Source of the DNA: Rhodocaloribacter litoris
GTDB taxonomy: Bacteria; Bacteroidota; Rhodothermia; Rhodothermales; ISCAR-4553
Reading direction: 5' to 3'
Length of the DNA stretch: 64,000 bases
Assembly (NCBI RefSeq): GCF_011682235.2
Contig: NZ_CP076718.1
Span: 1,130,693-1,194,692, forward strand
Shown: in pieces, positions 1 through 64,000 of the stretch
Layout: each line of letters opens with the position of its first letter
Position numbering within the stretch: position 1 is the stretch's first letter
Made by a program: the position numbers and the translations under genes
Notes under the pieces: model-generated
Database searches by the model: none
What the model was told of the DNA's origin: nothing
The model's input: only the letters and a program-made list of their open reading frames with translations

Positions 1-636
1 GGCGTCGTGCCCGTCGCCGCCGTGGGGGTCCAGCACGTCGGCCCACATGAACGTGGCGGGCGGCGTGGGGGTGGCCGTCGGGTGCAGCGCCGCGTCGTTG
101 CCGCCGGCGTAGAACAGCTTCGGCGCCGTGCCCTGCTCGGGCTTGCGGACGGTCACCTTGCCGGCGGCCAGGCGACGGCTGATCTCGGAATCCGGGTCGT
201 CCAGGTCCCCCGCGAGGATGGCGTGCTCGGGGCAGACCACCACGCAGGCCGGCTCCTGCCCCACCTCGATGCGGTGGGCGCAGAAGTGGCACTTGGCCGC
301 CGTGCCCGTCTCGGGGTCCACGTAGATGGCGTCGTAGGGGCAGGCCTGCAGGCACGCCTTGCACCCGATGCACACGTCCGGGTCGAACTCGACGATGCCG
401 TCGGCCCGCTGGTACATGGCCGTCACCGGGCAGATGCGCACGCACGGCGGGTTGGCGCAATGGTTACAGCGCGTCACCTGGAAGTGGCGGCGGACGTTCG
501 GATAGACGCCGGTCTCGACGTACTTCACCCACGTCCGGTTGACGCCGAGGGGCACCTGGTTCTCGCTCTTGCAGGCCGTCGAGCAGGCATGGCAGCCGAT
601 GCAGGCGTCGTTGTCGATCAGAAAGCCGTAGTTCAT
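1..636 (-). CDS. 4Fe-4S dicluster subunit of a molybdopterin oxidoreductase (C-terminus outside window)
   Basis: This is the electron-transfer subunit of a DMSO-reductase-type complex; such subunits pass electrons between the molybdopterin catalytic subunit and a membrane partner. The 212 visible residues hold 16 cysteines in four groups: C12/15/18/22 (CIGCHAC), C57/60/65/69, C89/92/95/99 (CIGCKAC) and C116/119/131/135. This is the pattern for four [4Fe-4S] clusters, as in NrfC, DmsB and PsrB. The protein opens MNYGFLIDND without a signal peptide, so export would depend on a Tat-bearing partner. The ATG at 636 has no Shine-Dalgarno sequence. The gene runs off the window, so its end and the catalytic subunit are not seen. 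mobA, which makes the guanylated cofactor such enzymes can use, lies just upstream on the same strand. The substrate cannot be told from this subunit. Confidence 0.9.
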   Translation of the reverse strand, partial: MNYGFLIDNDACIGCHACSTACKSENQVPLGVNRTWVKYVETGVYPNVRRHFQVTRCNHCANPPCVRICPVTAMYQRADGIVEFDPDVCIGCKACLQACPYDAIYVDPETGTAAKCHFCAHRIEVGQEPACVVVCPEHAILAGDLDDPDSEISRRLAAGKVTVRKPEQGTAPKLFYAGGNDAALHPTATPTPPATFMWADVLDPHGGDGHDA

Positions 637-669
637 GGAGGGAGGCGGACCGGGACAGGGGCTGGGTGG

Positions 670-714
670 ATTAAACTTGTGATGTCAAGTGATGTCAGGT
701 AAAGAAAGCGCTTT
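670..714 (-). promoter_or_regulatory. Possible operator: direct repeats and a palindrome before the Fe-S subunit gene
   Basis: The 113-base gap between mobA and the Fe-S subunit holds two tandem 10-mers, TGATGTCAAG (680-689) and TGATGTCAGG (690-699), and the perfect palindrome AAAGCGCTTT (705-714). On the minus strand one repeat overlaps a TTGACA hexamer (688-683), but no good -10 lies at the right distance. A regulator site is an inference; the protein that would bind is unknown. Confidence 0.3.
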
Positions 715-749
715 TGTACGGAGAATGCAAGAGGGTATGTATTCGAGAT

Positions 750-1319
750 TCAGCGGAGGTCGGTCGGCAGGTCGTCCGGCCGGTTGATGTTGCGGAGGGG
801 GGCGGCGGGGACGTCGACGAGGCGGACGGCCCCGAGGCGGTCGAGCAGGGCGTGGAGGGCCCGGCGTCCGGCGGCGAGTTGCTCGGCCACCACCGGGCGC
901 ACCGTGGTGGCATAGGCGGCGCAGAGGGGGTGCAGCCGCCCGTCCGGGGTGCGGGGGACGACGGCGTCGAGGCCGGGACGGCAGGCAGCCAGCAGGGTGC
1001 GGAGGATGTCTTCGGAGAGAAAGGGCAGGTCGCACGCCACGGCCAGCAGCCAGGGCGTCTCGGCGGCCTCCAGCCCGGCCAGCAGTCCCGCCAGCGGGCC
1101 GGCGCCCTCCACGGGGTCCTCCACCCGCCGCACCGGCAGCCCGTAATCCTCCTGGCCCGGGCGCACGCTCAACAGCACCGTACCCGCCACCGGCGCAACG
1201 ACCCGGTACACCCGCTCGATCATCGGGCGACCCGCCACCACCGCGCGGGCCTTATCCGACCCGAAACGCCGGCCGGTTCCGCCTGCGAGGATCAACCCGG
1301 TGACGCTTTCCTTTTCCAT
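750..1319 (-). CDS. mobA: Molybdenum cofactor guanylyltransferase MobA
   Basis: MobA transfers GMP from GTP to molybdopterin in the cytoplasm, making the MGD cofactor used by DMSO-reductase-family enzymes. The 189-residue length is normal. The N-terminus shows the family nucleotide-binding signature LILAGGTGRRFGSDKA followed by a GRPMIERV segment. The metal-binding region appears as ACDLPFL near residue 100, and the C-terminal NINRPDDL is a typical MobA ending. The ATG at 1319 places the glycine loop near residue 10, as expected. The gene points toward the downstream Fe-S subunit, which fits a molybdoenzyme locus, and is divergent from the hybrid sensor gene with only 54 bases between the two starts. 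Confidence 0.92.
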   Translation of the reverse strand: MEKESVTGLILAGGTGRRFGSDKARAVVAGRPMIERVYRVVAPVAGTVLLSVRPGQEDYGLPVRRVEDPVEGAGPLAGLLAGLEAAETPWLLAVACDLPFLSEDILRTLLAACRPGLDAVVPRTPDGRLHPLCAAYATTVRPVVAEQLAAGRRALHALLDRLGAVRLVDVPAAPLRNINRPDDLPTDLR

Positions 1320-1373
1320 GCCGAGACCGATACCCGGAGAACGCCGCTGTATGCTTTGCTCAAAAGAAAAGAT

Positions 1374-4300
1374 ATGCTTTTCTTCCGGACCGGCATGGTG
1401 TCCGCTGTCTGCCGGTCGTTTTTCGCTGTGCACACCGTTTTGCTGATTCGTACGCTCACATGGGGGCTGGTTCTCTGGGGAGTCACGGGCGCGGTCCGGG
1501 CTCAACCGGAGCCGGCGAGCCGAATGGCGGTCCCTTCGGTCTTCTCGGCCGAGTCCGGCCGGCCGTTTCGCCTCCATTTCACCCCGGACGAACACGGCGG
1601 GCACGCGCAGACCTGGTCGCTCGTGCAGGACGACCGGGGGTTGATCTACGTGGGCAACAACCACCGCGTGCTCGAATACGACGGCGTGGCGTGGCGGCAC
1701 ATCCCCATTCCGAACGAGAGCATCGCCCGCGGCCTGGCCCTCGACGACCACGGCACGGTCTTCGTCGGGGCGCAGGATGAGGTCGGCTACCTGGCGGCCG
1801 GGCGGGACGGCGTCACCCGCTACGTCTCGCTGCTGGACGCCCTGCCACCGGAAGACCGTGCCTTCGGGGACGTGTGGCGGGTGGTCGTGCTCTCGGACGG
1901 CGTCTATTTCCAGAGCACCCGGCAGATCATGCGGTGGGACGGCCGCCCGCCGATGCGGGTGTGGCGCACCGCGACGCGCTTCCGCCCGGCCACGGCGGTG
2001 CGGGACACCCTCTTCGTCTCGGAGGACGGCCGCGGTCTCCTGGCGCTCGCCGGCGACACGCTGGCTCTTGTGCCGGGCGGCGAGGTGTTCGCCGCCCGGC
2101 CGGTCTACGCGGTGCTGCCTCTGCCGGGCGGCGGCCTCGTCGTGGGCACGGCCTCCGACGGCCTCTTCCGGCGTTCGGGCGGCGCGTTCGTGCCGATGCC
2201 TACCGGCGCCGACGACGCGCTCCGCAACGGTTTTCTCTACACGGGTGTTGTGTTGCCCGGAGGCCCGCTCGCCTTCGGGACGATCCGGCGCGGCGGCGTC
2301 GTGCTCGCCCCGGACGGCCGGCTCCTGCGGCGGCTCGACCCGTCCACCGGCGTCCCGGAAGACCCCATCCTGAACCTGGCCGTCGACCGGGAAGGGGCGC
2401 TCTGGGTGGTGCAGGACGGCGGTCTCGTCCGCCTGGAAACGAACAACCCGATGACGGTCTTCGACGAAGCCCTGGGCATCGGCGGGACGGTGGAAGCGGT
2501 GGCCCGGCACCGGGGGCGGCTCTATGCGGCCACCCGCGAGGGACTCCGGCGGCTGGAGCCCGGTCCGGCAGGGATCCCCCGCTTCGCACCCGTGCCCGGC
2601 TTCGACGGCCAGATCTGGGACCTCGTCGATGCCGGGGAAACGCTGCTGGTGGCGAGCGCGGGCGGCGTGTACGCACTGCGCGACGGGCGGGCCGAACGCC
2701 TCCTGACGGCCGGCCATGCCTACACTCTGTACCCCGACCCCGGCCGGCCGGGCCGCGTCTGGGCCGGCCTGGGCGACGGGCTGGCCGTGCTCGAGCGCCG
2801 GGCCGGGCGCTGGGTGGCCGCCGGCCGCGTCGAGGGCGTCACCGAGGAGGTGCGATCCCTCGCCCGCACCGGAGCGCGGACGCTCTGGCTGGGCACGTCG
2901 TACCAGGGACTCGTCGAGGTGGTCTTTCCCGGTGACGAAACGGCCCCACCTGCCGTCTACCGGTACGGCCTCGCCGACGGCTTGCCCGAGGGCCGCATCT
3001 ACCTCTTCCAGGTGGCCGGCGTGTGGAAGGCGGGGACGCTCCAGGGCCTCTTCGACTTCCGCAGCGAGCCCGGACCGGACGGCACCCGGCGGCTCGTGCT
3101 CGCCCCGGACACGGTCCTGGCTCCTGCCCTCGGCAACCCCGCCCGCGACTTCTTCCGCATGGCCGAGGACGCCGCAGGCCACGTGTGGGCGCGACTCGAC
3201 GGCGAGACGGGCGTCTTCCTGCGGCAGCCCGACGGGCGCTACCGCTGGGTCTGGGATCGGACGCCTCTCCGGCGCATCTCGCAATCGACCTTTTCCTTCT
3301 TCCCGGAGCACGACGGCGTGGTCTGGATCGGGCGCAGCAAGGACCTGATCCGCTACGACACGCGGCCGGCCTTCACGCCGACGGTGCCGGGGGCGGTCGT
3401 GCTGCGGCGGGTCGCACCGGCGGACCGGGACACGCTGCTCTACGACGGCGGGCGCGTGGACGGGCGGCCGGTCCCGGTCCTCCCCTATGCGATGCGCAAC
3501 CTGCGGTTCACCTATGCCCTCCCCTTCTTCGATGCCCCCGACGCCACGCGCTTCCAGGTGCGCCTGGTTGGGTTCGAAGAGCAATGGTCGGCCTGGAGCG
3601 CGGAGACGTACCGGGACTACACCAACCTGCCCGAGGGATCGTACCGTTTCCTCGTCCGGGCGCGGGACGTCTACGGGCGGATCAGCGAGGCCACGACGTT
3701 TGCCTTCACCATCCACCCGCCGTGGCATCGGACGGCGTGGGCCTACCTCGGCTACCTGCTGGGGGTGCTGGGTCTGGTCTATGCCGGGGCACGCTGGCAG
3801 CAGCGACGCCATCGTGCCCGCGAGCGGGAGCTGGAACGGCAGGTCCGGGAACGCACCGCGGAGGTGGCCCGCCAGCGCGACCAGCTCGAACGGCAAGCCG
3901 TCCGCCTGGCCGAACTCGACCGGCTCAAGTCCCGCTTCTTCGCCAACGTCACGCACGAGTTTCGCACACCGCTGACCCTGACGCTCGGCCCGCTCGAAGA
4001 CCTGCTCGACGGGGACACGCTCCGTGATGAGGACGCCGAGCAGGTGCGCCTGAGCCTGCGCAACGCCCGCCGCCTGCTCCGCCTGATCAACCAGATCCTC
4101 GACGTCTCGCGCCTGGAGGCCGGGCGGATGCGCCTGCAGGCCCGCGAGGGCGACCTCGCCGCCTACGTGTATGAGCTGGCCCAGGCGTTCCTGCCCCTGG
4201 CCGAACGCAAGGGCGTGGCCCTGCTCGTCGACGTGCCGCCGGAGCCTGTGTTGGTTTACTTCGACCACGACCAGCTGGAGAAGGTCATTGGCAACCTGCT

Positions 4301-5537
4301 CTCGAACGCCTTCAAGTTCACCCCGGAAGGCGGTACGGTGCGGGTGACGGTGAACGCCGATGCCGAAGCCGCCGAGGTGCAGGTGAGCGACACCGGCCCG
4401 GGCATCGCCCCCGAAGACCTCGACCACATCTTCGACCGCTTCTACCGGGCCGACGAGTCGACGGCCCACCGGCAGCCGGGCACCGGCATCGGGCTGGCGC
4501 TCGTGAAAGAGCTGGTGGAGCTGCATGGCGGGACGATCCGCGCCGAGAGCACCGTCGGCGAGGGGACGACGTTCCGGGTCCGCCTGCCACGCGGCAGCGA
4601 CCACCTGCACCCCGAACAGCGAGCCGGCATGGATCCGTGCGACGAAGGCTTCGACGAAAACGCGGAAGAGCGCCTCGTCCGCTATGCCGACCTCCCGCCG
4701 GAGCACCCCGCCGGCGACGGGCCCGAACCGCCGGAAGACCCGGAGGAAACGCCGCGGGAGGACCGCCCGCTCGTGCTCGTCGCGGATGACAACGCCGAGC
4801 TGCGGGCCTTCGTGCGGCGACACCTGGAGCCGGATTACCGCGTCGTAGAGGCCGGCGACGGTGCGGCGGCGCTCGACCTGGCCCGCGAGGCCGTGCCCGA
4901 CCTCATCGTCTCGGACGTGATGATGCCCAGCCTCGACGGCGACGCCCTCTGCCACGCCGTCAAGACCGACCCCGACCTCGACTTCGTGCCCGTCATCCTG
5001 CTGACGGCCCGGGCCTCGATGGAAGGACGGCTCCAGGGACTCGAAAAAGGTGCCGACGACTACCTGACGAAGCCCTTCGCGATGCCGGAGCTCCGCGCCC
5101 GCATCGCCAACCTGATCGCGCAGCGCCGCCGCCTGAAGGCCCGCTGGCAGGGCGACGGCCTGCGCCTGCAGGCCACCGTGCCGGAGGTGACCTCGGCCGA
5201 CGAGGCCTTCCTCCGGTCCGTCCTCGAAGCCGTCGAGGCGGAGATGGAGGACGAAACGTTCTCGGTCGCCCGGCTGGCGGGGGCCGTCGGGCAGAGCCGC
5301 GCCAACCTGCACCGCCGCCTCAAGCAGCTCACGGGCAAGACGCCGTCCGAATGGATCATGGCGCTCCGCCTCGAACGGGCGGCCGCCCTGCTGGCCGGTG
5401 GAGCCGGCACCGTCTCGGAGGTGGCCTACGGCGTCGGCTTCAAGAGCGTCTCCTACTTCTGCAAGTGCTTCCGCGAGCGCTACGGCACCACCCCGGCACG
5501 CTACCGCGAAACCCTCGGGGACGAGACGGGCCGGTAG
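1374..5537 (+). CDS. Hybrid two-component system: propeller sensor, histidine kinase, receiver and AraC regulator in one protein
   Basis: This one-protein signalling system is of the type Bacteroidota use to sense extracellular glycans and switch on nearby genes. In order: an N-terminal signal/anchor ending near AVRAQP; two-component-regulator propeller repeats to about residue 670; a Y_Y_Y domain about 675-785; a membrane helix about 787-808; a coiled coil; HisKA with phospho-acceptor H861 in THEFRTPLTL; HATPase with N-box GNLLSNAFKF, DTGPGI and GTGIGLAL; a receiver with acceptor D1181 in SDVMMPSLDG and the KPF lysine; and a C-terminal AraC-type helix-turn-helix of about 110 residues. The sensor part is periplasmic. 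The length from the ATG at 1374 is 1387 residues; the ATG at 1395 is also possible. A receiver gene and three T9SS cargo genes follow on the same strand and are the likely targets, which is an inference from position. Confidence 0.93.
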   Translation: MLFFRTGMVSAVCRSFFAVHTVLLIRTLTWGLVLWGVTGAVRAQPEPASRMAVPSVFSAESGRPFRLHFTPDEHGGHAQTWSLVQDDRGLIYVGNNHRVLEYDGVAWRHIPIPNESIARGLALDDHGTVFVGAQDEVGYLAAGRDGVTRYVSLLDALPPEDRAFGDVWRVVVLSDGVYFQSTRQIMRWDGRPPMRVWRTATRFRPATAVRDTLFVSEDGRGLLALAGDTLALVPGGEVFAARPVYAVLPLPGGGLVVGTASDGLFRRSGGAFVPMPTGADDALRNGFLYTGVVLPGGPLAFGTIRRGGVVLAPDGRLLRRLDPSTGVPEDPILNLAVDREGALWVVQDGGLVRLETNNPMTVFDEALGIGGTVEAVARHRGRLYAATREGLRRLEPGPAGIPRFAPVPGFDGQIWDLVDAGETLLVASAGGVYALRDGRAERLLTAGHAYTLYPDPGRPGRVWAGLGDGLAVLERRAGRWVAAGRVEGVTEEVRSLARTGARTLWLGTSYQGLVEVVFPGDETAPPAVYRYGLADGLPEGRIYLFQVAGVWKAGTLQGLFDFRSEPGPDGTRRLVLAPDTVLAPALGNPARDFFRMAEDAAGHVWARLDGETGVFLRQPDGRYRWVWDRTPLRRISQSTFSFFPEHDGVVWIGRSKDLIRYDTRPAFTPTVPGAVVLRRVAPADRDTLLYDGGRVDGRPVPVLPYAMRNLRFTYALPFFDAPDATRFQVRLVGFEEQWSAWSAETYRDYTNLPEGSYRFLVRARDVYGRISEATTFAFTIHPPWHRTAWAYLGYLLGVLGLVYAGARWQQRRHRARERELERQVRERTAEVARQRDQLERQAVRLAELDRLKSRFFANVTHEFRTPLTLTLGPLEDLLDGDTLRDEDAEQVRLSLRNARRLLRLINQILDVSRLEAGRMRLQAREGDLAAYVYELAQAFLPLAERKGVALLVDVPPEPVLVYFDHDQLEKVIGNLLSNAFKFTPEGGTVRVTVNADAEAAEVQVSDTGPGIAPEDLDHIFDRFYRADESTAHRQPGTGIGLALVKELVELHGGTIRAESTVGEGTTFRVRLPRGSDHLHPEQRAGMDPCDEGFDENAEERLVRYADLPPEHPAGDGPEPPEDPEETPREDRPLVLVADDNAELRAFVRRHLEPDYRVVEAGDGAAALDLAREAVPDLIVSDVMMPSLDGDALCHAVKTDPDLDFVPVILLTARASMEGRLQGLEKGADDYLTKPFAMPELRARIANLIAQRRRLKARWQGDGLRLQATVPEVTSADEAFLRSVLEAVEAEMEDETFSVARLAGAVGQSRANLHRRLKQLTGKTPSEWIMALRLERAAALLAGGAGTVSEVAYGVGFKSVSYFCKCFRERYGTTPARYRETLGDETGR

Positions 5538-5696
5538 CCCCGCTTCGCCCTCATGCCCTTCTTTTCGCCCGTTTCCGGGCATTTGCTACCGGAGTGACAT
5601 GATTTGAGACGAGGGTGTTATGCCCTTACGGGGAGGATGGACGAGACTGGAGGTATCGCACACGCGCCCTCCCCTTCCTCGCACCGTCCGCGCCCG

Positions 5697-6104
5697 ATGG
5701 ATGCTCCTGCCGACCGCTCCGAACCTTCCGGCTACGACATCCTGGTCGTGGACGACAATGCCGAGATGCGGGCCTATATCCGCCATTGCCTCCGGGACTT
5801 CGAAGGCGGCGGGCATCGCATCCGGGAGGCGGCCGACGGGCAGGAAGCGCTCGACGCCCTCGCGGGACACCCCTGTGACCTCGTCATCACCGACGTGGTC
5901 ATGCCCCGCATGGACGGGCTGACGCTCGGCCGGCTGGTGAGCGAGCACTACCCCGGCGTGCCGGTCCTCTTCATCACCGGCGAAGCCCCGGCCGACGCTC
6001 GCCGCCGGGCGGCGCGTCTCGCCACGGGGACCGTGCTGCCCAAGCCCTTCAACGGGCGCAAGCTGTGCCGGGCCCTCGATCACTTGCTTCATCCCCATTC
6101 CTGA
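5697..6104 (+). CDS. Stand-alone response regulator receiver protein
   Basis: This is a single CheY-like receiver domain with no output domain. DILVVDDNAEMRAYI carries the acidic pocket, D66 in VITDVVMPRMDG is the phospho-acceptor, and LPKPF supplies the conserved lysine near the C-terminus. The threonine-type switch position reads LFITGE. It sits between the hybrid sensor, whose stop is 159 bases upstream, and the giant surface-protein gene, whose start is 43 bases downstream, so it could act as a partner or phosphate sink for the hybrid system. I chose the ATG at 5697, giving 135 residues, because the receiver fold begins about 12 residues later. An ATG at 5637 and a TTG at 5604 would add a proline-rich leader unlike the family. 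Confidence 0.85.
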   Translation: MDAPADRSEPSGYDILVVDDNAEMRAYIRHCLRDFEGGGHRIREAADGQEALDALAGHPCDLVITDVVMPRMDGLTLGRLVSEHYPGVPVLFITGEAPADARRRAARLATGTVLPKPFNGRKLCRALDHLLHPHS

Positions 6105-6147
6105 AATCGTTCGACGTCTCTTGCTGGTCCTCACCCCCCCTTTCGTC

Positions 6148-9100
6148 ATGAATAGATCCACTGCCTCCCGTCTCGCCGTTCTGTTGGTGGGAACCGTGCT
6201 GTTCGTGGCGGGGATGCCCGCACGCGCCCAGGACACCGTCCCCGGCACACGGCTTGCCTTCGACGGCATCGACGATTATGCCAGAACCAACAATGGCATC
6301 CCCTTCGGGGCCACCTACACCCTCGAAGGATGGTTTCGCACCGACGGAGATGCGATGAGCGAGGCGGAAGACCTCCTCAGCGGGGCCGTACCCGGTGGCA
6401 CGTACATCCTCCTCGAAATCCGACCCTCGGGTCAGATACGCTACCTGCATCGCGTGCCGGCCGGAAGTGTGGGCGGGGCGGAAGTCCTCTCTCCGGCCAC
6501 CGTGAACGACGGCGCCTGGCACCACGTGGCCGCCGTCATGGACGGCACGGAGATCCGGCTCTACATCGACGGCGTGCTCGAAGCCTCAGCCCCCGAAACG
6601 TCGGCCATCAATGACAATGTGAACGTGTACCTGGGCAGCCTGGGCGATGGAGGCGGGCGCTTCTTCGGCGGAGGCATGGAGGAGGTTCGGGTGTGGAACG
6701 TGGCACGGACGGAGGCGGAGATCCGCGAGGCGATGCACCGCACGCTCAGCGGAACGGAATCCGGCCTCGTGGCCTACTGGCAGTTCAACGAGGGCGCCGG
6801 CTCGACGGCCGCCGACGTCGTGGGCGGGCACGACCTGACCCTGCAGAACGGCACCGCCTGGGCCGGGTCCGACGTGCCGGTGGCCGGGGGCGTGAGCGTG
6901 ACGCAGACGGAAGCCGACGGCCTGGTCGACTTCGCGGCAGCCGGCGTGTCGATGAGCTACACCGTGCAGAGCGGCGCTTCGGTCACGGTCACGCGTCTGG
7001 ATGCGGCGCCGGCGGTCGTGCCGGGTACGCTCGTGACGCCGTTCGACAGCCAGTACTGGGCCATCGAGCGCTATGGAACGGACACCTTCAGCGCCTCTGT
7101 CACCTTCACGGTGAGCGAGGACCTGACGATGGCCGACGAGGCCGACCCGGGACGAATCAAGCTGTTTCGTCGGTCGAGCACGGCGGGTATAGAACCGTGG
7201 GGCATAGTGGCGGCGGCTACGAGCGTAGACGCCGCGGCAAACACGGTGACGTTCGAGGGGATCACGGCCTTCGGGCAGTTTCTCGTCGGTCGCAGCGGCA
7301 CGCCCGATCCCATCGCCGGCACGTTGCTCGACTTCGACGGCGTCGACGACCGCGCCCACGCGGCGACGGATCTCAACCTGGGCGCTACGGACATCACCGT
7401 CGAGGCCTGGGTACGCCGCGGCTCCACAGACACCAACGATTTCTTCTTCTCGTACGGGGATGTCGGCGAGGGGCGCAACCAGGGTCTCTCGATGGGATAC
7501 CGGCCTACCAATGTTTTTGCCTCTGGATTTGCGGGCGGAAACGACCTGGACACGCCGGTGGCCTACACCGACACCGGCTGGCACCACTGGGCCGGGGTCT
7601 ACGTCCGGTCGACGGGCGAGCGGCGGCTCTACCGGGACGGTGTGCTGGTGGCCTCGGATGTGACCGGTGAGCCGTTCGAGGAAGTGGATGCCCCTGAACT
7701 TTTCCTGGGGCGCTTTTTCCTTCAGGCGAACTCGGACTTTGGTGGTGATCTGGAGGAACTGCGGGTGTGGAACACGGCACGGACGGAGACAGAGATCCGC
7801 GAGGGAATGCACCGGACGATGACGGGGACGGAATCGGGCCTTGTCGCCTACTGGCAATTCAACGAAGGTATCGGTACCACCGCGGCCGACGTCGTCGGCG
7901 GGCACGACGTGGCGTTGCAGAACGGCACCGCCTGGGCCGAGTCCGACGTGCCCGTGGCTGGAGGCGTGAGCGTGACCCGGACCGAAACCGACGGGATGGT
8001 CGACTTCTCGGCGGCCGGCGTGACGATGGACTTCGCCACGCAGAGCGGCGCGCAGATCACCGTCACCCGCCTCGGTGCGGCGCCGTCTTCCCTGCCCGAG
8101 GGCGGCTCGGTCGAGACGGTCCTCGACAGCCAGTACTGGATCATCGAACGCAATGGCCCGGGCAGCTTCGAGGCCGACGTGACGTTCACCGTGGCCGAGG
8201 ACCTGACGGGCGACGTGGCCGGGCGCATCCTGCTCTTCCGCCGCGACAGCCGCGCCGGCGCCGACGCCCCGTGGGAACAGGTGGGCGCGGCCGATAGCCT
8301 CGATGCTACCGCCAGAACGGTCACCTTCCGCGGCCTGACGACCTTCAGCCAGTTCGCTCTCGTGCGCGCGCCGGCGGCTGAGACCGTGCCGGGTTCGCTT
8401 CTCACCTTCGACGGTGTCGATGATTATGTTGAGATACTGGACAGCCCCGACTTTGCCTTCGACCGGGACAGTTCGTATACCGTCGAAACGTGGGTGCGCT
8501 ATACGGGCACCGGCGGAAGCGGCTCCGGCGACGGGGCCATCATCGAGAAGTGGAGCGGCGGGGCGGCCTCCTATCCATTCGTCCTGCGGGTCAACCGGCA
8601 GGAACCGGGACAGGTGTACTGCGCCGTGTGGGATCAGAGCACGGGTATCTCATCCCGGTCCCAGGGGAACCTCAACGATGGCGCCTGGCACCATCTGGCG
8701 TGCGTGCACGACGGGGCGAAGCGCACCCTGACCCTCTACGTGGACGGTGAACCCCAGGAGGTGGCCTCGACGGCCTCCGTGGGGTCGCTCGCCAATACCC
8801 ATCCCATCTATTTCGGACGGCGTGGCGGTCACCTGAACGAATGGTTCGGCGGGGATCTGGAGGAGGTACGCATCTGGCGCGTCGCGCGGACGGAAACCGA
8901 CGTTCGCGAAGCCATGCACCGGACCCTGACGGGCACGGAGCCGGGCCTGGTGTCGTACTGGCAGCTCAATGAAGGGACCGGCACGACGGCCGCCGACATC
9001 GTGGGCGGGCACGACGGGACGCTGAACGGCGGCACCGCCTGGGCCGCCTCCGACACGCCCGTCGGCGGCGGCGCGAGCGCCACGGCCACGGCGGCCCTCG

Positions 9101-12100
9101 GCCCGGTCAACTTCGCCGCGGCCGGCGTCACGATAAACTTCACGGCCAACACCACGGCGGACCCGATCATCGTGACGCGCCTCGACCTCGACCCGTTCGA
9201 TGCACCCGCCGGCGCGGCGCTGACGTTCCTCGGTGGGCGGTACTGGGTCGTCGAGCGCTTCGGCGACGGCGCCTTCGAAGCGTCGCTCACGTTCACGCTC
9301 GACGGCCTGACGGCGGACGACGCTGCCAATCCGGGTCGCCTCAAGCTGCTTCGCCGCGACAGCCGGGCCGCGGGCGGCACGTGGTCCGTCGTCGCCCACG
9401 GCCTCGCGGCGGACGCCGACGCGGGCACGGTCACGTTCCCCGGCGTGACCGGCTTCAGCCAGTTCGCCATCGCACGGGGGGGCACGCCCGGCACGCTCGC
9501 CGGAACCGCCGCCGACTTCGACGGCACCAACCACCTCGACGTGGGCGACCTGGGCGACTTCGGGCGACGCCTGAAGACGGCCACCGTCTCGTTCTGGATG
9601 AAGAGTGCTTCGGCGGCGTCCGGCTCGATCATGAAGGTCGAGGTCGATCCGGCCACGCCCACCGCGCCGGTCTTCGCCATCGAGGCCAACCGGCTGCTCT
9701 CGGCCGGCTGCACCGTGGGCGACGGCGCGGGCGCGACGCTGTTCTACGTGCGCGATAGCGCCGGGCGGGTGCTGGCCCGCCACATCACCGCGGACCTCTA
9801 CGACGGCACCTGGCACCACGTGGCCTGGGTGCTCACCGACGCCACGGCCAACCAGATGACCGTCTACGTGGACGGCGTCGCGCAGACGCTCAACGGCACG
9901 TGCTCGCAGTCCCCGGCGACGTTCGTGGACTGGGGGCAGCCGCTCTTCCTGGGCGCGGCCTCCGCCGCCGGCACCGCCGAAGACCACGCCGCCGTATCGC
10001 TCGACGAGGTGCGGTTCTGGACCCGCGCCCGCACGGACCGGCAGGTGCGCGAGGCGATGCACCATCCCCTGACCGGCGCGGAACCGGGCCTCGTCGCCTA
10101 CTGGCTGTTCAACGAGGGGACGGGCAGCACGGCCGCCGACCTCGTGGGCGGGCACGACGGGACGTTCGCGGGGGGCGACGGGTGGACGCCCGCCACGATG
10201 CCTTTCGGACCGGGCGTCTTCGCCCAGGAGACTGAGGCTGGCGGTCCGATCGACTTTGCCGGAACCGGCCTGGCGGCCGACTACCTCTCCCACAGCGGCT
10301 CCGTCGTCGGCGTCGACCGGATCGACCAGACGCCCGAGAATCCGCCGGGCGGGACGGCCATCGAGGTGTTCGAGGGTACCTACTGGCTCCTGACCCGCTA
10401 CACCGGTGGACCCTTCACGGCCGACCTGACCTTCACCACGACGGGCTTGACAGCCACCGACGCCGCCGCGCCCGGCCGGATCAAGCTCTTCCGCCGCGAG
10501 GGCAACAGCGACGGTACCTGGACCCTCTCGGCCAGCGCCGTCGCCGTAGATGAGGCCGCCGGTACGGTCACGTTCTCCGGCGTCTCGAAGAGCGGGCAGT
10601 ACGTCCTGGCCCGCGGGGAGGAAACACCGGCCGTGGCCGGCACGGCCCTCGACTTCGACGGCACCGACGACTTCGTGCGCGTGCCCGGCCTCGTGCTGCC
10701 CAACACCTTCACCCTCGAGATGTGGATCAACCCGCAGAGCGGCACCGACGGCCGCGCCTTCATCGCCAAGGATACCGGCAGCGACGGCGGCGGCTTCGGC
10801 AGCGAGGACCTGTTCAACATCGGCTTCTATGAGGGCAATCTGAGGGTTTTCCTTCGAAACCAGAAGCTCCTGGCGGGCAGCCGCGTCACCGGGCAGCAGC
10901 ACCTGGCCGTGGTCGTGCAACAGACCGGCACCTCGTCGCTCGTGACGGTCTACCGCAACGGCGTCCAGGTTGCCCGGGGCACGCTCGCGGCCGTCCTCGA
11001 TGACGACGGCTCCGGAGCCGACTGGACGTTCGGGCAGAACTGGGTGCTTCAGGCGCTGGCGAAGGCCCAGACCGACCCGCCCGCCGGCGATTTCTTCGAC
11101 GGCACGCTCGATGAAGTCCGCATCTGGACGACCGCCCGCACCGCCGCGCAGATTCGTTCGTCGATGCACCAGGTTTTTGGCGGCACCGTCGACGGGCTGC
11201 TCGCCTACTGGACGTTCAACGAAGGCACCGGCACCACGGCCGTCGACCTGGTGGCCGGGCAGGACGGCACACTCGAGGGTGGTACCGGCTGGGTGATCTC
11301 CGGCGCGCCGATCGGCGAGGCCGTCGTGGCCACCCGCACCGAGGCCGGCGGTCTGGTGGACTTCTCGGGCACCGGCCTGCAGGTCGACTATACCGCCCAG
11401 GACGGCGCAACGGTCTACGTCAGCCGCGTCGACGGGGCGCCCAACACCGTTCCTTCCGGCGTGACGCCCTTCGACGGGCAGTACTGGGTCCTCGAGCGCT
11501 TCGGCACCGGCGCGTTCACGGCCGATCTGACCTTCACCCCGTCCGAAGAGGTGGACGGGTACGACGAACTCCTGGCGGGTCGCCTCAAGCTGTACCGCCG
11601 CACCGGCGGGGCGGACGGCGCGTGGACGCCCGCCGCCGAGGCCGCCGAGGTCAACCCCTTCACCGGCACCGTCACCTTCCGCCGCATCAGCCAGCCCGGG
11701 CAGTACCTGCTCGTCCGCAGCGACGCCCGCGCCCTCGTCCTCGACGGCGTCGACGATGCCGCCACAACCACGCTGGCCGAGGATCTGGACTCGTGGACGC
11801 TGGAGGCCTGGGTGAAGGCCGACGCGGCGCCCTCCGCCGCAAAGACCACCGCCCTCGTCGAGCGCGGCGCCAACTACGCCCTCTTCTGGGATCATCCCGA
11901 CGCGACCGCACGCGGGGCCGCCGCCCTCACCATCGGCGGCACGCGGCACACGGCCTCCTTCGGCACACTGGAGGCCGGGCGCTGGTACCACCTGGCCGCC
12001 TCGTACGACGGCGAGACCCTCCGCGCCTATCGCAACGGCCGGCTCATCACCCAGAACGAGGACCCGTCCGGCCCGCCCGACGCGGACCCGTCCACGCTCG

Positions 12101-15100
12101 TCATGGGCCGCCACCAGGCCACCGGCGAGCACTTCGCCGGGCAGCTCGACGAGGTGCGGCTGTGGGACGTCTTCCGCACGGGCGACAGGATCCTGGCCGA
12201 CATGCAGCGCACGCTCGCCGGCGACGAGACCGGCCTGGCCGGCTACTGGCGCTTCGACCTGGCCGTGGGCGCCGGCGCCCGCGACCTCACCGGCGGCGGC
12301 CATGATGCCACGTTCACCGGCACGCCGGTGCTGGTGGCCTCCGGCGCTCCCGCCGACCTCGTCTTCCCCGGCGACGTCGCCGCCACCGACGGCGTCTTCG
12401 AGGATAAAACCGAGATCACCTGGCCGGCCCTGAACCTGCCCGACGTGACGGTCAAGATCTTCCGGGACGGCGCACAGATCGCCGTGGCGTCGAGCGACCG
12501 GACCCTGTATGCCGACATGAAGGGCACGCGCGGCACGGAGCACACCTACTGCCTGGTGCTCTCGGCCCCCTTCCGGGCCGACTCCGAGCCCGTCTGCGAC
12601 GCCGGCCGCCGCATCCTGTTCGCCCCGGACGACGTGGCCGCCACCGACAGCACACTGAGCGATCAGGTCCGGATCACCTGGGTGGACCGGTCGGCGTTCG
12701 AGACGGGCTTCAACGTCTACCGCGACGGCAGCCTGCTCGCCACGGTCGAGGCCGGGGTGCAGAGCTACAGCGACACGAGCGCCGCCGGCGGGATGACCCA
12801 CACCTACTGCGTCGAGGCCGAGGACGCCGACGGCATCCCGTCGGAACAGGGGTGTGACACCGGCAGCCGGGGCTTCGTCCTGCCCCCGCTCGCCGTCGCC
12901 GCCACCGACGGGCAGTACCCCGACCGCGTCGTCGTCACCTGGACCGACCAGGCCCCGGACGAGACCGGCTACCGCATCACCCGCGACGGCGTCGAGCTGG
13001 CGACACTGGCCGCCGGGACGACCTCGTACGACGACCTCACGCCGACCTCGGGCGTGGCCCACACGTACTGCGTCGTCACGCTCAACGGCAGCCTCGAATC
13101 GCTGCCCGCCTGTGACCAGGGCGGTATCGACATCCTCCCCGCGCCGGGCGACGTCACCGCCACGCGCGACACCTTCGATGATCGCGTCGAACTCACGTGG
13201 ACCGACCCGATCACGTTCGAGGACGGCTTCCGCGTCTACCGCCGCGACCTCGCCGGGACGGACTCGACGCTGCTCGTCACCACCGATCCGGGGGTGAAAC
13301 GCTACACCGACCCCGACGCCGAGCCGGGGGTGGACTACCGCTACTGCGTGACCACGCTGAGCACGGCCAGCGGCAGCGAGGTCGAATCCGTGGCGGCCTG
13401 CGCCGGGGGACGCCGCTCGCGGGTGCTGGCCCCCACGAACGTGGCGGCCACCGACGGCGACCACGAGAACCGGGTCGTGCTCACCTGGCAGAACCCCGCC
13501 ACCCGCGCGGTGCTGATGAACCTCTACCGGGTGGGAACGGACACCACCCTCATCAAGACCGTCTCCTCGGCCCTGACGAGCTACGAGGACTTCGGGCAGG
13601 CCTCGGGCACCGTGTACGCCTACTGCGTTTCGGCCGTCAACGAGGAGGCGGACGAGACGGCGAAGGTCTGTGACGAGGGCCACCGCATGCTGGCCGCCCC
13701 GACGAGCGTGGCCGCCACCGACGCCGAGAGCGAGGATTACGTCGAGGTGACATGGGTGGACAACTCCGGGATCGAGCAGGGCTACCGCGTCTACCGGCAG
13801 GCCGCCGGCGAGCCGGTTCGGGTGCTCGTCGGCACCACCGGCGCAAGCCAGGCCTCGTTCCAGGACTTCAGCGGCGCCTCGGGCGTGACCTACACCTACA
13901 GCGTCGTCGCCTTCGACGCCTACAGCGAGTCCGACGCCGGCACCGACGAGGGCTTCCGCACGCTGGCCGCCCCGACGAACGTGTCCGCCGCCGACGGCAC
14001 GGCCGAGGACCGCATCCGGATCACCTGGATCGACAACTCCCGCGCCGAGGATGGCTATCGCATCTACCGCCGCACGCTGGCCGACGAGGACTCCGTCGTC
14101 ATCGCCGAGGTGGGCAAGAACCGGGGCGTCTACGAGGACGCCACCGTGGTGCTGGGCGAGACGTATCGCTACAGCGTCGAGGCCTTCGACGCCCACGGCA
14201 CCTCGGCGGCGGGCTCGGACGTGGGCACGACCGTGCTCTTCGCCCCCGAGACGTTCAATGCCTCCGACACCTACACCGGCCGCGTCGTCCTCTCGTGGAT
14301 CGACCGCTCGGCCGTCGAGAGCGGCTACCAGGTGCTGCGCGACGATGTCCTCATCGCCACCACCGCGGCCGGCGCCACGACCTACATCGACTCGACGGCG
14401 GCGGGTGGCGCCTCATACACCTACTGCGTCCGTGCCACCGGCGGGCTGGCCTTCTCCGAACGGGCCTGCGACGCCGGCACCGCCATGGCCGGCGACCCGA
14501 TCCCCGCGCTCGGGGACAACGGCGTGGCCGCCTCCGACGGCGCCTTCGACACCCGCGTGCAGATCACCTGGTCCAACGCCGGCGTCGATGCCTCGCAGGG
14601 CCTGCGCATCCGCCGGGATGGGGTGGAGATCGACCAGACCGGCGCCGGGGCGACGTCCTACAACGACTTCGACGCGGCCCCGGGCACGCTGGCGCTCTAC
14701 TGCGTGGAGTCCGTCGCCACGGGCAGCACCGCGGGGTGCGACTATGGCTGGACGCCGCCCGACGGCTCCATCAGCGGCCGCGTGGCCTCCCGGCTCGGCG
14801 GCGGCATCGGCGACGTGGCCGTCTGCCTCGCCCCCAACCCGAACAAGGCCCTCCTCTTCGACGGCGAGGGCGGCACGGCCGTGGTGCAGGGCGTGGCGCT
14901 ACCCGACTCGTTCACCGTCGAGTTGTGGGTGCGTCCGGCCGCGCTGACCGGCCGGCAGGACCTGATCGCCCTGCCGAACCTGCGGCTCGGCCTCACCGGC
15001 GCGAAGCTGCGCCTCGACTACGGCACGGACCGCATCGAAAGCGCCGACCTGGTCACCACCGCCTGGCAGCACGTGGCGCTGACCGTCCACCAGAACCGCA

Positions 15101-18100
15101 CGGGCCCCACCAGCGACGTCAGGCTCTACCGCGACGGCATCCTGGTGCTCACGACGACCTTCAACCAGGTGCTCGACACGGGGACGCACGACTGGTCCTT
15201 CGGCGGTGACACGACGAACGGGGACCACTTCAGCGGGCGTCTGGATGAAGTGCGGTGGTGGAACGGCGTGAAGCCGGCTGACGTCCTCGCCGCCTCGGCG
15301 GCCGAGGCCCGCCCCCTCACCGGCAACGAGGACGGCCTGCTCGCCTACTGGCCGATGGACCAGGGCGCCGGCCGGATCGCCGGGGACCGCTCCGGCGGCA
15401 ACGCCCACGCGGCCTTCGCCGGCGGCGTCTACTGGACCGACGACAGCGCCCCGCTCGAAGCCTGCGGCACGACCGACGCCGAGGGCAACTACACCGTGGC
15501 CGGCCTCCGCTACGGCAGCGGCACCACGTTCACCGTCACCCCCCGCCTCGGCGCCCGCGCCTTCGACCCGGCCTTCAAGAAAATCACGCTCAACGCCAAC
15601 AGCCCCGTCCAGAACGAGGTCGACTTCACCGACGTCTCGGCCTTCACCATCGCCGGCACGGTGCAGTTCGCCGGCACCACCTGCCCCGTCCCCGACGCCG
15701 ACGTATACCTCGACGGCGTCTTCAAGGGCAAAACCGAGTCCGACGGCACCTACAGCATCGCGGCCGACATCGGCGAGCGCATCGTGGAGGTGCGCCGGGG
15801 CGAAGCCGGCGACGCGCATCCCTTCACACCCGCTTCGGCCACCGTCACTGTCGAGGACGACGTCTTCGGCGTCGACTTCACCGACGGCAAGACGCGCCGG
15901 CTCTCGGGCTACTTCGGCGGAAGCTGCAACACCGGCATCGGCACGGCCACCATCCGCATCTTCACGGCCGACGGCTGCTTCGAGAAGGTCATCGAGACCA
16001 GCGGCAACTACGCGGTCGAGTTGCCGCCGCAGAAGTACCTGGTGCAGGTGACCGGCGTCGAGACGACGAACACGCAGCTCAAGGCGGACATCCTCGCCTT
16101 CTTCGACAACCTCGGGGCGCAGGAGGTGGACCTGACCGAGCAGGCGGACACGCTCGACCTGATCTACCGCGCGCCGCTGGCACTGGCCCTCAGCGGCTTC
16201 CCGGATCCGCCGGCGGCCTGCAGTGCCGGCTTCAACGGCGGCAGCCTCCCGGCTGTGCCGGTGCTCGCGCAGGGCGTCTCCTACCCGCTCACGATCACCG
16301 TCGTCGAGGACTACGGCAACGGGCAGACGTGCCCGCTCGAAGAAGGCACCCTGACCGTGACCGACGGCCTCGGCAACGAAACCGTCGTGACCACGCTCGA
16401 CCTCGTGGACGGCGCAGCCATCTATACGACCACGGCCGGCCCACCGGACATCTTCAGCGGGCGCACCATCGACGGCGTCAACCGCTCCTTCCAGAAGTCG
16501 CTCCACGTCGTTGCCGAGGTTGAGGGCCGGACGCCGGTCAGCGAGACGACCTGGGCCCTCATCGAAGGGGCCCGGGCCCGGACGGCCACGTTTGTCTCCG
16601 CCACGACGGGCGAGATCCCGCTGATGATCCTGCACGACCCGCCCGGCAGCAACTCGTACAGCTACCTCGAGAAAGGAAGGACCGTCTGCAACAGCGTCAG
16701 CCACATGAAGCTCTCGGGCGGCGATGCCGGTGTCGAGTTTGACCTCGTGCTCGGCTTCAAGTCGGCAAACGGCCTGGGCGTGATGATCGAAAGCGGCGCC
16801 GGGCTCGCCGTGCGCGGCCGGTTCGTGGGCGGGCAGGACGTGACCGAACTCGACCAGAATGACGGCAAACGCTCGCTGGAGATCTGCGCCACGGCAACGG
16901 AACGCTTTTCGACCTCCGACGACCCGACCTGGGTCGGCGAAGACCTCTTCGTCGGGGTGGCCTTCAACCTCATCTTCGCGGAAGCCGACGTGCTTTCCGC
17001 CGATGCCGCCGCCTGCACCGTCGAACTCTCGGAAACACTCGCCACGGACTTCGACGAGGTCGAGCCCTTCGAGACGGTGTACGTATATGGCGCGAGCCAC
17101 ATCGCCTCTTCGCTCATCCCGGAGCTGGAGAACCTCATCGCGCTGGCGGGAGAAGACGCTGCGATCGAGCTGATCGAAGAGATGGACCTGTCTCCGCTGA
17201 TCGGAGGCGATCTCGGTGAGGCGACGTTCCAGACCAGGCGGCTCCTGCTGACGGAAGCCCTGGCCTACTGGCAGGGGATGCTCGACCGGAACGAAGCAAA
17301 CAAGGCCCGGGCCCTCGAGACGCCGTACATCAACCGCTCGTTCAGCGGCGGCGCCACGTTCGAATACGCGCTGAATGAGGTCGAGACGGAAACCACCTTC
17401 GCCCGAACGACCCGCACCTACTTCGAAAGCAGCGGGGGCGTCGGCAGCGTGCTCACGGGAGCCGGGTACGACCAGACGGGGCTCATCGTGTACGACGCCC
17501 GTCACGAGGTGACCAAGGACACGCTGGCGACGGACGAGGAGACCCATCTGATGGGCTACGTCCTCTCCGACGGCGACACGGGCGACTTCTTCTCGGTCGA
17601 CATCGGGAAGGATCCCGAGTACGGCACGCCCGTCTTCGGCACCGTCAGCGGGCGCAGCTCCAACCCGTGGGAGGCCAACACGCAACGGCGGGACTATCCG
17701 AAGCTGGAGATCAGCCCGTCCGCGCAGTTCGACGTGCCGCCGGACGAGTCGGCCATCTTCACCCTCTCGATCCTCAATGCCAGCGAGAGCCAGGAGCGCC
17801 GCGAGTACATCCTGGACGTGCTGCGCGAGTTCAATCCCGGCTCCGCCGTCATCGGCATCACGGGGGACCCCATCGGGCAGGAGCGCTTCCTCGTTGAGCC
17901 CGGCCAGGCCATCAACGTGACGCTCGCCGTCGACCGCGGGCCCGAGCGGTATGCGTACGACAGCCTCGCCCTGATCCTCTACCCGCAGAAGGAGTTCGAG
18001 ATCTGGCAGGCCGATCCGCGACAGCCCTTCGTCATGGCGGACACGGCCTTCTTCAGCGTCCACTTCGCCGCTCCGTGCAGCGAGATCGCCATCCTTCGCC

Positions 18101-20811
18101 CGAAAGAACACTGGATCTACGACGCCGCCATGGCCGAGGCCGGCGACTCGGTGGAGGTCATCCTGCACGACTTCGCGCTCCAGGAGGCCGACGCCGACCC
18201 GGTCGAAGCCATCGGGCTGGAGTACCGCCTGCAGGACACGCCGGACTGGCTGCCGGCGCTCCAGGTGCAGGCCTCCACGCTCGACCCGGAAGCCACCTCG
18301 TACGTGGCCTCGTGGAAGCCGCCGGCCGACGGGCGCTATGAGGTGCGGGCCTTCGCGTCGTGCCCGGGCGGGACGACGTACTCCGAGCCCTTCCCCGGCA
18401 CCGCGGACACGAAGCGGCCCGAACCCTTCGGCACGCCGCAGCCCGCCGACGAGACCCTGGCCCTGGGCGACGACATCGCCATCACCTTCAACGAGGACAT
18501 CGACTGCGCCACCGTCAGCACCACGGGGCAGTTTCCCAACGTCCGGTTGAGCTACCTCGACGGCCCGGATGCCGGCACGGCGATTCCGGTCGAGGCCGCG
18601 TGTGACGGGCGGACGATCATCCTCGAGCCCGGGGTCGAGGCCGCCTCCCTGGAAGGCCGCCTGCTGGAGACCCGCCTGCGGGCGAACGTCGTCGACGGGC
18701 AGGGCAATCCGGTCGTAATCACGGACGCCGTGGGGAACGGCATCGCCGAGGACATCGCCTGGACGTTCACCGTGCGGCAGAGCGCCTTCACGTTCAGCCC
18801 GGTCAACCTCGACTTCGCGCTGTCCCGGGGAACGGGGGCGCTCGTGGTCACGAGCCTGGTCAACGGCCGCGCCCAGCCGATCGACTTCACGCTGCCCGCG
18901 TCGTTCGACCTGGTGCTGGCCTCCGACACGACGGTGAAGGTGCCCGTGGCGCCGTCGGACACGGCCGGGACGCTGGTGGCCGGCGGCAGCCGGGCCATCC
19001 GGATGACGCTGCCCGACACGCTGGCGCTGGGCACGTACAGCGGCACGCTGCTGGCCTCGGCCACCGACGCCGGGGGCAACAGCCTGGGACAGACGCCCTT
19101 CTTCCTCACCACCGAGGTCGTCTGTGCCCCCCCGGCCTGGGAGGTCGATCCGGCCGCCTTCGAGCATTCGATGACGCTCACGGCCCAGCTCTTCTTCGAC
19201 GGCGCGGCCTCGACGGACACGAGCGACGTGCTGGTCGCCTTCGTGGACAACGAGGCGCGGGGCGTGGGCCGCGTCGAGGCGGTTTCCCCCGGCGTCTACC
19301 GCATCAACCTCCTCATCTACAGCAACGTGGCCTCGGGCGAGGTGGTCACGTTCCGCGCCTGGGACGAGAGCACGTGCACGCTGCACACGGAGACGAGCAA
19401 GACGCTCGTGTTCGAAAGCGGCGCGGTGCACGGCAGCTTTGCCCAGCCCGTGCCGGTCCAGGCGCCCCCGGTCGTCGACGAGCAGGCCATCCCGCTGGCG
19501 GCCGGGTGGACGTGGTTCTCGCTCAACAAGCACCCGGACGACACCGACGTGAGCGCCGTGCTGGGCGACCTGGCCGCCGTCGAGGGCGACCTGGTCAAGA
19601 GCCAGGCCGCCTTCAGCCTCTACGACGACCGCTTCGGCTGGGTGGGGACGCTGCCGTCGCTCGAGGCGGGACCGGCCTACCTGATCCACCTGCAGCAGTC
19701 GAACAGCCTGACGGTGACGGGCCTCGCCGTCGACCCCGCCGCCGAGCCGATCGACCTGGTGCCCGGATGGAACTGGGTGGGCTACCTCCCCGCCGCGCCG
19801 ATGGACGTCAACACGGCACTGGCCTCGCTCGACGCGACGGCAACCCCCGGCGACGTCATCAAGAGCCAGTTCGCCTTCGCCCAGTACGTGGATGCGACGC
19901 TTGGCTGGGTCGGCTCGCTGACGACGATGGAGCCGGGCCTGGGATACCAGATCCAGGTGGCCAGCGCCGGCACGCTGACCTACCCGGGCAGCGAGGCCGC
20001 CCGCGACCTGCCGCCGCCGCTCCGGGTGATGGTCGTCGACCGGACGGCACCGCCCCGGCGCGTGGCGAAGGCGGTGGCGCTGGCGGAGACCGCCGGGACG
20101 GAGCACGCGGCCGGGTCCACCGGCAAGACGGCATCCCTGCAGGCGCTCCCGGCCCGTGAAGAGGCCAAAGAACACCGGGAAGACGCCGCCGGGGGACCGG
20201 ACTGGACACTCGACCCGAAAGCCTATCCGTTCTCGATGAGCGTGGTGGCCGAGCCGGTAGTGGACGACCTGCCGCTGACGGCGCCGGGCACCCGGCTGGG
20301 CCTGTTCGCCGGGGACGAGCTGCGCGGCGCCGGCCAGGTGCGCTACGTGCCGGGCCTGGAGCGCTACCTGGTCTTCGCGATGGCCTACGGCGATGAGCCG
20401 GTTGAGCTCACGGTGCGGCTCTACGACCCGATGCGGGGCAAGGTGCTCGACGCCGGCACGGTCGCCTTCGAGCCGGACACGGCGCTGGGCACGCCCGCCG
20501 AGCCGCTGATGCTGGCCGTGACGACGGAGGCCACCGAGGACCTGCCGGCCGTCTTCGCGCTGGCCCCGGCCTACCCCAACCCGTTCCACCCGGCCACGAG
20601 CCTTCGCTATGACCTGCCCCGCCCCGAGCACGTCCGCCTCGAGGTGTACGACGTGATCGGGCGGCGCGTGGCCACGCTCGTCGACGCACGGCAGAAGGCC
20701 GGGCGGTACGAGGTACGCTTCGACGCCCGCCACCTGGCCAGCGGCGTGTACGTCTACCGCCTCCGGGCCGGAGACTTCGTACAGACGCGCAAGATGGTGT
20801 TGCTCAAATGA
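6148..20811 (+). CDS. Giant T9SS-exported multidomain surface protein (LamG, fibronectin-like, sorting domain)
   Basis: This 4887-residue protein has a signal peptide ending at MPARAQ and a C-terminal type IX sorting domain (AYPNPFHP motif, VYDVIGRRV, GVYVYRL, ending KMVLLK). Modules in order: five LamG-like lectin folds (starting near residues 31, 391, 749, 1115 and 1496), each opening with a FDGxDD-type motif and each followed by a beta-rich spacer of about 120 residues; a sixth LamG (about 1862-2070); nine fibronectin-like repeats (about 2070-2870) with VAATDG openings and paired cysteines; a seventh LamG (about 2901-3110) nested among carboxypeptidase-regulatory-like folds (to about 3320); a long unassigned region; a Big_5-like domain (about 4090-4210); two copies of the AAFVGEE-type module (about 4329-4434 and 4684-4790); and a tandem W-rich repeat (about 4450-4615). 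It is probably an adhesin or glycan-binding surface protein. Its stop overlaps the next start (ATGA). An upstream in-frame TTG at 6121 is less likely as the start. Confidence 0.9.
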   Translation: MNRSTASRLAVLLVGTVLFVAGMPARAQDTVPGTRLAFDGIDDYARTNNGIPFGATYTLEGWFRTDGDAMSEAEDLLSGAVPGGTYILLEIRPSGQIRYLHRVPAGSVGGAEVLSPATVNDGAWHHVAAVMDGTEIRLYIDGVLEASAPETSAINDNVNVYLGSLGDGGGRFFGGGMEEVRVWNVARTEAEIREAMHRTLSGTESGLVAYWQFNEGAGSTAADVVGGHDLTLQNGTAWAGSDVPVAGGVSVTQTEADGLVDFAAAGVSMSYTVQSGASVTVTRLDAAPAVVPGTLVTPFDSQYWAIERYGTDTFSASVTFTVSEDLTMADEADPGRIKLFRRSSTAGIEPWGIVAAATSVDAAANTVTFEGITAFGQFLVGRSGTPDPIAGTLLDFDGVDDRAHAATDLNLGATDITVEAWVRRGSTDTNDFFFSYGDVGEGRNQGLSMGYRPTNVFASGFAGGNDLDTPVAYTDTGWHHWAGVYVRSTGERRLYRDGVLVASDVTGEPFEEVDAPELFLGRFFLQANSDFGGDLEELRVWNTARTETEIREGMHRTMTGTESGLVAYWQFNEGIGTTAADVVGGHDVALQNGTAWAESDVPVAGGVSVTRTETDGMVDFSAAGVTMDFATQSGAQITVTRLGAAPSSLPEGGSVETVLDSQYWIIERNGPGSFEADVTFTVAEDLTGDVAGRILLFRRDSRAGADAPWEQVGAADSLDATARTVTFRGLTTFSQFALVRAPAAETVPGSLLTFDGVDDYVEILDSPDFAFDRDSSYTVETWVRYTGTGGSGSGDGAIIEKWSGGAASYPFVLRVNRQEPGQVYCAVWDQSTGISSRSQGNLNDGAWHHLACVHDGAKRTLTLYVDGEPQEVASTASVGSLANTHPIYFGRRGGHLNEWFGGDLEEVRIWRVARTETDVREAMHRTLTGTEPGLVSYWQLNEGTGTTAADIVGGHDGTLNGGTAWAASDTPVGGGASATATAALGPVNFAAAGVTINFTANTTADPIIVTRLDLDPFDAPAGAALTFLGGRYWVVERFGDGAFEASLTFTLDGLTADDAANPGRLKLLRRDSRAAGGTWSVVAHGLAADADAGTVTFPGVTGFSQFAIARGGTPGTLAGTAADFDGTNHLDVGDLGDFGRRLKTATVSFWMKSASAASGSIMKVEVDPATPTAPVFAIEANRLLSAGCTVGDGAGATLFYVRDSAGRVLARHITADLYDGTWHHVAWVLTDATANQMTVYVDGVAQTLNGTCSQSPATFVDWGQPLFLGAASAAGTAEDHAAVSLDEVRFWTRARTDRQVREAMHHPLTGAEPGLVAYWLFNEGTGSTAADLVGGHDGTFAGGDGWTPATMPFGPGVFAQETEAGGPIDFAGTGLAADYLSHSGSVVGVDRIDQTPENPPGGTAIEVFEGTYWLLTRYTGGPFTADLTFTTTGLTATDAAAPGRIKLFRREGNSDGTWTLSASAVAVDEAAGTVTFSGVSKSGQYVLARGEETPAVAGTALDFDGTDDFVRVPGLVLPNTFTLEMWINPQSGTDGRAFIAKDTGSDGGGFGSEDLFNIGFYEGNLRVFLRNQKLLAGSRVTGQQHLAVVVQQTGTSSLVTVYRNGVQVARGTLAAVLDDDGSGADWTFGQNWVLQALAKAQTDPPAGDFFDGTLDEVRIWTTARTAAQIRSSMHQVFGGTVDGLLAYWTFNEGTGTTAVDLVAGQDGTLEGGTGWVISGAPIGEAVVATRTEAGGLVDFSGTGLQVDYTAQDGATVYVSRVDGAPNTVPSGVTPFDGQYWVLERFGTGAFTADLTFTPSEEVDGYDELLAGRLKLYRRTGGADGAWTPAAEAAEVNPFTGTVTFRRISQPGQYLLVRSDARALVLDGVDDAATTTLAEDLDSWTLEAWVKADAAPSAAKTTALVERGANYALFWDHPDATARGAAALTIGGTRHTASFGTLEAGRWYHLAASYDGETLRAYRNGRLITQNEDPSGPPDADPSTLVMGRHQATGEHFAGQLDEVRLWDVFRTGDRILADMQRTLAGDETGLAGYWRFDLAVGAGARDLTGGGHDATFTGTPVLVASGAPADLVFPGDVAATDGVFEDKTEITWPALNLPDVTVKIFRDGAQIAVASSDRTLYADMKGTRGTEHTYCLVLSAPFRADSEPVCDAGRRILFAPDDVAATDSTLSDQVRITWVDRSAFETGFNVYRDGSLLATVEAGVQSYSDTSAAGGMTHTYCVEAEDADGIPSEQGCDTGSRGFVLPPLAVAATDGQYPDRVVVTWTDQAPDETGYRITRDGVELATLAAGTTSYDDLTPTSGVAHTYCVVTLNGSLESLPACDQGGIDILPAPGDVTATRDTFDDRVELTWTDPITFEDGFRVYRRDLAGTDSTLLVTTDPGVKRYTDPDAEPGVDYRYCVTTLSTASGSEVESVAACAGGRRSRVLAPTNVAATDGDHENRVVLTWQNPATRAVLMNLYRVGTDTTLIKTVSSALTSYEDFGQASGTVYAYCVSAVNEEADETAKVCDEGHRMLAAPTSVAATDAESEDYVEVTWVDNSGIEQGYRVYRQAAGEPVRVLVGTTGASQASFQDFSGASGVTYTYSVVAFDAYSESDAGTDEGFRTLAAPTNVSAADGTAEDRIRITWIDNSRAEDGYRIYRRTLADEDSVVIAEVGKNRGVYEDATVVLGETYRYSVEAFDAHGTSAAGSDVGTTVLFAPETFNASDTYTGRVVLSWIDRSAVESGYQVLRDDVLIATTAAGATTYIDSTAAGGASYTYCVRATGGLAFSERACDAGTAMAGDPIPALGDNGVAASDGAFDTRVQITWSNAGVDASQGLRIRRDGVEIDQTGAGATSYNDFDAAPGTLALYCVESVATGSTAGCDYGWTPPDGSISGRVASRLGGGIGDVAVCLAPNPNKALLFDGEGGTAVVQGVALPDSFTVELWVRPAALTGRQDLIALPNLRLGLTGAKLRLDYGTDRIESADLVTTAWQHVALTVHQNRTGPTSDVRLYRDGILVLTTTFNQVLDTGTHDWSFGGDTTNGDHFSGRLDEVRWWNGVKPADVLAASAAEARPLTGNEDGLLAYWPMDQGAGRIAGDRSGGNAHAAFAGGVYWTDDSAPLEACGTTDAEGNYTVAGLRYGSGTTFTVTPRLGARAFDPAFKKITLNANSPVQNEVDFTDVSAFTIAGTVQFAGTTCPVPDADVYLDGVFKGKTESDGTYSIAADIGERIVEVRRGEAGDAHPFTPASATVTVEDDVFGVDFTDGKTRRLSGYFGGSCNTGIGTATIRIFTADGCFEKVIETSGNYAVELPPQKYLVQVTGVETTNTQLKADILAFFDNLGAQEVDLTEQADTLDLIYRAPLALALSGFPDPPAACSAGFNGGSLPAVPVLAQGVSYPLTITVVEDYGNGQTCPLEEGTLTVTDGLGNETVVTTLDLVDGAAIYTTTAGPPDIFSGRTIDGVNRSFQKSLHVVAEVEGRTPVSETTWALIEGARARTATFVSATTGEIPLMILHDPPGSNSYSYLEKGRTVCNSVSHMKLSGGDAGVEFDLVLGFKSANGLGVMIESGAGLAVRGRFVGGQDVTELDQNDGKRSLEICATATERFSTSDDPTWVGEDLFVGVAFNLIFAEADVLSADAAACTVELSETLATDFDEVEPFETVYVYGASHIASSLIPELENLIALAGEDAAIELIEEMDLSPLIGGDLGEATFQTRRLLLTEALAYWQGMLDRNEANKARALETPYINRSFSGGATFEYALNEVETETTFARTTRTYFESSGGVGSVLTGAGYDQTGLIVYDARHEVTKDTLATDEETHLMGYVLSDGDTGDFFSVDIGKDPEYGTPVFGTVSGRSSNPWEANTQRRDYPKLEISPSAQFDVPPDESAIFTLSILNASESQERREYILDVLREFNPGSAVIGITGDPIGQERFLVEPGQAINVTLAVDRGPERYAYDSLALILYPQKEFEIWQADPRQPFVMADTAFFSVHFAAPCSEIAILRPKEHWIYDAAMAEAGDSVEVILHDFALQEADADPVEAIGLEYRLQDTPDWLPALQVQASTLDPEATSYVASWKPPADGRYEVRAFASCPGGTTYSEPFPGTADTKRPEPFGTPQPADETLALGDDIAITFNEDIDCATVSTTGQFPNVRLSYLDGPDAGTAIPVEAACDGRTIILEPGVEAASLEGRLLETRLRANVVDGQGNPVVITDAVGNGIAEDIAWTFTVRQSAFTFSPVNLDFALSRGTGALVVTSLVNGRAQPIDFTLPASFDLVLASDTTVKVPVAPSDTAGTLVAGGSRAIRMTLPDTLALGTYSGTLLASATDAGGNSLGQTPFFLTTEVVCAPPAWEVDPAAFEHSMTLTAQLFFDGAASTDTSDVLVAFVDNEARGVGRVEAVSPGVYRINLLIYSNVASGEVVTFRAWDESTCTLHTETSKTLVFESGAVHGSFAQPVPVQAPPVVDEQAIPLAAGWTWFSLNKHPDDTDVSAVLGDLAAVEGDLVKSQAAFSLYDDRFGWVGTLPSLEAGPAYLIHLQQSNSLTVTGLAVDPAAEPIDLVPGWNWVGYLPAAPMDVNTALASLDATATPGDVIKSQFAFAQYVDATLGWVGSLTTMEPGLGYQIQVASAGTLTYPGSEAARDLPPPLRVMVVDRTAPPRRVAKAVALAETAGTEHAAGSTGKTASLQALPAREEAKEHREDAAGGPDWTLDPKAYPFSMSVVAEPVVDDLPLTAPGTRLGLFAGDELRGAGQVRYVPGLERYLVFAMAYGDEPVELTVRLYDPMRGKVLDAGTVAFEPDTALGTPAEPLMLAVTTEATEDLPAVFALAPAYPNPFHPATSLRYDLPRPEHVRLEVYDVIGRRVATLVDARQKAGRYEVRFDARHLASGVYVYRLRAGDFVQTRKMVLLK

Positions 20812-21902
20812 GGCCTCGTTTCATGCAAAGACCGGTGCGAACCATGTACCGACGGGCGATGCCGTACGGGCTCGGCCTGATGCTGATCGGCTGGCTCCTT
20901 TCAGCCGCCGTGAGCCCTGCCCAGACCCCCTCGTGGTCTGTCGAGCCGTCCCGGTTCCAGTCGTCGATGAGCCTGACGGGCGTCGTCGAGCAGGACGGCC
21001 GGCGGCTCGGCGCGGCGGGAGACCTCCTGGCGGCATTCGTCGGGGAGGAGGTACGCGGCGTGGCCGGACCGGTGACGGTCGGCAGCGACGTGCTGTTCTT
21101 CCTGGCGGTCTATGCCAACGCCGACGGAGAGGCGGTGACGTTCCGCTTCTATGAGGCCTCCACGGGGCTGATCCACGACATTGCGGAGACGCAGGTGTTC
21201 GAGACGAACGCCGTACGCGGGCTGGTGTCGGCCCCGCTGGTGTGGACGACCGGCGCGGCGGGCGGCCCGGCATGGCAGGTGGACCCGGCCCCCTTCGCCG
21301 CGTCGATGAACGTCACGGGGACGTTCGTGGTGGGGGAGCGCCGGCCCGGCAGCGGGGCGCTGGTGGCGGCGTTCGCCGGAGAGGAGGTGCGCGGCGTAAC
21401 CGGCTCCGTCGACGTGGGCGGCACGCCGTTGTTCTTCCTGACGGTCTACGCCAACGGGCCGGGCGAAACCCTCACGTTCCGCATCTTCGACCCGTTCACG
21501 GGGCGGGTCCACGAGGCCGCCGAAACGCTGGCTTTCGAGGCGAACGGGGTCGTGGGCAGCGTCACCAGCCCGTTCGTCTGGCACGCGGACACGGCCACGC
21601 ACGCGGCGCATGAGGACGCGCCGGCGGCCTTTCATCTGGAAGCCCCCTACCCCAACCCGTTCGGCACGGCGATACGCATCCCGTACGTGCTGGATGCCCC
21701 GTCGCCGGTCCGCCTGACCGTCTACGACCTGCTCGGCCGGGTCGTGGCCCGGCTCGTCGAAGGCATGCAAGCCGCCGGGCCGCACGAGGCCGTCCTGGCG
21801 GGCGCCGGCCTGCCCGATGGCCTCTACCTGGTCCGCCTCGAAGCCGGAGATCGGGTGACCACGCGAACCGTCACCCGGCTTGCCGGATCCCGGAAACCAT
21901 GA
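20808..21902 (+). CDS. T9SS-exported protein with two AAFVGEE-type modules
   Basis: This 364-residue protein begins with a signal peptide (start MRPRFMQR, hydrophobic core about residues 21-38, cleavage near AQTPS). It has two tandem copies of a module of about 110 residues, opening SWSVEPSRFQSSM and AWQVDPAPFAASM and both continuing with LLAAFVGEEVRGV- or LVAAFAGEEVRGV-like cores, then a type IX sorting domain with APYPNPFG and VYDLLGRVVARL. The same module occurs in both neighbouring genes. Its ATG overlaps the stop of the giant gene and its own stop overlaps the next start, so the three are translationally coupled. No enzyme motif is visible, and a structural or anchoring role on the cell surface is an inference. 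A second ATG six codons in is possible. Confidence 0.85.
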   Translation: MRPRFMQRPVRTMYRRAMPYGLGLMLIGWLLSAAVSPAQTPSWSVEPSRFQSSMSLTGVVEQDGRRLGAAGDLLAAFVGEEVRGVAGPVTVGSDVLFFLAVYANADGEAVTFRFYEASTGLIHDIAETQVFETNAVRGLVSAPLVWTTGAAGGPAWQVDPAPFAASMNVTGTFVVGERRPGSGALVAAFAGEEVRGVTGSVDVGGTPLFFLTVYANGPGETLTFRIFDPFTGRVHEAAETLAFEANGVVGSVTSPFVWHADTATHAAHEDAPAAFHLEAPYPNPFGTAIRIPYVLDAPSPVRLTVYDLLGRVVARLVEGMQAAGPHEAVLAGAGLPDGLYLVRLEAGDRVTTRTVTRLAGSRKP

Positions 21903-23200
21903 AGCCACGAATCCTTCCGCTCCTGCTGCCGGCCGTCCTGCTCGCGCCGGGCCTCGCTCACGCCCAGCCCGACTGGAGCCCGGACGGCACCTACGGCCAG
22001 TCGATGACGGTCGTGGCCGTCGTGCATTTCGACGGTGTGCCGTCGGACGACCCCGCAGACCTGCTCGCCGGCTTCGCCGGCGGCGTCTCGCGCGGGGTGG
22101 CCTCCCCCCTGCTCGTCGGCGGGACCTACGTGTTCTTCCTGAACCTGGGCGGAGACATGACCGGCGAAGCCCTCACCTTCCGGGCCTACGACGCCTCGAC
22201 GGGGACGGAGCGCCCGCTCTGTGAAGGCGTTACGTTCGTGCCGGACGCAATCCGGGGCACGCTGGACGACCCCTTCCGGTTGTACACGTCGGACGGCCCC
22301 TCGCCCTGCGCGTTGCACTGGCGCGTGGCGCCCGGCCTCACGAACCAGATGACGGTGCATGCGGCCGCCTTCGTCAACGGCCTGCGGCTCCAGGACCCGG
22401 CAGACCGGGTGGCGGCCTTCGTGGGCGGCGAGGTGCGCGGTGTGGGCGTGCCCTTCGACGCCGGCGGCGAGCAGGTCTATCGCATCGAACTCTACGGGGT
22501 GACGGAAGGCGAACCCGTGGGCTTCCGCGCCTATGACGCCGCGACAGGCGTGACGTACGTGATGGCGGAACAGGTTGCCTTTGCGACGGGGACGACCCAG
22601 GGCACGCCGGGCGCGCCGGTCACGCTGACGAACGCGGCGGCGCTGCCGGTCGAGCTGGCCTCGTTTGCGGCCGTGCCCGACGGCGCCGCCGTGGTGCTCC
22701 GCTGGACGACGGCCACGGAGACGAACAACGCCGGCTTCGAGGTCCAGCACTTCGAAGGCGCCTGGCGCCCGCTCGCCTTCGTCGAAGGGCAGGGCACCAC
22801 GGCCGAAGGCCATGCCTACCGGCACCGCGTCGAGGGCCTGGCGCCGGGCCCGCACCGCTTCCGGCTCCGGCAGGTCGACTTCGACGGCCGGTTCGCCTAC
22901 AGCCCGGAGGTGTCGGTGACGCTCGGCGTGCCGGGGGCGTACGTGCTCTCGGCGGCCTACCCGAACCCGGTGCGGGACCGGGCCGGCGTCACGCTCTCGG
23001 TAGCCGTGTCCCAGCACGTGTGCGTAGCCCTGTTCGACGTGCTCGGCCGCCGCCTCCGCGTGCTCGTCGATGGGCCGATGGACGCCGGCCGGCCGCACCG
23101 CCTCATGTTCGACGCCGCCGGCCTGCCCGCCGGGCCGTATCTGCTCCGGGCCGAGGGCGAGCGGTTCCACGCAACCCGGACGGTGATGCTACTGAAATAG
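21899..23200 (+). CDS. T9SS-exported protein with two AAFVGEE-type modules and a beta-sandwich domain
   Basis: This 433-residue secreted protein has a clear signal peptide (MKPRILPLLLPAVLL, cleavage after AHA). Two module copies follow: DWSPDGTYGQSM with LLAGFAGGVSRGV, then LHWRVAPGLTNQM with VAAFVGGEVRGV. Next comes a segment of about 90 residues starting PVELASFAAVPDG and containing LRWTTATETNNAGFEVQ, a fibronectin-like stretch often seen just before T9SS sorting domains. The sorting domain itself has AAYPNPVRD and LFDVLGRRLRVL and ends TVMLLK. It is the last gene of the operon-like run that starts with the hybrid sensor and is followed by a strong intrinsic terminator. The function is unknown beyond surface display. 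Confidence 0.85.
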   Translation: MKPRILPLLLPAVLLAPGLAHAQPDWSPDGTYGQSMTVVAVVHFDGVPSDDPADLLAGFAGGVSRGVASPLLVGGTYVFFLNLGGDMTGEALTFRAYDASTGTERPLCEGVTFVPDAIRGTLDDPFRLYTSDGPSPCALHWRVAPGLTNQMTVHAAAFVNGLRLQDPADRVAAFVGGEVRGVGVPFDAGGEQVYRIELYGVTEGEPVGFRAYDAATGVTYVMAEQVAFATGTTQGTPGAPVTLTNAAALPVELASFAAVPDGAAVVLRWTTATETNNAGFEVQHFEGAWRPLAFVEGQGTTAEGHAYRHRVEGLAPGPHRFRLRQVDFDGRFAYSPEVSVTLGVPGAYVLSAAYPNPVRDRAGVTLSVAVSQHVCVALFDVLGRRLRVLVDGPMDAGRPHRLMFDAAGLPAGPYLLRAEGERFHATRTVMLLK

Positions 23201-23241
23201 GCTTGCACCTCTCATCACGCGCCGCAGGCCTTTCTGGCGCG

Positions 23242-23284
23242 GGGCCCGTGCTTCTGGTGGGGAAGCACGGGCCCGTCGTTTTAC
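23242..23284 (+). terminator. Intrinsic terminator after the T9SS cargo genes
   Basis: A perfect 13-bp stem (23242-23254 with 23262-23274, GGGCCCGTGCTTC against its complement) closes a 7-base loop and is followed by GTCGTTTTA. It lies 42 bases after the stop of the third cargo gene. Confidence 0.85.
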
Positions 23285-23417
23285 GAACGATGCAGTTCGT
23301 GCCGCGCCGGGCATGCCGGTCCGGTTCCGCCCGTGCCCGCATCAGACCGGACAAGCGGAAACGTCCCGGATCTGCCCGGCCGCATCACCTTCGGCACGGA
23401 TCAACCGGAGCGGGCCT

Positions 23418-23457
23418 CAAAACAGAAGGCCCCGCCCCCGAAGGAGGCGAGGCCTTC
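23418..23457 (-). terminator. Intrinsic terminator of the TonB-dependent receptor gene
   Basis: Read on the minus strand, a 12-bp stem (23457-23446 with 23436-23425, GAAGGCCTCGCC, one T-G pair) has a 9-base loop and is followed by TGTTTTGA. It starts 19 bases after the receptor stop and faces the terminator of the opposite operon. Confidence 0.8.
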
Positions 23458-23475
23458 CGCCCGTGACGGGATTCG

Positions 23476-26400
23476 TCAGAACGTGTATCGCAGGCCGAGC
23501 TGCATGAACCAGCGCGAGCTGTAAAGACCGGAGTCTTTCGTCTCCGTCTTGAACAGGGCATCCTCGGTCGGCGTCAGGTCCGGGTCGAAGTCCAGGCTGT
23601 AGACGGGGGTGAAGTTCCCCGAGCCCGGCTCGCCCTGGAAGCCTTCGAACTCCAGCAGGCTGAAGTTGCCGATGCCGTTGTAGCGCACGCCCCAGTCGCT
23701 GTTGAGCAGGTTGGTGAAGTTGAAGATGTCGAGCGTGATCTCCAGCTTCTGGCGGCGCCCGCCGAGGTTGCCGAAGAGCTCCTGGGCGATCTTCAGGTCC
23801 ACCACGTGCTCGAAGGGCAGGCGGCTGCCGTTGCGCTCGGCGTAGGTGCCGCGGCGGCTGCGGAGGTAGTCGCTGCTCTCGATGAAGCGGTCGAGGGCGG
23901 CGGCGTCCTCGGCGCTGAGCCCGGCCAGTTCGCTGGCGCTGTTGGGCACGTACACGAGCGAGGAAGCGAAGCCGTCGCCGTCGCCGCGCAGGTTCTGGCT
24001 GTTGGCGATCGTGTAGGAGAAGGGCCGCCCGCTCTCACCCGTGTAGAAGAGCGAGAACGTGGTGCCCAGGTTGTTCATGAACTCGACCCGGTAGGAGACC
24101 GAGGCCAGGACGCGGTGCCCGATGGAGAAGTCGGAGCGCGTCAGGTCCAGGTCGTTGAGGCCGTTGACGTTCTCCATGCTGTTCCAGAGCGAGTTGATCT
24201 GCGACGAGGTGCCGTCGTTGACGGCCCAGGCATCGCCGTAGGTGTAGGCCACGTTCAGCGCCAGCTGGTCCGTGTCGTTGAGCAGCCGGCGGAACAGGCG
24301 CTGCACCTGGGCCGTGACGTCGTACGTGTACCCCTCGCTCGTGGTGCCGACGCGGTGGATGGCCGTGTAGCGCGGGTCGATTGCCACGTCATCGCCGGCA
24401 TAGACCGGGCGGTTGTCCGGCCCGTCGAGACGGCGGATGGCGGCCGGGTTCAGGTTCACGTTCGTGACCAGGATGTTGCTGAGCGTTTTCGTGTACTGGC
24501 CTTCGAGCGTGGCCACCCAGCCGCCGGGCAGCTCGTAGTCCAGCCCCAGGCTGGTGCGCAGCACGCGCGGGTAGCGGAAGTCTTTCTCGAAGATCTCCAG
24601 GCGCCCGCTCGGGATCAGGTTCGTGGCGCCGAAGTCCTCGCCGTCGAGGGCGTTCTGCACGTCGGGCACGAAGGGGATCGGCTCGCCGTTGGGCAGCCTG
24701 CCGGTGAAGACACGCACCTCGCCCGTGTTCGTCCCGTTGTTGAGGAACATGCCGCCGGGCCAGACGAAGGGCACGCGGCCGGTGAAGATGCCGATACCGC
24801 CGCGCAGCTGGGCCTGCCGCTCACCGGGCAGGTCGTAGTTGAACCCGAGGCGGGGCGAGAGGTAGACGGCCGCCGGCGGCGTCTTGCCCGGCGCGGCGCC
24901 CTTGAGGTCGATGCCCGCCGCCTCCAGGGCCGGGATCGTCGTGTCGAAGACGTCCGGTGCGAAGCGTGGCTTCGTGGTGATCTTCGGGATGTCCGCCCGC
25001 AGGCCGGCCGTGACGCGGAGCCGGTCGTTCACCTGGAACTCGTCCTGCACGAAGAGGCCGAGCTGGAAGGCCTTGAAGGCCCCGATGGCCTTCGAGCCGT
25101 CGCCGGCCACGCCGTCCACGAGCGAGAAGCCGCGGCGGAACTCGGCCGGTGACGCCGGGTCGACGGCCGGGTTGTTGACCGCTTCGAGCGACTGCAGGAA
25201 GTCGTCCAGGCTCCGGTAGCGGTAGAAGCCGAAGTTGCGGGGGATGAACAGGTTGCCGATGTCGTAGAACTCGTTGTGCGTGCCGAAGGTGAGCGTGTGC
25301 CGCCCCCGGAACCAGTTGAACGTGTTCGTGACGGTGAAGATGTCCTGCTCGAGCAGGTTGGCCGTCGAGAACTGCTCCGAGCCGAGGAAGATGCGCCCGG
25401 CGCCGTCGTCGATCTGCACGAAGGGGAACGGATCCCCGGCGAAGCCGCGGTCGTCGCGGACGCGCGTGTAGCCCAGGATCAGCTTGTTGGCGAAGCGGCT
25501 CCCGAAGGTGCTGTTGAGCTCGACGGCCGTCGAGTGCGTCGTGTTCGGGAAGACCTCGGCGTTGTTGGAGAAGTTGATGGCCGAGGCGCCGCTCTGGAAG
25601 GCGTCCACGTTGTCGGAGTGCGAGTAGCTGTGCCGGGCGCTGAGCTTGTGGTGCTGGCTGATGTTCCAGTCGAGCTTGACCAGGAGCTTGTCGTCGTCCA
25701 GTTTCGAGGCCTTGTCGCCGAAGTCGCCCGGGTCGTAACCGACGGCGAGCAAAGCCTGCCGCAGCTCCCCGAGCCGGCCGGCCGAGTTACCTGCGTAGGT
25801 GACCTCGAAGGGCTGCGGCGTCTCCGAGCGCAGGATCTCGCCGTTGACGAAGAAGAACAGCTTGTTCCGGACGATGGGTCCGCCGACGCGGAAGCCGTAG
25901 CGGTTGTTCGAGAAGTCCGGCAGGCGTTCCCGCGGGCCGTCTCCGGCCAGGTTCACCGGGGTCTTGCCGGCCAGGCTTTCATTGCGGAGGAAGTAGTAGG
26001 CCGAGCCCTCGAACCGGTTCGTGCCGCTGCGGGTGATGGCGTTGATCGAGCCGCCGGTGAAGCCGCTCTGCGTCACGTCGTAGGGCGAGAGGTTGATGCG
26101 GAACTCCTCGATGGCGTCGATGGAGATGGGCGTGGCGCCCGTCTGCCCGCCGTTGGTGCCCTGGGCCGAGAGGCCGAAGACGTCGTTGTTGATGGCCCCG
26201 TCGATGTAGATGGCGTTGTAGCGGTTGTTCTGGCCGGCGATGGAGACGGCCGGGCCGTCGTCGTCGTCGTTCTCGACGTAGGCCTGCGGCGTCAGGCGCA
26301 CGAAGTCGGCCAGGTCCCGCCCGACGGTCGGGGTCCGCTGGATCTGCTCCTCATCGACGGTGGCCCCGACCCCCGTGCGCTCGGCGTCGAAGAGGCCCCG

Positions 26401-26787
26401 GTTGGCCACGACCTGCACTTCTTCCAGCTCCACGGCACTCTCGGCGAGCCGGACGTCGAGCCGGAACGTCTCGCCGAGGGCAAGCAGGATGCCTTCGCGC
26501 ACGAAATCGTCGAAGCCGACGAACGTGACGGTGACCCGGTAAGGCCCCCCCACCCGCAGGTTGCGCAGGTTGTACGTCCCGTCGGTGCCGGCGGCGGTGC
26601 CGTACTCGGTGCCCGAGGGCAGGTGCACGGCGATCACGTTGGCGCCGGGCAGGGGCTCGCCGGCGTCGTCCGTCACCACGCCGCGCATCGACGCGGTCGT
26701 CACGCCCTGACCGAGCGCCGTGCCGGGCACGAGCACCAACAGACCGGCAAGGAACAACCCTTTTATGGCTTGGAGTCGCATTGTCAT
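23476..26787 (-). CDS. TonB-dependent outer-membrane receptor with carboxypeptidase-like N-domain (Oar-like)
   Basis: This is an outer-membrane transporter or surface protein of 1103 residues. It has a signal peptide (hydrophobic run about residues 10-24, cleavage near TALGQ), a carboxypeptidase-regulatory-like domain (about 30-115, with MRGVVTDDAGEPLPGANV), a plug domain (about 120-260, with NRYNAIYIDGAINNDVFG and GFTGGSINAITRSGTN), and a long beta-barrel ending in the aromatic LGLRYTF expected for BAM-inserted barrels. The plug text resembles Oar-type proteins rather than SusC: no SusC-type N-terminal TonB box pattern and no susD neighbour are seen. It stands alone on its strand between a terminator and a divergent enoyl-CoA hydratase gene. 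A second ATG two codons later (26781) is equally possible. The substrate is unknown. Confidence 0.9.
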   Translation of the reverse strand: MTMRLQAIKGLFLAGLLVLVPGTALGQGVTTASMRGVVTDDAGEPLPGANVIAVHLPSGTEYGTAAGTDGTYNLRNLRVGGPYRVTVTFVGFDDFVREGILLALGETFRLDVRLAESAVELEEVQVVANRGLFDAERTGVGATVDEEQIQRTPTVGRDLADFVRLTPQAYVENDDDDGPAVSIAGQNNRYNAIYIDGAINNDVFGLSAQGTNGGQTGATPISIDAIEEFRINLSPYDVTQSGFTGGSINAITRSGTNRFEGSAYYFLRNESLAGKTPVNLAGDGPRERLPDFSNNRYGFRVGGPIVRNKLFFFVNGEILRSETPQPFEVTYAGNSAGRLGELRQALLAVGYDPGDFGDKASKLDDDKLLVKLDWNISQHHKLSARHSYSHSDNVDAFQSGASAINFSNNAEVFPNTTHSTAVELNSTFGSRFANKLILGYTRVRDDRGFAGDPFPFVQIDDGAGRIFLGSEQFSTANLLEQDIFTVTNTFNWFRGRHTLTFGTHNEFYDIGNLFIPRNFGFYRYRSLDDFLQSLEAVNNPAVDPASPAEFRRGFSLVDGVAGDGSKAIGAFKAFQLGLFVQDEFQVNDRLRVTAGLRADIPKITTKPRFAPDVFDTTIPALEAAGIDLKGAAPGKTPPAAVYLSPRLGFNYDLPGERQAQLRGGIGIFTGRVPFVWPGGMFLNNGTNTGEVRVFTGRLPNGEPIPFVPDVQNALDGEDFGATNLIPSGRLEIFEKDFRYPRVLRTSLGLDYELPGGWVATLEGQYTKTLSNILVTNVNLNPAAIRRLDGPDNRPVYAGDDVAIDPRYTAIHRVGTTSEGYTYDVTAQVQRLFRRLLNDTDQLALNVAYTYGDAWAVNDGTSSQINSLWNSMENVNGLNDLDLTRSDFSIGHRVLASVSYRVEFMNNLGTTFSLFYTGESGRPFSYTIANSQNLRGDGDGFASSLVYVPNSASELAGLSAEDAAALDRFIESSDYLRSRRGTYAERNGSRLPFEHVVDLKIAQELFGNLGGRRQKLEITLDIFNFTNLLNSDWGVRYNGIGNFSLLEFEGFQGEPGSGNFTPVYSLDFDPDLTPTEDALFKTETKDSGLYSSRWFMQLGLRYTF

Positions 26788-27201
26788 GATCCTCGAGTTG
26801 GTGGATAGAACCGAAGCAGATCAGAGGGTAACTCAAGGGAGCAGGCGGAAAACAAACCGGGCAAACACGGCGCCCGGAAAGCCACCTGCGTCACCCCGCA
26901 CTGCCGGGTACCAAATTTAATACGATTCACCTTCCCGTCCGTCGAAGAAACGGTGCATTACAGAAGCATAATCTGACGAAAAACGGGAAGAATCAACGAA
27001 CTGTCCCGATCGTCGCACCCGCCTCGAGCACACGTACCGCAGGTGGTCGCCGGAAGGAAGCCGCCGGTGATGCACGGTTGCCGAAACCGCCGGCCCGCCG
27101 TGCCCTATCCACGGGCTTTCCATCCTGCCGCCTTCCCATCCGCATCGAAACGGCCTATATTCTCCCCGCGAGGATGCCCGTTCCACAACCCGTATGCGGC
27201 C
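26788..27201. promoter_or_regulatory. Divergent intergenic region between the receptor and enoyl-CoA hydratase genes
   Basis: This 414-base gap has no convincing gene. It holds the AT-rich stretch expected for promoters (26910-27000). On the minus strand TAAATTTG (26919-26912) matches the Bacteroidota -7 form TAnnTTTG, about 125 bases before the receptor start, but the matching TTTG upstream element is not at the right distance. No promoter for the hydratase gene is assigned. Confidence 0.35.
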
Positions 27202-27993
27202 GTGACCGACCTGTCTTCTTCTTTTTCCCTGACCACACTCCTTCTGGAGGTGGACGAGCAGGGCATTGCCCTGTGCACGTTCAACCGCCCCGAGGTGCGG
27301 AACGCGCTCAACGAGACGATGGTCGGCGAGGTGCGGCGGGTGCTCGACGCGCTGGCCGCCCGGGACGACGTGCGGGCGCTGATCTTCACCGGCGCGGGCG
27401 GCGAGGCCTTCGTCAGCGGCGCCGACATCGCCGAGCTGCGCGAGCGGGGGCGCACCGAGGCGCTGCGACGCATCAACAACAGCCTGTTCCGCGCGATCGA
27501 GCAGTTCCCCGCTCCCACCATCGCCGCCATCCGGGGGTGGGCGCTGGGCGGCGGCTGCGAGCTGGCAATGGCGTGCGACCTGCGCGTGGCCGGCGAGGGG
27601 GCCCGGCTCGGACAGCCCGAGGTGCGGCTGGGCATCATCCCCGGCGCGGGCGCCACGTACCGCCTGCCCCGCCTCGTCGGCCCGGGCAAGGCCCGCGAGC
27701 TCATCTTCACCGGCCGCCTTGTCGACGCTCCGGAAGCGCTTTCGATCGGGCTCGTCAACCGGGTGGTGCCGGACGACGAGGTGGTGGAGGCCGCCCGCAC
27801 CCTGGCCGCCGAGATCGCCCGCAACAGCCCGCTGGCCGTCCGCTTCGCCAAGACGGCGCTCAACGCCGCGGCCGAGATGAGCACCGACGCCGCCCTGGCC
27901 CTGGAGACGACCCTCCAGGCCGTGCTCTTCGAAGACGAGGAAAAATACCGCCGCATGACGGCCTTCCTCGAACGAAAGAAGTCGAAAAAATGA
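27202..27993 (+). CDS. Enoyl-CoA hydratase/isomerase family protein
   Basis: This is a crotonase-fold enzyme of 263 residues that adds water to (or isomerises) enoyl-CoA in beta-oxidation-like pathways. The oxyanion-hole segments are visible as FVSGADIAEL and GWALGGGCELAMACD. The two glutamates expected of active hydratases are present, in GGGCELAM and in the PEVRLGIIPGAGATYRLPR region. The C-terminal helices (SPLAVRFAKTALN) are typical. I chose the GTG at 27202 (MTDLSSSFSL) because it gives the family length; earlier in-frame starts add a basic, low-complexity leader. The exact pathway cannot be fixed, and branched-chain or fatty-acid degradation would fit the 2-oxo acid dehydrogenase genes downstream. 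The IS110 element lies between this gene and those genes. Confidence 0.9.
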   Translation: MTDLSSSFSLTTLLLEVDEQGIALCTFNRPEVRNALNETMVGEVRRVLDALAARDDVRALIFTGAGGEAFVSGADIAELRERGRTEALRRINNSLFRAIEQFPAPTIAAIRGWALGGGCELAMACDLRVAGEGARLGQPEVRLGIIPGAGATYRLPRLVGPGKARELIFTGRLVDAPEALSIGLVNRVVPDDEVVEAARTLAAEIARNSPLAVRFAKTALNAAAEMSTDAALALETTLQAVLFEDEEKYRRMTAFLERKKSKK

Positions 27994-28010
27994 GTTTTAC
28001 GTGGTGTGTC

Positions 28011-28068
28011 CTGAGGGGACGGATTTTGGGCCACGAAGACACGAAGGCACAAAGGGGCTGCCCCTCAG
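28011..28068. repeat. CACGAAGR octamer repeats inside a CTGAGGGG/CCCCTCAG inverted repeat
   Basis: Three octamers CACGAAGA, CACGAAGG and CACAAAGG (28032-28055) lie between inverted copies of CTGAGGGG (28011-28018) and CCCCTCAG (28061-28068). A small hairpin GGGG-CTG-CCCC sits at the right side. The stretch is just after the hydratase stop and just left of the IS110 insertion. It may serve as that gene's terminator, although no T-run follows. Confidence 0.55.
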
Positions 28069-28081
28069 AAGCGCAATCTTA

Positions 28082-28087
28082 TATCTT
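28082..28087 (+). promoter_or_regulatory. -10 half of the IS110 circle-junction promoter
   Basis: TATCTT lies 6 bases before G28094, the first base of the bridge RNA stem. In the integrated form no -35 exists 17 bases upstream (the region reads CTGCCC). In a joined circle it would lie 17 bases after TTGACT of the right end. Confidence 0.6.
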
Positions 28088-28093
28088 GCCTAT

Positions 28094-28240
28094 GGTGCAG
28101 CAGTTCGTGTCAATCGAGGTCTCCGAGGCCGTATTGCAGCAGGAACGCTGCACCCCGTTCTGTGACAGAACCCGAACCGTTGACTGAGCCGGTCCGGGCG
28201 CTGCCCCCCGAGCTCGCATGCCCTAAGGCTGGGTCCGTCA
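28094..28240 (+). ncRNA. IS110 bridge RNA with target- and donor-binding loops
   Basis: The leader folds as expected for a bridge RNA. Loop 1: stem 28094-28106 with 28143-28154 (GGTGCAGC-A-GTTC against GAAC-GCTGCACC) encloses the left target guide CAATC (28111-28115), a small hairpin (28118-28130) and the right target guide ATTGCAG (28133-28139), which is the exact complement of the right target CTGCAAT. A linker hairpin follows (GTTCTG-TGA-CAGAAC). Loop 2: ACCC (28170-28173) pairs with GGGT (28231-28234) around the left donor guide ACCGTTG (28176-28182), identical to the last 7 bases of the element before the CT core, and the right donor guide TAAG (28224-28227), complementary to CTTA at the left end. 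The 3' end is not defined and could reach the transposase start at 28275. Confidence 0.85.
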
Positions 28241-28268
28241 CGCCTACCCTCTTCACCCTGCATGCTGA

Positions 28269-29209
<941 letters not shown>

Positions 29210-29222
29210 CTCAAGACCGTTG

Positions 29223-29250
29223 CTGCAATCTGCAATTTGCAATCTTCAAT
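29223..29250. repeat. Heptamer array (CTGCAAT-type), interrupted by the IS110 element
   Basis: Four heptamers, CTGCAAT, CTGCAAT, TTGCAAT and CTTCAAT, follow the right end of the IS. A fifth unit, GCGCAAT, stands at 28071-28077 before the left end. The array is intergenic, 11 bases before the E1 gene start, and is the sequence matched by the target guides of the bridge RNA. Confidence 0.85.
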
Positions 29251-29261
29251 CCAGGATTGAT

Positions 29262-31370
29262 ATGTCTGACCGCCGACAGCCGGTAACCGCCCGCCCCGCT
29301 TCCTCGGACCTTTCCGCCTTCGACTGGCGGCGGGTGGCCTACCTGGTGCTGGCCTCGCGCCTGATCGACGAGATCGAGGAGACGCGCCTGGTGCCCGAGC
29401 GGAAGGTGCTCTACCAGTTCTCCGCGCGCGGGCACGACGTGCCGCAGGTGCTGCTGGGCAGCCTGCTGACGCACCCGAAGGACGGCGTCGGCGCGTACTA
29501 CCGCTCCCGCCCGCTGCTGCTGACGCTGGGGCTGAGCCTGGAGGACGCCTTCGCCTCGCCGATGGGCAAGTCCGGCGGCTTCAGCGACGGGCGCGACATC
29601 GGGGTGGTGTGCAACCTGCCGGGGCGGGACGGCCCCACCGTGCTGCCCATGGCCGGCGACGTCGGCTCGCAGTTCACGCCGGCGGCCGGGTGGGCGCAGG
29701 CCCTCCGCTACCGCCGCGACGTGCTGGGCGAAGCCGCCTACGACGGCGCCCTGGCCGTGGCCCACAGCGGCGAGGGAGCCGTGGCCACGAACGGCTTCTG
29801 GTCCGCCCTCACGATGGCCACCACGCTGCGCCTCCCCCTCCTCTTCTATGTGGAGGACAACGGCTACGGCATCTCGGTCCCCTCGCACCTGCAGACGCCC
29901 GGCGGCAACATCGTTGAGAACCTCCGGTCGTTCAAGCACCTCCGCCTCTTCGACGGCGACGGCACCGACCCGGCCGGGGCGGCGTCGCTGCTCCAGGAGG
30001 CCGTCGGCGTGGTGCGTGCCGGCGAGGGGCCGGCCCTGCTGCGCCTGACCGTCCCGCGCCTCTCGGGCCACTCCGGGCAGGACAACCAGGCCTACAAGCC
30101 GCCCGAGCGCCTCGAAGCCGAGCGGGCCGCCGACCCGCTACCGAAGCTCCGCGCCTTCCTCGTGCCCGACCACCTCAGCCCCGACGCATGGGACGCCCTC
30201 GAAGCCGAGGTGCGCCGCGACGTGGAAGCGGCCCTGGAGGCCGCCCTCGCCCGGCCCGATCCGGACCCCGCCGCCGTCACCCGCTATGTCTTCGCCGAGA
30301 CGAAGCCCGACGGCACGCTCGACGTGCAGCAGGCCGGCGGGCTCGCCCCCGAGGGGGTCGCCTTCCCCGAAGGCACCGACCGGCCCGACCCCGAGCCGTC
30401 GCGGACCAACATGATCACCGCCATCCGGCGCACGCTGGAGCACGAGCTGCGCGTCAACCCGCGCCTGCTCATCTTCGGCGAAGACGTGGGGCCCAAGGGC
30501 GGCGTGCACACCGCCACGATGGGCCTGCAGGAGGCCTTCGGCGAGGCCCGCGTGTTCGACACCAGCCTCTCAGAAGAAGGCATCGTCGGGCGCGCCGTGG
30601 GGATGGCGCTGGCCGGGCTGATGCCGGTAGCCGAGATCCAGTTCCGCAAGTACGCCGACCCGGCCACCGAGCAGCTCAACAACTGCGGCACCATCCGCTG
30701 GCGCACGGCCAACCGCTTCGCCGCGCCTATCGTGGTGCGGATGCCCGGCGGCTTCGCCAAGGTGGGCGACCCCTGGCACAGCGTCACCGACGAGGTGCGG
30801 TTCGTCCACGCCGTCGGCTGGCAGGTGGCTTTCCCCTCGAACGCCGAGGACGCCGTGGGGCTGCTCCGCGCCGCCATGCGGTCGCACAACCCCACCATCT
30901 TCTTCGAGCACCGGCTGCTGCTGGACCACCCCTCGGCCCGCCGCCCCTACCCCGGCGACGACTATGTCCTCCCCTTCGGGCGGGCGCGGCTCGTCCGGAG
31001 CGGCGCGGCCCTCACGGTGGTCACCTGGGGTGCGATGGTCGACCGCTGCGAGCGGGCCGCCAGGGCCGCCGGCGTCGACGCCGAGATCCTCGACCTGCGC
31101 ACCCTGCGGCCGTGGGACCGCGACGCCGTGCTGGCCTCCGTGCGCAAGACCAAGCGGTGCCTCGTCGTCCACGAAGACGCCCTCACCGCCGGCTTCGGCG
31201 CCGAGATCGCCGCCACGCTCGTGCGCGAGGCGTTCTTCGACCTCGACGCCCCCATCGAGCGCCTGGCCGTGCCCGACATCCCCATCCCGTACAACCTCGG
31301 CCTCCTGGCCGCCACGGTCCCCGGCGTCGACCAGATCGCCGAGAAGATGCACGACCTGGTCACGTTCTGA
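29262..31370 (+). CDS. 2-oxo acid dehydrogenase E1, fused alpha and beta subunits
   Basis: This 702-residue fusion combines both halves of a thiamine-diphosphate E1 that decarboxylates branched-chain or related 2-oxo acids and loads the acyl group onto lipoyl-E2. The alpha half (about 1-370) has the diphosphate-binding pattern GEGAVATNGFW ... EDNGYGISVP. The beta half (about 385-702) has LLIFGEDVGPKGG, EEGIVGRAVGMALAG and the C-terminal transketolase-like segment RCLVVHEDALTAGFGAEIAA. Alpha and beta are separate proteins in most bacteria; fused forms are known. The ATG at 29262 was chosen because the earlier in-frame start at 29220 would translate the heptamer repeats. The E2 gene follows after 35 bases. 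No E3 gene is in the window. The IS110 insertion ends 39 bases upstream and may separate this gene from its old promoter. Confidence 0.92.
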   Translation: MSDRRQPVTARPASSDLSAFDWRRVAYLVLASRLIDEIEETRLVPERKVLYQFSARGHDVPQVLLGSLLTHPKDGVGAYYRSRPLLLTLGLSLEDAFASPMGKSGGFSDGRDIGVVCNLPGRDGPTVLPMAGDVGSQFTPAAGWAQALRYRRDVLGEAAYDGALAVAHSGEGAVATNGFWSALTMATTLRLPLLFYVEDNGYGISVPSHLQTPGGNIVENLRSFKHLRLFDGDGTDPAGAASLLQEAVGVVRAGEGPALLRLTVPRLSGHSGQDNQAYKPPERLEAERAADPLPKLRAFLVPDHLSPDAWDALEAEVRRDVEAALEAALARPDPDPAAVTRYVFAETKPDGTLDVQQAGGLAPEGVAFPEGTDRPDPEPSRTNMITAIRRTLEHELRVNPRLLIFGEDVGPKGGVHTATMGLQEAFGEARVFDTSLSEEGIVGRAVGMALAGLMPVAEIQFRKYADPATEQLNNCGTIRWRTANRFAAPIVVRMPGGFAKVGDPWHSVTDEVRFVHAVGWQVAFPSNAEDAVGLLRAAMRSHNPTIFFEHRLLLDHPSARRPYPGDDYVLPFGRARLVRSGAALTVVTWGAMVDRCERAARAAGVDAEILDLRTLRPWDRDAVLASVRKTKRCLVVHEDALTAGFGAEIAATLVREAFFDLDAPIERLAVPDIPIPYNLGLLAATVPGVDQIAEKMHDLVTF

Positions 31371-31405
31371 CGCCGCCCCCCGAAACGCCGCCGTACGCAA
31401 GCCCT

Positions 31406-32608
31406 ATGATCGACATCGTCATGCCGCCGTCCGAGGAGGCCGTCGAGGCCGTGGTGCTCACCTGGTACAAACAGCCCGGGGAGACCGTGGAGGCGCACGA
31501 GCCCCTCCTGGAGCTGAGCACCGACAAGGTGACGATGGAGGTGCCCGCGCCGGCTTCGGGCGTCCTCCGTGAGATCCTCAAGCACGAGAACGACCCGGTG
31601 CGCCCGGGCGAGGTGCTCGGCCGCCTGGACCCCAACGGCGCCGGCGAGGCCCCGGCCGAAGCCGTCTCCGGCGCCCCGGCCGACGCCGCCCCCACACCGG
31701 CCGACGCCGGCACGCCCGACCGGCGGACGCGGCTGAGTCCCCTCGTCAAGCGGATGCTCCAGGAGCACGACCTCGACCCCGCGCAGATCCCGGGCACCGG
31801 CCGCGGCGGCCGCATCACCCACCGGGACGTGAAGGCGTACCTCGAGCGCCAGACCGCCGAGGCGGCTACCCCGCCTCCGGCTCCGGCGCCCGCCGGCCCC
31901 ATCCCCAGCCGCCGCGTGCCGCATTCGCACATGCGCCGCCGCATCGCCGACCATATGGTCGAGAGCATGCTGCGCACCGCCCCGCACGTGACGGCCGTCT
32001 TCGAGGCCGACCTGTCGGCCATCGTCCACCACCGGAAACGCCACAAAGACGCCTTCGCCGCCCGGGGCGTCCGCCTCACCTACACCGCCTACTTCGTCCG
32101 CGCCGCCGTGGAGGCCCTGCAGGAGGTGCCCGAGGTCAACAGCCGCTGGCACGACGACGCCCTCGAGATCTTCGAGGACATGAACATCGGCGTCGCCACG
32201 GCGCTGGGGCGCGAGGGGCTGATCGTGCCGGTGATCCACCGCGCCCAGTTGCTCGGCCTCTTCGGCATCGCCGCACGCCTGCAGGAGCTGACCGAAAAGG
32301 CGCGCGCCGGCAAGCTGCTCCCCGACGACGTGCAGCGCGGCACCTTCACCCTCACCAACCACGGCGTCAGCGGCAGCCTCATCGCCACCCCCATCATCCA
32401 CCAGCCCCAGTCCGCCATCCTGGGCATCGGCAAGATGGAGAAGCGCATCAAGGTGCGGGAGGAGCACGGGCGGGACGTGATCGACATCGCCCCCCGCGCC
32501 TACGTCACCCTCACCATCGACCACCGCGCCCTCGACGGCTACACCGCCAACCTGTTCCTCTCGAAATTCGTCGAGGTCCTCGAGCGCTGGCCGGAGGAGA
32601 AGGTATGA
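31406..32608 (+). CDS. Dihydrolipoamide acyltransferase, E2 of a 2-oxo acid dehydrogenase complex
   Basis: This 400-residue core subunit takes the acyl group from E1 on a lipoyl arm and passes it to CoA. One lipoyl domain (about 1-76) carries the modified lysine in STDKVTMEV. A linker rich in Ala and Pro follows, then a peripheral subunit-binding domain (about 108-145, with LSPLVKRMLQEHDLD and GTGRGGRITHRDV), a second Ala/Pro linker, and the catalytic domain with the active-site motif DHRALDG near the C-terminus. It lies in the same transcription direction as the fused E1 and is almost certainly cotranscribed. Whether the complex acts on branched-chain 2-oxo acids, pyruvate or acetoin cannot be decided from sequence alone; the fused E1 favours the branched-chain type. 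Confidence 0.93.
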   Translation: MIDIVMPPSEEAVEAVVLTWYKQPGETVEAHEPLLELSTDKVTMEVPAPASGVLREILKHENDPVRPGEVLGRLDPNGAGEAPAEAVSGAPADAAPTPADAGTPDRRTRLSPLVKRMLQEHDLDPAQIPGTGRGGRITHRDVKAYLERQTAEAATPPPAPAPAGPIPSRRVPHSHMRRRIADHMVESMLRTAPHVTAVFEADLSAIVHHRKRHKDAFAARGVRLTYTAYFVRAAVEALQEVPEVNSRWHDDALEIFEDMNIGVATALGREGLIVPVIHRAQLLGLFGIAARLQELTEKARAGKLLPDDVQRGTFTLTNHGVSGSLIATPIIHQPQSAILGIGKMEKRIKVREEHGRDVIDIAPRAYVTLTIDHRALDGYTANLFLSKFVEVLERWPEEKV

Positions 32609-32610
32609 TC

Positions 32611-32666
32611 CGTTGCACGTTGCACGTTAATCGTTGCACGTTGCACGTTAATCGTTGAACGTTATC
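32611..32666. repeat. Heptamer array, CGTTNNN type, eight units
   Basis: The units are CGTTGCA, CGTTGCA, CGTTAAT, then the same three again (a perfect 21-bp duplication), then CGTTGAA and CGTTATC. The array starts 2 bases after the E2 stop and ends 15 bases before the start of the next gene. It is a second 7-bp-period array, related in core (TTGCA) but not identical to the one hit by the IS110 element. Confidence 0.9.
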
Positions 32667-32681
32667 AACCCGACCATCCGC

Positions 32682-34364
32682 ATGTTACGAGACGAACGTT
32701 TTCTGATCCTGGGCGGCGCCGGCCTCGTCGGCTCGCAGATCGTGCGCGAGGTGAGCCGCCAGCTCCGCCCGAAGAAGATCGTCGTGGCGAGCCTGCATGA
32801 GGCGGAGGTCACCGAGTTTCTGGCCGACGTGAAGCAGGAGTTCCCCGACATCGAGTTCGTCGGTGCCTGGGGCAACATCTTCGTCCGCGACGACTTCCGC
32901 CTGGCCTCGCGCGGGCAGCTGCTCGACGACCCGGCCCACCGGGAAGCCCTCTACGAAGATCTCTTCGGCGACCTGGAGGCCACCTACGAGCGGTCGGTGC
33001 TCGTCCGCCTCATCCGCGAGCACCGGCCCGACGTCATCGTGGACTGCATCAACACGGCCACGGCCATCAGCTACCAGGACGTCGAGCGCATCAGCAAGAA
33101 GACCCACGACGCGCTGGGGCAGCTGCGCGCGGCGCCGGACGATCCCGAGACGCGCGCCCGCCTGGAGCACGACGTGAGCACGCTGCTCATCTCGCAGGCC
33201 ACCTCCCAGCTCATCCGGCACATCCGCCTGCTGCACCAGGCCATGCGTGAGGTCCGGACACGCCTCTACCTGAAGGTGGGCACCACCGGCACGGGCGGCA
33301 TGGGGCTCAACATCCCGTACACGCACAGCGAGGACAAACCCAGCGTGCAGCTGATGACCAAGACGGCCATGGCCTTCGCCCACACGGGCCTGCTCTTTCT
33401 CATGGCCCGCACGCCGGACGGGCCGCTCGTCAAGGAGATCAAGCCGGCGGCCATGATCGGTTACCGGCGCGTGGCCCATCAGGTGGTCCGGCGGCACGGC
33501 CGGCCCCAGCTCGTCTACGACAGCCGCATCGAACCCCTGGAGGCCACGCTCGTCCTGCGCGACGACGAACGCCGCTACCGCCGCCGGGGCGAGCTCGTGA
33601 TGGCCGGCGTGGACACGGGCGAGAACGGCTTCTTTGCCCGGGGCGAGTTCGAAACCATCACCCACATCGACCAGATGGAATTCCTCACCCCCGAGGAGAT
33701 CGCCGAGCAGGTGGTGCTCGAGATCAAGGGCAGCAACACCGGGCACGACATCATCGCCGGGGTGGACAGCAACGTGATGATGCCCAGCTATCGCGCCGGG
33801 GTGCTGCGCCACACGGCCATCCGGCGCTTGCTGGCCCTGGAGGCGGAATCGAAGGGACACAGCGTGGCCCTGGGCCAGCTCGGCCCGCCTGAGCTCTCCA
33901 AGTTGCTCTACGAAGCGCACCTGCTCAAGCTCAACTACGGCACGCTCGAGGCCGTCCGCCGGACTCCCGCCGACGAGATCGCCACGAAGCTCTTCGCCTT
34001 CCTGGAGGCCAACGACGCCCTCCGTACGCAGATCGTGTCCATCGGCGTGCCCATCCTGGCTCCCGACGGCCGGCGGCTCATCCGGGGGCCGTTCATCAAC
34101 ATCCCCGAGAGCATCTACGACGAGGTCCCCCTTCGCCCCGAAGACGTGGACCGCTGGGCCCGCAAGGGGTGGGTGGACCTGCGGCCGGCCAGCATCCGGG
34201 GATGGCAGGAACGATTCGGCCGGATGCAGGAAGCCGGGCACATGCTCCACACGCGCGGCACCGCCTCCATCACCCGCACCACCTACCTCTACGAGACGAT
34301 CGAGATCGGCGCCGTCGTCGCCTGGATCTTCGCCAATGAGGAGGGCGGGTACCGGATCAAGTAG
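32682..34364 (+). CDS. Large Rossmann-fold NAD(P)-binding protein of unknown role
   Basis: This 560-residue protein starts directly with a nucleotide-binding fold, FLILGGAGLVGSQIVREV, the glycine pattern of extended short-chain dehydrogenases. DVIVDCINTATAISYQDV resembles the next strand-turn region of that fold. The rest (about 200-560) does not match a family I can name. It includes a conserved-looking GTTGTGGMGLNIPYTHSE loop and a C-terminal region rich in charged helices. No clear YxxxK catalytic pair is visible in the usual place. The ATG at 32682 was preferred to a TTG at 32655 that lies inside the repeat array. It follows the 2-oxo acid dehydrogenase genes on the same strand and could share their transcript. 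The substrate is unknown. Confidence 0.8.
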   Translation: MLRDERFLILGGAGLVGSQIVREVSRQLRPKKIVVASLHEAEVTEFLADVKQEFPDIEFVGAWGNIFVRDDFRLASRGQLLDDPAHREALYEDLFGDLEATYERSVLVRLIREHRPDVIVDCINTATAISYQDVERISKKTHDALGQLRAAPDDPETRARLEHDVSTLLISQATSQLIRHIRLLHQAMREVRTRLYLKVGTTGTGGMGLNIPYTHSEDKPSVQLMTKTAMAFAHTGLLFLMARTPDGPLVKEIKPAAMIGYRRVAHQVVRRHGRPQLVYDSRIEPLEATLVLRDDERRYRRRGELVMAGVDTGENGFFARGEFETITHIDQMEFLTPEEIAEQVVLEIKGSNTGHDIIAGVDSNVMMPSYRAGVLRHTAIRRLLALEAESKGHSVALGQLGPPELSKLLYEAHLLKLNYGTLEAVRRTPADEIATKLFAFLEANDALRTQIVSIGVPILAPDGRRLIRGPFINIPESIYDEVPLRPEDVDRWARKGWVDLRPASIRGWQERFGRMQEAGHMLHTRGTASITRTTYLYETIEIGAVVAWIFANEEGGYRIK

Positions 34365-34485
34365 GGTGTTTGCTTGAAAGGGGCACCGGAGGGTACCGCG
34401 CGTGTCGCGCCGGGATGTCGCTTCGTCACCCGGGCCGGGAGCAACCCCGCCCGTCCGGGTGTATGGCGCGGCAACCGTCCGAAGC

Positions 34486-35016
34486 TCAGGGAGCCGTACA
34501 GGTCACCGTGGAAACCGCCATCCCCGACGCGTAATTCAGCGTCGAATCCTGGGCATGTCCGCAGGCCCAGGCTCTCCACGTAATGGACTGAGTGCGGGTA
34601 CAACCGGCCGGGCAGGTGATCCCGCTGATGAAGCTGGTCGCCTCGCGTTCGGCCTGTTGCACCAGGGGGCTGCTGGCGGATCGATAACCGTCGCACGTAG
34701 GGGGCACCGACCAACGGTGCGCAAACGCGCTGAACATGTCGGTAGGAGGGCATTGCAGTGCGGCCGAATCGTTGGCGGGAAAAGAACCGAAGGCATTCCC
34801 GTTGAGGATCTGGATCCGCAGTGAATCCGGAAACGACTTTCCGATCTCGAGCAATTCGGCGGAGGGTTCCGCTACGAAGGTATCGCTGTAGGATTCCGCC
34901 GCGATCACGCGTTCGGAGTCATCGCCGCAGCCCGGACTTACCAGCAGAACCAGCATAACCCCGACCCCCCAGAGGAACGGTGTTGGTAGAGGGGTGCAGA
35001 CTTGGTGTGTGTTCAT
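34486..35016 (-). CDS. Small cysteine-rich putative lipoprotein, unknown function
   Basis: This 176-residue protein has a hydrophobic leader (FLWGVGVMLVLLV) ending in SPGC-GDD, a plausible but imperfect lipobox. The mature part carries further cysteines in groups (QCPPTD, PTCDGY, ITCPAGC, WACGH, TVTC), suggesting disulfides in an exported domain. I recognise no family. The start is set by an unusually strong ribosome-binding site 5 bases upstream of the ATG at 35016; an ATG one codon earlier is too close to it. Its reading frame has a more even third-base composition than its neighbours. It stands alone on the minus strand, between the convergent Rossmann gene and a 450-base gene-poor stretch, which would fit an acquired or fast-evolving gene. 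Confidence 0.65.
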   Translation of the reverse strand: MNTHQVCTPLPTPFLWGVGVMLVLLVSPGCGDDSERVIAAESYSDTFVAEPSAELLEIGKSFPDSLRIQILNGNAFGSFPANDSAALQCPPTDMFSAFAHRWSVPPTCDGYRSASSPLVQQAEREATSFISGITCPAGCTRTQSITWRAWACGHAQDSTLNYASGMAVSTVTCTAP

Positions 35017-35021
35017 CATGA

Positions 35022-35028
35022 CCTCCTT
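35022..35028 (-). promoter_or_regulatory. Strong ribosome-binding site (AAGGAGG) of the small lipoprotein gene
   Basis: On the minus strand AAGGAGG lies 5 bases before the ATG at 35016. Most genes in this window have no such site, so it stands out and decides the start. Confidence 0.75.
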
Positions 35029-35473
35029 CTGGCTTATGGAGCCGCCAAACACTTCCGAGCCTGCTACCCTTCAGGTACGCATTGCTTCGAATTGACCGCC
35101 ATGCAGGGGTATGAATATAGTTCCAAACTTGAAAATTTGCATGGGCCCTGGTCGTTTTGTGAAGCGCAACCCTTGGCTGACGTCCGTGTTGTTGAGGGTA
35201 TGTCGGCTCGGGCCGCGCAGGTGCGGGCTTTAGCCCGGGCCCCCTGGCAGTGGGGCCGGTTGCACCCGTAAAGAGCCGTCCCTGAGCGGTGCCGGGGGAT
35301 ACGGCTACGTGCGTGACACCGGTTCGGCCTGCGTCTGTGCAAGTTTTTGAGACAGCCATCCCGAATCCCAACGGAGGTCGCCCTCAACCAAGGCGTGGAA
35401 TCGGTATTACTTGTTCACCAGACAGGCCACCTTCTCACTACATCCATTCCCCTCTCCCGCACGTCCGCCGTTC
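35029..35473. other. Gene-poor stretch upstream of the small lipoprotein
   Basis: No supportable gene is seen in these 445 bases. The part at 35100-35160 is AT-richer than its surroundings and is the likely promoter area of the lipoprotein gene (minus strand), but no clear -35/-10 pair was found. The rest is GC-rich without hairpins strong enough to call. Confidence 0.5.
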
Positions 35474-36553
35474 TCAACGTTCCTCGCCACGTTGAGCCCG
35501 GAGGGCGCGGGCCACCCGGACGGCCCGGACGGCCTCGGCACGATGCCCGGCCTGGTGCAAGAGCATCGCATATTCTTCCCAGCGGGCGGGATCGTCGGGG
35601 TACTGGGTGACGGCCAGGTGAGCCAGGGACACCCGTCGCCGGAGCGCCTCCAGCGTATCGACGCGCGCCAGGTGCCGCGTCGCCTCCTCCGTCCGTCCCA
35701 GGGTCAGGAGGGCCCGCCCCAGCTGGTAGACGGCCTCCCGGTTCCACGGCTGTTGTTGTGCGGCGGTCTGCAACAGCGGCAAGGCCTCCTCCGCCCGGCC
35801 GGCCCGCAGGAGCGTCCCCGCCAGCAGCAGGGCATATTCCGGGTTGCCGGGCGCCTGCCTCCACACCCGGCGAGCCTGTGCCAGCGCGGCGTCGAGATTG
35901 CCGGCCTCACGTTCCAGCTCGGCCAGCCAGGCCCGGGCGGCGACGTGCGTCGTGTCGAGGTCCAGTGCAGCCCGATAGGCCGTGCGGGCGCTGTCGGCAA
36001 CGCCGAGCAGCGCGTAGGAACGCCCGGCCTGGGCCAGCACGACGGCCAGTGCGGCCCGGTCTTTCGGGCCGGCCTCCCCACGCTGCAGCACGTCGCGCAG
36101 GAGCCGCTCCTCCGCACGATACCACCGCAGCGCCTCCCGGTACCGCTGCCGGAGGAAGGCATTCTGTCCCAGGTTGTAGCGCGCGCTGCGGTACGCCGCG
36201 TCACGCTCGAGCGCCTCCCTGAACGCCGCATCCGCCTCGTCGTAGCGCAGCAACTCCCGCAGGATCAGCCCTTTCAGGAAGGCGATCTCGGGACGCTCCG
36301 GCGCGTGGTGCGCGGCACTGTCGGCCAGCCCGAGCGCCGCCACGTAGGCTCCCTGCTCATAGGCCTGCTGTGCCCGTCCCAGCAAGGCGGCGGCCTGCGG
36401 CGGCACCGGTTCTCGCCCCGCCTCGCCCGCCGGCCCGCCACAGCCCACCAGCAGCAGCACGGTCCACAGAAGCGCCACGCCGCCCGGAACGATGCGGCGC
36501 GCACCGGCAGACCGGCAACCTGCGCAGGGATTATATCGATTCAAGCCGGTCAC
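35474..36553 (-). CDS. TPR-repeat lipoprotein
   Basis: The protein has up to 359 residues, with a basic leader, a hydrophobic run and the lipobox LLVGC, so it is probably anchored in a membrane. The mature part is a chain of tetratricopeptide helices, for example YEQGAYVAALGLADSA, LLRYDEADAAFREALERDA, LGQNAFLRQRYREALRWY and LLRAGRAEEALPLLQTAA. Such folds hold partner proteins. The start is uncertain: the GTG at 36553 is used here, but a later TTG or GTG would still leave the signal peptide. It follows the FG-GAP/ASPIC lipoprotein gene after 41 bases on the same strand. Pairs of TPR and FG-GAP/ASPIC proteins occur together in other genomes, so a joint role is likely but undefined. Confidence 0.8.
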   Translation of the reverse strand: MTGLNRYNPCAGCRSAGARRIVPGGVALLWTVLLLVGCGGPAGEAGREPVPPQAAALLGRAQQAYEQGAYVAALGLADSAAHHAPERPEIAFLKGLILRELLRYDEADAAFREALERDAAYRSARYNLGQNAFLRQRYREALRWYRAEERLLRDVLQRGEAGPKDRAALAVVLAQAGRSYALLGVADSARTAYRAALDLDTTHVAARAWLAELEREAGNLDAALAQARRVWRQAPGNPEYALLLAGTLLRAGRAEEALPLLQTAAQQQPWNREAVYQLGRALLTLGRTEEATRHLARVDTLEALRRRVSLAHLAVTQYPDDPARWEEYAMLLHQAGHRAEAVRAVRVARALRAQRGEER

Positions 36554-36594
36554 GTCCGCTCAGGCCAGGTGCTTCGCATGCGTCGATGAAGGGA

Positions 36595-38334
36595 TCAGCG
36601 GCGGGCCGGGCGGGGTACCTGCTCGTAGCGCCCCGTTCCCTCGACCACCCGGATCTCCTGATTGGCGGCCGGCCCGGCCAGGACATCGACGACCCCGCTC
36701 GGCCAGTAGATCCACAACGAATCGACGGCGGGAGCCGATCCCAGCCCGAACGTAACCGTCGTCTCGACCTGGGAGAGATAGCCGGCCCCGGAGCGAACGT
36801 AATGCTCCAGCCTCCGGTTCTCCACACGGGCTACGACACGCGCGCCGAGGCCGTCCCGGTTGCTCTCCCGGCCTTCCAGCCGCAGGCGCAGCCACGACTT
36901 CGGCGCCCCCTCCCGGCCGGTACCGGCCGCGTTACGCCAGAGGTGCACGGGCCCGCCGTTCTCGGTGACGAGCAGGTCGAGGTCGCCGTCCCGGTCGTAG
37001 TCGGCGTAGGCGGCGCCCCGTCCCACGAGTGCCAGGCTCCAGACGTCGTCGTCGTCGCGGGGTCGAACGGCCTCGAAGGTGCCGTTGCCCCGGTTGAGAA
37101 AGAGCCGGGCAGGCTGCCGGAAGGTGGTGCCGTCCTGCACCCGCTCGATCTCCGGGTTGATATGCCCGTTGACGGTGAAGAGGTCCAGGTGCCCGTCCAG
37201 GTCGGCGTCGAAGAGGAAGAGGGCGAAGGTGAGCAGATTCAGGCTCGACGTACCGATGCGGGCGGTTCGGGCCCGGTCCACGAAGAAGCCGTCCCCCTCG
37301 TGCCGGTAGGCCCCGATCATTTCCCCGGCAAAGTTGGCCACGAAGACGGTGACCTGGCCGGTGGTGTCGATGACGCCGGCGTCGAGCCCCATGCCGGCGC
37401 GGGCGCGGCCGTGTTCGTCGTAGGCAAAGCCGCTGATCACTCCCCGCTCGATGAACGTGCCGTCGCCGCGGTTTTCATAGAGCAGGTCGCGTTCGGTGTC
37501 GTTGGCCACCGCCAGGTCGGGCCAGCCGTCATGGTTGTAGTCCAGGCTCACGGCGGCGAGGGTTTTACCGGGTGCGCCGGCCAGGCCGGCCTCGGCGGTG
37601 CGTTCGGTAAAGGTGCCATCGCCGTTGTTGCGGTAGAAACGCCCGGGCAGGCCGGTGTAGAGTTCGGGGGTACAGTAACCGCGCAGGCCGGCCTTGAGCG
37701 TGCACACGATGTCCGTTTCGGGCGACCAGGCCACATAGTTGCCCACGTACAGGTCGAGGTGGCCGTCCCGGTCGGCGTCGAGGAAGACGGCGGCGGTGCT
37801 CCATTCCGGGGGGCCGGCGACGCCCGCCGCCCGTCCGACCTCGGTGAAACGCCCGTCGCCGTCGTTGCGGAAAAGCAGGTTTTCGTGGAGGGTCGTCAGG
37901 AAAAAGTCGGCGTCGCCGTCGTTGTCGTAGTCGGCGACGGTGATGCCGAAGCCGTAGGCGAAGGTCGAGGCCAGCCCGGCCCCGGCGGTGCGGTCCGAGA
38001 AGGTGCCATCGCCCTCGTTCCGGTAGAGCCGGAGGGCCGGAACGGGCTCGCCGTGCCCCGGCCAGGTGCCCCCGGCAACCAGCAGGACGTCCATCCACCC
38101 GTCGCCGTCGTAGTCCAGGAATCCGCCGCCGGCGCCCATGATCTCGGGAAACCACAGGGCACCGAAGGCCCCGGTCGTATGCCGGAAACCTCCCAGCCCG
38201 GCCGCTTCGGTCACTTCGTGGAAAACCACGGGAGCGCCTGCCTCCGGGACCTTGCCACAGCCGGCCGCAAGCGCCCCCATCCACGCGGCCACGAGGCCCG
38301 GCATCCACCTCCCCCATTCACGGAGACCGTTCAT
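36595..38334 (-). CDS. FG-GAP repeat / ASPIC-UnbV (CRTAC1-like) lipoprotein
   Basis: This 579-residue exported protein has a lipobox LAAGC after a short hydrophobic leader. The body is a seven-bladed-type propeller of FG-GAP repeats, each carrying a calcium-binding DxDxDG-like loop: LDYDGDGWMD, ADYDNDGDADF, LDADRDGHLDLY, LDYNHDGWPDL, FDADLDGHLDLF and ADYDRDGDLDLL. Many are followed by an RNxGDGTF segment. The C-terminal ASPIC/UnbV domain shows the family signature VDSLWIYWPSGVVDVL. Members of this family are surface proteins thought to bind ligands; no enzyme activity is established. It begins 12 bases after the thiE stop, so it may be read from the thiamine operon transcript, although a functional link is not evident. 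Confidence 0.9.
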   Translation of the reverse strand: MNGLREWGRWMPGLVAAWMGALAAGCGKVPEAGAPVVFHEVTEAAGLGGFRHTTGAFGALWFPEIMGAGGGFLDYDGDGWMDVLLVAGGTWPGHGEPVPALRLYRNEGDGTFSDRTAGAGLASTFAYGFGITVADYDNDGDADFFLTTLHENLLFRNDGDGRFTEVGRAAGVAGPPEWSTAAVFLDADRDGHLDLYVGNYVAWSPETDIVCTLKAGLRGYCTPELYTGLPGRFYRNNGDGTFTERTAEAGLAGAPGKTLAAVSLDYNHDGWPDLAVANDTERDLLYENRGDGTFIERGVISGFAYDEHGRARAGMGLDAGVIDTTGQVTVFVANFAGEMIGAYRHEGDGFFVDRARTARIGTSSLNLLTFALFLFDADLDGHLDLFTVNGHINPEIERVQDGTTFRQPARLFLNRGNGTFEAVRPRDDDDVWSLALVGRGAAYADYDRDGDLDLLVTENGGPVHLWRNAAGTGREGAPKSWLRLRLEGRESNRDGLGARVVARVENRRLEHYVRSGAGYLSQVETTVTFGLGSAPAVDSLWIYWPSGVVDVLAGPAANQEIRVVEGTGRYEQVPRPARR

Positions 38335-38346
38335 AACCGGCGGCGA

Positions 38347-38970
38347 CTACGCGAACAGTTTGACGAAGGCACGGGCGGCCCGTTCGGGATCCTCGGCCCG
38401 GCAGATGGCCCCGCTGACGGCCAGCACGTCGGCGCCGGCCTCGATCACGTGCGGCGCGTTCTCCAGGGTGATCCCGCCGATGGCCACCAGCGGAATCGAC
38501 ACCCGCTCGCGCACGGCCCGGAGCAGTTCCAGCCCCCGCGGCGGATAATCCTTCCTCTTGGTAGTCGTGGGGAAAATATGCCCGACGGCCACGTAATCGG
38601 CGCCCTGTTCGGCCACGGCGACGGCTTCCTCGACGGTGGAGGCCGTCCCGCCGATGAGGTGCCGGGCACCCACGAGCCGGCGGGTCACCGGAATGGGCAG
38701 GTCCTCCTGGCCCAGGTGCACCCCGTCGGCCCCGCCGAGCAGCGCCAGGTCCGGGCGGTCATTCACGATGAAGAGCGCAGGCGACGGCCCGGTCAGGGCG
38801 GCGATCTCCCGGATCTGTTCGAGCATGTGCCGGGCCGGTGCCGCTTTCTCCCGATACTGGATCATGTGCACGCCGGCGGACAGGGCCCGTTCGGCCAGCT
38901 CCCGGTGCGTGTAGCGCTGCTGCGTGTGCGTGTCGGTGATCAGATAAACCCCGCGCAATGGGTTCTTCAT
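38347..38970 (-). CDS. thiE: Thiamine-phosphate synthase
   Basis: ThiE joins the pyrimidine diphosphate and the thiazole phosphate to make thiamine phosphate in the cytoplasm. The 207 residues form a TIM barrel with the family signatures MIQYREK, VNDRPDLALLGGADGVHLGQEDL and VGHIFPTTTK. The two magnesium-binding aspartates (in NDR and in GQED) are both present, which marks this copy as the true synthase among the two related genes here. The usual GxSxH segment reads GTASTVEEA, a modest departure. It is the last thiamine gene in the run thiD-tenA-thiO-thiS-thiG-tenI-thiE, 60 bases after tenI. Confidence 0.92.
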   Translation of the reverse strand: MKNPLRGVYLITDTHTQQRYTHRELAERALSAGVHMIQYREKAAPARHMLEQIREIAALTGPSPALFIVNDRPDLALLGGADGVHLGQEDLPIPVTRRLVGARHLIGGTASTVEEAVAVAEQGADYVAVGHIFPTTTKRKDYPPRGLELLRAVRERVSIPLVAIGGITLENAPHVIEAGADVLAVSGAICRAEDPERAARAFVKLFA

Positions 38971-39030
38971 GCGTATCGCCGTGCCTCGTTTCGAAAAACT
39001 CCGTGCCTTTTCCCCGTATCGCCGGCTCCC

Positions 39031-39656
39031 TCACAGCGTTCCCAGCACCGCCCGCCACGCCCGGACCTGATCCTCGACGGACGCCGCTCCGAGCACGGAC
39101 GAGATGCCGGCGATGCCTGCGGCCCCGGCGTCCAGGCAGGCCCGTGCCCGTGCCGGCGTGACGCCACCGACGGCCAGGACGGGAATGTCCACCGCGGCCA
39201 CGACCGCCCGGAGCCGGTCCAGCCCCTGGGGCGCGCCGTATTTCCGCTTCGAGGGGGTGGCATAGACCGGCCCGAACAGCAGGAAGGTGGCGCCGTCCTC
39301 CCGGGCCCGCCGCGCCGCCTCGACGGAATGCACGCTCACGCACACCCGGAGTGCGGGCGCCAGGGCACACACATCGGACGGCCGGAGGCCCGCTTCCGGG
39401 CAATGCACCCCGTCGGCGCCGGCGGCCAGCGCCACATCGAGGCGATCGTTGACGAAAAACAGGGCGCCGTGCGCCGCCGTCACCGCCCGGAGGTCCTTCG
39501 CCAGCGCGTAGAGCGCACGCCCCGGCAGGTCTTTCTCCCGGAGCTGCACTGCCCGGATCCCGCTCCGGCAGGCCCGGTCCACCACCTCGACGAGCGGCCG
39601 CCCCCGTGTGCGCTTGCGGTCGGTGATCAGATAATACGAAAAACCCGGCCCCTGCA

Positions 39657-39657
<1 letters not shown>
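39031..39657 (-). CDS. tenI: TenI-like thiazole tautomerase (ThiE paralogue)
   Basis: This 208-residue TIM-barrel protein is homologous to ThiE (AVQLREKDLPG, FVNDRLDVALAAGADGVH). It lacks the second magnesium-binding aspartate: where ThiE has HLGQxD it has HCPEAGL. It keeps SVHSVEAARRA and GPVYATPSKRKYGAP. This is the pattern of TenI, which isomerises the thiazole made by ThiG rather than joining it to pyrimidine. Its ATG overlaps the thiG stop as TGATG, so the two are translationally coupled and the ThiG product would be handed on directly. The TenI assignment is inferred from residues and position; a second synthase with altered metal binding is the alternative. Confidence 0.8.
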
Positions 39658-40541
<884 letters not shown>

Positions 40542-40745
40542 TCATCCGCCCTGGGTGGCGCGAATGATCTCGACGCGATCCCCTTCCGACAGCGCAACGT
40601 CGTCCCAGCGATCGCGGGGCACGACGGCGTCGTTGACGGCCACGGCCATGCCCCGGCCGTCCGTCGCATAGTCGAGTGCCCGGAGCAGCGTCGCGATGGA
40701 CGTCGCGTCCGTCTCCAGCGGCCTGCCATTGACGATCAACTTCAT
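40542..40745 (-). CDS. thiS: Sulfur carrier protein ThiS
   Basis: This small 67-residue ubiquitin-like protein has the diagnostic C-terminal Gly-Gly (ATQGG). The tail is adenylated and converted to a thiocarboxylate, which supplies sulfur to ThiG. The start MKLIVNGRPL and the VALSEGDRVEII strand are typical. Its ATG overlaps the thiO stop (ATGA), so it is coupled to ThiO. No adenylating enzyme (ThiF) is in this window. Confidence 0.93.
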   Translation of the reverse strand: MKLIVNGRPLETDATSIATLLRALDYATDGRGMAVAVNDAVVPRDRWDDVALSEGDRVEIIRATQGG

Positions 40746-41863
40746 GGGGTGGGGTGGGTCTGAAACCGTTCCGGGCGAAAGGGGCGGGTGCTCTCCGGGA
40801 TGGTTCCGAAGACGATCTCCGCCGCCAGGTTTTCTACCGTCACGGGGGTGAGCAGGATTCCGTTCCGGTAGTGACCGGTGGCGTAGTAGAGCCCTTCGAG
40901 ACCGGCCTGCCCGATGATCGGGGCATGGTCGCGGCTGGCGGGTCGCAGGCCGGCCAGCACTTCGCGCACGGGCAGGTCGTAGATGCACGGGACCACCTCC
41001 CAGGCATCCTCCAGCAACTCTTTGACGGCGCCGGCCGTCGGCTCGGTGTCGAACCCCTTCTCCTCGGTAGTGGCCCCCAGGCGGATCGTCCCCTCCTCCT
41101 TGGGCACCAGGTAGACGCGAGGCGAGCGGATCATCCGGGTGAGCCGGCAGGCGGGATCCACGCCGAGGGTGAGGATCTGCCCTTTCACCGGGCGCACCGG
41201 GGGGCGCAGCGCCTCCGGAAGGCCCGGCACCTGGCCGGACCAGCAGCCGGCCGCCACCACCACGGCGTCGAGCGGATGCGTTTCCGCAGCCGTCTGCACG
41301 CCCCGCACGCGGTCGCCCTCGACCAGGACGCGCTGCACGGCGGTGCCCTCCAGGAGCCGCCCGCCCCGGCGGAGAAAGGCCTCCCGCAACGCGGCGACGA
41401 GGAGGCGGTTGTCGATCTGGGCGTCATCCGGGAGCCAGATGGCCGAGACGACGCGGGGGGCAAGCAGCGGCTCCCGCTCGCGGGCCTCCGTGCCGGTGAT
41501 CATCTCCACCGGCAGGCCCAGTTCGCGCCGGAAGTCGTAGAGGCGCCGGAGATGCTCGGTATCGTCCCGGTCGACGCCGACCATGAGGGTGCCGCAACGA
41601 TCCAGCCGGGGCACGCGGCCGGCGTCTTCGGCCAGGCGGTCCAGGAAGGCCGGGAACAGGTTCAGGCTCTGCTCGCCCAGCCGCATCAGCGGCAGTTCCT
41701 CGAACCCCACCTCGGCATACGGGGCCAGCATCCCGGCCCCGACATAGCTGGTCCGGGCCCCGGCACGGTCCCGCTCGAACACGACGACCTCAAGGCCTTC
41801 CCGGCGCAGTCGCCACCCGAGGGCCAGCCCGATGATCCCGCCGCCGACGATGCCGATCCTCAT
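40742..41863 (-). CDS. thiO: Glycine oxidase ThiO
   Basis: This FAD enzyme of 373 residues oxidises glycine to the dehydroglycine used by ThiG in aerobic organisms. The N-terminal dinucleotide motif is GIVGGGIIGLALGWRL, the DAO-type second glycine segment is SYVGAGMLAPYAE, and near the C-terminus GLYYATGHYRNGILLTPVT is the FAD-binding stretch shared by glycine and D-amino-acid oxidases. The presence of ThiO rather than the radical enzyme ThiH indicates oxygen-dependent thiamine synthesis. Its start overlaps the tenA stop and its stop overlaps the thiS start, each by four bases. Confidence 0.92.
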   Translation of the reverse strand: MRIGIVGGGIIGLALGWRLRREGLEVVVFERDRAGARTSYVGAGMLAPYAEVGFEELPLMRLGEQSLNLFPAFLDRLAEDAGRVPRLDRCGTLMVGVDRDDTEHLRRLYDFRRELGLPVEMITGTEAREREPLLAPRVVSAIWLPDDAQIDNRLLVAALREAFLRRGGRLLEGTAVQRVLVEGDRVRGVQTAAETHPLDAVVVAAGCWSGQVPGLPEALRPPVRPVKGQILTLGVDPACRLTRMIRSPRVYLVPKEEGTIRLGATTEEKGFDTEPTAGAVKELLEDAWEVVPCIYDLPVREVLAGLRPASRDHAPIIGQAGLEGLYYATGHYRNGILLTPVTVENLAAEIVFGTIPESTRPFRPERFQTHPTP

Positions 41864-42540
41864 GACGCCGGCACGGAAGTCATCGCCTCCTGCAACGGCC
41901 AGGCCTCACGCCGGTAGGCGCTGTCCCAGAACATCCATTCCAGCAACGTGGAGTGGACGAAGGCTTCTTCCATCTCCTTCCGCTGCGCTTCCGAGGCGGC
42001 CCCGGCCACCTCGTCGGCGATCTCGATGGCCCGCTCCACGCTCCGGTTGAACGCCTCGCCGGCATACGTGTCGATCCAGGCCCGGTAGGGGTTATCCGGC
42101 GCGGCCCGGCGGTAGACGGCCATCCCCACCTCGCGGTAGATCCAGAAGCACGGGAGCACGGCCCCGATCAGGCCGGCATAACTCCCGAGGAGCGCCTTCG
42201 AAAGCAGAAAGTGGGTATAGGTGAAGCAGGCCGGCGCCTTCACCACGTCCAGCTGCGTGTCGTACTTCGCATAGAAATCCTCGTGCAACTGCCGCTCCAC
42301 GGCGATGGCGCCCACGGCGAACTCGAGGAACGACTGCATGTGCGCGTTGTCGGCGGCCCGGGCCCCGGCCAGCGCCAGCGCCCGCGTGAAGTCGGACAGG
42401 TAGAGGGTGTCCTGCTTCAGGTAGAAAAGAAACGTGTCCCGCGGGAGCGTGCCGTCGGTCAGCTCGCGGATGAACGGGTGCGCCAGGGTGGCCTCGTAGA
42501 TCGGCTCGATGCGTTTCCAGAGACGGTCGGTGAAGGTCAT
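41860..42540 (-). CDS. tenA: Aminopyrimidine aminohydrolase TenA
   Basis: TenA hydrolyses aminopyrimidines left by thiamine breakdown so that ThiD and ThiE can reuse them. The 226 residues are all-helical. The active-site residues of the characterised family are visible: D44 in LKQDTLYL, C131 in LPCFWIYREVG and E201 in LLEWMFWDSAY. Its presence together with the thiazole genes means the operon supports both new synthesis and salvage. It starts 29 bases after thiD and overlaps thiO by four bases. Confidence 0.92.
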   Translation of the reverse strand: MTFTDRLWKRIEPIYEATLAHPFIRELTDGTLPRDTFLFYLKQDTLYLSDFTRALALAGARAADNAHMQSFLEFAVGAIAVERQLHEDFYAKYDTQLDVVKAPACFTYTHFLLSKALLGSYAGLIGAVLPCFWIYREVGMAVYRRAAPDNPYRAWIDTYAGEAFNRSVERAIEIADEVAGAASEAQRKEMEEAFVHSTLLEWMFWDSAYRREAWPLQEAMTSVPAS

Positions 42541-42569
42541 GACACCAGGGGGTTCGTCAGGTGAAGGAT

Positions 42570-43406
42570 TCAGGTCCAGAACGAAAAAAAGTGGTGCAGG
42601 GGTCCGTGGCCCTGCCCGATCCGATAGGCCCGGCCGGCCTTCAGCGCCCCGGTGACGTACGCTTTGGCGTTCCGCACCGCCTCGGGCAGGGTCTGTTCCC
42701 GGGCCAGCCCGGCGGCGATGGCCGAGGAGAGGGTACAGCCCGTGCCGTGCGTGTTCGGCGTGTCGACGCGCTCGGACTCGAACCAGAAGACGTCGCGCCC
42801 GGTGGGATCGGGGGCGGCCAGCACCAGGCAGTCGGCGCTGCCGGCCTCGGCGAGGTGGCCGCCCTTGAGCAGCACGGCGCGCGGGCCGAGCCCGAGCAGT
42901 TCGCGGGCGGCGGCCTCCATGTCCGCCCGGCCGTTGATGGACCGGCCCAGCAGCACTTCGGCCTCCGGCAGGTTGGGCGTGACGACCAGGCTCAGCGGGA
43001 GGAGGTGGGTCTTCAGCGTCTCGACGGCCTCCTCTTCGATGAGGCGGGCCCCGCTCTTGGCCACCATCACGGGATCGAGGACCACCCGGTCGAGGCCGTG
43101 GGCCTGAAGCCGGTCGGCCACCGCGCGCATGATCTCCGCGTTGAACAGCATCCCGATCTTGACCGCATCGACGCCCAGGTCCTCGACGACCGCGTCGATC
43201 TGCGCGGTCACGAAGCCCGGCGGTGCCGCGTGAATGGCCCGCACCTCGTGGGTGTTCTGGGCCGTCAACGCCACGATGACGGACATCCCGTAGCAGCCCA
43301 GCGCCCCGAACGTCTTCAGGTCGGCCTGGATACCGGCCCCGCCCCCACTGTCGGACGTGGCAATCGTCAGGGCACGGGTGTAGCGTCTCGGTGAAGCGGA
43401 GGACAT
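42570..43406 (-). CDS. thiD: Hydroxymethylpyrimidine/phosphomethylpyrimidine kinase ThiD
   Basis: ThiD phosphorylates HMP twice to give the pyrimidine diphosphate used by ThiE. The 278-residue ribokinase-fold protein shows TSDSGGGAGIQADLKTF near the start, LDPVMVAKSG, VTPNLPEAEVLLG and the anion-hole motif NTHGTGCTLSSAIAAGLA with the family cysteine. The ATG at 43406 was chosen because it places the first motif 16 residues from the start. It is the first gene of the thiamine operon. The 150-base leader upstream shows no recognisable TPP riboswitch. The C-terminus is slightly longer than in E. coli (GPLHHFFSFWT). Confidence 0.94.
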   Translation of the reverse strand: MSSASPRRYTRALTIATSDSGGGAGIQADLKTFGALGCYGMSVIVALTAQNTHEVRAIHAAPPGFVTAQIDAVVEDLGVDAVKIGMLFNAEIMRAVADRLQAHGLDRVVLDPVMVAKSGARLIEEEAVETLKTHLLPLSLVVTPNLPEAEVLLGRSINGRADMEAAARELLGLGPRAVLLKGGHLAEAGSADCLVLAAPDPTGRDVFWFESERVDTPNTHGTGCTLSSAIAAGLAREQTLPEAVRNAKAYVTGALKAGRAYRIGQGHGPLHHFFSFWT

Positions 43407-43624
43407 GGCGGATCGGTTTCGTGGAAAAGGGACTACATCTTCTTCCCGACCCCGGTAAAGGTTCCGCACCGGACCCCTGTGGCGCCGTGAAACGGGAGGA
43501 TCTTCACCCCGCAATCCCCCGATTTTCCAAAAAATAATCCCCGGCCAGAGCCATGAACCTACGCTGTCACAGCCCCCTTCGTAGGTTGGGTTCGGTTTCC
43601 TTGATCCAATCTACGGAGGGTTCT

Positions 43625-44098
43625 ATGTCAGACGTCAAGCCGGTACCCGAGGGCATGCACACGATCACGCCGCACCTGGTCTGCAAAGAGGCGGGCGAGG
43701 CCATTGCCTTCTATGAAAAGGCGTTCGGCGCCGTGCAGGGATATCGCATGGACAGCCCGGACGGCAGCAAGGTCCTGCACGCAGAGCTTCGCATCGGCGA
43801 CTCGGTGGTGTTCCTGGCGGACGAGTTCCCCGAATGGGGCAGCCTCAGTCCCGCCTCCATCGGCGGCTCGCCCGTGGTGCTCTCGCTCTACGTCGAAGAC
43901 GCCGATGCCGTCTTTGCCGCGGCTGTCGAAGCCGGTGCCCGGGTGGTGATGCCACTCGAAGATGCCTTCTGGGGTGATCGTTATGGCAAGGTCGTCGATC
44001 CGTTCGGTCACACCTGGGCAATCGCCACGCACATCCGGGACGTGTCGCCGGAGGAGATGCAGCAGGCCGTGCAGCAGTGGGCTGCCGCCCAGGCCTGA
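43625..44098 (+). CDS. VOC-family (PhnB/glyoxalase-like) protein
   Basis: This 157-residue protein of the vicinal-oxygen-chelate fold has two beta-alpha-beta-beta-beta halves: HLVCKEAGEAIAFYEKAFGA ... KVLHAELRIGDSVVFLADE, and PVVLSLYVEDADAVFAAAVEAGA ... WGDRYGKVVDPFGHTWAIATH. The FGHTWAIATH ending is typical of the PhnB-like group, whose substrates are mostly unknown. The ATG at 43625 has a GGAGG 6 bases upstream. The gene is alone on the plus strand, divergent from thiD and convergent with paaD. Metal ligands are partly conserved (H near the N-terminus, H in GHTW). No specific role can be assigned. Confidence 0.85.
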   Translation: MSDVKPVPEGMHTITPHLVCKEAGEAIAFYEKAFGAVQGYRMDSPDGSKVLHAELRIGDSVVFLADEFPEWGSLSPASIGGSPVVLSLYVEDADAVFAAAVEAGARVVMPLEDAFWGDRYGKVVDPFGHTWAIATHIRDVSPEEMQQAVQQWAAAQA

Positions 44099-44113
44099 CG
44101 CCCCGGACGTCAC

Positions 44114-44174
44114 GAACGCATGGAGGGGTGGCGGTGCGCAAGCCTCATGCACACCGCCACTCCGCTATGCGTTC
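44114..44174. terminator. Large hairpin between convergent genes, probable bidirectional terminator
   Basis: GAACGCAT (44114-44121) pairs with ATGCGTTC (44167-44174), GGA (44122-44124) with TCC (44161-44163) and GTGGCGGTG (44128-44136) with CACCGCCAC (44152-44160). This gives a 20-bp interrupted stem between the VOC and paaD stops. There is no T-run, so the termination role is inferred from position. Confidence 0.5.
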
Positions 44175-44206
44175 CTCCTCACACACCGCCCCCTTCCCCC
44201 GAAACG

Positions 44207-44722
44207 TCAGATGCCTTTGAAATGCTCGAAGGGTTGCCGGCAGGCGTTGCAGAAGTGCAGGGACTTGCAGGGCGTGGCGCCGAATGCACTCGTGAGGCGG
44301 GTGTCCTCGGAGCCGCAGAAAGGACATGGCACGGGCTTCGGGACGGCGACGGTCGTCAGCGGGATCATCCCGGGGTTTGCCTCCCCGGCCCGTTCGGGAG
44401 GCGGGGCGATGCCGTATGCGCGCAACTTCCGCCGGGCCGCCTCCGTCATCCAGTCCGTCGTCCAGGCCTCCCGGAAGACGGTGTGGACCTCCACCTTCGG
44501 AAAGCCCCGTTCGTGCAGGGTCCGGACGATCTCGTCTGCGATGGCCTTCATGGCCGGGCAGCCGGAATAGGTCGGGGTGATGTCCACATGCAGCGTGTTG
44601 CCCTCGACCCGCACGTCACGCACGATGCCCATCTCCACCACGTCGAGTACGGGAACCTCCGGGTCCTTCACCTCGGAGAGGTGCGCGAGGATTTCGTCTT
44701 TCGTCACGTCCACTTCAGGCAT
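44207..44722 (-). CDS. paaD: Phenylacetyl-CoA epoxidase subunit PaaD
   Basis: PaaD is a 171-residue accessory protein of the phenylacetyl-CoA epoxidase, thought to help mature its iron centre or electron chain. The N-terminal domain of the iron-sulfur-assembly (DUF59/MIP18) type shows SEVKDPEVPVLDVVEMGIV and TPTYSGCPAMK, with the conserved cysteine. The C-terminal zinc ribbon has CPFCGSED and FCNACRQPFEHF. It is the last paa gene, 60 bases after paaC, and no paaE reductase gene follows. Confidence 0.92.
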   Translation of the reverse strand: MPEVDVTKDEILAHLSEVKDPEVPVLDVVEMGIVRDVRVEGNTLHVDITPTYSGCPAMKAIADEIVRTLHERGFPKVEVHTVFREAWTTDWMTEAARRKLRAYGIAPPPERAGEANPGMIPLTTVAVPKPVPCPFCGSEDTRLTSAFGATPCKSLHFCNACRQPFEHFKGI

Positions 44723-44782
44723 GGCTACGGGTTCGTCTGGTGCCGTGCGTGCTGCATGGCAGACGGAACGTGCCCCGCTCCG

Positions 44783-45595
44783 CTACCACGTCGCATCCGG
44801 GTAGGCCCGGGGCAGGAACTGCATCTCGGCCAGCAGGTGGCCCAGGTGCTCGGTGTGGAAGCCGGTACGGCCGCCGGAAGCCATATAGGGCGGCTCGGGG
44901 GGGAGCTGCAGCGTGGCCGCTTCCAGGACCGTGGTCACCATGTCTTTCCAGCGGGATCGTGCGGCGGGAACGTCCGGAGCGATCCCGGCCTCGACGAGGG
45001 CGTGGAGCACGTCGTCCGCTTCGAAAAGCTCACCGGTGTACATCCACAGGTCGTTGAGGGCCTGCTGCGTGCGGCGGTGGCTCTCGTCGGTGCCGTCGCC
45101 CAGGCGAAGCATCCATTCGCTGCTGTGGCGCAGGTGGTAGCTTACCTCCTTGTAGGCCTTGGCGGCGATACCGGCCAGCGGTTCGAAGGTGCTCTCGCGC
45201 AGCCCTTCGTAGAGCAGGTGGGCGTAGGCGGAGAAGAGAAACTGCCGGGCGATGGTGAAGGCAAAGTCCCCGCGCGGTAGCTCGACCAGCTGGACGTTAC
45301 GGAACTCGATGGCATCGCGGAAGAAGGCCAGGTCGTCGGCGCTCTGTCCGGCCCCTTCGACCTCTCCGGCCAGGCCCAGCAGGGCATTGGCGTGGCCCAG
45401 GCAATCCAGGGCGATGTTGGCCAGGGCGATGTCCTCTTCGAGGTAGGGTCCGTGCCCGCACCACTCGGAGAGGCGGTGCCCCAGGATGAGGGCGTCGTCG
45501 CCGAGGCGCAGCAGGTATTCGAAGAGCGCCGTCTTCGTGGCAGTATCGAGGGCATCGAGCGTCACGGTCGTCGGGTCAGATGTTCCGCGTTCCAT
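44783..45595 (-). CDS. paaC: Phenylacetyl-CoA epoxidase structural subunit PaaC
   Basis: PaaC is a ferritin-like helical protein of 270 residues that pairs with the catalytic subunit PaaA in the ring-epoxidising complex. Conserved text includes RLGDDALILGHRLSEWCGHGP, EEDIALANIALDCLGHA, and KEVSYHLRHSSEWMLRLGDG near the middle. It resembles PaaA in fold but lacks a full di-iron ligand set, as is known for this subunit. The ATG at 45595 lies inside the end of paaB (a 20-base overlap). Confidence 0.93.
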   Translation of the reverse strand: MERGTSDPTTVTLDALDTATKTALFEYLLRLGDDALILGHRLSEWCGHGPYLEEDIALANIALDCLGHANALLGLAGEVEGAGQSADDLAFFRDAIEFRNVQLVELPRGDFAFTIARQFLFSAYAHLLYEGLRESTFEPLAGIAAKAYKEVSYHLRHSSEWMLRLGDGTDESHRRTQQALNDLWMYTGELFEADDVLHALVEAGIAPDVPAARSRWKDMVTTVLEAATLQLPPEPPYMASGGRTGFHTEHLGHLLAEMQFLPRAYPDATW

Positions 45596-45869
45596 GCGGG
45601 ACCTTGTAGAACGAGGGATGGCGATAGGGTTTGTCGTCGGCCGGATCGAAGAAGGGGCCGGTGTCCTCGGGCCGGCTGGCGTGGATGGCCGCCGCCGGGA
45701 CGACCCAGATGCTGACGACGTTGCCGCGCCGGGCATAGACGTCCCGGGCATTCTGCAGGGCCATCTCGGCATCCGCGGCGTGGACGTTGCCGGCGTGTTC
45801 GTGCGGGGCACCGGCCCGCGGCTGCACGAACACCTCCCACGGAACCATGCGATCGTTCGTCTCGGTCAT
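45576..45869 (-). CDS. paaB: Phenylacetyl-CoA epoxidase subunit PaaB
   Basis: PaaB is a 97-residue bridging subunit of the epoxidase complex. The family signature is clear: WEVFVQPRAGAPHEHAGNVHA, then ALQNARDVYARRG and SIWVVPAAAI, ending with KPYRHPSFYKVP. Its start overlaps the paaA stop as TGATG and its end overlaps paaC, so three subunit genes are translationally linked. Confidence 0.94.
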   Translation of the reverse strand: MTETNDRMVPWEVFVQPRAGAPHEHAGNVHAADAEMALQNARDVYARRGNVVSIWVVPAAAIHASRPEDTGPFFDPADDKPYRHPSFYKVPHGTRNI

Positions 45870-46828
45870 CAGGCAACCTCTACGCCGTTGGAGGGACGGG
45901 TTTTACGTTGTTGCTTGGCGGCATAGGCCCGGGCGGCTTCGCGCACCCAGGTCCCCTCCTCGTGGGCAGCCCGGCGGGCCCGCAGGCGTTCCCGGTTGCA
46001 GGGACCGTGGCCGCGCACGACACGCCAGAACTCGTCCCAGTCGATCTCCCCCGTGATCCAGTTGCCCGTCTCCTCGTCATACCGGAGATCCGGATCCGGC
46101 AACGTCAGCCCCAGCGCGTGCACCTGCGGCACGGTGATGTTGACGAAGTGCTGGCGCAGCTCGTCGTTCGTCTTCTGCTTGACCTTCCAGCGGAGCAGTT
46201 CGTCGCTGTTGGCCGACTCGGTGTCGTGCGGGCCGAACATCATCAGGGTGGGCCACCACCACCGGTTGACGGCATCCTGGAGCATCTGCCGCTGTGCGGG
46301 GGTGCCCTTCGCCAGCGTCACACAGATTTCGTAGCCCTGCTTTTTGTGAAAGTTCTCCTCCTTGCAGATGCGGATCATGGCCCGGGCGTATGGCCCGTAG
46401 GAGGCCTTCGCCAGCATGGTCTGGTTGACGATGGCGGCCCCGTCGACGAACCAGCCGATGACGCCGATGTCGGCCCAGGTCAGGGTTGGATAGTTGAAGA
46501 TGTTCGAATACTTGGCCTTGCCGTCGAGCAGCTCCTGGATGAGGTCGTTACGATCGACGCCGAGCGTTTCGGTGGCGCTGTAGATGTAGAGACCGTGGCC
46601 GGCCTCGTCCTGCACCTTGGCCAGCAGCGCCATCTTGCGCCGCAGGTTGGGCGCCCGGGTGATCCAGTTGCCCTCGGGCAGCATCCCGACGATCTCCGAG
46701 TGGGCGTGCTGCGACATCATGCGCACGAGCTGCCGGCGGTAGCGCTCGGGCATCCAGTCGCGGGGCTCGATTTTCTCGCCTGCCGCCACACGGGCCTCGA
46801 ATGCCTTCAGCAGGGTGGTTTCATCCAT
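45869..46828 (-). CDS. paaA: Phenylacetyl-CoA epoxidase catalytic subunit PaaA
   Basis: PaaA is the di-iron monooxygenase subunit that epoxidises the ring of phenylacetyl-CoA, the key step of aerobic phenylacetate breakdown. At 319 residues it is of normal size. Iron-ligand motifs are present: [11 protein letters not shown] and [33 protein letters not shown] and [13 protein letters not shown] are strongly family-specific. The ATG at 46828 is the first codon of the paa run and follows surE after 92 bases. The phenylacetate-CoA ligase and later ring-opening genes are not in the window. Confidence 0.95.
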
Positions 46829-46920
46829 GACGGTTTCGTTCGGTGTGTCGGAACATCCGGAACCGCTTCCGGTGCAGGGTAAAGCGGCATGGTTCCAACC
46901 CGCCGGGCCCGAGCCGGGTT

Positions 46921-47727
46921 TCATTCCGCCCGGGACTTTTCGCCGGCCGGCGCCTCGTCCCAGGTCCACCGCGCCAGTTCTTCGAGAAACGTGTGTGCCG
47001 TCAGATCGTGCTGGAGGGGGGTGACAGAGACATACCCCTCCTCGACGGCCCCCAGGTCGGTGTTCTCGCCGTCGTCCAGGTTGACGAAGCGGCCGGTGAG
47101 CCAGTAATAGGGCCGGTTGGCGGGATCGACGCGGTCGATGAACGATTCTTCCCAGCGGGAGCGGGCCTGCCGGGTGGTGCGGATTCCCTTGATCTCGTCG
47201 AAGGAGAGCGCCGGAACGTTGACGTTGAGCAGCAGGCCGGGCGGCAGGCCCCGGCGCAGCACCGCTTCGGCGATGCGGCGGGCGTAGCGACCGGCCGGTT
47301 CGAAGTCCCCCCCTTCCCACCGGCACAGCGAAACGGCCAGGGCGTCGATGCCCAGGATGGAGGCTTCGGTGGCAGCGCTGACGGTGCCGCTGTAGATAAC
47401 GTTGACGGCCGTATTCGGCCCCTGGTTGATGCCGCTGACAACCAGATCCGGCCGCCGGGGCACGAGCTTGTCGATGGCGAGCTTGACGCAGTCCGCCGGC
47501 GTCCCTCCGACGGCATAGGCCGCCGCCACGTCCGGTGGACCGTCGAAGGGCCAGGGACGCACGCGGACGGGATCGCGCACGGTGATGGCATGCCCGACGG
47601 CACTCTGTTCGGTCAGCGGGGCCACGACGTAGAGCGTACCCAGCCCCGCCAGCGCCCACGCCAGCGCCCGGAGGCCCGGCGCGTCGATGCCGTCGTCGTT
47701 GCTGATCAGGATCAGCGGTCGTTTCAT
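46921..47727 (-). CDS. surE: 5'/3'-nucleotidase SurE
   Basis: SurE is a metal-dependent phosphatase acting on nucleoside monophosphates. The 268 residues begin [13 protein letters not shown], with the catalytic aspartates D11 and D12. [14 protein letters not shown] and [22 protein letters not shown] are the other active-site loops. Length and order are normal. The gene lies between panB and paaA on the same strand, and a functional link to either is not evident. Confidence 0.95.
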
Positions 47728-47791
47728 GGTCGTGGTGAGATGGGGTCAGGCCGGAAGCCGCCGTTCCAGCGTATCGTTCAGGGACTGTGCC

Positions 47792-48625
47792 TCAGTAGCT
47801 TTCCTCATCGCTGGGGAAGGCGCGGTCGCGCACGTCCTGAATGTAGGCCTGCACGGCGTCGGTGATGACCTGGTCGAGGCGGGCATAGCGGCGGACGAAG
47901 CGCGGGTTGAAGTCGGTCGTCAGCCCGAGGGCGTCGTGCGTGACGAGGACCTGGCCGTCGCAGTGCACGCCGGCCCCGATGCCGATCGTCGGGATGCTCA
48001 GCGAGGCGGTGACCTCGGCGGCGAGAACGGCCGGGATCTTTTCGAGGACGAGGGCGAAACACCCGGCCTGTTGCAGGAGCAGGGCATCCCGGCGGAGCTG
48101 TTCGGCCTCCTGTTCGTCGCGGGCCCGCACCTTGTAGGTGCCGAAGCGGTAGATGCTCTGCGGCGTGAGGCCGAGGTGTCCCATGACCGGAATGCCGGCG
48201 GTGATGATGCGCTCGACGGTCGGCACCACCGCCTCGCCGCCCTCCAGCTTGACGGCGTGCGCCCCGGCCTCCTTCATCACCCGGATGGCCGAAATGAGGG
48301 CTTCTTTCGAATTGCCCTGATAGGAGCCGAAAGGCAGGTCTACGACGACGAGCGCCCGCTGCACGGCCCGGACCACACACTGGGCATGGTAGATCATGTG
48401 GTCCAGCGTGATCGGCAGCGTCGTTTCGTGGCCGGCCATCACGTTCGAGGCCGAGTCGCCCACGAGCAGCACGTCGACGCCCGCCCGGTCGAGGATGCGG
48501 GCGGTGGTGTAGTCGTAGGCCGTGAGCATGGCGATGGGGATCCCCGCCGCCTTCATCTCCTGCAACGACTGCGTGGTGACGCGCTTGACGTCAACGACGG
48601 GGGCGGCAACGGTCCGGGTGCTCAT
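47792..48625 (-). CDS. panB: 3-methyl-2-oxobutanoate hydroxymethyltransferase PanB
   Basis: PanB adds a hydroxymethyl group from methylene-tetrahydrofolate to 2-oxoisovalerate, the first step of pantothenate (and so CoA) synthesis. The 277-residue barrel shows [17 protein letters not shown], the metal-binding [28 protein letters not shown], and [29 protein letters not shown] is diagnostic. It lies 64 bases before surE and is separated by a terminator from the skp genes upstream. Confidence 0.96.
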
Positions 48626-48748
48626 GGCGACGACAAGGCTGGTGAAAACGGGACGGGTAATATACGAAACGCCGGCCCGTGCGGGAGGTGCCGGTTTGCG
48701 TCACGGTCGCCGCACGGCCCCTGCTCCGGGGAGGACCGGCGGCCCTCG

Positions 48749-48788
48749 CAAACGCGAAACGGGCACCCGCTGCCGGCGCGGGTGCCCG
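48749..48788 (-). terminator. Intrinsic terminator after the skp genes
   Basis: On the minus strand an 11-bp perfect stem (48788-48778 with 48770-48760, CGGGCACCCGC) with a 7-base loop is followed by TTTCGCGTTT. It lies 33 bases after the stop of the second skp gene and ends the bamA-skp-skp transcript before panB. Confidence 0.82.
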
Positions 48789-48821
48789 TCCGAAAAAGAC
48801 CGCCTGCGGTGCAACCGCCGC

Positions 48822-49385
48822 TCAGTTGGCATTGGCGGCCGCGCCGGTGCTGGCCTGGGCGTCTTCGATGGGAATACCGAGCTTGCGGGCCACCGCCTCG
48901 GTGATGTCCATCACCTTCGATTCGTCAACGTAGATGAGGGCCGGCGCCCGCAGGACCACGGTCAGCCCGTTCGCCTTCGCCACCTCGTCGATGGCCGCCT
49001 GCACCTTTTCGAGCAGCGGGGCCATCAGCTCCTGCTCCTTCTGGGCCAGTTCCTGGTCCTTCTGTGCGGCCGACTGTTGCAGTTCCTGCTGGAGCTGCTG
49101 CAACTCCCGCTCCCGCTGGGCACGGGTCTCGGCCGAGAGCAACGGCTGCTGCTTCTGGTACTTTTCCAGCTTTTCCTGGAAGTCGGCACTGAGCGACTGC
49201 AGAGCCTGCTGGGCCGTCTGGAACTCCCGCTGGAGTTGCTGCTGGATCTGCCGGTATTCCGGCATCGCCGCGACGATGACCTCCGGATCGGTGTAACCGA
49301 TCTTGAGCGCCTGCGCCGCCGCCAGCGTCGGAAGCGCCAGGAGCATCAGCATCGCCATGCCGGCAACTCGATGAAAGCTTTTCAT
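48822..49385 (-). CDS. OmpH/Skp-family periplasmic chaperone (second copy)
   Basis: Skp-type proteins hold unfolded outer-membrane proteins in the periplasm on the way to the BAM complex. This 187-residue copy has a signal peptide (GMAMLMLLALPTLAAAQA), the family start KIGYTDPEVIVAAMPEYRQI, and a long Gln/Glu-rich coiled coil (about residues 45-125), then the closing beta segment LTVVLRAPALIYVDESKVMDIT. The mature start and closing strand mirror the upstream paralogue, so the pair arose by duplication. It is 46 bases downstream of that copy and is followed by an intrinsic terminator. Confidence 0.92.
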   Translation of the reverse strand: MKSFHRVAGMAMLMLLALPTLAAAQALKIGYTDPEVIVAAMPEYRQIQQQLQREFQTAQQALQSLSADFQEKLEKYQKQQPLLSAETRAQRERELQQLQQELQQSAAQKDQELAQKEQELMAPLLEKVQAAIDEVAKANGLTVVLRAPALIYVDESKVMDITEAVARKLGIPIEDAQASTGAAANAN

Positions 49386-49431
49386 AATGCGATATCTCCG
49401 TGGTTGGTTTTCGTGGGAAGGGCAGGCCGGT

Positions 49432-49980
49432 TCACGAACCGCCCCGCCCGGCTGTGTCGATGCCAAGTTCCTCCAGTACCCGGTCGCTGAGGTTGTACTG
49501 CTCTCGTGCGAACAGGAAGATGAAGTCGCCGGCACGGTCGAAGACGTAGTCATACCCCTCGCGGGTGGCCACCTGCTCGATGGCAGCCAGGATGCGTTCC
49601 TGCAGGGGACGCATCAACTGCTCCTGCTGCTGGAACAGCTCGCCATCGGGACCGAAGTAGCGCATGCGCAGGCGCTCGACCTCCTCCTCGGCGCGCATGA
49701 TCTCTTCCTGCTTGCGCTTGCGCTCCTCGTTCGTGTAGAGCAATTCGCGGGCCTGATATTCTCGAAACAGCGCCTCGACCTCCTCCTGTTTCTGCTTCAA
49801 CTCGGCCTCCCATTCCTGCGTCAGGCGGTCCACCTGGTTCTGAATGGTGCGGTATTCGGGCACCTGCTCCAGGATGTAGTCCGAATCCACGTAGCCGATG
49901 CGTTGCTGCGCCTCCGCAGCGGGTATGCCGAATCCCAGGCATGCACCCAGGATCAGGGCAAAATAGGATGCTCGCTTCAT
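49432..49980 (-). CDS. OmpH/Skp-family periplasmic chaperone (first copy)
   Basis: This 182-residue Skp homologue directly follows bamA. The signal peptide ends near PAAEAQ. The mature start RIGYVDSDYILEQVPEYRTI is the family hallmark. A charged coiled coil (about 45-120, with EVEALFREYQARELLYTNEE) forms the chaperone arms, and YDYVFDRAGDFIFLFARE is the C-terminal strand segment. Two skp genes after bamA are common in Bacteroidota and may serve different clients. Confidence 0.92.
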   Translation of the reverse strand: MKRASYFALILGACLGFGIPAAEAQQRIGYVDSDYILEQVPEYRTIQNQVDRLTQEWEAELKQKQEEVEALFREYQARELLYTNEERKRKQEEIMRAEEEVERLRMRYFGPDGELFQQQEQLMRPLQERILAAIEQVATREGYDYVFDRAGDFIFLFAREQYNLSDRVLEELGIDTAGRGGS

Positions 49981-50096
49981 AAGGTCATTTAATTTTACGC
50001 TAAAGCGTGTCCACGATACGGGGCACCGGGCTGTGACGAATCAGGACAGGAACCCTCCTCAGGACGGGAATCCGGCCGGCCGCGCGCAACGGCGCC

Positions 50097-52574
50097 CTAG
50101 TTGTTGAAACCCTGTCCCAGGGTAAACTGGAAGGTCCACTTCTTCGATCCGTCGTGCCGGCTGTTGACCGGGGCAAATTCGTCGAAGTTGTAGCCGTAGA
50201 CGAGCTCCACCATACCCAGGATGGGCAGGAACAGCCGGGTGCCGAAGCCGGCCGAACGGAACAGCTCGCTCGGGTTGTAGCTGCGGAAGCCGTCCCAGGT
50301 ATTGGCTGCTTCCACGAAGAGGTAGGGGGCGGCCGAGAGCTGCTGCGACTGCACCGCCATCCACCGGAGTTCAGCCGCATATTTGTTCAGGATGCGCCCG
50401 CCGAAGGGATCGCCGTTTCGCCGGGGCCCCAGGGCGCCGATGGGATAGGCGCGCATGTAGATGATCTCTTTCCCGAAGAAGCTGTAGAACCCCTGCGTCT
50501 CGAACGGCGAGCCGCCGACGATGAAGCGCTCGAAGGCCACCTCCTCGCCCGTGAGCGAGCCGATGAAGCCATAATCCATCCCGAACCCGATCGACAGCTT
50601 GCTCGAAAGCGGCACGTTCCAGCTCGAATCCAGCCGCCATTTGTGGTACTGGATCAGCCGGCCGACGGGCGGGGCGATCTCGAGCGAGAGGCGCAGCTTC
50701 GACCCGGTGAACGGAAAGATGGGGTGGTTCGTCGAGTTACGCGCGAGCGTCTGGCGGATGGTCACCTGCTGGCTGATCCCCTGCGGCAAGGACGAAAGCC
50801 AGTTGTCGTTGTCGAAATACTGGTAGCCGAGCGTGGTGGAGGTGCTGAAGAAGTCGTCGGGCCACTTCAGGCGCTTTTCATAGAAGGCGGAGACCGATGA
50901 GGTCAGCAACTTGCCGGTGTTGGTGCTCGAGACCAGCGAGCTGCCGGTGATCTTCGAGAAGGAAGCCGAGAAGCCGACCGGCGTGGGACGCCCCCGGAAC
51001 CAGGGCTCGGTGAACGAGAGCGAATACTGCTGGAAAAAGCTCCCGTTCGTCTGCACCGCCAGGGAGAGCTTCTGCCCGTCGCCGGAAGGCAGCGGTTTCC
51101 AGGCCGAGCCGTTGAAGAGGTTCTGCGCGGAGAAATTGTTGAAGCTGAAACGAAGCTGCAGCACGAGCCCGAATCGTCCCCAGGTGCCCGAGAGCTCCAG
51201 CTGATCGCTGCCGGCTTCCTCCAGGTGGTAGGTCAGGTCCACCTCTTTGGCCTCCTCGTCGATGCGGATGTCCGGTCCCTTGGCGAGCGACTCCTGGGCA
51301 AAGTAGTTGAGCTGCATCAGCCGGCGGATCGACTCCTGGATGGCGTCCCGGCTGAACGTCTCCCCGGGGAACGTGATCAACTCGCGCCGGATCACGTGCT
51401 CCTTCGTCTTCGTATTGCCCGCGATCTCGATCGTACCGAACTCGTACACTTCGCCTTCGAAGACGTCGAAGATCAGATCCAGCGAATCCCCTTCCACCAC
51501 ACGCACCGTCGGCTGCACGTTGGCCCGCATGTAGCCCCGGTTCATGTACCGGCTCATCACGTCGCTGCTGTTCTTGTTGCCGTAGAGGTTTTCCTCCAGC
51601 CGCTTCGCGTTGTAGACATCGCCCCGTTCCAGGCCCAGGGCCTCCGTCAGCACGGCGTCCGGATAGACCGTGTTGCCTTCCCAGACGATGTTGCGGATGT
51701 GGTAGCGCGGCCCCTCGTGCACCGTCAGCTCGACGACCATCTTCGGATCGTCCCCCTCCATCCGCAGATACGTCGTGTCGCGCACGATCCGGGCGTCGTA
51801 GAACCCTTTCTCGTTGTACTTTTCCAGGATGCGTTGCGGGTCCTCGGCGAACTCGTCCGGCTTGAACGTGTTCTTCCGCCAGAACTGCCACCACTTCTTC
51901 GGCTTGGTCTTCATTGACCCCAGGAGGTCGCCGTCGGAGAGTTGTTCGTTGCCGTGAATGATGACCTCGCCGACGCCGACGCGCGGCCCCCGTTCCACCT
52001 GAAAGTCGAGCAGGAGTGAATTGTCCGGGTTGACGGTACGGACGACCTCGACCGAGGCCAGCGGGTATCCCTTCTCGGCGTAGAAGTCTTTGACGAGCTG
52101 GACGGTGCGTTCGATGGCGCTCGGGCGCACGGGGGTGCCTTTGTAGAGGGGTGCCTGTTTCTGGAGCTTCTTTCTGTCCCCGCCTTTGATCCCGGAGAAG
52201 CTGTAGTCGGCCAGCTTGGGCACTTCACGGACCTCGATGACGAGGTAGACGCCCTGCTCGAAGCGCCGCTCCTCCTTGATCTTGACGTCGGAGAACATGC
52301 CGAGGCGATAGATGGCGCGGATGGCGTCGGCCAGGGCCGGATCACCGGGGAGGGTGATCTTTTGCCCGACCGCGAGCCGGCTCGTCTGCTGGACGAACGA
52401 GCGCGTATACTCCGACCCGATCCCCTCGACGGTGATGCCCAGGATCTCGAACGTCTGCGGGCGCAGGGCCGCGGGCAGGCCGTCCGCCGAAGCGAGCGGG
52501 GTTTGCCCGGCGGCCGGCGGCGTCACCGGCAGCAGCAACAGGCACAGCAACATCGAGCAGGCACAAGCGCGCAT
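50097..52574 (-). CDS. bamA: Outer-membrane protein assembly factor BamA
   Basis: BamA inserts beta-barrel proteins into the outer membrane. The 825-residue protein has a signal peptide (SMLLCLLLLPVTPPAAGQ), several POTRA domains (about 30-420; repeated motifs such as YRLGMFSDVKIKEE, FYAEKGYPLASVEVV, YNEKGFYDARIVRD and YMNRGYMRANVQP), and a 16-strand barrel (about 450-825) with the insertion-pore motif region FIVGGSPFETQGF and the ending FQFTLGQGFNN. A basic, Trp-rich insert (KPKKWWQFWRK) lies between POTRA 2 and 3, as in other Bacteroidota. The ATG at 52574 gives a proper signal peptide. The neighbours uppS (upstream) and skp (downstream) are the classical envelope context. Confidence 0.94.
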   Translation of the reverse strand: MRACACSMLLCLLLLPVTPPAAGQTPLASADGLPAALRPQTFEILGITVEGIGSEYTRSFVQQTSRLAVGQKITLPGDPALADAIRAIYRLGMFSDVKIKEERRFEQGVYLVIEVREVPKLADYSFSGIKGGDRKKLQKQAPLYKGTPVRPSAIERTVQLVKDFYAEKGYPLASVEVVRTVNPDNSLLLDFQVERGPRVGVGEVIIHGNEQLSDGDLLGSMKTKPKKWWQFWRKNTFKPDEFAEDPQRILEKYNEKGFYDARIVRDTTYLRMEGDDPKMVVELTVHEGPRYHIRNIVWEGNTVYPDAVLTEALGLERGDVYNAKRLEENLYGNKNSSDVMSRYMNRGYMRANVQPTVRVVEGDSLDLIFDVFEGEVYEFGTIEIAGNTKTKEHVIRRELITFPGETFSRDAIQESIRRLMQLNYFAQESLAKGPDIRIDEEAKEVDLTYHLEEAGSDQLELSGTWGRFGLVLQLRFSFNNFSAQNLFNGSAWKPLPSGDGQKLSLAVQTNGSFFQQYSLSFTEPWFRGRPTPVGFSASFSKITGSSLVSSTNTGKLLTSSVSAFYEKRLKWPDDFFSTSTTLGYQYFDNDNWLSSLPQGISQQVTIRQTLARNSTNHPIFPFTGSKLRLSLEIAPPVGRLIQYHKWRLDSSWNVPLSSKLSIGFGMDYGFIGSLTGEEVAFERFIVGGSPFETQGFYSFFGKEIIYMRAYPIGALGPRRNGDPFGGRILNKYAAELRWMAVQSQQLSAAPYLFVEAANTWDGFRSYNPSELFRSAGFGTRLFLPILGMVELVYGYNFDEFAPVNSRHDGSKKWTFQFTLGQGFNN

Positions 52575-52720
52575 ACCAAGGGCTTTCGTATGGTCCTGAC
52601 AGATGGGCACGACAGCGTGGGGTCTAAACGGGTGAGCGCAAAGCTTGGTTTCTGCAAGAAGGTGCGAATCGGCGTCCCTGCGGCGGGTCCATGCCGTGGA
52701 GAACGTCCGGCATCGCCGGA

Positions 52721-53575
52721 TTATTGCGCGGCCGCGGGTCCTTCGTCGTCGTGGACACGGCCGAAGCGGCGGTCCCGATCCTGGAAGTCGCGGATGGCCT
52801 CGTAGAGCTGCGCGCGCCGGAAGGCGGGCCAGAGCACGTCCGTGACGTAGAACTCGGCGTAGGCGATCTGCCAGAGCAGGAAGTTGGAGACGCGCAGCTC
52901 GCCGCCGGTGCGGATGAGCAGGTCGGGGTCGGGCATACCGGCGGTGCCCAGGGCGGCGCCGACGGTGGCCTCGTCGATGGCGCCGGGGTCGAGTTCGCCG
53001 GCAGCGACGCGGCGGGCGAGCCCGCGCATCGCCTCGGTCAGCTCCCAGCGGCCGCTGTAGGAGAGCGCCAGCGTGAGGGTCATCCGGGTGCCGCCGGCCG
53101 TCTCGGCCATGGCTTCCTCCAGCTCTTTCCGGCACGCCTCGGGCAGCTTCGAGAGGTCGCCCAGGGCGCGGAGGCGGATGTTGTTCCGGTGCAGCGTCTC
53201 CTTCTCACGGCGCAGGGTGCGGATGAGCAGCTGCATCAGGGCATTGACCTCGTTCCGGGGCCTGTGCCAGTTCTCGGTGCTGAAGGTGTAGAGGGTCAGG
53301 TACTCGATGCCCAGCTCAGCACAGGCTTCGGTCACGTCCCGAACGGACTCGACGCCTTCGTAATGGCCCACGTAGCGGAGCTGTCCCCGCGCCCGGGCCC
53401 AGCGCCCGTTCCCGTCCATGATGACGGCGATGTGGCGGGGCAGCGGGCCGCGCCGGCGAAGCGCCGCCTGCACGGCTTTGTCGCTGGCCTTCGCGGTGCC
53501 GGCTTCCGCCGGGGAAATGACAGGGTCTTCTCTCACGACGCCTTCCCTGGCTTTGCGCATATTTTTTTTAAGCAT
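52721..53575 (-). CDS. uppS: Isoprenyl transferase (undecaprenyl diphosphate synthase) UppS
   Basis: This cis-prenyltransferase makes the C55 lipid carrier of peptidoglycan and polysaccharide synthesis. Of 284 residues, the first 45 are a charged extension; the catalytic domain starts at HIAVIMDGNGRWARARG, which holds the essential aspartate and the phosphate-binding residues. LTLYTFSTENWHRP and the C-terminal LIRTGGELRVSNFLLWQIAYAEFY are diagnostic. It lies between rseP and bamA. A shorter start further in would be possible, but none is needed for the fold. Confidence 0.95.
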   Translation of the reverse strand: MLKKNMRKAREGVVREDPVISPAEAGTAKASDKAVQAALRRRGPLPRHIAVIMDGNGRWARARGQLRYVGHYEGVESVRDVTEACAELGIEYLTLYTFSTENWHRPRNEVNALMQLLIRTLRREKETLHRNNIRLRALGDLSKLPEACRKELEEAMAETAGGTRMTLTLALSYSGRWELTEAMRGLARRVAAGELDPGAIDEATVGAALGTAGMPDPDLLIRTGGELRVSNFLLWQIAYAEFYVTDVLWPAFRRAQLYEAIRDFQDRDRRFGRVHDDEGPAAAQ

Positions 53576-53649
53576 ACAAACTTAACAACCCCCTCTTTGA
53601 ACGTCAAGGCGGCGTGCCGGAGGCCAGGGTCCTGCTGCAGGAAGCGCGT

Positions 53650-55023
53650 TCACAGGCGGAGGATATCGTTGAAGATGAGGAAAGCCATCAGCCCCAGCAG
53701 CAGCGCCATGCCGATCTGCTGCGTGACCATGCGCACCTTCAGCGAAGGCTCGCGCCGGGCCACGGCCTCATAGAGCAGAAAGACGAGGTGGCCCCCGTCG
53801 AGGGCGGGGATGGGCAGGATGTTGATGATCGCCAGGGTGATCGAGAGTACGGCAACGATGTTCCAGAACGAATACGCCCCGTCGGCGGCGGCTTCGCGGG
53901 TGAGCACGGCCACCTGAATGGGCCCGCCCAGGTTTTCGCGGAGGCTTTCGGAGCCGAAGACGATCCGTTTCAGGCTGGTGACGATGATCCGGGTGTTGAG
54001 CCAGGTGGCCTCGAGCCCGGCGACGACGGCCTCGCCGAAGCCGTAGTCGACGGAGCGGGTAAGCTGGTAGACGCCCAGGACGTACCGCCCGCCGCGCTCG
54101 TCCGGGGTGACGCTTGCCTCATAGACGCGCCCGTACTCCGAGGAACCGACGGCCTGGAGGCCGGGAGGAATCACGCCTTCGAGCGAGTCCGGGCGGGCCC
54201 AGCGCAGCGTGAGGGGCTGTCCCTCGCTCTGCTGAATCCGTTCGGTCATCTCGTGCCAGAAGCGGATCGGGTGCCCGTCGATGGCCAGGATGCGGTCCCC
54301 GGGTCGCAGCCCGATGCGTTCGGCCGGTGCCCCCGGAACGAGGTCCCCGACGACGGGCGGGTCGAAGGCGATGCCGAAGTTGCCCCGGGCCCGGCTGAGC
54401 TGGGTCATGATGTCCTCCGGTCCCTCGAACGTCAGGCGCTGGCCGTCGCGCAGGACGGTGATCTGCAGCCGCTCCGCCAGGAGGGCTTCCTGCAACCCGC
54501 GCAGCCCGGCAAAACGGGCCGGCGGGGCGCCGTTGACCTCCAGGATGCGGTCGCCGGTACGCAGGCCCATCTGATAGGCGAGGGAGCTGTCGGCCACCAT
54601 CACCTCCCCGAGCGGCGGCACGTACCGCTCGCCGTAGACGCCCTTGAGCATCATGAACACCACGGCGGCCAGGATCATGTTGAAAACGACCCCGGCCACG
54701 ATCACCACGATACGCTGCCAGACCGGCTTGGCCCGGAACTCCCACGGCTCGGGGGGGCGCCCGGCGAACTCGGTGTCCATGCTCTCGTCCACCATGCCCG
54801 CGATCTTGACGTACCCGCCCAGCGGCGTGGCCCCCAGCACGTACTCGGTCTCCCCGATCCGCTTGCCCACGATCTTCGGCGGGAACCCCACCGAGAACCG
54901 CTCGACGCGCATCTTGAAGAGCTTGGCGAAGAGAAAATGTCCCAGCTCGTGCACGAACACGAGCAGCATGATGGCCCCCAGAATGGGCAGGATGTAGGAG
55001 AAGATGTTCAGGATGAAATCCAT
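53650..55023 (-). CDS. rseP: RIP metalloprotease RseP (site-2 protease)
   Basis: This intramembrane zinc protease of 457 residues cleaves anti-sigma factors and leftover signal peptides. The zinc motif HELGH is in the first membrane helix (H25, E26, H29). The third ligand region is NILPIPALDGGH in the C-terminal helices. Two PDZ domains lie between (VADSSLAYQMGLRTGDRILE and LVPGAPAERIGLRPGDRILA). The GATPLGGYVKIAGM loop and the four-helix layout match the family. It sits between dxr and uppS, a conserved order in many bacteria. The 352-base gap toward dxr holds palindromic repeats, so it may have its own promoter. Confidence 0.95.
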   Translation of the reverse strand: MDFILNIFSYILPILGAIMLLVFVHELGHFLFAKLFKMRVERFSVGFPPKIVGKRIGETEYVLGATPLGGYVKIAGMVDESMDTEFAGRPPEPWEFRAKPVWQRIVVIVAGVVFNMILAAVVFMMLKGVYGERYVPPLGEVMVADSSLAYQMGLRTGDRILEVNGAPPARFAGLRGLQEALLAERLQITVLRDGQRLTFEGPEDIMTQLSRARGNFGIAFDPPVVGDLVPGAPAERIGLRPGDRILAIDGHPIRFWHEMTERIQQSEGQPLTLRWARPDSLEGVIPPGLQAVGSSEYGRVYEASVTPDERGGRYVLGVYQLTRSVDYGFGEAVVAGLEATWLNTRIIVTSLKRIVFGSESLRENLGGPIQVAVLTREAAADGAYSFWNIVAVLSITLAIINILPIPALDGGHLVFLLYEAVARREPSLKVRMVTQQIGMALLLGLMAFLIFNDILRL

Positions 55024-55154
55024 TCGACCCGAGAGGCGGCTGCCGGTGTCCGGGCGAGGCCGGGCACCTCCTGTGGCATAAATCCGAACGACCGGCTACC
55101 TATCACGTTGGCCGTGGCGTGATGCCATGTAGCGAACATACACCTCCCTCCCCC

Positions 55155-55264
55155 GGCCGCGTAGCGCGGCCTATCGGCCAGGGAGAAAGGCTCATACGAT
55201 ACCGCTTCAGCCCCCCAAGTCCCTCCCCTTGCGAAGGGGAGGTGGCGCGGAGCGACGGAGGGAC
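55155..55264. repeat. Composite palindromic repeat between dxr and rseP
   Basis: The first hairpin is GGCCGCG-TAG-CGCGGCC (55155-55171). The second is CCTCCCCTT-GCG-AAGGGGAGG (55222-55242), nested in GTCCCTCC (55219-55226) and GGAGGGAC (55257-55264), so two folds compete. The stretch looks like a dispersed intergenic repeat and not part of either gene. The rest of the 352-base gap shows nothing else I can name. Confidence 0.65.
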
Positions 55265-55375
55265 AGACCGATGAGCCGGGCGTGTACGTTTCATTCAAAA
55301 GTGACAGGTAGCTGGTCCGAACCGTTGAACCTGAAAAAAAGCGGTACGTGCCGGGATGTTTTCCGAAGCGCGGCT

Positions 55376-56566
55376 TCAATGAACGGCGAGGCGGTGGAGT
55401 TCCTGAACCCGCCGCCGGGCCCGGGCGTCGGCGTCGGCGAGCAGCTCGAACGAAAGCCGGTCCGGGCGGGCCGCCAGCGCCTCGAGCGCGCGCTCGATCA
55501 GGCGCGGGATGTCGGTGAAGCGGATCCGTTCTTCGAGGAAGAGGGCCACGGCCTGCTCGTTGGCGGCGTTGAGCACGGCCGGGGCGGTGCCCCCGTGTTC
55601 GAGCGCCTCGAAGGCCAGGCGCAGGCAGGGAAACTTGTCGAGGTCGGGTTCTTCGAAGTCGAGCCGGCCCAGCGTGGCCCAGTCCACCCGGGGATGGGGC
55701 GCGGGCCAGCGGTCGGGGTAGGTGAGCGCATACTGGATGGGCACCTTCATGTCCGGCACCCCGAGTTGCGCTTTCGCCGAGCCGTCCCGGAAGACGACGA
55801 TCGAATGCACGATCGACTGCGGGTGGACGAGCACGCGGATGCGGGCCCCGTCGAGGCCGAAGATCCACCGGGCCTCGATCACCTCCAGGCCCTTGTTCAT
55901 CATCGTGGCCGAGTCGATGGTGATCTTGTGCCCCATCGACCAGTTGGGATGGCACAGGGCTTCGGCCCGTGTGATGGCGTCGAACGTCTCTTTCGGGCGG
56001 GTGCGGAACGGCCCGCCGGAGGCCGTCAGCACGAGTGTTTCGACGGCTTCCTTCGGCTCGCCGAGGAGGCACTGGAAGATGGCCGAGTGTTCGCTGTCGA
56101 CGGGGAGGAGCACGGCACCATGCCGCTCCGCCAGTTCGGTCACGAGCGCGCCGGCCACCACGAGCGTCTCTTTGTTGGCCAGGGCAATCTTTTTACCCGC
56201 CCGGACGGCGGCGAGCGTCGGGGCCAGCCCGGCGAAACCCACCACGGCGGCCAGCACGGTGTCCACGTCGGACCGGGTGGCGGCTTCGCAGAGGCCCTCC
56301 GCACCGGCCAGCACCGCGATGCCGGTGCCGGCAAGCGCTTCCCGGAGCGTTGCGTACTTTTCCACGTCCCCGATGGCGACGCAGGCGGGTCGGAAGCGCC
56401 GGGCCTGCTGCACCAGCCGCTCCACATTGGCATAGGCCGTCAGGGCACGGACACGCAGCCGATCCGGGAACAGGGCCGCCACCGCGAGGGCCTGCGTGCC
56501 GATGGAGCCGGTAGAACCGAGCAGGCACAATCCTTGCGCCTTGCCGTTGCGGTCGGAAAAGGACAT
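55376..56566 (-). CDS. dxr: 1-deoxy-D-xylulose 5-phosphate reductoisomerase
   Basis: Dxr makes methylerythritol phosphate, the committed step of the non-mevalonate isoprenoid pathway that feeds UppS in the same cluster. The 396 residues show LLGSTGSIGTQAL (NADPH site), ALANKETLVVAG, the metal-binding VDSEHSAIFQCL, the flexible loop ASGGPFRTRPKE and HPNWSMGHKITIDSATMMNKGLEVIEA (in part). The ATG at 56566 was chosen because it places the glycine motif about 16 residues in; earlier codons add a leader without family similarity. It is divergent from the TPR gene, with 205 bases between. Confidence 0.95.
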   Translation of the reverse strand: MSFSDRNGKAQGLCLLGSTGSIGTQALAVAALFPDRLRVRALTAYANVERLVQQARRFRPACVAIGDVEKYATLREALAGTGIAVLAGAEGLCEAATRSDVDTVLAAVVGFAGLAPTLAAVRAGKKIALANKETLVVAGALVTELAERHGAVLLPVDSEHSAIFQCLLGEPKEAVETLVLTASGGPFRTRPKETFDAITRAEALCHPNWSMGHKITIDSATMMNKGLEVIEARWIFGLDGARIRVLVHPQSIVHSIVVFRDGSAKAQLGVPDMKVPIQYALTYPDRWPAPHPRVDWATLGRLDFEEPDLDKFPCLRLAFEALEHGGTAPAVLNAANEQAVALFLEERIRFTDIPRLIERALEALAARPDRLSFELLADADARARRRVQELHRLAVH

Positions 56567-56771
56567 GAACACCGTAGCGGATTCGAACGGAACCTGCAGC
56601 CCCCGGCCGGAAACCGGAAATCGAAGGATGCCCCGTACATACGTACAACGGCGGCATTTGCTTCCGCCTGCCGCCGCCGCGGCGTGAAACTTACGAGGAT
56701 CCGCCGCCATATCATCGCATGCCACGTGCCGGCCGGCTGCCTCTGCTCTGACGAAACGACGGGTCTTTTCG

Positions 56772-58682
56772 ATGCCACACGTTCCCTTTTCGACGCACGC
56801 CGCCCGCCCGGTCTTCCGGGCGCCGGGGCGGATTCCCCTGCTCGGGGCAATCGGCCTGTGCCTGCTGCTCGCCGCCCGCCCGGCCGCCTCGCAGGGCGTC
56901 GACAGCAGCCTCGTGGCGCGGTTCCAGCTGGCGGAAGCCTACCTGCGCGGCGCCCAGTTCGACCGGGCCATCGCACTGCTCGAAGACCTCTACGCCGAGA
57001 GTCCCGAAACCCACGTCTTCTTCGACCGCCTGCGGCAGGCCTACGAGAACGTCAAGCGCTACGACGACGCCATCCGCCTCATCGACGCACGGATCGAGCG
57101 GACCGAGACGCCGATGGCGCTGCTGGCCGAGAAGGGCCGCCTGCTCTACCTGAAGGGCGATGAAGAAGGGGCACGCACCACCTGGCGCACCGCGCTCGAC
57201 ACCCTGCCGAACCACACCAACACCTACCTGACCGTCTACCGCGCCATGCTACAGGTGCGCCTCTTCGACGAGGCCATCGACGTCCTCGAAACGGGACGGC
57301 GCACCCTCGGCCGCGAGGACCTCTTCCAGACCGACCTGGCCTATCTCTACAACCTGACCGGCGAGCACGCGAAAGCGATGGTCGAATACCTGAACCTGCT
57401 GGCCCAGAACGAACGCCAGCTCAACTTCGTCCGCAGCCGCCTGAGCCGGTACCTGGAACAGGAAGACGCCCTGAAGGCCAGCATCGCCGTGGCCGAGCGT
57501 GCCGTGCGGCAGAACCCGCTCAACCGGGCCTTCCGCGAGCTGCTCTCCTGGCTCTACCTCGAAGCCGGCCTCTACCGCGAGGCCCTCAACGTCAACCGCG
57601 CCATCGACCGGCTCGAACAGGAACAGGGACAGGTGCTGTTCGACTTCGCCCGGCAGGCCGCCGACGCCGGCGCCTACGACGTGGCCCTCGAAGCCTACGA
57701 AGAGATCCTCGCCCGCTACCCCGGCGCCCCGGCGGCCCCGGAAGCCCAGTTCGGCCTCGCCGAGATGTACGAACGCCGCGCCGAAAAGACCGGCGAACAG
57801 GCTTTCGACGCCGCCGGCAACCGCATCCCGGCCCCCTATTACGACAACGCCCTGAACGCCTACCGCGCCTTCCTCCAGACCTATCCGCATCACCCGCTCT
57901 ATCCCGACGTCCTCCGCCGCATCGGCCGCCTCCAGCAAGACGTGTTCATCGACCTCGGTGCCGCCGAGGCCACGCTGCGGGAAGTCGCCGACCGGTACGC
58001 GGGCACCGAAGCCGCCGACCGGGCCGAATACGACCTGGGCCGCATCGCCCTCCAGCAGAACCGGCTCGATGCCGCCCGCCTCACCTTCTCCCGCCTCATC
58101 GACCGGCTCCGCACGGGCGAGCTGGCCGAACTGGCCCGCTATGAACTGGCCCTCATCCACTTCTACCAGGGCGAGTTCGATGCGGCCCGGACGATCCTCG
58201 AAGCCATGAAGGAAAACACGTCCGCCGACGTGGCCAACGACGCCATCGAACTGAAGGTGCTCCTCGTCGAAAACAAGGGGCCGGACTCGCTGGACACCCC
58301 GCTGCGCCTGTATGCCCGGGCCCACCTGCTGGAGCGCCAGCGCCGGCCGGCCGAGGCCCTGCAAACCCTGGAATCGCTGCTCGAACGCTACGGCACCCAC
58401 CCCCTGGCCGACGACACCCGCTTCTCCCGCGCCCGGCTCCTGCGCCGGCTCGGCCGCACCGAAGACGCCCTCATCGCCCTGCTCGAACTGCCCCTGCTCC
58501 ATCCCCACAGCTACCTCGCCGACCGCAGCCTCTTTACCGCCGCCCAGATCCAGGAATACGACCTGGGCCAGCCGGAAGCCGCCCGCCAGACGTACACGCG
58601 CCTCCTGACCGAGTACCCCAGTTCGCTCCTCGTCCCGGAGGCCCGCGCTCGCATCCGTGCCCTCCGCGGCGACGGAACCTGA
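56772..58682 (+). CDS. Secreted tetratricopeptide-repeat protein
   Basis: This 636-residue protein has a signal peptide (LLGAIGLCLLLAARPAAS) and is helical repeat almost throughout: AEAYLRGAQFDRAIALLEDL, AYENVKRYDDAIRLIDARI, ALEAYEEILARYPG, YELALIHFYQGEFDAARTIL and SLLERYGTHPLADD. Several repeats have the spacing of YbgF/BamD-like (TolA-binding) domains, which often end PxxPLYPDV or similar. It is probably periplasmic and holds partner proteins; no partner is identified. It starts a plus-strand run that continues with another secreted protein. Confidence 0.85.
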   Translation: MPHVPFSTHAARPVFRAPGRIPLLGAIGLCLLLAARPAASQGVDSSLVARFQLAEAYLRGAQFDRAIALLEDLYAESPETHVFFDRLRQAYENVKRYDDAIRLIDARIERTETPMALLAEKGRLLYLKGDEEGARTTWRTALDTLPNHTNTYLTVYRAMLQVRLFDEAIDVLETGRRTLGREDLFQTDLAYLYNLTGEHAKAMVEYLNLLAQNERQLNFVRSRLSRYLEQEDALKASIAVAERAVRQNPLNRAFRELLSWLYLEAGLYREALNVNRAIDRLEQEQGQVLFDFARQAADAGAYDVALEAYEEILARYPGAPAAPEAQFGLAEMYERRAEKTGEQAFDAAGNRIPAPYYDNALNAYRAFLQTYPHHPLYPDVLRRIGRLQQDVFIDLGAAEATLREVADRYAGTEAADRAEYDLGRIALQQNRLDAARLTFSRLIDRLRTGELAELARYELALIHFYQGEFDAARTILEAMKENTSADVANDAIELKVLLVENKGPDSLDTPLRLYARAHLLERQRRPAEALQTLESLLERYGTHPLADDTRFSRARLLRRLGRTEDALIALLELPLLHPHSYLADRSLFTAAQIQEYDLGQPEAARQTYTRLLTEYPSSLLVPEARARIRALRGDGT

Positions 58683-58786
58683 GCACCGCCCGGACGGGCA
58701 GCAGGCCGCGGTGCACGGGCGCACCGCCACACCACACCGGCACGAAATACGCCATGCGAAACCCGCCATCCAGAACCCGGAAAACC

Positions 58787-60046
58787 ATGCGCCGCCTTAC
58801 CGTGTTGCTGGCCTGCCTGATGCTCGCACTCCCCGCCGGGGCACAGGACCTCCTCATCCCGATGGACACCCGGCAAACGGATCACCTCAAGGCGTACGGC
58901 GTCGCCTACTGGACCCTCTCCCGGGGGGTCGAGGTGGACTGGCTCCTCAACTACCGGGGCGGCTCCTTCCTGATCTCGTCTTTCCCCGAACTCGAACAGG
59001 AACTGCGCATCCGCGGGGTCTTCTTCGAGAAACTCGGCGCCGGGCAGGCCGCCCAGATCATCGCCGAGGTGGAACGCGAGGACCGCAACACCGCCGTCGT
59101 CCGCCTGGAAAAACCACCCCGCATCGCCGTCTATGCCCCGGACGTGACCCAGCCCTGGGACGACGCCGTGCTCCTGGCCCTCAACTACGCCGAGGTGCCC
59201 TACGACATGATCTACGACGACGAGGTGCTCGCCGGAAAGCTCCGGGAATACGACTGGCTCCACCTCCATCACGAAGACTTCACCGGGCAGTACGGCAAGT
59301 TCTACACGTACCGGGCCATGCCCTGGTACATCGAGCAGCAACGGCAGGCCGAAGCCACCGCCCGCCGGCATGGCTTCCGCAAAGTGAGCCGGCTCAAGCT
59401 CGCCGTGGCCCGGACCATCCGCGACTACGTCCTCGACGGCGGCTTCCTCTTCGCCATGTGCTCCGGCACCGACACCTTCGACATCGCCCTGGCCGCCCAC
59501 GCCACCGACATCGTGCCGGCCGAGTACGACGGCGACCCCATCGACCCCGACGCCCTCAACAAGCTCGACTTCTCCGAAACCCTCGCCTTCGAAAACTTTA
59601 CCCCCAGCTTCAACGCACAGGAATACGAGCATTCGAACATCGACACCGGCCCCCCTCCCTCACAACTGCTCAACCCGGCCCTCGACTACTTCACCCTCTT
59701 CGAGTTCAGCGCCAAATGGGATCCGGTCCCCTCGATGCTGACGCAGAACCACGTAGCCACGATCAAAGGCTTCATCGGGCAAACCACCGGCTTCCGCAAA
59801 AACCTCATCAAACCCGGCGTCGTGATCATGGCCGAGGCACCGGGACGGGACGAGGTCCGCTACCTTCACGGCTCCTTCGGACAGGGCACGTTCACCTTCT
59901 ACGCCGGGCACGACCCCGAAGACTACCAGCACTTCGTCAACGACCCGCCGACGGATCTGAACCTGCACAAAAACTCTCCCGGCTACCGCCTCATTCTAAA
60001 CAATATTCTCTTTCCGGCCGCCCGCAAGAAGAAACAGAAGACGTGA
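58787..60046 (+). CDS. Secreted protein of unknown function, often labelled asparagine synthetase B
   Basis: This 419-residue protein has a signal peptide (MRRLTVLLACLMLALPAGAQ). It has no N-terminal cysteine, PPi-loop or other hallmark of asparagine synthetase, so the label some relatives carry looks wrong. A central segment, YVLDGGFLFAMCSGTDTFDIAL, resembles the nucleophile elbow of glutamine-amidotransferase-like (ThuA-type) folds. RIAVYAPDVTQPWDDAVLLALNYAEVPYDMIYDD and YDWLHLHHEDFTGQYG fit the strands before it. The C-terminal part has GFIGQTTGFRKN and LILNNILFPAARKK. A periplasmic hydrolase-like or ligand-binding role is only an inference. The ATG at 58754 is an alternative start 11 codons earlier. 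Confidence 0.75.
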   Translation: MRRLTVLLACLMLALPAGAQDLLIPMDTRQTDHLKAYGVAYWTLSRGVEVDWLLNYRGGSFLISSFPELEQELRIRGVFFEKLGAGQAAQIIAEVEREDRNTAVVRLEKPPRIAVYAPDVTQPWDDAVLLALNYAEVPYDMIYDDEVLAGKLREYDWLHLHHEDFTGQYGKFYTYRAMPWYIEQQRQAEATARRHGFRKVSRLKLAVARTIRDYVLDGGFLFAMCSGTDTFDIALAAHATDIVPAEYDGDPIDPDALNKLDFSETLAFENFTPSFNAQEYEHSNIDTGPPPSQLLNPALDYFTLFEFSAKWDPVPSMLTQNHVATIKGFIGQTTGFRKNLIKPGVVIMAEAPGRDEVRYLHGSFGQGTFTFYAGHDPEDYQHFVNDPPTDLNLHKNSPGYRLILNNILFPAARKKKQKT

Positions 60047-60176
60047 GACCGCGTTTCGCCTCGCGCAGCGCAGAGACCGGACGGACCGGCTCTCGCCCGG
60101 GCCCGAACCCCTCAAAGGGTCAGGCTTCGCGTTTCCGTCTTCCCGACGAACCCGAATTTTCCAACCCGCAATCCCC

Positions 60177-60728
60177 ATGAACGAAGTTTCCACCTATACC
60201 GGCCCTGTCAAGACCGTCAGCGCGACCCGCACGGTGATGAGCGAGATCGTGCTGCCGAACGACACGAACGGGCTGGGCAACCTGATGGGCGGGCGGCTGC
60301 TGCACTGGATGGACGTGGCCGGCGCCATCGCCGCACAGCGCCATGCCAACCGCGTCTGCGTCACCGCCGCCGTGGATTCGGTGGAATTCAACTGCCCGAT
60401 CCGGGTGGGCGAGGTGGTCATCCTCGAAAGCCGGGTCAACCGGGCCTTCAACACCTCGATGGAGGTGCAGATCAACGTGTGGGCCGAAAACCCGCGCGAC
60501 CAGACGAAGCGCAAGTGCAACCGGGCCTTCTACACCTTCGTCGCCATCGGGGAAGACGGGCGCCCGAAGCCGGTGCCGCCGATCCATCCGGAGACGGAAG
60601 AAGAGCGCAGATGCTACGAAAACGCCGCCAAGCGCCGCGAATTCCGCCTGATCCTGGCCGGGCGCCTCAGGCTCGAGGAGGCCACGCACATCAAGTCGGA
60701 CCTCCTCGCAGCCCTCGACGCCTCGTGA
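60177..60728 (+). CDS. Acyl-CoA thioesterase (hotdog fold)
   Basis: This 183-residue thioesterase of the YciA/BACH type cleaves acyl-CoA in the cytoplasm. The active-site region reads LPNDTNGLGNLMGGRLLHWMDVAGAIAA, with the catalytic asparagine/aspartate positions of the family. VDSVEFNCPIRVGEVVIL and FYTFVAIGEDGRPKPVPP are conserved strands. The C-terminal helix is longer than in YciA. Its stop overlaps the GTG start of the next gene (GTGA), so the two are coupled although their roles look different. Confidence 0.9.
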   Translation: MNEVSTYTGPVKTVSATRTVMSEIVLPNDTNGLGNLMGGRLLHWMDVAGAIAAQRHANRVCVTAAVDSVEFNCPIRVGEVVILESRVNRAFNTSMEVQINVWAENPRDQTKRKCNRAFYTFVAIGEDGRPKPVPPIHPETEEERRCYENAAKRREFRLILAGRLRLEEATHIKSDLLAALDAS

Positions 60729-61207
60729 AGCACCGGCGGGGCTGGGCCGGCCTCTTCCTGGTGCTCTGGCTCGGCGGGCTGCCGGTCGCCCAGGCCCAGC
60801 CGGACGGCCGGCGCTTCGGGCTCGGCGCCCAGATCGGCACCCCGGCCGGGCTGACGATCAAGTTCTACCGGGTGCCCCCGCCCTCCGGCACCGGCTGGCG
60901 GCCGGACGCCCTGACCCTGCTGGCCGCCTGGAACCGCAGCGCCGCCCTCCGGCTACATGCCTACCTGACCGGCGAACGCCCGATCCCGGACTCGCCCCTG
61001 CGATACTTCGCCGGGCCGGGCCTTGTCCTCGGCCTCGCCGGCACCCGCCCCGACGCCGACCTCCTGCTCGGCGCCGGCGGCACCTTCGGGGTCAACTTCT
61101 TCCGCGAGCGCTTCGAGGTCTACCTGCTGGCGGCCCCCCGCCTGAACCTCCTGCCCGGCCTGCGTGGCGTCCTCGATGCCGGCGTCGGCCTCCGATACTA
61201 TTTTTAA
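60725..61207 (+). CDS. Small exported, probably outer-membrane, beta-rich protein
   Basis: This 160-residue protein starts at a GTG that overlaps the thioesterase stop. The signal peptide (GLFLVLWLGGLPVAQAQ) is clear. The mature part alternates polar and hydrophobic residues with many glycines (GLGAQIGTPAGLTIKFY, YFAGPGLVLGLAGT, LLGAGGTFGVNFF) and ends GVGLRYYF, an aromatic C-terminus as in BAM-inserted barrels. An eight-strand barrel would fit its size. There is no family I can name, and the function is unknown. Confidence 0.75.
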   Translation: MKHRRGWAGLFLVLWLGGLPVAQAQPDGRRFGLGAQIGTPAGLTIKFYRVPPPSGTGWRPDALTLLAAWNRSAALRLHAYLTGERPIPDSPLRYFAGPGLVLGLAGTRPDADLLLGAGGTFGVNFFRERFEVYLLAAPRLNLLPGLRGVLDAGVGLRYYF

Positions 61208-61334
61208 CGCAATCCCGAACGTTCCGTATCTTTCAGACGAGCCCGCCCTGCCGCGCGGCATTCCCCCGTACGGCAATCCACGCGGGCCCGCTTCACCCAA
61301 CCCCGGAAACAGCCCCGTGCCCCCGTCCCCTGCC

Positions 61335-62261
61335 ATGTTGTTCAAGCGCGTGCTGATCACCGGCGCCAACGGCCTGCTCGGGCAAGAGCTCGTCGCCCAG
61401 ATGAGCCGCTTTCCCGACTACGACCTGCTGGCGACCGCGCGGGACCCGGCGCCCCACTTCGAGCAGGGGGCGGGCGGATACGTCCCGCTGGACATCACGG
61501 ACCACGCCGCGGTACGCAACCTCTTCCAGGACTTCACGCCGGACACGGTCATCAACTGTGCGGCCATGACACAGGTGGACCGCTGTGAGACCGACCGCGA
61601 AGCCTGCTGGCGCGTCAACGTCGACGCCGTCGAGCACCTGGCCAGGTGCTGCTACCAGCACGGCAGCCGCCTCGTCCAGGTCTCGACGGACTTCGTCTTC
61701 GACGGCGAAAACGGCCCCTACCGGGAGACGGACCGGCCCCACCCGATCAGCTTCTACGGCAAGTCGAAGCTGGCCTCGGAGAACGCCGCACGCGGTGCCG
61801 GCCTCGACCGCTGGGCCGTGGCCCGGACCATCCTGGTCTACGGCACCGGCAACCGCCTCAGCCGTTCGAACATCGTGCTGTGGGTGCTCGACCAGCTCAG
61901 CCGGGGGAAGAAGATCCGCGTCGTCACCGACCAGTGGCGCACCCCCACCTACGTCGTCGACCTGGCCGCCGGCATCGAACGGATCGTCCGCTTCAACAAG
62001 TCCGGCATCTTCCATCTCTCCGGGCGCGAGATGTTCTCCATCTACGAGTTCGCCCACCGCATCGCCCGCATCTTCGACCTGGATGCCTCCCTCATCCACC
62101 CGACCGACGGCACCCGCTTCCGGCAGGAAGCCCCGCGCCCCCCGCGCACCGGCTTCATCATCCTGAAGGCCGAAACCGAACTGGGCTATAAACCCCATTC
62201 CACCGACGCGGCCCTCCGCCACCTCGGCCAGCGTCTCGGCCTTCCGGTCACCACGCCGTGA
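61335..62261 (+). CDS. RmlD-like dTDP-4-dehydrorhamnose reductase family protein
   Basis: This extended short-chain dehydrogenase of 308 residues has the cofactor motif ITGANGLLGQELV, CAAMTQVDRCETD, the serine region VQVSTDFVFDG and the catalytic tyrosine-lysine pair YGKSK. GRPTYVVDLA-like text (WRTPTYVVDLAAGIERI) and IFHLSGREMFSIYEFA match RmlD-family sugar reductases. It probably reduces a nucleotide sugar for surface polysaccharide. Without rmlA, rmlB or rmlC nearby the exact sugar is not certain. The ATG at 61335 sits five residues before the cofactor motif, as usual. Confidence 0.88.
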   Translation: MLFKRVLITGANGLLGQELVAQMSRFPDYDLLATARDPAPHFEQGAGGYVPLDITDHAAVRNLFQDFTPDTVINCAAMTQVDRCETDREACWRVNVDAVEHLARCCYQHGSRLVQVSTDFVFDGENGPYRETDRPHPISFYGKSKLASENAARGAGLDRWAVARTILVYGTGNRLSRSNIVLWVLDQLSRGKKIRVVTDQWRTPTYVVDLAAGIERIVRFNKSGIFHLSGREMFSIYEFAHRIARIFDLDASLIHPTDGTRFRQEAPRPPRTGFIILKAETELGYKPHSTDAALRHLGQRLGLPVTTP

Positions 62262-62270
62262 GGGGTTTGC

Positions 62271-62338
62271 GTGGCGCGCTGCACGCTGGAACGCCAAGCG
62301 TTTCACGATCCTGCCTGCCAGCGTGTGAAACGCGCCAC
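62271..62338. repeat. Long imperfect palindrome between rmlD-like gene and serS
   Basis: GTGGCGCG (62271-62278) pairs with CGCGCCAC (62331-62338) and CACGCTGG (62282-62289) with CCAGCGTG (62318-62325), giving a 16-bp stem with a small internal loop. A competing pairing of GCGTTTCAC (62298-62306) with GTGAAACGC (62325-62333) is possible. It lies just after the reductase stop and has no T-run. Confidence 0.6.
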
Positions 62339-62403
62339 GTCGAACGCCAGGCATTGAACCGTCACCCGAACGCGTGCCCCGTCAATCTTGATGGAGAATT
62401 CCC

Positions 62404-62432
62404 TGCCGCTTTCGGGCGGTTTTGCTTTTTTT
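62404..62432 (+). terminator. Weak intrinsic terminator before serS
   Basis: A short stem, CCGC (62406-62409) with GCGG (62416-62419), is followed by the T-rich run TTTTGCTTTTTTT. It would end transcripts from the reductase gene; the stem is short for a GC-rich genome. Confidence 0.45.
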
Positions 62433-62487
62433 CGGCTCGAACGAGCCGCGGGTGCGCCCTGCCCGCCCCACCCTGATCCCGACCACC

Positions 62488-63768
62488 ATGCTGGACCTCC
62501 ACTTCATCCGCGAGCACCCCGAGCGCGTGCGCCAGGCCATCCGGGACAAACGGGCCGGCGACGTCAAGACGGTCGACGCCGTGCTGGCGGCCGACGAACG
62601 CCGCCGCGCACTCCAGACCGAACTGCAGGAATTGCAGCACCACGTCAACACGCGTTCGAAGGAGATCGGCACGCTCATGAAAGCGGGCCGGCGGGAAGAG
62701 GCGCAGGCGATCATCGCCGAGACGGGGCAGATGAAGGAGCGGATCAAGGCGCTCGACGAGGAGATGCGGGCGGCCGAGGCCCGGCTCGAACGGCTGCTCC
62801 TGGAACTCCCCAACGTGCCGCACCCGAGCGTGCCCGTGGGCCACAGCCCGGAAGACAACGTCGTCGTACACGAGGAAGGCACGCCACCCGCCTTCGACTT
62901 CGAGCCGCTGCCCCACTGGGAGCTGGCCGACCGGCACCACCTGATCGACTTCGAGCGCGGCGCGAAGGTGACCGGCGCTGGCTTCCCGTTCTACGTGGGC
63001 GCCGGGGCCCGCCTCCAGCGCGCCCTCCTCAACTTCTTCCTGGACCTGGCCGTGCGCGAGGGCGGCTATACCGAGATCCAGCCCCCCTACGTGGTCAACG
63101 CGGACAGCGCCACCGGCACGGGACAACTCCCCGACAAGGAGGACCTGATGTACGAGGTCCCGCGTGACGGCCTCTACCTGATCCCCACCGCCGAGGTGCC
63201 GGTGACCAACTTCTTCCGGGGCGAGATCCTCGACGAGGCCGACCTGCCGGTCCGGTTCTGCGCCTACACGCCGTGCTTCCGGCGGGAGGCCGGCTCCTAC
63301 GGCAAGGACGTGCGCGGCCTCAACCGCCTCCACCAGTTCGACAAGGTGGAACTCGTCCAGTTCGTCCATCCCGAACAGAGCTACGAGGCGCTCGAAGCGC
63401 TGCGCGAGGACGCCGAGCGGGTCCTCCGCCGGCTCGGGCTTCCCTACCGCCGCCTGCTCATGTGCACCGGCGACATGGGCTTCACGCAGGCGAAGAAGTA
63501 CGACCTGGAGGTCTGGAGCGCCGGCCAGCAACGCTGGCTGGAGGTCTCCTCCGTCTCCAACTTCGAGGCGTTCCAGGCACGGCGCATGCAGATCCGCTAC
63601 CGCCCGGCCGGCGGCGGCAAGCCGGTGGTGCTGCACACGCTCAACGGCAGCGGCCTGGCCTTCCCCCGCGTCGTGGCGGCCCTCCTCGAGCACTACCAGC
63701 AGCCCGACGGCACCATCCACATCCCCGACGCCCTGCAGCCCTACACCGGCTTCGACCGGATCGGTTGA
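62488..63768 (+). CDS. serS: Serine-tRNA ligase
   Basis: SerRS charges tRNA-Ser (and tRNA-Sec where present). The 426 residues have the normal layout: an N-terminal helical arm (about 28-105) that grips the long variable arm of the tRNA, then the class II core with the TxE loop IPTAEVPVTN, motif 2 PCFRREAGSYGKDVRGLNR (in part) and motif 3 LNGSGLAFPRVVAALLEHYQ. The ending GFDRIG is typical. The ATG at 62488 (MLDLHFIREHPERV) is the family start. Confidence 0.97.
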   Translation: MLDLHFIREHPERVRQAIRDKRAGDVKTVDAVLAADERRRALQTELQELQHHVNTRSKEIGTLMKAGRREEAQAIIAETGQMKERIKALDEEMRAAEARLERLLLELPNVPHPSVPVGHSPEDNVVVHEEGTPPAFDFEPLPHWELADRHHLIDFERGAKVTGAGFPFYVGAGARLQRALLNFFLDLAVREGGYTEIQPPYVVNADSATGTGQLPDKEDLMYEVPRDGLYLIPTAEVPVTNFFRGEILDEADLPVRFCAYTPCFRREAGSYGKDVRGLNRLHQFDKVELVQFVHPEQSYEALEALREDAERVLRRLGLPYRRLLMCTGDMGFTQAKKYDLEVWSAGQQRWLEVSSVSNFEAFQARRMQIRYRPAGGGKPVVLHTLNGSGLAFPRVVAALLEHYQQPDGTIHIPDALQPYTGFDRIG

Positions 63769-63849
63769 GACCGGACCGGAGCCTGGTTCGCCGGTGTGGA
63801 CAGGAAACAGGCACGCGCGTCTCCGTCCGGCACTCGCTTCACCGTTTTT

Positions 63850-63879
63850 TTGAAATACAGGCCGTCCGTTTCGTATACT
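63850..63879 (+). promoter_or_regulatory. Sigma-70-like promoter before the last gene
   Basis: TTGAAA (63850-63855) is followed after 18 bases by TATACT (63874-63879). It is the clearest housekeeping-type promoter seen here and lies about 90 bases before the ATG at 63972. Confidence 0.6.
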
Positions 63880-63971
63880 GGCCCGTGAATCTTCGCCTTG
63901 CGGGCCGGCGCATCCGGCTCTCCGTCGTGCGGGCGAGGCACCACCGTCTTCTCACTTCGCCTCACGATGCC

Positions 63972-64000
63972 ATGCGCAAACGTTCCATCGGCATCCTGGA
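63972..64000 (+). CDS. Start of a further gene (cut by the window edge)
   Basis: Only the first nine codons are visible (MRKRSIGIL), a basic start leading into a hydrophobic strand. They follow a good promoter, which supports a real gene. Too little is present to name a family. Confidence 0.5.

Follow-up and report, generated by a model that had tools for sequence, protein, structure and literature searches.

To our knowledge, no role is assigned to many of the giant proteins that the T9SS exports, nor is it established by what means they are retained and arranged once outside the cell. The locus described here has a module that occurs twice in a giant T9SS protein and twice in each of two secreted proteins encoded directly downstream. 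It lies in a window of 64,000 nucleotides from Rhodocaloribacter litoris (contig NZ_CP076718.1, positions 1,130,693 to 1,194,692), whose coordinates are used throughout.

Six copies of one module in three overlapping genes

The giant comprises, from its N to its C terminus, a signal peptide, at least seven LamG domains, FN3-like repeats, an Ig-like domain (Big_5), a first module (position A), a domain that we call g, a second module (position C) and a sorting domain. Coupling of the three adjacent genes, as proposed in the initial annotation, is borne out at both junctions, each of which is an ATGA overlap: at 20808-20811 the start codon of partner gene 1 overlaps the stop codon of the giant, and at 21899-21902 partner genes 1 and 2 overlap in turn. 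The features are as follows.

6148..20811, + strand: gene for the giant T9SS protein (ATG at 6148, product of about 4,890 aa)
19132..19458, + strand: module copy 1, in the giant (position A, before the g domain)
19480..19986, + strand: g domain, two repeats of about 82 residues (GWTWFS... and GWNWVG...)
20197..20514, + strand: module copy 2, in the giant (position C, after the g domain)
20572..20799, + strand: type A T9SS sorting domain, in the giant (TIGR04183, 37.7 bits, above cut-off)
20808..21902, + strand: partner gene 1, encoding a signal peptide, two tandem modules and a sorting domain
20928..21245, + strand: module copy 3, in partner 1 (AlphaFold pLDDT 97.4)
21267..21581, + strand: module copy 4, in partner 1
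21648..21872, + strand: type A T9SS sorting domain, in partner 1 (TIGR04183, 35.6 bits, above cut-off)
21899..23200, + strand: partner gene 2, encoding a signal peptide, two tandem modules, a linker domain and a weak sorting-domain match
21968..22285, + strand: module copy 5, in partner 2
22313..22630, + strand: module copy 6, in partner 2
22958..23164, + strand: sub-threshold sorting-domain match of partner 2 (PF18962, 17 bits against a 27-bit cut-off)

All six copies that had been noticed in the sequence are present, with their limits refined, and each was recovered by phmmer, by alignment and by profile search of the genome. The module is about 105 residues long, and the copies align over their whole length (106 columns) and not merely within the core motif. 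Ten columns are identical in all six (W3, M14, F37, R43, G44, E68, R73, F91, G98 and P103), the conserved core reads AAFVGxExRGVA ... G98 ... P103, and the conserved aromatics are W3 and a W, Y or F at position 75. Every pair of copies matched with E ≤ 4e-9 in an all-against-all phmmer comparison (best 1e-34), and across the 4.5 Mb genome the six-copy profile that the initial annotation had proposed building matched these six and no others, with E-values of 5e-38 to 2e-46. The full-length alignment and the genome-wide E-values rule out chance or low-complexity similarity as the source of the module.

Only these three genes in the genome bear the module, as against 83 T9SS sorting-domain matches, which rules out the module as a general T9SS feature. 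A narrower role in T9SS sorting, processing or attachment might still be imagined, for example as a sorting-domain accessory that slows release or helps the giant cargo fold, and the module does immediately precede the sorting domain in giants. The same count of genes speaks against such a role, however, as does the presence of the module in lipoproteins that have no sorting domain and in a giant with a dockerin end, that of a 'Desulfobacteraceae' MAG (L039); we consider it very improbable. Sorting domains of type A or B (TIGR04183/PF18962 and TIGR04131), which give surface attachment, are like the module small beta-sandwiches and occur in the same proteins, but they sit C-terminal to the modules, the TIGR04183 and PF18962 models do not match the modules, and the module is not itself a C-terminal secretion signal. 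The predicted fold of the giant's sorting domain resembles the CTDs of PorU, mirolase and PorZ (Z 9.3-10.3), and it is on the sorting domain, not on the g domain, that the structural matches of a 561-residue model fall.

Family searches and predicted fold

We find no Pfam-A or NCBIfam match over the modules of the three window proteins, and among 54 relatives searched against Pfam and NCBIfam no family is common to more than two, even at an E-value of 0.1. A PDB sequence profile search with the module likewise gave nothing significant. Together, these searches rule out a known domain overlooked by a single-sequence scan, and the claim that the module belongs to no named family held. Judged by sequence, the module thus stands as undescribed within the Pfam, NCBIfam and PDB sequence libraries, and our literature search found no paper on the module or on LamG/T9SS giants. 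The g domain, which is flanked by two modules in nearly all giants, also has no name in Pfam or NCBIfam. Two unnamed families, M (the module) and g, are thereby defined, which extend from Rhodothermales and rumen and gut Bacteroidota to Cloacimonadota.

AlphaFold predicts the module to be an all-beta sandwich (pLDDT 97), whose fold neighbours are generic only (CBM20-like and Ig-like, Z < 7). In Foldseek, the top PDB matches are starch-binding domains of the CBM20 type, with E 0.02-0.03 and probability 0.96-0.97, and CBM20 and CBM41 occur among the VIA matches with Z 5-6.4. These neighbours raise the main alternative to a docking role, namely that the module binds carbohydrate, in which case the giant and its partners would attach to a polysaccharide outside the cell or to surface glycan of the cell itself (A-LPS or capsule) and would need no contact with one another. 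The many LamG domains of the giant, the avidity that tandem copies could provide, and the conserved W3 and aromatic position 75 are all consistent with this. Nevertheless, the Foldseek E-values are never below 1e-3 and the VIA scores are equalled by unrelated folds; Pfam CBM models match none of the 54 members; and the module, although similar in size and beta-sandwich arrangement to CBM20 and CBM41, its best but weak structural neighbours, has no sequence relationship to them and stands in a window without enzyme context. We regard carbohydrate binding as somewhat unlikely.

Giants, partners and anchors across phyla

Across Bacteroidota, Neomarinimicrobiota and Cloacimonadota the module has a wide but patchy distribution. 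It occurs mainly in a cassette, M-g-M followed by the CTD, that ends giants in all three phyla. A second secreted ORF with the module follows the giant within 700 nt at 43 of 59 loci, which is an overestimate, the motif of the genome scan (run with a profile from a subset of copies) favouring partner-type modules. Of the roughly 15 giants that a profile of Rhodothermales modules found in the phylum sample, 9 have a partner. Several giants have no adjoining partner (L016, L020, L109, L113, L114 and L115).

Partners alternate in their anchors while the module is kept. Among those lacking a lipobox, 30 of 35 carry a sorting domain (TIGR04183 in 28 and TIGR04131 in 2) and others end in dockerin-like repeats, whereas none of the 12 partners with a lipoprotein signal has a sorting domain. 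This exclusivity (Fisher p 1.2e-7) is partly confounded with lineage, most lipobox partners being from Bacteroidales/Prevotella. The downstream, separately anchored partner that a giant-plus-partner complex calls for is thus seen in the gene overlaps, in the recurrence of the pair and in the exclusivity of the two anchors. In partners with an ordinary signal peptide the module begins within a few residues of it, while in lipoprotein partners a linker of about 15-70 residues intervenes. Several lipobox partners begin with a CSSDDD-type sequence, resembling the LES surface-export signal described for Bacteroidota surface lipoproteins (PMC5080379), but they differ from the proteins described there in consisting mainly of an unnamed module and in adjoining a giant that mostly has a T9SS sorting domain. 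A single module and little else make up the lipoprotein partners of L111 and L112, each encoded beside a giant with its own sorting domain. Among the smallest partners, mature lipoproteins barely exceed one module, and a binding role of some kind seems to be needed for them.

In a tree of the copies, these group across phyla by position (before g, after g, or partner), with 44 label changes as compared with 131.8 when labels are shuffled. Both this grouping and the single-module lipoproteins bear on the possibility that the module is a passive stalk or spacer like other Ig-like repeats, spread to neighbouring genes by duplication. Duplication within gene clusters is common, the module is all-beta, and tandem arrays reach 12 copies (L145 and L146). 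However, subfamilies specific to position are retained across phyla, copies in Bacteroidota lie mostly in the M-g-M cassette or directly after the signal peptide of a partner, and lipoproteins with one module make poor sense as spacers, so that we think a passive role unlikely. Giant adhesins also have Ig-like domains (Big_5, Big_9, PKD and cadherin-like), which are likewise beta-sandwiches repeated in large surface proteins, but the module, with a conserved core of its own and fixed positions, forms a family apart from them.

The initial annotation placed the module in the three-gene setting, which by profile search is its sole site in the host genome, and did not note its use outside that setting, chiefly in Cloacimonadota and Neomarinimicrobiota. 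Some genomes of these two phyla have 37-95 copies each (counted in the ten records to which the loci studied belong). A broader role in these phyla is likely because the module is amplified there in many large secreted proteins, sometimes with cohesin, PKD or cadherin-like repeats.

A candidate docking module

The retention of this arrangement across several phyla suggests that the module helps to hold the giant and its partners together at the cell surface. More specifically, we propose, with a probability of roughly 0.45, that the module is a docking or assembly part of a surface complex formed by a giant and its anchored partners, inferring both the contact and the adhesion. The giant would be an adhesin-like LamG/FN3/Ig protein, exported by the T9SS with its far end outward, and the M-g-M cassette, which adjoins the sorting domain, would lie near the membrane. 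The small partners, one or two in number and made from overlapping genes, would be attached to the cell surface, in most lineages through a T9SS sorting domain of their own and in others through a lipoprotein anchor. They would present one to five modules at or shortly after the signal peptide, and might retain or cap the giant by contacts of module with module or of module with g. The initial annotation had guessed at a contact of this kind; the recurring partner, the clustering by position, the switch of anchor and the one-module lipoproteins lend it indirect support, while the several giants without a partner count against it. A conserved gene pair with the same module on a giant and on a separately anchored partner is a concrete and testable candidate for a surface contact.

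The proposed docking complex would work somewhat like the cohesin-dockerin systems of cellulosomes, among which we count that of the scaffoldin-like Ca. Stygibacter protein (PMC8542988). In both, a large protein at the surface, itself without catalytic activity, bears beta-sandwich modules, and partners dock on it, a step that is predicted for the present complex. Dockerin-like repeats end some partners and one giant, as noted above, and a cohesin is present, outside the module, in one Cloacimonadota module protein. In contrast to that system, none of the 54 modules matches Pfam cohesin (PF00963), no enzymes are attached, and the partner, whose gene adjoins that of the giant, in most lineages carries the module rather than a dockerin.

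A bolder version seems doubtful to us. In it, bacteria of the FCB group would share a widespread and so far undescribed extracellular assembly whose homotypic coupling unit would be the module: a tail-fibre-like protein, a giant adhesin and an anchor protein with the module would be encoded in a row, the anchor (T9SS sorting domain, lipoprotein or dockerin) would be interchangeable, and a phage would have acquired the module beside its tail-fibre gene. The module or its fold is present in a single IMG/VR contig (L118) and a single BFVD protein (TM 0.88). Phage copies nonetheless seem rare, since tblastn of phage records and a first viral scan found no module, and on this balance a phage origin of the module was set aside. 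The host genome has no S74 fibre protein. The tail-fibre-like protein of the putative FCB assembly would have an N-terminal IQGxLRD domain and an end of the S74, collar or Gp10 type.

The module and its six copies

The initial annotation placed a module that it could assign to no named family twice in each of three adjacent T9SS genes, and delimitation, alignment, phmmer and a genome-wide profile search all bear this out. The genes encode a large T9SS surface protein (the giant) and two small secreted module proteins directly downstream (the partners), with an ATGA overlap at each of the two junctions, in a window with a G+C content of 68.6% whose genome is a single contig of 4.50 Mb.

Features of the giant/partner cluster (ORF reading of the window; window coordinates)
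6121-20811, same strand as both following ORFs: giant ORF
19132-19458, in the giant ORF: module copy 1
19480-19986, between the two modules of the giant: g domain, two GWNW-type repeats
20197-20514, in the giant ORF: module copy 2
20808-21902, same strand as the giant, directly following it: partner ORF 1
20928-21245, in ORF 20808-21902: module copy 3
21267-21581, in ORF 20808-21902: module copy 4
21899-23200, same strand as the giant, directly following ORF 20808-21902: partner ORF 2
21968-22285, in ORF 21899-23200: module copy 5
22313-22630, in ORF 21899-23200: module copy 6

All six copies, each ~105 residues long, align end to end, beyond the core motif, with 10 invariant columns, and every pair is significant in an all-against-all phmmer comparison (E 4e-9 to 1e-34; small database). 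Across the whole genome their profile matches only these six places (E 5e-38 to 2e-46), whereas the T9SS type A sorting domain has 83 matches there; the module is thus a trait of this gene cluster, and a general T9SS cargo feature is ruled out.

Neither Pfam-A nor NCBIfam holds a model matching the modules of the three window proteins or of 54 homologues, and a PDB profile search gave chance-level matches only. The annotation had also proposed predicting the structure, and AlphaFold2, given 102 homologues, returned a very confident all-beta model of eight strands (pLDDT 97.4, pTM 0.88). Foldseek found nothing in the PDB under E 1e-3 for this model, and VIA-align gave Z values of at most 6.7, scattered across unrelated beta-sandwich folds, which by its own caution may reflect merely a common arrangement. 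From these missing sequence matches and weak, scattered structural ones we take the module to be an unnamed family whose fold is of a common kind. The top Foldseek matches, weak ones (E 0.02-0.03), are CBM20 starch-binding domains, and with this CBM20-like arrangement possible carbohydrate binding is the main rival to a role in assembly; a passive structural unit ranks after it. Conserved residues W3, E41, R43, G44, G98 and P103 are candidate core or contact residues.

The cassette of the giants

Iterated profiles show that one architecture dominates close to the C-terminus of giants, which are about 1,500-5,000 aa long where they carry it: a module (position A), the g domain, a second module (position C) and, in most, a sorting domain. 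The g domain, present in nearly all giants and unnamed in Pfam and NCBIfam, has 168 residues that align as two repeats of ~82 (GW[NT]W[FI][SG] ... GDxIKSQ ... GWxGxL ... GYxxxxxxxxTLxYP). In the window giant, a predicted fold like that of the PorU, mirolase and PorZ CTDs (Z 9.3-10.3) shows the sorting domain to be genuine, and the last ~1,000 residues have matches in more of the fetched proteins than does the part made of LamG and FN3 domains. We note that the giant at L039:959-5458 (a fetched locus) carries two modules, g and a third module, with dockerin-like repeats in place of the sorting domain, and that in a 'Desulfobacteraceae' MAG (L138) a giant terminates in g-related repeats.

Partners, their anchors and a possible role in assembly

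Of 59 proteins that carry g with a module behind it and have enough sequence downstream, 43 are followed by another module ORF, its first module beginning within 700 nt; this fraction is too high because the scan of the genomes relied on a motif resembling that of partners. A phylum search by profile alone found a partner beside 9 of about 15 giants. Since giants with no adjacent partner exist, a partner is not always needed. In a poorly resolved tree of 228 modules, copies group strongly by position, whether A, C or partner (44 changes versus 131.8 in shuffles), suggesting that these positions are probably old and distinct.

Partner anchors, judged by eye as signal peptides or lipoboxes, fall into two kinds. 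Behind an ordinary signal peptide the module starts within a few residues; behind a lipobox it follows a linker of roughly 15-70 residues. TIGR04183 occurs in 28 and TIGR04131 in 2 of the 35 non-lipobox partners, several others of which terminate in dockerin-like repeats (L044, L071, L074, L077), and a sorting domain occurs in none of the 12 with a lipoprotein signal such as LGACSSDDD... or FFGCKKES... (Fisher p 1.2e-7, with rows non-independent through relatedness). The CSSDDD starts resemble the Bacteroidota surface-export signal that transfers lipoproteins to the outside (PMC5080379). At L111 and L112, adjoining a giant that has a T9SS sorting domain, the entire mature lipoprotein partner is a short linker and one module. 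The module is the partner's sole constant part and the anchor is interchangeable; this provides the best argument that it is the module that acts, and that it acts at the cell surface. On the reading that fits best, partners would be surface-fixed receptors or caps holding the giant's membrane-near M-g-M cassette (module, g, module). Module-mediated assembly of the surface proteins is a proposal that indirect evidence from the genomes partly supports; surface-protein assembly modules are a known kind, to which this case would add two unnamed domains.

Distribution and neighboring genes

Judged by the module, the closest named record is from Roseithermus sacchariphilus (83%), which puts the window most likely in Rhodothermales. 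The module occurs in 8 of 40 related genomes, the window's own included, and in 11 of 394 in a phylum sample, a patchiness that makes it probably an accessory trait. The family is nevertheless widely distributed: scanning 84,980 species genomes yielded 51 loci, in Rhodothermia, Cytophagia-type, Saprospirales, Chitinophagales, Balneolales, Bacteroidales and Prevotella records, Neomarinimicrobiota, Cloacimonadota and one MAG labelled Desulfobacteraceae. Some Cloacimonadota and Neomarinimicrobiota carry 37-95 copies per genome. In the expansion loci (L138, L139 and L144-L152 in Cloacimonadota and a Desulfobacteraceae MAG; L124-L135 in Neomarinimicrobiota), PKD, cadherin-like, LamG and cohesin domains are intermixed with modules and some proteins end in dockerin repeats. 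A link between this expansion and the cellulosome-like system reported in Ca. Stygibacter (PMC8542988) is possible.

Directly upstream of 11 of the 45 giants with upstream sequence at hand (L041, L045, L048, L107-L112, L116, L134) lies a gene for a secreted, tail-fibre-like protein. These proteins have an N-terminal domain in common (IQGxLRDxxxxxVxDGxYxLxFxLY), and six of those scanned against Pfam end in a Peptidase_S74, phage collar or Gp10_C domain. The window's genome has no S74 domain. On an IMG/VR virus contig (IMGVR_UViG_3300033064_001947), a single-module protein (L118:9791-10285) adjoins a tail-fibre gene that encodes a Peptidase_G2 autoproteolytic domain, and BFVD entry A0A0F7L4H0, from an uncultured marine virus, has the module's predicted fold (TM 0.88, E 5e-7).

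In place of the tail-fibre-like gene, the window giant is preceded by genes for a hybrid two-component regulator, composed of sensor, histidine kinase, receiver and AraC-type end, and for a lone receiver-domain protein, at about 1500-6104 and ending just upstream of it. At L015, L019 and perhaps L049, too, a receiver-like gene precedes the giant, and the cluster may therefore be expressed under signal control. Convergent with the cluster, at 23476-26787, lies the gene of an Oar-like TonB-dependent outer-membrane protein that has a carboxypeptidase-regulatory-like domain at its N-terminus. Like the genes just upstream of the giant, it was identified from the sequence.
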